Assembly (NCBI GenBank): GCA_029834535.1
Contig: JAQMWT010000525.1
Location: forward strand, 1-21,920
DNA length: 21,920 nt
Source of the DNA: Chrysophaeum taylorii
Taxonomy: Eukaryota > Sar > Pelagophyceae > Pelagomonadales > Pelagomonadaceae
Reading direction: 5' to 3'
This document shows, piece after piece, positions 1-21,920 of this stretch. The notes under the pieces are model-generated. The model did not search any database. It was not told the origin of the DNA and worked only from the letters and a program-made list of their open reading frames with translations. Positions within the stretch are counted from its first letter, which is position 1. Each line of letters opens with the position of its first letter. A program made the position numbers and the translations under genes.

Positions 1-43
1 CACATAGACGGTAGATACTACTCCTCGTGAGCTTTAAGAGTGA

Positions 44-913
44 TTATGGAGTTATTAAATGGATTGATGCTTCATCATTATTTAATTGCTTTGCGTGAGA
101 TTGAAAGGCAAGGAGCTGTTCGACAAATACATGGGCATACCAATTAACATTTAGAGACATTCGATTAAACTGAGATTTAAGCTCAGTTACATCTGTACAA
201 GACACTGTCTCATAGTAATGATAGGCTAAAAGCATTACAGCACGTAATTTATTGGGATGTGCAGTAATTGCATAAATTTTCTTTAGTTGAGGCCACATAG
301 CGAGAGCGGGCTTTTCCTGGGACTCGAGGTTAAAGAATGTGTACAAGAAACCAGCATAAGTTTCGCAGTGTTTGATTCAATCGGCATTAGAGAGACCTGT
401 AAAGGATATTTTAGTTAAAGATGAATCATACACAATTGATTTAGGGAATCGGGTATCTAATAAAGTGAGGACACGTTTAACATCCTCATTTAATTCGGGA
501 CGAACAAGGTTATACGACTCTTGGTAGTAAAGTCGTTCAAGATTATTACGGGCATCAACTGTTAGTTGATGGGAAGAGTTGACGTGCCAAGTCTTTAAAT
601 GTTCGGGCAGGGCATCTTCATCAGGTAAGTTTAAATCATTAATTTGTTCAGCTTTACATTGAGCGAAGATGATATCAACTTCTTGTTCAAGAAGTTGATT
701 ATATTCCGGAGCATTCCGGGCGTAAGCTTCATATGAATCGAAGCAGAATAACGCGTCCACATATGGACTTGTCATATGCCTGCGAAGCGCCTCAATTTGC
801 AAGCTCACCTTGGTTGAGTTATCTTGGAAACGCAATCCTGCGTTAATTTTATCAACGAGGATTTGCTCTTGTTTGTAGATATCCGTGGTGGATATTGTTT
901 TTTGCTTTGACAT
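44..913 (-). pseudogene. Copia-type Gag-like ORF, interrupted by in-frame stops
   Basis: On the minus strand an ATG at 913 opens a 178-codon frame ending in TGA at 377-379. The same frame then continues for about 110 codons to TAA at 44-46. The two blocks look like one protein split by a stop. It is helical and rich in charged and Asn/Gln residues, with no zinc knuckle visible. The second block, with regularly spaced Leu/Phe around FNRMSLNVNWY and ending near HLITP, resembles the helical C-terminal part of copia Gag (UBN2-like) proteins. Position is the stronger argument: it is the first frame after the minus-strand LTR and primer-binding site (1384-1795), behind a leader of about 470 bases, where Gag is expected. 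The element continues off the left edge. Calling it Gag is inference. The stops could be decay, or the TGA could be read through. Confidence 0.55.
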
Positions 914-1383
914 GATTGTGACCTATTAAGAGATAGGCTGGAGGATTGATAGACAGATTCGACACATAAGAATGAAGGGTTTCTCAAGTGCGGGTTCTAT
1001 GTACAGTACGTTATTTTAAACGCGGGCTTATTGACAAGACCGAACAAATCAACATGCTATTTAAAACAGGGTGACTTGAGACTGAATAATGGATTAGTTC
1101 TCGAGCAGTCAGTCTTTTGTTGGGGAATGGAAGGGAAAACCCGTAAAAGTTTCCGCGGCTTGTATAGGAAAATTTTTAATTTTTTTGCTTATGCGAGTGC
1201 ATGTGACCAGTGACCGACCCAACTCGGTCACAAACCAAATTAACTGGTGGGCACATACCGTCACACAACAAATATGTACAGTAGACCACCGCCAAACACA
1301 TTGTCGCGTTGTACTCGTGATCAGGCGTAAATTGATCAATCGATTTAGACGTACAACACAGTTGGGCTGACACACCTACGCAT
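914..1383 (-). other. Untranslated leader of the minus-strand copia element
   Basis: These 470 bases lie between the primer-binding site and the Gag-like ATG on the minus strand. Short frames occur on both strands but none looks like protein. A T-rich tract near 1168-1190 is the only compositional feature. It fits a retrotransposon 5' leader; no packaging or regulatory element could be identified. Confidence 0.45.
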
Positions 1384-1397
1384 CTGGGCCCATAACC
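1384..1397 (-). promoter_or_regulatory. Primer-binding site matching initiator tRNA-Met anticodon region
   Basis: Directly after the LTR 3' end (CA at 1399-1398 on the minus strand) the minus strand reads GGTTATGGGCCCAG. This is complementary to the anticodon stem-loop of eukaryotic initiator tRNA-Met (CTGGGCCCATAACC), not to a tRNA 3' end. Drosophila copia and relatives use this internal priming by a half-tRNA. Position and match together make this the primer-binding site, and it fixes the LTR end and the element's minus orientation. Confidence 0.88.
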
Positions 1398-1795
1398 TGG
1401 AGAGATTTGACCCTCTCCGGGTACATGGTAGAGACTGCGTGCAGTCTTAGGCGTGTACAGACCATTCCGCTTGTCACATGCTACTACACAAGGTAGGGAT
1501 TTAAGCCCTAACTCCTTAAGGACATTAGGCCCCATAGAAGCGTTTACACTGACAACGAGGAACGAAGTCTCTGTTAATTAAACAGAAAGCCCCGTACCCG
1601 ACGGTACGCACCTGGAGGCATACTCCATGTTGGAAAAGAGCTTCAGATTGGGCTCTTCATAATCTGAGATAAAAAGGGCGGAAGGGTAAGGAAGGAAGGA
1701 AAGAGGGAAAGCCGTATTACGGAGAGAAAACCCTCGTGTAGAGATAGGTGTGAAAATGTTCCAGTATCGCACACATAATAGTGTAGCTCTCTGGA
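1398..1795 (-). mobile_element. Copia LTR, copy i (5' LTR of the minus-strand element)
   Basis: This segment of about 398 bp on the minus strand matches, end to end, the plus-strand LTR at 3961-4362 and the split LTR at 1893-2102 plus 3135-3316. It starts with TCCAGAGAGCTACAC and ends with CAAATCTCTCCA. Sequence homology stops at both points: upstream it meets GTTTGTTTAAT, downstream it meets the primer-binding site. The start is supported by the polypurine tract that precedes the same bases in the other two copies. It lacks a canonical TG start. It carries a pyrimidine-rich TTTCCCTC/TTCC stretch and a hairpin-capable GGTACGG region. Confidence 0.82.
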
Positions 1796-1892
1796 GTTTG
1801 TTTAATTGTTCGCTGCTCTCATGTACATTACACAAGTTCCGCCCTCAAGAGCGTCTGAAATGCATAAACCATTCTTTCACACGTTGAGGGGG
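1796..1892 (+). mobile_element. 3' internal end of a plus-strand copia copy, with polypurine tract
   Basis: This 97-bp segment is homologous to 3858-3960, the sequence just before the downstream LTR. Both contain GTTTGTTTAAT, GTTCGCTGCTCTCATGTA and CCGCCCTCAAGA, and both end in the purine run GAGGGGG (1886-1892), followed at once by the LTR start. It is the plus-strand primer region of a copia copy. The oppositely oriented LTR at 1398-1795 abuts its left edge, which suggests that the minus-strand element inserted into, or recombined with, this copy. Confidence 0.75.
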
Positions 1893-2102
1893 TCCAGAGA
1901 GCTACACTATTATGTGTACGACACTGGAACATCTCACTCCTTTCACACCTATCTCCACAAGAGGGTTTTCTCTCCGTAATACGGCTTTCCCTCTTTCCTT
2001 CCTTACCCCTTCCGCAATTACTTATTCATGACTATGAAGAATACAGTCTGAAGCTCTCTTCCAACATGGAGTAGGTCTCCAGGTGCGTACCGTCAGGTAC
2101 GG
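1893..2102 (+). mobile_element. Copia LTR, copy ii: left half, interrupted by an insertion
   Basis: It follows the polypurine tract and matches the first roughly 210 bp of the complete LTR at 3961. Homology ends just after GTACCGTCAGGTACGG at 2102. The missing remainder resumes at 3135, so the two pieces form one LTR split by the 2103-3134 insertion. With the LTR at 1398-1795 it makes an inverted repeat with a 97-bp spacer. Confidence 0.8.
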
Positions 2103-2125
2103 TGTCCTAACTACTAATCGACAGA

Positions 2126-2160
2126 TGTTTGTTTGTCTGTTTGTTTGTTTGTCTGTTTGT
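2126..2160 (+). repeat. TGTT/TGTC microsatellite
   Basis: A run of four-base units, TGTT with interspersed TGTC, covers about 35 bases near the left end of the insertion. Only simple-sequence character can be claimed. Confidence 0.85.
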
Positions 2161-2174
2161 CCCTCGATTTAGGG

Positions 2175-2220
2175 TAAGGATCAGGTAGGCGCGAGAGTAA
2201 GGATCAGGTAGGCGCGAGAG
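2175..2220 (+). repeat. Perfect 23-bp tandem duplication
   Basis: A 23-base unit beginning TAAGGATCAGG and ending GCGCGAGAG occurs twice in immediate succession (2175-2197 and 2198-2220) with no visible mismatch, so it is probably recent. It lies just upstream of the helicase relic. Confidence 0.9.
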
Positions 2221-2221
2221 C

Positions 2222-2760
2222 CAGACAGTGATCCTCCAAGCCGTCTACGGCGACCTCGCAGACTATTTCCACGACCCGCGGCGGCTCTTTCAGCGCGCCA
2301 TTCTCACGCCCCGTCGAAACGATGTTGTCGATGCTGACAACGCGCGCATGACCGCGGCCTTTTTTTCCCGGAGACGAGGCGTCGGAGTTCTTTTCGACTG
2401 ACTAGGCTGGGTCGGAAGACGACGCCTCGCTCTTTACAGTAGAGTTTTCAACTCCCTGACAACCAACGGCATGCTGACTTTGATCGCGAGCTTAAAGTCT
2501 TCGCAACCTCGACCCGTCGCACGGCCACTGCAACGGTACCAGATACATGATCGATCGTGTCCTGTCACCGAGGCTCCTCCAACCTGGATCCCTTAAGGCC
2601 CGCCGACGCCAAACGATCACCAAGAGCCAGGGCCAGACGCCCCGCGAGGTCGGCGTCCTCTTTCCCAAGCCCGTCTTCTGCCACGTCCAGCTCTACGTGG
2701 CTCTCTGTCGATCGGCAACCCCGAGGATAAACTCATCTGGGTCGACGACTCCACCCTACC
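2222..2760 (+). pseudogene. Helitron/PIF1-like helicase C-terminal relic
   Basis: Two separate frames together resemble the end of a Helitron Rep-Hel or PIF1-type helicase. The first (from 2222, stop near 2400) reads VYGDLADYFHDP and then QRAILTPRRNDVVDADN, like the family's RAILTPxNxxVDxxN segment. A weak FNSLTTNGM block follows near 2440-2475, resembling the NSLxPxGMPPH region. The second clear block (about 2610-2715, another frame) reads ITKSQGQTPREVGV and then LYVALCRS, matching motifs V/VI (NKSQGQTLxxVGV...GQLYVALSR). Several frameshifts and stops intervene, so it is not functional. It is GC-rich compared with the flanking LTR. Rep and the helicase N-terminal part are absent. Helitron is favoured over cellular PIF1 because it lies in a transposon cluster. 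Confidence 0.72.
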
Positions 2761-2812
2761 CCACACGTGCTGCGCAATACCGATAAGCCCCCTCCTGGCG
2801 TCTACACGCGCA

Positions 2813-3127
2813 CTGTAGGTGGACTTACTGGGACCAGGTGAACTTACTGGGGTTTGCGATTGGGACTAGGTGAAGTGAGTGACCAGGTGAAACTGGGACC
2901 AGGTGAGCATACTGGGGTTTTTAGAGTAAAGGGTTTTTAGAGTAAACTCAAAGGTTGGCGGCGCGTGCGGATCAAAGCAGCTTAGATTGGCGGAGGCGAG
3001 AGCGACGAGCTCAAAGGAGTGGGTGTGAGCTAGGTGAACTTCCTGACCAGGTGAACTTATATGAAACTTACTGGGACCAGGTGAACTTACTGGGGTTAGA
3101 GATTGGGACTAGGTGAACTTACTGGCC
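2813..3127 (+). repeat. Imperfect minisatellite based on GACCAGGTGAACTTACTGGG
   Basis: Variants of GGGACCAGGTGAACTTACTGG alternate with GATTGGGACTAGGTGAA. They occur near 2818-2900 and again near 3035-3125, with a related TTTTTAGAGTAAA doublet at about 2918-2946. Between them, about 2950-3030 is less repetitive. The array fills the right third of the insertion up to the LTR junction. Confidence 0.75.
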
Positions 3128-3134
3128 TGCACTT

Positions 3135-3316
3135 GTTTTCTGTTTAATTAACAGAGGCTTCGTTCCTCGTTGTCAGTGTAATCGCTTCTATGGGACTTAA
3201 CGTCGTTAAAGAGTTAGGGCCTAAATCCCTCCCTTGTGTAGTAGCATGTGACAAGCGGAATGGTCTGTACTGCACGCAGTCTCTACCATGTACCCGGAGA
3301 GGGTCAAATCTCTCCA
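3135..3316 (+). mobile_element. Copia LTR, copy ii: right half after the insertion
   Basis: From TTTTCTGTTTAATTAACAGAG to CAAATCTCTCCA this matches the second part of the complete LTR at 3961-4362 and the minus-strand LTR. It starts where the left half at 1893-2102 ends. It lacks about 11 bases, relative to both other copies, in the GGTCTGTAC...TGCACGC stretch. After its end the next bases are TGCCCAAGTAACC rather than the expected primer-binding site; they could be a site shortened by small deletions, but that is speculative. Confidence 0.8.
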
Positions 3317-3818
3317 TGCCCAAGTAACCGAGAACATCAAACATGTGGCGCTCTTAGATAATATACTATCAAGCTACCAAATGCACCAAGATACTATTAT
3401 ACCTACCCTTGCTGTCTTTGTTCACATAATCTCGCGATCGCTCATTTCGTCTATTGGACAGTTTCCTCCAAATACCTATGAAGAGGCACAGCAAACTCTA
3501 ATCGACGATACAGCTAATAACTTATATACCGCTATGTCTGATGCACAGGATCATGTTATTCCTGCAGCAGATTTGCATACTTTAACACCGGACGCAGCTA
3601 TGTCCTATCTATCTTCTGTCATGGCACCCCTGGTCGCCCTCAGTGGTGCTATCACTACAAACAATACTTCTAACGACCAACCCGAAGATCATGATTCTTC
3701 CTCTCCAGAATTAAAAGAACTTGAAGACAATAGTGATGATGAGTTGGACCACACATCTGATGTTGTGGATGCCGCTTCTCTACGCAATGTCACAACACGT
3801 CCAACTTCATCCTCCTAA
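3288..3818 (+). CDS. ORF in the short internal region between two copia LTRs, unknown product
   Basis: An open frame of 176 codons whose first ATG lies in the LTR. The first ten or so residues are LTR-derived and non-LTR sequence starts near 3317. The body is predicted helical with hydrophobic segments (for example IIPTLAVFVHIISRSLISS) and is followed by an acidic, Asp/Glu/Ser/Asn-rich tail containing ELKELEDNSDDELDH, ending in a Ser run. No RNase H, integrase or RT signature is visible, although the 3' end of a copia element normally encodes RNase H. It is followed by a T-rich 3' internal end and the polypurine tract. It could be the C-terminal remnant of an element-specific ORF or captured host sequence. 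Function unknown. Confidence 0.45.
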   Translation: MYPERVKSLHAQVTENIKHVALLDNILSSYQMHQDTIIPTLAVFVHIISRSLISSIGQFPPNTYEEAQQTLIDDTANNLYTAMSDAQDHVIPAADLHTLTPDAAMSYLSSVMAPLVALSGAITTNNTSNDQPEDHDSSSPELKELEDNSDDELDHTSDVVDAASLRNVTTRPTSSS

Positions 3819-3857
3819 AATTAATTGTTATGTTGCTTCTTCCTTTGTATTATTGTT

Positions 3858-3960
3858 GTTTGTTTAATCTGTTCTGTTCGCTGCTCTCATGTATCATACA
3901 CAAGCTCCGCCCTCAAGAACGTCTGAAATGCATAAACAATTATTTCACACGTTGAGGGGG
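3858..3960 (+). mobile_element. 3' internal end and polypurine tract before LTR copy iii
   Basis: Homologous to 1796-1892 with small differences (for example an extra CTGTTCT after GTTTAAT). It ends in GTTGAGGGGG, whose GAGGGGG (3954-3960) directly precedes the LTR start at 3961. That arrangement is the classical second-strand primer, and it sets the LTR boundary. Confidence 0.78.
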
Positions 3961-4362
3961 TCCAGAGCGCTACACTATTATGTGTACGACACTGGAACAC
4001 CTCACTCCTTTCACACCTATCTCCACTAGAGGGTTTTCTCTCCGCAATACGGCTTTCCCTCTTTCCTCCCTTACCCTTCCGCAATTATTATTTTCATGAC
4101 AATGAAGAATTAGTCTGAAGCTCTTTCCAACGTGGAGTAGGCCTCCAGGTGCGTACCGTCAGGTACGGGGTTTTCTGTTTAATTAACAGAGGCTTCGTTC
4201 CTCGTTGTCAATGTAAACGCCTCTATGGGACTTAATGCCCTTAAGGAGCTAGGGCTTAAATCCCTACCTTGTGTAGTAGCATGTGACAAGCGGAATGGTC
4301 TGCACACGCCTAAGACTGCACGCAATTTCTACCATGTACCCGGAGAGGGTCAAATCTCTCCA
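3961..4362 (+). mobile_element. Copia LTR, copy iii (complete, plus strand)
   Basis: About 402 bp from TCCAGAGCGCTACAC to CAAATCTCTCCA, the only uninterrupted plus-strand copy. It matches the split copy at 1893-2102/3135-3316 and, in reverse complement, 1398-1795. With the split copy it flanks an internal region of only about 640 bp, so the pair looks like a heavily deleted, non-autonomous element. Immediately after the LTR end comes RT coding sequence with no primer-binding site, so a deletion or recombination joined them. Confidence 0.82.
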
Positions 4363-4707
4363 CAAGCTGGAACCACTGCCGCCCGATCGTTCGTCCATCT
4401 CAACGAAGCTCGTGCTGAAGATTAAGTACTTTGCTGACAGCACTCCCGATCGCTATAATGCTCGCCTAGTTGCCCCAGGTTTCTTGGCACGTGTTGGCAT
4501 TGACTTCTATGCCACTTCCTCGCTGACCGCAATGCTCGCTACCAACCGACTGTTGCTCGCTATTGCAGAGAAGCATAAGCTCCCGGTCGCGCACGCGGAC
4601 ATTCCCCAGGCCTTCATCCAACCAGCGCTTGATCGCCCGGTCTGGATTGATTTGCCTCGTGGGATTCATGTGTCGCAGAACCTCATTCAGCAGATACAAC
4701 TCAAAGA
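4363..4707 (+). pseudogene. Ty1/copia reverse transcriptase fragment (N-terminal part)
   Basis: The frame following the LTR reads LEPLPPDRSSISTKLVLKIK, then RYNARLVAPGFLARVGIDF, LLLAIAEKHKLPVAHADIPQ and AFIQPALDRPVWIDLPRGIH. These align in order with the copia RT signature (LPPGRKxIGxKWVFKxK, RYKARLVAKGFxQxxGIDY, the D of MDVKTAFLNG, IYMxQPxGF). The usual Trp of KWVFK is Leu here. The Asp of the first catalytic motif is present (HADIPQAF). The second catalytic motif (YVDD) and everything downstream are missing: similarity ends near 4700 where GC-rich unrelated sequence begins. The fragment begins exactly at the LTR end, so both sides are truncated. Confidence 0.85.
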
Positions 4708-6398
4708 CAAAGACGCTACCGCCAGCATGTTCCGAAGCAAACGGAGATCGAGCTCGCGGCTGCCGAGGGCCGCGTCCTGGCCAAGGAGGAGGAGATCAAG
4801 CGGCGGCGGGGTCGCCGCCCTCGAGAAGCGGAACGCCGAAGTGTGAATCCCGAGGATGCCACCTGGCAAGGGATCCGGCAAGGGTGTGCCGTGGGAATCG
4901 AACTCAGGGCGCTGTGTATGAAACTGCTCGCCTCGCGGGTTGCGCCTTCGGAGATCCCCGAGGTTCTTGCCTCGGTTGTCGAGGTGGTCGTTGGCCCGGA
5001 GCGGGCGAGCGACATGGATCTCCCGTCCGAATGCTTCATTCGCGATCAGCGCTACGAGATGGGCGTCCTTCACGAGGCCGCCGCCGCCCTCGCGCTGGAA
5101 TACGGTAACGCCGTCGACGCGGCGACGGACGCGTCGCCGCTCGACGGCAACGACGTCGCGACCACCCACGTTCGCTTCAAACGTGCGAGACGGAGAACTG
5201 GACGCTCAGCGCGTACGAGATCTCCGACCAAAGGGCGGCGATCACCAATCGGTTCGGCGACCTGAATCGAACACTCCAGCTTATTCGTCCAAGTTCGCCA
5301 CGAGCGCTACGGAGCCGACGCTGCGACAGTTCTCGAGCGAGCGTAAGCTGCCAGGATTGAAAATCCAAAACTCGTCGCGACCGCCGAGTATGAACGAGGC
5401 CTTCGAAAACACCGAGATCGCCACGTACGCCGATTTCCTCGAGATGCGGGCCGGGTCGGCGAAGCTATTCGTCGACGGCCAGTCCACAATCCACGACGTC
5501 ACGGCGGTTCGGGCAAGTCTCTACTCTCCTGCGAATGATCCAGAGACAAGGACCATGCTCGACGCGCTCCGGGCCTGAGGCCGCGGCATGCGCCGCACGT
5601 TGGAGGGGGGGTAGTCTATGCGCTACGTTGGCGACGGCGACCTCGCGGCGATCAACCAGACGTGGGAGCTCCAGAGGGCCTTTAATGGCGCGCAGCGCAA
5701 CTCGAACTAGGTCGAGGGCGAGTTTGGCACCTTGAAATATTACCACGCTGCCTACTTCGACGTGGAGAGGTCTGAAGTAATTGGTTGGTCTACTTCGACA
5801 TGAGCGTCGAAGCTGCGCCGGGTCGTCTCGTGCCAACGAGACCATATCGTCGACTGCGCCGCCACGAGATTGGCGGCCAAGCGCCAGCGACGCTTCGCCG
5901 ACGAGGTCGGTGGTCGAACGACGACGAAGGCTAGTTCGAGTTGATGGTGGACGCCTCGCCACGCTCAGCGACGACGTTAAAGGAACGTTGATAGAGGCGG
6001 CTCGTCGTCGTTGGCAGAACCACAAGGCGCAGGCTGCAGCGCCGAGAGCACCATCGCCGTCGCGCCGCCGCGGCTGTCGAGAAGGCCCGCGAGCCCCAGG
6101 TGAACGACTATGCCAAGCCCCTGGAGGCCATGAAAGTCGAACCTGTCGTCGATGAGCATGCCCTCTTTGGGAGGACCCGGCTCCCGACGGACAAGTGGCG
6201 ACACGACGCGGCACTTAAGCGGCTCCCGAGCGACGCTGCGTGGACGCCCAGCGGGAAGACCAGGACAATAGCAGTGGCCCCATCGCGCAAAAGGCGAGGT
6301 CTAAACGCCCGCACGACCATCATTGGGCCCACGGACATTCCCGATGCGCCGGATGTTGTATTTGGAGCCGACGGTATCGTGCCGAGTAGTTCCACCTA
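4708..6398 (+). pseudogene. GC-rich decayed coding relic, possibly a DNA-transposon transposase
   Basis: Composition turns strongly GC-rich. Several plus-strand frames carry protein-like blocks that hop frame, as expected of a decayed gene. Block 1 (about 4733-5180) starts with a charged helix (TEIELAAAEGRVLAKEEEIK), then LASRVAPSEIPEVLASVVE, LPSECFIRDQRYEMGVLHE and DAATDASPLDGNDVATTHV. Block 2 (about 5290-5578) contains MNEAFENTEIATYADFLEM. Block 3 (about 5617-5780) reads YVGDGDLAAINQTWELQ and, after a stop, VEGEFGTLKYYHAAYF. The tail (about 6100-6398) contains VEPVVDEHALFGRTRLPTD. The DATDAS block and the EGEFG block could hold acidic residues of a DDE transposase, but I do not recognise the family and found no terminal inverted repeats. 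Minus-strand frames here are probably shadows. Confidence 0.35.
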
Positions 6399-7586
6399 GG
6401 GCGCTGCCTCCCCCGAGAGGCCAATATACCTCACCCCCATATGGGTTCTTCAATCGGTAGCTACCGACTTCGTTCCATTATAAAATCGGCATCATTTTAG
6501 GTCAGCTTGACGGCGGACAAAAAAAAAACAGCTAGTCGTTGGGGACTTTTGGCCCCGGCGCGGGACACCCCCGCGTTCCTCATCCGACCCTATCACTATA
6601 TAGATGAGGTGCAGAGAGCTACGCGCATATCTCGCGTTATCTCGAAGCACCAAACGTTCGGACTCCCGGTCCGTCGAGGCCACTCCTCTCCAGCCCTTCT
6701 CCTTTCTCTTTTGCACTTTGCCAGACACTTGAGTCCAGCGTCTTGGGCTTTTGCCATCAGATTAAACAGGCGTAAAGATGCAGTGTCGTGTTGTGTGCTG
6801 AAACAGTCATCTATGTCTCTCTACCCGTGTGAAAGCTCGCTGGTGCTACAGTCACCTGTGAACATATTTGACAGTAGCACGTGGTGAGGCGGATTTGTCT
6901 CATTCATCTTAAACCGCATCGTGGTCTCTCCCACCTCTGGATTTGAACGATATTATTTCTGGGTTCGCTAAAATAAAGCTTTAAGCTGCACAATAAGTCA
7001 CAGCTCGGTAAGGAACAGGTCTAAGGCAAGAGCCATTCGCCCTCAGCAAGTAATTATTGTATGATAGTAACACAAGCGACTACGGTGAATGCAACAGAAT
7101 TACGAACCCACGCGTGGTAAATGCGACCTTAACAGCGGGCAGATGATGCGCTTTCTTTCAGAAGGTCATCCTTTGCCTTAATTTTAAGTTGTGCCGCCTT
7201 CAAAGAGGCCATTGAGACTCAACCGCACTATCAGCCTCAAACTTTTCTAGATACCGACGTGTCAAAATCCATTGTCAAAAGCATGTGTTCTGCACGCAAG
7301 CTGGGTTGAACAGCGCCCCCACGTAGACACAACGCAGCATAACAAAAACAACGCCAACAACAACAGGCCAACTTCATGATCAATATGTCAGCGGGAAGCA
7401 AACGTTTGCCAACAGCTTAGTCTTTCGGGGAAAGTATAACCTTGACATCATAAACTTTTTCAGGATTTCGTAAGGCCCTGCACATAGCGTAAACTTGAAA
7501 GAGTTTCCTCACTTTAAAACCTCGGAAGCTACAGCGGCTTCTGTTACCCTTGAGACGAGGTGTGCAACTCGAGGCAAGAAACCAAG
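6399..7586. other. Intergenic stretch with no supported gene
   Basis: About 1.2 kb between the GC-rich relic and the 3' end of the minus-strand gene. GC content falls back. It holds an A-run at about 6519-6529, a GC hairpin-capable segment near 6556-6582 (GCGGG...CCCGC), and short frames without protein character. No tRNA, LTR or coding signature was seen. The part nearest 7586 must hold the 3' UTR of the minus-strand gene; no convincing AATAAA on that strand was found. Confidence 0.5.
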
Positions 7587-10500
7587 CTAGTGATCAAAGG
7601 GGTAGCAAACAAAGTCAGCGGAGCTGCCTACACAACACAATGAACACTTGGATGTGATAGAACAGAGCACCTCCACGATGCGAACGACAGCACGCATCAG
7701 AGTTTTTTGGGATATGCCGATTACAGAAGTATCCATGCCCATAAACAGACCGTAGTTTTCTAGCCGCTGCAGGGTCCTTGCAAAACTACAAACTTTCCGA
7801 ACTGATAGAAGATCGAGCGTCGAGGCATATGGCTGACAACGTTGCGCGATAATGGTAGGAAGCTGGCAGATAACATGAGACACCATCAAGCTCAAGATAC
7901 CCACAACATTAAGCCACACTAAGCTGATATCCGTTGTTTCTTCACGCGAAGCGAGATTATCCTTGCAAGCAAAGTCGACAATAGCCCACCCACGGGTGAC
8001 AGCGCGCTCTACAGATACTACATGAGCAGAAACAGAGGCAATCACAAACGAGTTTGCAGGTCCAAGAGGATGCCACCTGTAGTGCACCGTTGTTGATATC
8101 CCGACCAATGCCTGGATGGTAGATATGAATTGAATGGAATTGGAAACAAAACTACATCTTCGACCAGGCAAATCGCGCTCTCTAGCCTTGGTTGGCTGAG
8201 CACTAACCTCCTGCAAAGCGACTTGACCATCACCATTCCAAAAAGAACGCAGGAGGACCTTAGATGATGTGCTGGCAAGACAACTGAGAACCTGAACAAC
8301 AGAACTTGTCACTTGAATGAGTTCACTGGGGGAACTCCAAGAACGAGTACACGGAGTAGCTTCGAGTGAGCTTAAGACAAGAAGCCCCAAGATAGACTCT
8401 TGACTTCGTGCACCAGCGCACGAACACCATGCATAGCCGGAAAATGACGACGCTTTGAGTTGGGGAAAACCTAATGCTCGCGAACATTCGACTACCACAC
8501 GGCTGAAGTGACTTCGATACGCCTTGTTCCATACACAGCCAATGATGGCACTGTCAGGGCTGTGGTGTATATGGAGACCTAAAACGGAGTTGGCTTGCGT
8601 GCTCACCAAATATCATTCCATCGCATTGTGGCCTCAGTATGGCAGGGTTCATTTTTAACTCGAGCGCAGTGACACGCCAAGCATATTCGCCAGTAATGTG
8701 CGAGCAAGCTGATTGCGCGTCGGCTATCGCTCCGATCCTGCTTGGCACAAAGTCGTGTCATACCGAAACCGTATGATGTGATGCCGAGCACAGGATTTCG
8801 CATGAATGCACTCAACCCCACTGAGCAAACTGCCGCTCCAGCATGTTGTGCTGATTGAGTGCATCTCGAGATGTGACCATTGCACCAAGCTGCGGATTTA
8901 TGCAAGAAAACATGCGGCTGAATAGAAGTTGTGAGATTCGGGTCTGGCACTGGTAACAGGACATGTTCCAAGTCTGAAACGTGACAAAAACAGCATCTTC
9001 TGAAGCGAGGAGACCAACGATCAAGGACACAATAATCATCATTGAACGTGCCGAGCCATAATCCGTGCAGAATAACACATTCACCAACACACGCTTTTGC
9101 GCCGTGCACGAAACTGCGCTCGTTGGCCAAGGTGAGACTGGAGTGATTCCTCCAACTGCAGTGGCTCCACCGCTCATAAACGTCAAACGATAAGCCTCGC
9201 CTCTTCGAAAATCGCCGCGTCACCTCACGGATTACACACAATGCAACGTAACGGAACTTTGCCAGTGTTTCCTACGCGCATCAAAATACAACATGCTTCG
9301 GTCTGGTCATAACTCTGGAGATGACCATATTTACCAGCTGGCAGTCTGATGAAAACAATACGGAAATCAGCTGAATTTCATCAGGTAAGTCTCTTTCCAG
9401 TGCTGCATGACTCTCTGTACTTAATATTGACAACGCGAATAACTTGTATGTAACGAATGCAAGACAGCGTGCTCCATCCACGCCACACGGTAAAACAAGC
9501 GAGAGAAACAAGAGTGAAGTAGCATCACATCGCCAAGATTCAGATGAGATAGACAGAAGGTCATGCGTCCTGATTGCCTTCTTCCTATTCCACAGTCTGC
9601 TACAAACACACAAGTCAGCCTGGGATTTCCCCGCTGGCGCATGAACACAGAAGTCAATATCGTGTTCTAGGCAAGAGATTACAACCCGCGCCGATAAACC
9701 ACGTAAGCGCGCTAACAACGCACCCATCAAGCAAGCTATACTTTGACCTGTGAGAAACATTATAACCGCGGGAGAGACTAACTTACTAGATTTACAGTCA
9801 ATGCAGAAGTTGGGGAGAATACATGCACTCTGAGCGGAGTTTTGGACAGCGACAGTACAATCCCAGTTGTTGCACACAGGTAAAATTGGGTTTATCAACT
9901 GACGCGCCTCTCTTGGACCACATAACTGCATGCCTTCGGTTGTATGTGCATGAAAAGTATTGCAAAATATCCTGAAACACTCGTTGAAAGCGTGCTCACC
10001 ATCCACAGCCATTTTTTCGCGGTGAGGGATAGTTTCCTGATTGACAGTTTCCTGATTGATCGATGCAATGTGAGTCAGGACGATAGCACGATCGATTTCA
10101 CCATTTCGAACGTAGCTCCAAACACCTTGAGCGAGCAGCATTGTGAGTGTGGACCGCACTGATCCAATTAAGTTGCATATCGGGCGATTGCATACCCAGC
10201 ACTTTACCGGAATCGACCCGTTTACACTCCAGACACGACACAAGACTAGGCATTGCACTCTCTGCAAAGATCGCATAATGCTGTACCATAATTTTGGTGC
10301 CTCAGCGTTTGCGCAAACTGACAACCTTGTCTGACCCACAACATGGAAAACTGACTGCACAAACGCAGTGAAGACGGACAATAGTGAACGCACTGCACTC
10401 TTCCTTCTTGATGATTTTCCAGTCTCGATTGCACTCCCGAATAAGCGAATAGCAGTGTCCACACCTTCAAGAAACAGCATGCCAGAATTGTTCAGTGCTA

Positions 10501-11809
10501 GGAATGCTGTTAGCGCGCCACGCGAAAATTGAACATTTGCCAAGGTTGATGTTACAGCAGCATGACGATGATGTTCAGGGACGTGAGCAAATTCTTTAGA
10601 AAAAAACGAGGTCACAGCGCGTATGACGCACCAATATAGTCCAGGAAAGCCGATGTGTTCGTGAGCTGCACTCTTCGCGGAGAGGAGCAGTCTTACCGAC
10701 GCGATAACTTCACACCGTAGAGGGTATGCCGCAGCAACAAGTGTACACAAACACATGTTACCTAGAACCTCAAGCTCTGCGTCTCCTGCCTTTGAACGCG
10801 TCTGAACACGATCTAACCTCGGACAAAGGCATGTGATTTTACAACGAAAATGCAAGAACACAGCAGTCTCAATGAGGCGGGCTGCAACTATGATACTCTG
10901 GTGATAGTAGCGGCCCCACGATTGAGCCAGGATTGCCATCAAGGAAGATACAAAAGCGCTCACATCACGCCAGTCATTTTCACCAGCACAGTCACTAGAG
11001 AGGTCACCAGCGCATAAGGCGAGTTCATAGAGCAACTCACAGGCCACACGAACCACACCATGTGCATAAAATCTATATGCATTGCGCTTGGAACATGTAC
11101 TGGCGAAAATCATGTCGCGCAACTGTCCGCAAATTCCTCTTGACAAAATATACCACAAGTTCCAGAGAAAACTCTTGTGCTCATGATGAGCAGGCTTGAG
11201 TTTGTCGGTTCGCGCGTGGGTATGAGGCTTGACAAACCCCGAAGGACCCAAAGAACTGCACGCGAATTTTTTGAAGTGGTACGTAGGCACTTCGGCTGCT
11301 GCTTGCAACAAAAGTCGTGAGCCGCAAAGAGTTCGAAAGTACCGCAAAACAGAAAAACGTTTGTGGCGTCTCATCACCATCGCATCTATAGCTTCGAGTA
11401 GGGTAAACCGACTTCGCGCCGTGCACTTGTGGATAAACAGGCTGGTTAAAGCCGCCACGGCTTCCCTGCAGACTATTTTGTCATGTCGAAAAATGAACCC
11501 AACTTCCATGAAGATACTGAGAAAGTGATTGACACAAACTTCGTGCACAGCATACTTTTCAGAGGCCCGGCTTGCGAATATCACACACAATCGAATAAGC
11601 CCCACTATTTTATCTGCCTCAGCTGGCATGAAGGCACGAGGCACATGTACAATAGCGGAAACCGTGTGAATCAATACTTGCTCTAGTGCTTTCGCGATTG
11701 AGTGGAACAAGGTGGTTGAGAGGATTGTACTATTCCGCAAACATTGCAGAACACCGGATTGATTGCCAACACACAACATCGACGCGTCATTTTCATGAGA
11801 ATCGTCCAT
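7587..11809 (-). CDS. Large minus-strand gene of about 1,370 codons with two short introns, unrecognised
   Basis: Proposed exons on the minus strand are 11809-9335, 9271-8607, and 8550 (or 8559)-7587. The first ATG (11809, context AAAATGGAC) follows an in-frame stop at 11842-11840; the stop is TAG at 7589-7587. The three open blocks are long, collinear and separated by short gaps with GT-AG borders that restore one frame, giving 1,367 or 1,370 residues. The protein is rich in alternating hydrophobic helices, Cys, His and Ser, like a helical-repeat (HEAT/armadillo-type) scaffold, but no domain signature, signal peptide or catalytic motif is recognisable. Its length, uninterrupted 825-codon first exon and lack of transposon motifs suggest a host gene, in contrast to its neighbours. 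The alternative is three separate frames, less likely because the joins work so well. Function unknown. Confidence 0.68.
8551..8606 (-). other. Predicted intron 2 (56 nt; alternative 47 nt)
   Basis: On the minus strand the donor TTG|GTGAGC interrupts the second exon just before its stop, and the acceptor CCCTGACAG| lands in frame with the third exon (phase 2). A second acceptor nine bases upstream (CACCACAG|, intron 8560-8606, 47 nt) also keeps frame, differing by three residues. The TTTTAG further upstream would bring in a stop. The strong donor and frame restoration support the call. Confidence 0.6.
9272..9334 (-). other. Predicted intron 1 (63 nt, phase 0)
   Basis: On the minus strand the donor CAGCTG|GTAAAT and acceptor GCGCGTAG|GAAACA bracket 63 bases containing two in-frame stops (TGA at 9283-9281 and TAG at 9274-9272). 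Removing it joins two blocks that are already in the same frame. A possible branch region TTATGAC lies inside. If unspliced, the protein would end at 842 residues. Confidence 0.62.
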
Positions 11810-12542
11810 TTTCCAATATGGCAGCGGTGCAGCCTGTCCTTAGTGAAGCTCGGGAAGCCACGGGATGCCTGCGAATAGCCCCTTCTAGCAAAATTCTTTG
11901 TGCCGTTGAAACCTTCCGAGCGATGGCTTGACTTCCAAAGGGCCTCGAGGCCCGCTACTGTGCGGACTTCCGCGGGTAACGCGCAGCGGAAGCCCAACGG
12001 TCGAGAGGAGAAAGGTGTGGTGCGGGCGTACGGCGACGAGACAGCGGTTCAGAGGGCCGCGGGCAGCGTATAGGGGACGGTCGAGCAAATAACGGCGCGG
12101 CGCGCGCTAACCAACAAACCTACCACCAGCTCCTTTTCGCTAAGGCTAGGGGGGTTTAAAGAACCGGGTGGTTCCCGCGCAACCCCACCCCCGCTGCCAC
12201 TTGTGGCGGCAACTCCTGACCGCTAAGGCTTACCCCCCCTCTCTTGAGGTTTGATACCCGTTCAACGGGACACCTTTCCCGATCTTTTTAGTGACATCAT
12301 ACCTCTCTCTTGTGAGAAGCATTCTTGCTGTATTCTTGTAGTTTTCCTTGCCATCATATTCCATCTCTCCATCTTGTTGAGAGGCTTGGTGAGCGTGAGC
12401 AAGGTGTGTGGCGAGCTTATCCGACCCCGCGTCCGTGTTTTCCTCGTTCAGTGAGGTCTCGGACGAGTCGGTGAGTACCCCCTTTGTCACCCAGGGGTCG
12501 GGAAGGTTTTTTTTTTCTGTGCCGCCATACGTGGTGGAGGAT
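11810..12542. other. Intergenic stretch: upstream of the minus-strand gene and possible start of element G1
   Basis: This holds the promoter side of the minus-strand gene and, towards 12542, sequence probably belonging to the 5' LTR or leader of the Ty3/gypsy element. Noted are a GC-rich segment (about 11935-12110), pyrimidine-rich stretches (about 12230-12380) and a T-run at about 12507-12516. Without a second LTR of this element in the window, its LTR ends cannot be placed. Short frames on both strands look non-coding. Confidence 0.4.
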
Positions 12543-12854
12543 ATGAGATCGTGCGACTACATCGGTCGCCGACGAGCGAGTGCTGCCGTACGTGTTGTAT
12601 TGCGTGGTCCGGATTTGTACGTGAGCCCTGATCAAGCACACGGAGTTCCATTGGGCCAGTTTACGTTGAGAATATACGCGAACGTTGTTTGTGTTCGTAC
12701 GATCCGAGTGATGACGAACACGCGTGCGAGTTGGAAATCGCAGCGCATTCTACAGGGAATTGATTTTGGTATAGATGGACGGTGGAAGCTGTTTAGCGAG
12801 TGGGATCGCTACCCACGGGCATTTTTGAATTGCCAGCGGATTGGAATTCCGTGA
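12543..12854 (+). CDS. Small ORF upstream of gag in element G1, unknown
   Basis: From the ATG at 12543 there are 103 codons to TGA at 12852-12854; the frame is also open upstream to at least 12408 without ATG. The product is basic, with a protein-like composition (for example VRVVLRGPDLYVSPDQAHG and GIDFGIDGRWKLFSEWDRY), but resembles nothing I know. The stop overlaps a splice-donor-like GTGAGT at 12851. It could be a leader ORF, an LTR-encoded peptide or chance. Confidence 0.3.
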   Translation: MRSCDYIGRRRASAAVRVVLRGPDLYVSPDQAHGVPLGQFTLRIYANVVCVRTIRVMTNTRASWKSQRILQGIDFGIDGRWKLFSEWDRYPRAFLNCQRIGIP

Positions 12855-12960
12855 GTGCTGTTTTTACAGCGACAGATAGCGTTGTTGGAATCAACGTGAA
12901 TTACTTCGAGTGATCGGATCCGGACGTGTTTCGAGATTCTTGATCGATATTTAATACGGT

Positions 12961-15133
12961 ATGGAGATAAACGCAGACGTTCGTGAGGAAGAATCTCCTC
13001 CAGTTCTTCCCGCCGCCCTTGAGATAGGCCGCGAGGAGGTGAATTAAGAGAGGCCGAGGCAGTCGACGTTGCTGACGTGCCCCCTGATGTGCCTCCGGAT
13101 ACTGCCATTTTTTCGCCGTTGAGTCCAACGACTCCGGATCGTGGCGAGCGTGTTACTATTGAGCGCGGATCTGCAGCCCGAAGTCGACTTCGTGAAGACC
13201 TCGAGCGGAGACGTCGCGAAAATGAACGATTAGCTGAGCTTTTTGCTCGTGAAAGGGCTGATGCGAAAGAGGACGCGGCTCGACGAGAAGTTGATATGCT
13301 CAATGATGCATTACAGCAAGAGACTGAGACCTCGAAGACCCTACGCGAAGAGGTTGAGCGATTTCGTCGTGAACGAGATAAATTGTTAGCCGAACGTACG
13401 CGTCGGGAGAGTAGCCGCGAACGACCCGTGAGTCGACCCGAACCGGAAACGCCCGTGAGGCCGCCTGAACCGGAAAGGAACACTGAAACGGGGAATGAAC
13501 CTCCGCCCCGAGTCGATACGGAGAATGAGGGTAGGGCGGACATTGAGAATGAAAGTACGAAAATTTTACGGGAATTATCGCGGGGAATATCGCAGACGGT
13601 TGCCAACGCCTTCGAAAAGGGCAACTTGAGCCGATCCCATCGACCCACTTCCAGTTTGAAGCCTGATACCTTCAAACTCGTCATCGACGGCCGAGACCAA
13701 CGGCAATTCAATTTGGATTCGGCGGCGATGATGCATACTTTAGCAGATGACCATTACTCGGTCGAGAAATTACGTTATTTACTACCTGTGCATCACCGGG
13801 ACACCGTTGCACCAATTTTTGAGGAACACTTGCAGAAATACGAGGAGCTCTGCGATGAGCTACCACACGGTCGGTCGTTTTACTTGAAATTAGATATTGA
13901 CGATGAAGAGCATAGAGTCTCGGTTCGTCGTATCCGTCGTCTTAACAAGACGTATTGCGACAGGATTTTGGATTATTTTAGATCGACTTGCCGACCTCCA
14001 CGCACGCAGCAGGAGGTGCTTGACAAGCTGCGGAAGGTCACCCAGGCTTCAGTTCCGAAGAAGTCTGGGGAGCGGCACGTCCAAACGTACTGTACCCGAT
14101 TCCAATCTGAGGCCTTGGAGTTTTGTTCCGTGTCCAGCCGCACGATGGATGATGTCAATATCCTCGACCAGCTTATCCGTGGATTGACGTCCAAGGAGTT
14201 GAGGACCCGTGTGCGGACTATGAGGAGCGGACATCCTGATAGTTACGTGACTTTTAAGTCGATGGTAGCGCTAATTACGCGGCTCGAGAACGACTTACGG
14301 AAGTTGATGGAGGAGGAGAAGGACCAAGGCCCACCTAATCCGAAATCGAATAAACCGCCGCGAGGGCGGGGAGTTCGAGCTATGGCCTCCGATCAACAAG
14401 CCAAGCAAGATGCGGATAAACCGTCTGGGAATACGGATCCGCTGATTTTACGAGATCCTTTTTTGTGGGGCAAGAGAACGTGCCCGCACTGTGGGTTCTT
14501 CTGGACCACCCATGATGAAGATGAACACGGAAATCGCGTAGTTTGCAACCGCGATCCGGATCGTTACTACTGTGCGATGTGGAAGCGAATTCGTAAGCAG
14601 AAGAAGCAGCCCATATCGCGGTCCGAGTGGGCAAAGCGTGATGATGCATCTAATGCGAACGCCACGCACGGATCGGAGCCTTTAATGAAATTCAAACGGC
14701 CCTCGCCGATCTTGGAACCACCATGGCGAGCGAGGTCAGAAGCATCAAGGATACTACGTTGTTTTCTACACGACAGCGAGACGGACGATCACCTTCTAGA
14801 CGATCGTCACGCCGACATCGAAGCCAGAGCCCTAATCGAAAAGCCCATACTGCTCAAGACAGCCCGAGTCCTTGCCGTCACCGGAGCTCTAGTCGCAATT
14901 CGCGCCGGCGCCGACGTCATCGACATTACGATGACGAGTATGACGGAGGTAGATATCAGGATAGTTCGGGACATTCGAGCGCATCTTTCGCGTTCCAATC
15001 TTTATGCGACGCGCCGCCAATGTCGGGGGTTGTCTTTTACCCGACGGCGCGCCCTGCCCGAGTCTCCGATGATGTTGCCGATGTCGCTGTGACGAGCAGC
15101 CATCGTTTGCAACAGGAGCAACATAACATATAA
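12961..15133 (+). pseudogene. Ty3/gypsy element G1: Gag with coiled coil, CCHC-like finger and RS-rich tail, frame-shifted
   Basis: The ATG at 12961 (GGTATGG) opens a 28-codon frame that ends at TAA 13045. A second frame (open from 13023 to TGA 15090-15092, no early ATG) carries the bulk. A third frame, used from about 14654-14700 to TAA 15131-15133, carries the C-terminal tail. In order: acidic Pro-rich N-terminus; a long charged coiled coil (about 13180-13410, RLREDLERRRRENERLAEL); a capsid-like helical region (about 13660-14300) with TYCTRFQSEALEF and LDQLIRGLTSKELRTRVRT, typical of Ty3-type Gag; a CX2CX6HX4HX5C finger (about 14472-14545); then ALADLGTTMASEVRSIKD and an Arg-Ser-rich tail. 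Each frame change is -1. They may be mutations or sequencing errors, and the last could be programmed. Gag packages the element RNA in the cytoplasm. Confidence 0.72.
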
Positions 15134-16490
15134 TAACATAACATATTGGTGGCCTTCTACATCGTATGTGGAAGCAATGTCAGATGCTACTTGGGATTCT
15201 CCGCACTACTGGGAAGACTCAGATTCGGAGACTGACGAACCCATGCCGCAGGTTCCAGTGTTCCCCCATTCGTCAATGTGCATGTCTTGCAGGGCAGTTC
15301 ACGATGATGACGTTAGACCTTTCGAGTTGACGTCGGGGACGACGTCTTCTTTTCCTACGGGGCCCCCCGAGACCGTTTTAGCCGTTTTAGCCGATGTTCT
15401 AGCCGATACCGTTTTAGTCTCAGCAGAGCAGACCACAGCGGCGCCGGTGGAGGAGAAGTTGACGGGAATGTCCGATTTGATGGACGAGAAACGACGATTA
15501 CCAGAAGTGCCTATGCTTCCGCTTCCAACTGATGCGCCGGGGACGGCTCATGTTTTTTCTGCTGGGCCCCCCCGACAATCAAAAGTGGACTTTCCGCCGG
15601 ATCCTGAACCTGAACAGGAGCCGAAAGTAAGGAGCGAGCCGAATGTGCGCGTCAAATATGAAAAGATCAATAAGAGCCACCCTGAGGTGAGGTTCAAATA
15701 CGAAGAAAAGTTCGATGTGCCATGGAAGGATGCACCGCGCGATGTGGACGGTGTACCGTTACCGCAGATTCCCGAGCACGTCGAGGACAATGATGCGATG
15801 AAAGTCGTAATTCCGGCGAAGGGAGAAGTTGAGAAGGTTGTTCGAGATCTAGGAATTCCCGACAACCCGCATCTGGATGATGATGCGAAGATGATGTTGA
15901 GCCATTGCGTGCAATGCGCGTGGGCTTTCTTTGATCCGATTATGACACCCGTTGACTCGCCACCGGTTTCTTTGCGCTTTGAAGACGCAAACCCACGACC
16001 GATCAAGATGACGCCCTATAGGTTGACGCCAGCAAAGCTCGAGTGTCTCAGAAAGCCGATCACTGAGTGGTGTCGCGATGGAGTCATCCGACCGGCGAAC
16101 TCTCCGTGGGGATTTCCTGTACTGATGCTGCCTAAGAAGGGAGCCGAGGCCGGGACGTCGAATGCTTTTCGTGCTGCCGTTGACTTGCGTCAGCTCAATG
16201 ATCAGCTGGTCAATGACAGTTGGCCGAATATTCGTCAAGATGATGCTTTGGCTTTTCTTGCCATGCGCCGTTGGCGGACGTGCATTGATATTCGATGGGG
16301 TTATCATAACTTGCGTTTGGACGCCGCTGCTCAGGACGCTGTTACGATGGTTAGTCCACTTGGAGCCCATAGTTTCTTGCGCTTGCCTCTAGGAGTGAAA
16401 ACCGCAGGAGCTCTCTTTTGTAAGCAGATGGCTAGCGATTTGTCCACATGGATGTATAAGGACTTGGTCGCGTTTGTCGACGATATTAGT
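15093..16490 (+). pseudogene. Ty3/gypsy element G1: Pol fragment with first part of reverse transcriptase
   Basis: The frame is open from 15093; the first ATG is at 15177. The first 180 or so residues are acidic and Pro/Glu-rich with a short repeat encoding AVLADVLADTVL. A pre-RT block (from about 15715, FDVPWKDAPRDVDGVPLP) is shared with element G2 at about 19950. RT follows: PYRLTPAKLECL, RDGVIRPANSPWGFPVLMLP, FRAAVDLRQLN, the first catalytic Asp in CIDIRWGYHNLRL (near 16287), SPLGAHSFLRLPLGVKTAG, and the second catalytic pair in FVDDIS (16476-16484). These are Ty3/gypsy-type motifs with catalytic residues intact. Homology stops right after FVDDIS and sequence of another element begins, so thumb, RNase H and integrase are missing. 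No protease is seen between Gag and RT. Confidence 0.85.
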
Positions 16491-17020
16491 GGCGGCCAGT
16501 ACAGCGGGTTGGTTATGTTACCGACTCGGGATTTGGAACCTGGCTACCACAAGTGATAGATACCAATGCGCGTCAAGCAATTACGACCTGCCTTAGTTGC
16601 GGCCGGCATGGTAGTTTTTACCACGACAACGGTGTGTGTCCTGTGCCGGACAATCCCTCGAGGAACAGACGTGCTGCTCAGACGTTCACGAATGCGGGTT
16701 TTCCAGCGACGCCAGAGGGACAGGAGCAATACCGACGGGCGCTTTTAGCTGCAGCAGGGCTAGCTTCAGTGACTCAGCTAGCGCCGCGCGTTCTGCAACC
16801 GCCGCAGGTGGTCTACACAGCAGCATAGGTTCCAGGTGCAGGTCAACCGCAGCTTGTTGCAGGCACTCAACAGCAGGTGGTCCGAAGGCAGCCCGCAGTG
16901 CTGCGGACCGCTCAGACCTCGGTGCGCCTGGAGGATCTGACTACGGCTCTCAACACGATGAACTTGCTTCGTCAAGCACAGCAGACGGCTCCGACGGTTA
17001 GAGGCCGCAGAGAGCAAACC
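16490..17020 (+). pseudogene. Ty3/gypsy element G2: Gag C-terminal part with zinc finger, one in-frame TAG
   Basis: This begins at the junction with G1 (in-frame stop at 16487-16489). It contains a CX2CX7HX4C finger (CLSCGRHGSFYHDNGVC, about 16588-16640), an Ala/Gln/Pro-rich linker, and a TAG at 16826-16828, after which the same frame continues with a Gln-rich stretch and RLEDLTTALNTMNLLRQAQ. The TAG sits in a CAG/GCAG-rich context, so one base change from CAG is likely. The frame then stays open to 17290, but the protein-like sequence moves to the -1 frame (protease ORF, open from 17002). The capsid region of this Gag is missing, removed at the junction. Confidence 0.62.
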
Positions 17021-18645
17021 CTAGCCAGCGCAATGATGGTGTCGCCGCTCAGTGGCTTGAAGTGCTTGGTGAAGACCAGGATTACGCTAAGCGAGCGGAC
17101 TACTGCACTGGGCAGTATTCTGAGCTCATGGAGGGCAACGTGTATGACGGTGACGATGACGATGTTGGAGGCGATGATGATAGCTTCTCCGCAGAAGGCT
17201 ATTCCCCTGGTGACCCCATGGAACCTCCTTCCTTTTTGGTCATCACTGAAGATGCGTGGGTGGAGAAGCAGGGGCAAAGTACCGAAGTGACCGGAGTTGC
17301 ACCCAGAGTTCCCTCGGAAGATGAAGATAATCGTGACGGATTGGGATATACGATCGTTCGTGTGGGACAAGATATCTTTGTTGCTATGGATATAGTGCCA
17401 CCGAGGGACGACTGCGCCGAGCGTTGCGCCGCTCACCCTTCCATCTCTTCGGAGTTCGAGAGTTTCTGCCCTCAGACTGCGTTGAATACCACTCAGGATC
17501 CCGACCATCGTGAAAATAAAGCCGTGAGGTACGATGGCACGAGATCCGCCTCTTTGACGTATGTGCCTGTGGCTGTCTCTTCGCTATATGGTTCGACATA
17601 TTCCATCATCGCTGCCGGTTTGGATGGCATGGCTGATTCCCCCTACATCGACCACCGCTTGTATCGCAAACTTGATCATGACGGCAAAATCATCTATCGT
17701 CAGCCACTCCCTACGATTCGTACTCTGAATGGGTCAGGAGGTTCGGGAGCTGCTATTCGAGAATGGGTCATTCTCCGGATCTCTTTGGTGCCAACGACAT
17801 CCATACTGCTCATGTTCTTTGTTGGTCAAACTAATGGGCAGTTACTATTAGGAGCACGAGAATTACGACTCTTGGGTACGATTTTGGATTATGCAACAGA
17901 GAGAGCTATTTTCCGGCGGTCTGAAGTGACCATCGGAGTTCTCGATAATCGGACTTCTGCCTCGCCACAAGACCATCATGGAGTTGTCCTTTACAATGAT
18001 GCATTCGATGCGACTCCGCAGGTAGTGCAGATGTTCCCGACAGCTAAGCTCGCTATACAGTACGGGAATATCCAAACTTGGACGCCAGTTGGTAAACCGT
18101 GGAGTTATGACAGTCTGCTGCGCTCTATTCGTGCCAGGGCGAATCACCATTATGCTCATCGCGGTGAACAGACTGCTGGAAAAGCGGAAGACCAACTTAA
18201 ATGCCCTGCAGACGAGGAAGATATCATCCCTCATTTCGCGTATGTGACGAGTACTCGATTTCTTCTTCCAAGCCAACCGTACTTCTTGGAGATGGAGTGC
18301 GATGTGCCGCTGGAAAAGGGCCGAGCATTTCGGCCTCATCGGTCACTCCTCCCATATCTCCGCCTCGTACCTGGCTCCTATTCATCGTATTGCTCCGACG
18401 AGCCCAACGAAGTTCATGTGGCTGTGGAGCACATTGGTGACGAACCCATGGGTATCAACCCCGAAGTCCCGGTGGTCGAAGGCGAGATCATGCCGCATGA
18501 CGGATGTGTCAACATGCAGCTAGGAGCCAGTGATGACGTGTGTCATGCAACTCTTACGGCTGCTGTTGACGACGATGAAGTCGAGGAGGATGTATTGAGT
18601 GACAGACCTCCTCCTCAGCCACCTCCAGATGAAGAAGTGAAATAA
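17002..18645 (+). CDS. Ty3/gypsy element G2: retropepsin-like protease region of Pol
   Basis: Frame open from just after TAG 16999-17001 to TAA 18643-18645, overlapping the Gag frame by -1. The N-terminal 180 or so residues are acidic (GDDDDVGGDDDS). A retropepsin-like fold follows: hydrophobic strand then LDGMADSPYID (catalytic Asp codon 17623-17625), a Gly-rich flap-like stretch (LNGSGGSGAA), and LLLGARELRLLGTILDY (about 17842-17892), which matches the usual ILGxDFLxxxxxxxD. The standard D-T/S-G-A is D-G-M-A here. The C-terminal part (about 18220-18500) has the layout of the beta-rich segment that follows protease in many retroelements (LLPSQPYFLEMECDVP, then VAVEHIGDEPMGI). It ends in DRPPPQPPPDEEVK. 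The next ATG lies 9 bases after the stop, in the same frame. Confidence 0.68.
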   Translation, partial: RPQRANPSQRNDGVAAQWLEVLGEDQDYAKRADYCTGQYSELMEGNVYDGDDDDVGGDDDSFSAEGYSPGDPMEPPSFLVITEDAWVEKQGQSTEVTGVAPRVPSEDEDNRDGLGYTIVRVGQDIFVAMDIVPPRDDCAERCAAHPSISSEFESFCPQTALNTTQDPDHRENKAVRYDGTRSASLTYVPVAVSSLYGSTYSIIAAGLDGMADSPYIDHRLYRKLDHDGKIIYRQPLPTIRTLNGSGGSGAAIREWVILRISLVPTTSILLMFFVGQTNGQLLLGARELRLLGTILDYATERAIFRRSEVTIGVLDNRTSASPQDHHGVVLYNDAFDATPQVVQMFPTAKLAIQYGNIQTWTPVGKPWSYDSLLRSIRARANHHYAHRGEQTAGKAEDQLKCPADEEDIIPHFAYVTSTRFLLPSQPYFLEMECDVPLEKGRAFRPHRSLLPYLRLVPGSYSSYCSDEPNEVHVAVEHIGDEPMGINPEVPVVEGEIMPHDGCVNMQLGASDDVCHATLTAAVDDDEVEEDVLSDRPPPQPPPDEEVK

Positions 18646-18654
18646 ACACCAGAA

Positions 18655-19416
18655 ATGGAGATGGAGGCGACCGCCAAGGAGCTGCTATCTAAGCACGCCT
18701 CCTTGGTTTGTTTACCCATCACCTACACCTTTGTCGTCGTCTACTTTGCTGGCGCTGGAGGATCAACGCTGGGTATCCGGCGATGCAATGAGCTATATGG
18801 CAGTTCATTTCGCATTGTCCTGGCTTTGGATGCTTGTCCTCAAGCCCGAGCCACCTTTGAGCTCAATTTTCCGAAGATTCCCTATGTTTTGCATGAGTTG
18901 GGGGAATCTCATCGTCGTACATACGACTTGGTGTCGTCGTATTTACATTCAGATTTTTGGAAGCATTCTTATTTTCATGCCAGTCCGCCGTGTATCTATG
19001 GGTCGACAGCCTATTTGCACTACAGGGACGCACGCAAGGGCGCTACTATTACTTCTTGGGTCCTGCGTCATTTCCGCAACGCACCTCATGTGATTGGCCG
19101 ATGGACACTCGAGCAGGAACCATCAGTGGTCCCTTTCGTGCATCACCAATTTTATGTGCCGCGTATTGTAGATTTCTATAGTATCACACCAGAGTTGCTG
19201 TGCTCGCGCACGCGCCTACTTGCGTGCAATGTTCGCTTGAACCTGCCGTTATTATCGCGTGTACCACCGAATTTAAGGGACCGTATTGGGCCAGCGTTGG
19301 GATTTACAGGTGGTCACCCGCTCATTATAGTGAACAGTTTCTCATCTACGCGCCCAGCTATCGGCCCTGCCATCACAGTGACGCGCAATAAGCTCCACCT
19401 AGGACCTCATTTCTAG
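18655..19416 (+). CDS. C5-cytosine DNA methyltransferase domain in Ty3/gypsy element G2, copy 1
   Basis: 253 codons from ATG 18655 to TAG 19414-19416. Methyltransferase motifs in order: motif I FAGAGGSTLG (residues 31-40, SAM binding); motif II acidic residue in LALDACPQA (Asp59) followed by ATFELNFP; motif IV ASPPC (109-113, catalytic Cys113); motif VI-like WTLEQ (150-154, Glu153 for ENV); motif VIII-like SRTRLLA (184-190). The ASPPC and W-x-L-E form resembles bacterial, phage and retroelement enzymes. Motifs IX/X are missing here but lie just past the TAG in the next ORF, so the domain is cut by a stop. The family transfers a methyl group from SAM to cytosine C5. It lies between protease and RT, in frame with both. 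A role in methylating the element's own DNA is inference. Confidence 0.86.
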   Translation: MEMEATAKELLSKHASLVCLPITYTFVVVYFAGAGGSTLGIRRCNELYGSSFRIVLALDACPQARATFELNFPKIPYVLHELGESHRRTYDLVSSYLHSDFWKHSYFHASPPCIYGSTAYLHYRDARKGATITSWVLRHFRNAPHVIGRWTLEQEPSVVPFVHHQFYVPRIVDFYSITPELLCSRTRLLACNVRLNLPLLSRVPPNLRDRIGPALGFTGGHPLIIVNSFSSTRPAIGPAITVTRNKLHLGPHF

Positions 19417-20472
19417 AACACCCGTCCACTCACGTTGCAGATGCACCAGGAAATTATGACCGTTCCTGCTACGTGGCAATGGGGTGAGACAGTTTCAGAG
19501 ACAGCAGATATGAAGATGCTTGGCAGTATGGTGCCACCCGCGACTATGACGCGGATTGCGCTCGCAGTGCACAATTCGTTTGACCCTTCACTTCGAAATT
19601 TGGGTAAGTTGCGGAATATTGCGACGACTACGCTAGCCCAACCTGATCACCATATTCACCGGTTTTCTCCTTTTGCTGTAGAGTCGCGCATTCCAACGTT
19701 CGACCCTGCCACTCGAAGTGTGTCATGGATTGCGCCCGATGAACTCTATTCTCCTGCGAGTCATGCACCATCAGCTGCTGCCCCCACCACCCCGCCACCT
19801 CCTTCCGTTACATCGCCTGGGACGGCTTCATCTTTTGCAGGGGACACCGTCGCCACTGCTGTTATGCAGAGCAACCAAGTCGACAACCAGCCCTCCGCAA
19901 CTGCTGAAGAAGAAGGCACCGCGAAAGAGCGACCAGCGTATTTCAATAAGTGCGACGTTCCGTGGGCGGACGCGCCTCACGACGAACATGGTCAACCTTT
20001 ACCGGTGATGCTTCCTCATTTAGCGGGACAGGAGAGCATGCAGGTCATCCCTCCGACCGTCGCGCAGGTCGAAGAGGTGATAACTGAATTGGGCATTACA
20101 GAGCATCCTGCTTTAGGTGATGACGAGAAGCTGATGATGAAGCATTTAGTCTCGTATTCGTGGGCATTTTTCGATGATGTGATGAGACCTGTTGATTCGC
20201 CTGAAGTGACGCTCCGGTTAAAAGAAAAGAATCCGACTCCCGTCAAACTCTCGCCATATCGGTTGTCGAAAGAAAAGAGTGAATGTGTGCGGATGCAGAT
20301 TGAAGCGTGGACCCGAGACGGAGTTATTCGTCCCGCGAATTCTCCATGGGGGTTCCCTATTTTGATGTTGCCTAAGAAAGGTGCTGAGCCTGGCACTTCC
20401 AATGCTTACAGAGCAGCTGTCGACCTACGGCGCCTCAATGCATTGCTCAAGGATGATAGCTGGCCGGTGTGA
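19417..20472 (+). CDS. Element G2: methyltransferase C-terminal motifs fused to pre-RT and RT N-terminus, copy 1
   Basis: Same frame as the methyltransferase, open from the TAG at 19414-19416 to TGA 20470-20472; first ATG 19441. It begins with PLTLQMHQEIMT...PATWQW, resembling the motif IX region (LTxxExxxLQGFPxxW), then MLGSMVPPATMTRIALAV (19516-19569), resembling motif X (GNAVPP). These complete the methyltransferase. A Pro/Ala/Ser/Thr-rich linker follows, then the pre-RT block VPWADAPHDEHGQPLP and RT N-terminal motifs PYRLSKEKSEC, RDGVIRPANSPWGFPILMLP and YRAAVDLRRLN. It breaks off after DDSWPV, before the first catalytic Asp, at the tandem-duplication junction. It is closely related to G1 in the pre-RT/RT part. 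Confidence 0.82.
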   Translation, partial: NTRPLTLQMHQEIMTVPATWQWGETVSETADMKMLGSMVPPATMTRIALAVHNSFDPSLRNLGKLRNIATTTLAQPDHHIHRFSPFAVESRIPTFDPATRSVSWIAPDELYSPASHAPSAAAPTTPPPPSVTSPGTASSFAGDTVATAVMQSNQVDNQPSATAEEEGTAKERPAYFNKCDVPWADAPHDEHGQPLPVMLPHLAGQESMQVIPPTVAQVEEVITELGITEHPALGDDEKLMMKHLVSYSWAFFDDVMRPVDSPEVTLRLKEKNPTPVKLSPYRLSKEKSECVRMQIEAWTRDGVIRPANSPWGFPILMLPKKGAEPGTSNAYRAAVDLRRLNALLKDDSWPV

Positions 20473-20517
20473 TCACCTCAGCCACTTCCAGATGAAGAAG
20501 TGAAATAAACACCAGAA

Positions 20518-21192
20518 ATGGAGATGGGGGCGACCGCCAAGGAGCTGCTATCTAAGCACGCCTCCTTGGTTTGTTTACCCATCACCTACACCTTTGTCGT
20601 CGTCTACTTTGCTGGCGCTGGAGGATCAACGTTGGGTATCCGGCGATGCAATGAGCTATATGGCAGTTCATTTCGCATTGTCCTGGCTTTGGATGCTTGT
20701 CCTCAAGCCCGATCCACCTTTGAGCTCAATTTTCCGATGATCCCCCATGTTTTGCATGAGCTGGGGAAATCTCATCGTCGTACATACGACTTGGTGTTGT
20801 CGTATTTACATTCAGATTTTTTGAAGCATTCTTATTTTCATGCCAGTCCGCCGTGTATCTATGGGTCGACTGCCAATTTGCACTACAGGGACGCACGCAA
20901 GGGCGCTACTATTACTTCTTGGGTCCTGCGTCATTTCCGCAACGCACCTCATGTGATTGGCCGATGGACACTCGAGCAGGAACCATCAGTGGTCCCTTTT
21001 GTGCATCACCATTTTTATGTGCCGCGTATTGTCGATTTCTATAGTATCACACCAGAGTTGCTGTGCTCGCGCACGCGCCTACTTGCGTGCAATGTTCGCT
21101 TGAACCTGCCGTTATTATCGCGTGTACCACCGAATTTAAGGGACCGTATTGGGCAGCGTTGGGATTTAAGGTGGTCACCCGCTCCATTCTAG
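20518..21192 (+). pseudogene. C5-cytosine DNA methyltransferase domain, copy 2, frameshifted at the C-terminal side
   Basis: Nearly identical to copy 1 for about 210 residues, with motif I (FAGAGG), the Asp of motif II, catalytic PPC, WTLEQ and SRTR all retained. Differences include Ala-to-Ser after CPQAR, Lys-to-Met in NFPK and Ser-to-Leu in DLVSS. A one-base deletion near 21150 (GGGCAGCG for GGGCCAGCG) shifts the frame into a stop at 21190-21192 after WSPAPF. It shares with copy 1 the TAA and 9-base gap before its ATG. Confidence 0.82.
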
Positions 21193-21920
21193 TGACCATT
21201 TCTCATCTACGCGCCCTGCTATCGGCCCTGCCTCACAGTGACGCGCAATAAGCTCCACCTAGGAATCAATTTCTCGAACACCAGTCCACTCACGTTGCAG
21301 ATGCACAGGAAATTATGACGTTCCTGACGTGGCAATGGGGTGTGACAGTTTTCAGAGACAGCAGATAGAAGATGTTTGGCAGTATGGTGCCCCCGCGACC
21401 ATTACGCGGATTGCGCTCGCAGTGCACAATTCGTTTGACCTTTCACTTCGAAATTGGGTAAGTTGCGGAATATTGCGGACGACTACGCTAGCCCAACCTG
21501 GTCACCATATTCTTCCGGTTTCCACTTTCGCGGTAGAGTCGCGCATTCCAACGATCGACCCTGCAACTCTAAAGGGTGGCCTGGATGTCGCTGATGAACT
21601 CCATTTCCCGGCGAGTCATGCACCTCAGGCTGCCCCCACCACCCGCCACGACCTTCCGTTACATCGCCTGGGACAGGGGCTTCATCTTTTGCAGGGGGCT
21701 ACTTCAGCCACTGCTGTTATGCAGAGCAACCAAGTCGACAACCAGTCCACCCGCAACTGCTGAAGAAAGAAGGTACCGCGAAAGAGCGACCAGCGTATTT
21801 CAATAAGTACGAAGTTCCGTGGGCGGGCGCGCCTCACGACGAACATGGTCCAACCTTTACCGCTGATGCCTCATCATTTAGGGGTCAGGAGAGCATGCAG
21901 GTCATCCCGTCCGAAACGTC
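21193..21920 (+). pseudogene. Copy 2 methyltransferase C-terminal motifs and pre-RT region, degenerate
   Basis: Homologous to about 19330-20060 but split over frames by single-base indels. The codon corresponding to the copy-1 stop reads TCG (TTCTCGAAC) instead of TAG. One frame still shows VADAQEIMTF and TWQWG (motif IX region); another shows PATITRIALAVHNSF. The Pro/Thr-rich linker is out of frame, and the pre-RT block starts at the window edge. Non-coding as read. Confidence 0.72.

Follow-up and report, generated by a model that had tools for sequence, protein, structure and literature searches.

The Pol polyprotein of a Ty3/gypsy LTR retrotransposon family, referred to as family A in this text, holds a C5-cytosine methyltransferase (MT) between protease (PR) and reverse transcriptase (RT). 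One defective, rearranged copy of this abundant family is located in the window, i.e. the whole 21,920-nt stretch of Chrysophaeum taylorii DNA that was analysed. The capture of an MT inside a Ty3/gypsy Pol, between PR and RT, had been proposed in an initial annotation of this DNA; it is supported by open-frame copies, by Pfam, NCBIfam and PHROGs profiles and by purifying selection on the domain. Neither of the two results named in the annotation as refuting it was obtained: relatives match C5-methyltransferases significantly, and further genomic copies join the domain to PR and RT. The MT was almost certainly captured with a selected function.

Family A and its copy in the window

The family A piece occupies positions 16488–20475 of the plus strand (blastn, 94% identical to 3083–7083 of locus L041) and comprises the end of gag, PR, MT and the start of RT. 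The element is thus present where it had been annotated (17002–20472), but its extent had to be corrected and the copy is rearranged. As had been noted, the three parts lie in one reading frame: the ORFs 17062–18642, 18655–19413 and 19435–20469 share a frame that is split by TAA 18643 and TAG 19414, and the last ORF closes at TGA 20470. The first of them holds a retropepsin-like region and a spacer and has no Pfam match; its retropepsin-like core was delimited by alignment at 17536–17985 (LDGMADSPYI at 17620–17649, then LLLGARELRLLG). The N-terminal and middle part of the MT domain fills 18655–19413, with motif I (YFAGAGGS, 18742–18765), motif IV (SPPC, 18982–18993), the motif VI glutamate (19111–19113) and motif VIII (SRTRLL, 19204–19221). 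Motifs IX and X follow in frame at 19417–19587, beyond the TAG as previously described, and align with the C-terminal PF00145 stretch (profile 260–321) of L041 and L042. These residues were read from the alignment, and the motif names (I, IV, VI, VIII, IX, X) are those that we take to apply.

After motifs IX and X, the third ORF runs into the beginning of a Ty3-type RT (SPYRLS at 20251 onward, 20251–20469), recognized by homology to L040, whose RVT_1 match begins at residue 1068. The RT motifs reported earlier are therefore present only as an RT start: the piece is cut before YxDD, and the ORF has no Pfam RT match at E up to 10.

A query with the MT protein matched at least 157 family A MT pieces in the 70.8-Mb assembly of the same genome, a number that includes copies split in two as well as two or more places of another family (family C, see below). 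The longest open frames measure 2129 aa (L039) and 2115 aa (L040). The L040 frame is a single natural one that reads PR motif, MT, RVT_1, RNaseH, H2C2 and rve (the rve match being under its cut-off), and gag occupies its own ORF upstream; among solved RTs, that of Ty3 comes closest (2.8e-64, PDB search). This Pol order, with a Ty3-type RT, is that of a Ty3/gypsy element. The genome-wide search for PR-MT-RT copies that the initial annotation had suggested showed PR motif, MT and YxDD in one open frame at 4 of 14 loci checked (L039, L040, L042 and L051), so that the linkage is not due to chance; by the same pattern check, the set is incomplete or broken up at the other ten. L051 is the one element for which TG..CA LTRs and a short target duplication were found: two 331-bp LTRs, 96.4% identical, with TCAC flanking both sides. 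When L001–L052 and the window were searched with this LTR, six more loci matched (L029, L041, L042, L044, L045 and L050), and the window did not at E up to 1e-10.

The protease deserves a separate comment. Its active site reads DGMA, invariant in the three A/C sequences aligned (window, L040 and L047 of family C); in L053, which belongs to a third family (family B), it reads DGGA. The canonical form is DTGA or DSGA, and 17536–17985 was assigned to the retropepsins by motif. Families A and C lack the D-T/S-G signature, and no Pfam protease model matches ORF 17062–18642. The core that had been called retropepsin-like is there, but the unusual site and the missing profile match count against an ordinary active protease. 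With RT, integrase and LTRs present, families A and C are still gypsy-like.

The neighbours of the window copy are themselves rearranged. Downstream lies a tandem second partial copy extending from MT to the region before RT (20476–21914, plus strand; broken MT at 20518–21273), which is 93% identical both to window 18613–20056 (self-blast) and to L041 5233–6676 (blastn). Upstream, a family C piece on the plus strand (12936–16488; blastn to L047 6500–3932, then 1379–390) carries gag and part of RT, with an RVT_1 match under the cut-off (E=1.2e-4), and lacks PR and MT; 7 bp in it (15501–15507) match both sides of the junction. The broken frame, the missing LTR match and these rearranged neighbours indicate that the window copy is dead and chimeric. 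There are three sudden same-strand joins, at 15501–15507 (C to C, PR-MT being lost), 16488 (C to A) and 20475/20476 (A to A). They have the appearance either of template switches made during reverse transcription or of joins made in assembly. Farther upstream, a family B Ty1/copia RT fragment (4363–4698, plus strand, 82% identical to L054) lies in an ORF with an RVT_2 match (4283–4843, E=3e-14). Direct and inverted repeats of about 190–410 bp with 88–91% identity are found near these copia remnants (1398–4362), and the minus strand has an ORF of 842 aa at 9281–11809 that has no Pfam match at E up to 1.

Identity of the domain and selection on it

The check proposed in the initial annotation, a profile search against DNA_methylase (PF00145, curated cut-off 22 bits), left the window MT (E=0.0012) and its tandem copy (0.00039) under the cut-off and was significant for their open-frame relatives: L041 with 33 bits, L042 with 30.7 bits and L040 with 28.2 bits. 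L041 and L042 are 95–96% identical to the window MT, L040 about 83%. Each of the three has two PF00145 stretches, the printed one covering motifs IX–X in L041 and L042 and motifs I–II (profile 7–71) in L040. PF00145 was the sole Pfam family at E up to 0.001 in all 15 aligned A/C domains (best 9.3e-10), which represent 14 distinct copies (L041 and L010 being one and the same) and were picked from 26 open A/C frames, three duplicates included. The PHROGs DNA methyltransferase families agree with this assignment, as does NCBIfam TIGR00675, although under its cut-off. Against all PDB sequences, the MT profile matched two entries within E up to 1; each is a cytosine-specific methyltransferase and each match is weak (0.052 and 0.69), the better one aligning with the profile at both ends. 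None of the hits to the MT domains in these PDB profile searches (E up to 1) was named DNMT3.

Families A and C display motif I, the catalytic PC, the motif VI glutamate, RxR and motifs IX–X. The catalytic cysteine of SPPC and both arginines of RxR are conserved in 38 of 38 distinct A/C copies and the glutamate in 37; three copies have changes or gaps in motif I, and ten have a stop inside the MT. Motifs IV and VI, as first annotated, hold their catalytic cysteine and glutamate, but they are not of the usual form: motif IV reads SPPC-I, so that the Gln of PCQ is missing, and motif VI reads EQE, without the Asn and Val of ENV. Both deviations are unusual for an active enzyme. When protein databases were searched, with scoring of the 8000 candidates that had most words in common, neither the window MT nor the MT region of the L040 polyprotein had a relative. 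Contig scans for relatives were negative as well (viral and prokaryotic contigs with query A1, viral contigs with A2), and a fold model from the two window MT copies had a pLDDT of 27 and gave no fold support.

The domain is under constraint. Its dN/dS is 0.092 in family A (L041 against L040; 95% 0.063–0.132, bootstrap), 0.065 within family C (0.041–0.095; 92 of 100 bootstraps usable) and 0.222 within family B (0.165–0.297), where the stretch used extends beyond the MT. These three of seven pairs were repeated with bootstrap; the remaining four gave 0.092–0.186. The MT is less constrained than the RT of family A, for which we obtained 0.030 (0.015–0.060; 68 of 100 bootstraps usable, dS saturated). 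The ratios were 0.19 for gag-PR (saturated) and 0.20 for the stretch after the MT, while the comparison of A with C was saturated and gave no usable ratio. Together, the low dN/dS and the retained catalytic residues argue for an enzyme, which is probably catalytically active.

Families B and C and the number of captures

Family C (L047 and L048) is a second gypsy family, whose MT is related to that of family A (38–39% identical). Of 1088 candidates for this family, 111 scored as matches, and its frames reach 3067 aa. One of its loci consists of two adjacent pieces, L056 with PR motif and MT, and L055 with the order RT-RNaseH-integrase.

Family B is represented by 105 matched MT pieces, some of them from one copy. 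ORF L053 contains LIDGGAS followed by an MT whose PCQ and ENV are canonical; downstream of it, a region to which Pfam gives no score presumably is a copia-type integrase, by its motif. The overlapping L054 encodes a copia RT (RVT_2, 2.7e-29), which makes family B a Ty1/copia family with the MT likewise between PR and RT. PR motif and MT motif I lie about 230 residues apart in L053 and about 380 apart in L040. The position of the family B MT downstream of PR fits a Pol-tied use rather than an accident. PF00145 matches all five aligned family B domains, all of which keep PCQ and ENV, and the protein database search, again among the 8000 candidates sharing most words, found one weak relative (E=0.088).

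A single origin of the A/C and B domains was considered: hhalign gave a probability of 0.1% and hmmsearch no mutual affinity, though both profiles are shallow. The A/C and the B profile each recognise the generic C5-MTase P0001, which was originally found with the B profile, so that its B match is not independent. From these comparisons, the A/C and B domains are likely separate captures. It is possible, and we put it forward tentatively, that copia and gypsy elements independently acquired different C5-MTases between PR and RT, both now at about 100 or more pieces, and that this convergence reflects a particle-packaged cDNA methyltransferase that would generally counter host defence. On contigs C10 and C297, the matches to families B and C have equal scores and nearly the same coordinates; perhaps these contigs are alternative haplotypes.

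Possible role, known elements and other methyltransferase loci

We moderately favor a Pol-borne C5-MTase that acts on element cDNA before or at integration. The enzyme would be produced as part of Pol, packaged together with RT and integrase, and would methylate the double-stranded cDNA prior to or at integration; the methylated new copy might then resemble host DNA or enter a tolerated chromatin state. It is from the location in Pol that we suspect packaging of the enzyme and its action on cDNA, a scheme also proposed for SymbioDIRS (PMC5890265). That the element's own cDNA is the main target is somewhat short of an even bet. The copies themselves give no clear sign of heavy methylation, since CpG is not depleted among 29 aligned copies (observed/expected about 1.0 in eight of them) and there is no consistent excess of CpG transitions: per 1000, C to T changes amount to 8.7 at CpG against 14.6 at CHH, and G to A changes to 24.1 at CpG against 10.6.

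The readings considered here overlap one another, and their probabilities do not sum to one. An active MT could chiefly target the host genome or sister copies in trans, and thereby shape host methylation or limit its own copy number. Comparable effects are discussed for Symbiodinium in PMC5890265, and the abundance of matched MT pieces in this 70.8-Mb genome (157 for family A, 105 for B and 111 for C) would suit such a role; given that the element loci examined lack CpG depletion, we regard it as quite unlikely. Less easily set aside, though still on the unlikely side, is an MT that has drifted from DNA methylation to the methylation of RNA, whether genomic RNA or primer tRNA, or to mere nucleic acid binding. 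RNA methylation was suggested in PMC5890265 for the DNA-inactive SymbioLINE enzyme, and the altered PCQ and ENV of families A and C point the same way, whereas their invariant cysteine and RxR and the intact PCQ and ENV of family B do not. Finally, the broken and chimeric window copy could be taken to mean that the MT is a neutral passenger, or that its linkage arose by chance or as an assembly artefact. The low dN/dS of all seven pairs (0.065–0.222) contradicts a passenger domain, and with PR-MT-RT linked in open frames on separate contigs this whole explanation is highly improbable. Action on element cDNA remains the reading that we prefer.

Retrotransposons with MTs are known, and the arrangement is less novel than first supposed. 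A gypsy Pol with DNMT3 has been published from Klebsormidium (PMC5890265), and Copia and DIRS elements carrying DNMT3 are mentioned in PMC12344493. What stands is the PR-MT-RT order: in our literature search, chiefly of open-access text without figures, we came across no published conventional LTR element with a C5-MT placed between PR and RT. KnitGypsy-Dnmt3 of Klebsormidium nitens is similar in having a C5-MT domain in the gypsy Pol ORF and in being under purifying selection (Ka/Ks below 0.2), but it carries DNMT3 and, by the figure legend, DIRS-like repeats, unlike the ordinary LTRs (one element) and the lack of detectable DNMT3 affinity found here; the main text of PMC5890265 does not mention a protease. 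SymbioDIRS-Dnmt3 and SymbioLINE-Dnmt, also MT-carrying and present in hundreds of copies, belong to the DIRS and LINE classes with a tyrosine recombinase or an endonuclease instead of a DDE integrase (PMC5890265). The LTR Copia element of PMC12344493 shares its superfamily with family B, but carries DNMT3 and comes from streptophytes or dinoflagellates; it is named there in a single sentence. DIRS elements can also carry Dam-like MTases, to which PMC5890265 and PMC6338049 refer; these likewise are accessory domains of retroelements, but are adenine MTases and structurally unrelated according to PMC5890265. The same paper reports that retroelement DNMTs methylate CG de novo, while the tested SymbioLINE enzyme did not.

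With our results, the range of retrotransposons that carry an MT comes to include conventional LTR elements of both the gypsy and the copia type, apparently in another host, with the enzyme at a similar Pol position in both and under constraint. The value of cDNA methylation for the survival of LTR elements is a question that remained after the 2018 paper (PMC5890265), and repeated capture within one genome makes this benefit testable.

The assembly also contains other C5-MTase loci. Locus L001 on contig C634 is a full-length C5-MTase gene, which by its motifs we presume to be DNMT2-like; L002 encodes a larger C5-MTase. On the strand opposite L001 lies a gene for a light-harvesting protein (best PDB matches VCPI-6, FCP8 and peridinin-complex proteins), which suggests a chlorophyll a/c alga. 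The GC content is 61% at the C634 locus against 50–54% at the element loci, a gap that may reflect a mixed assembly.
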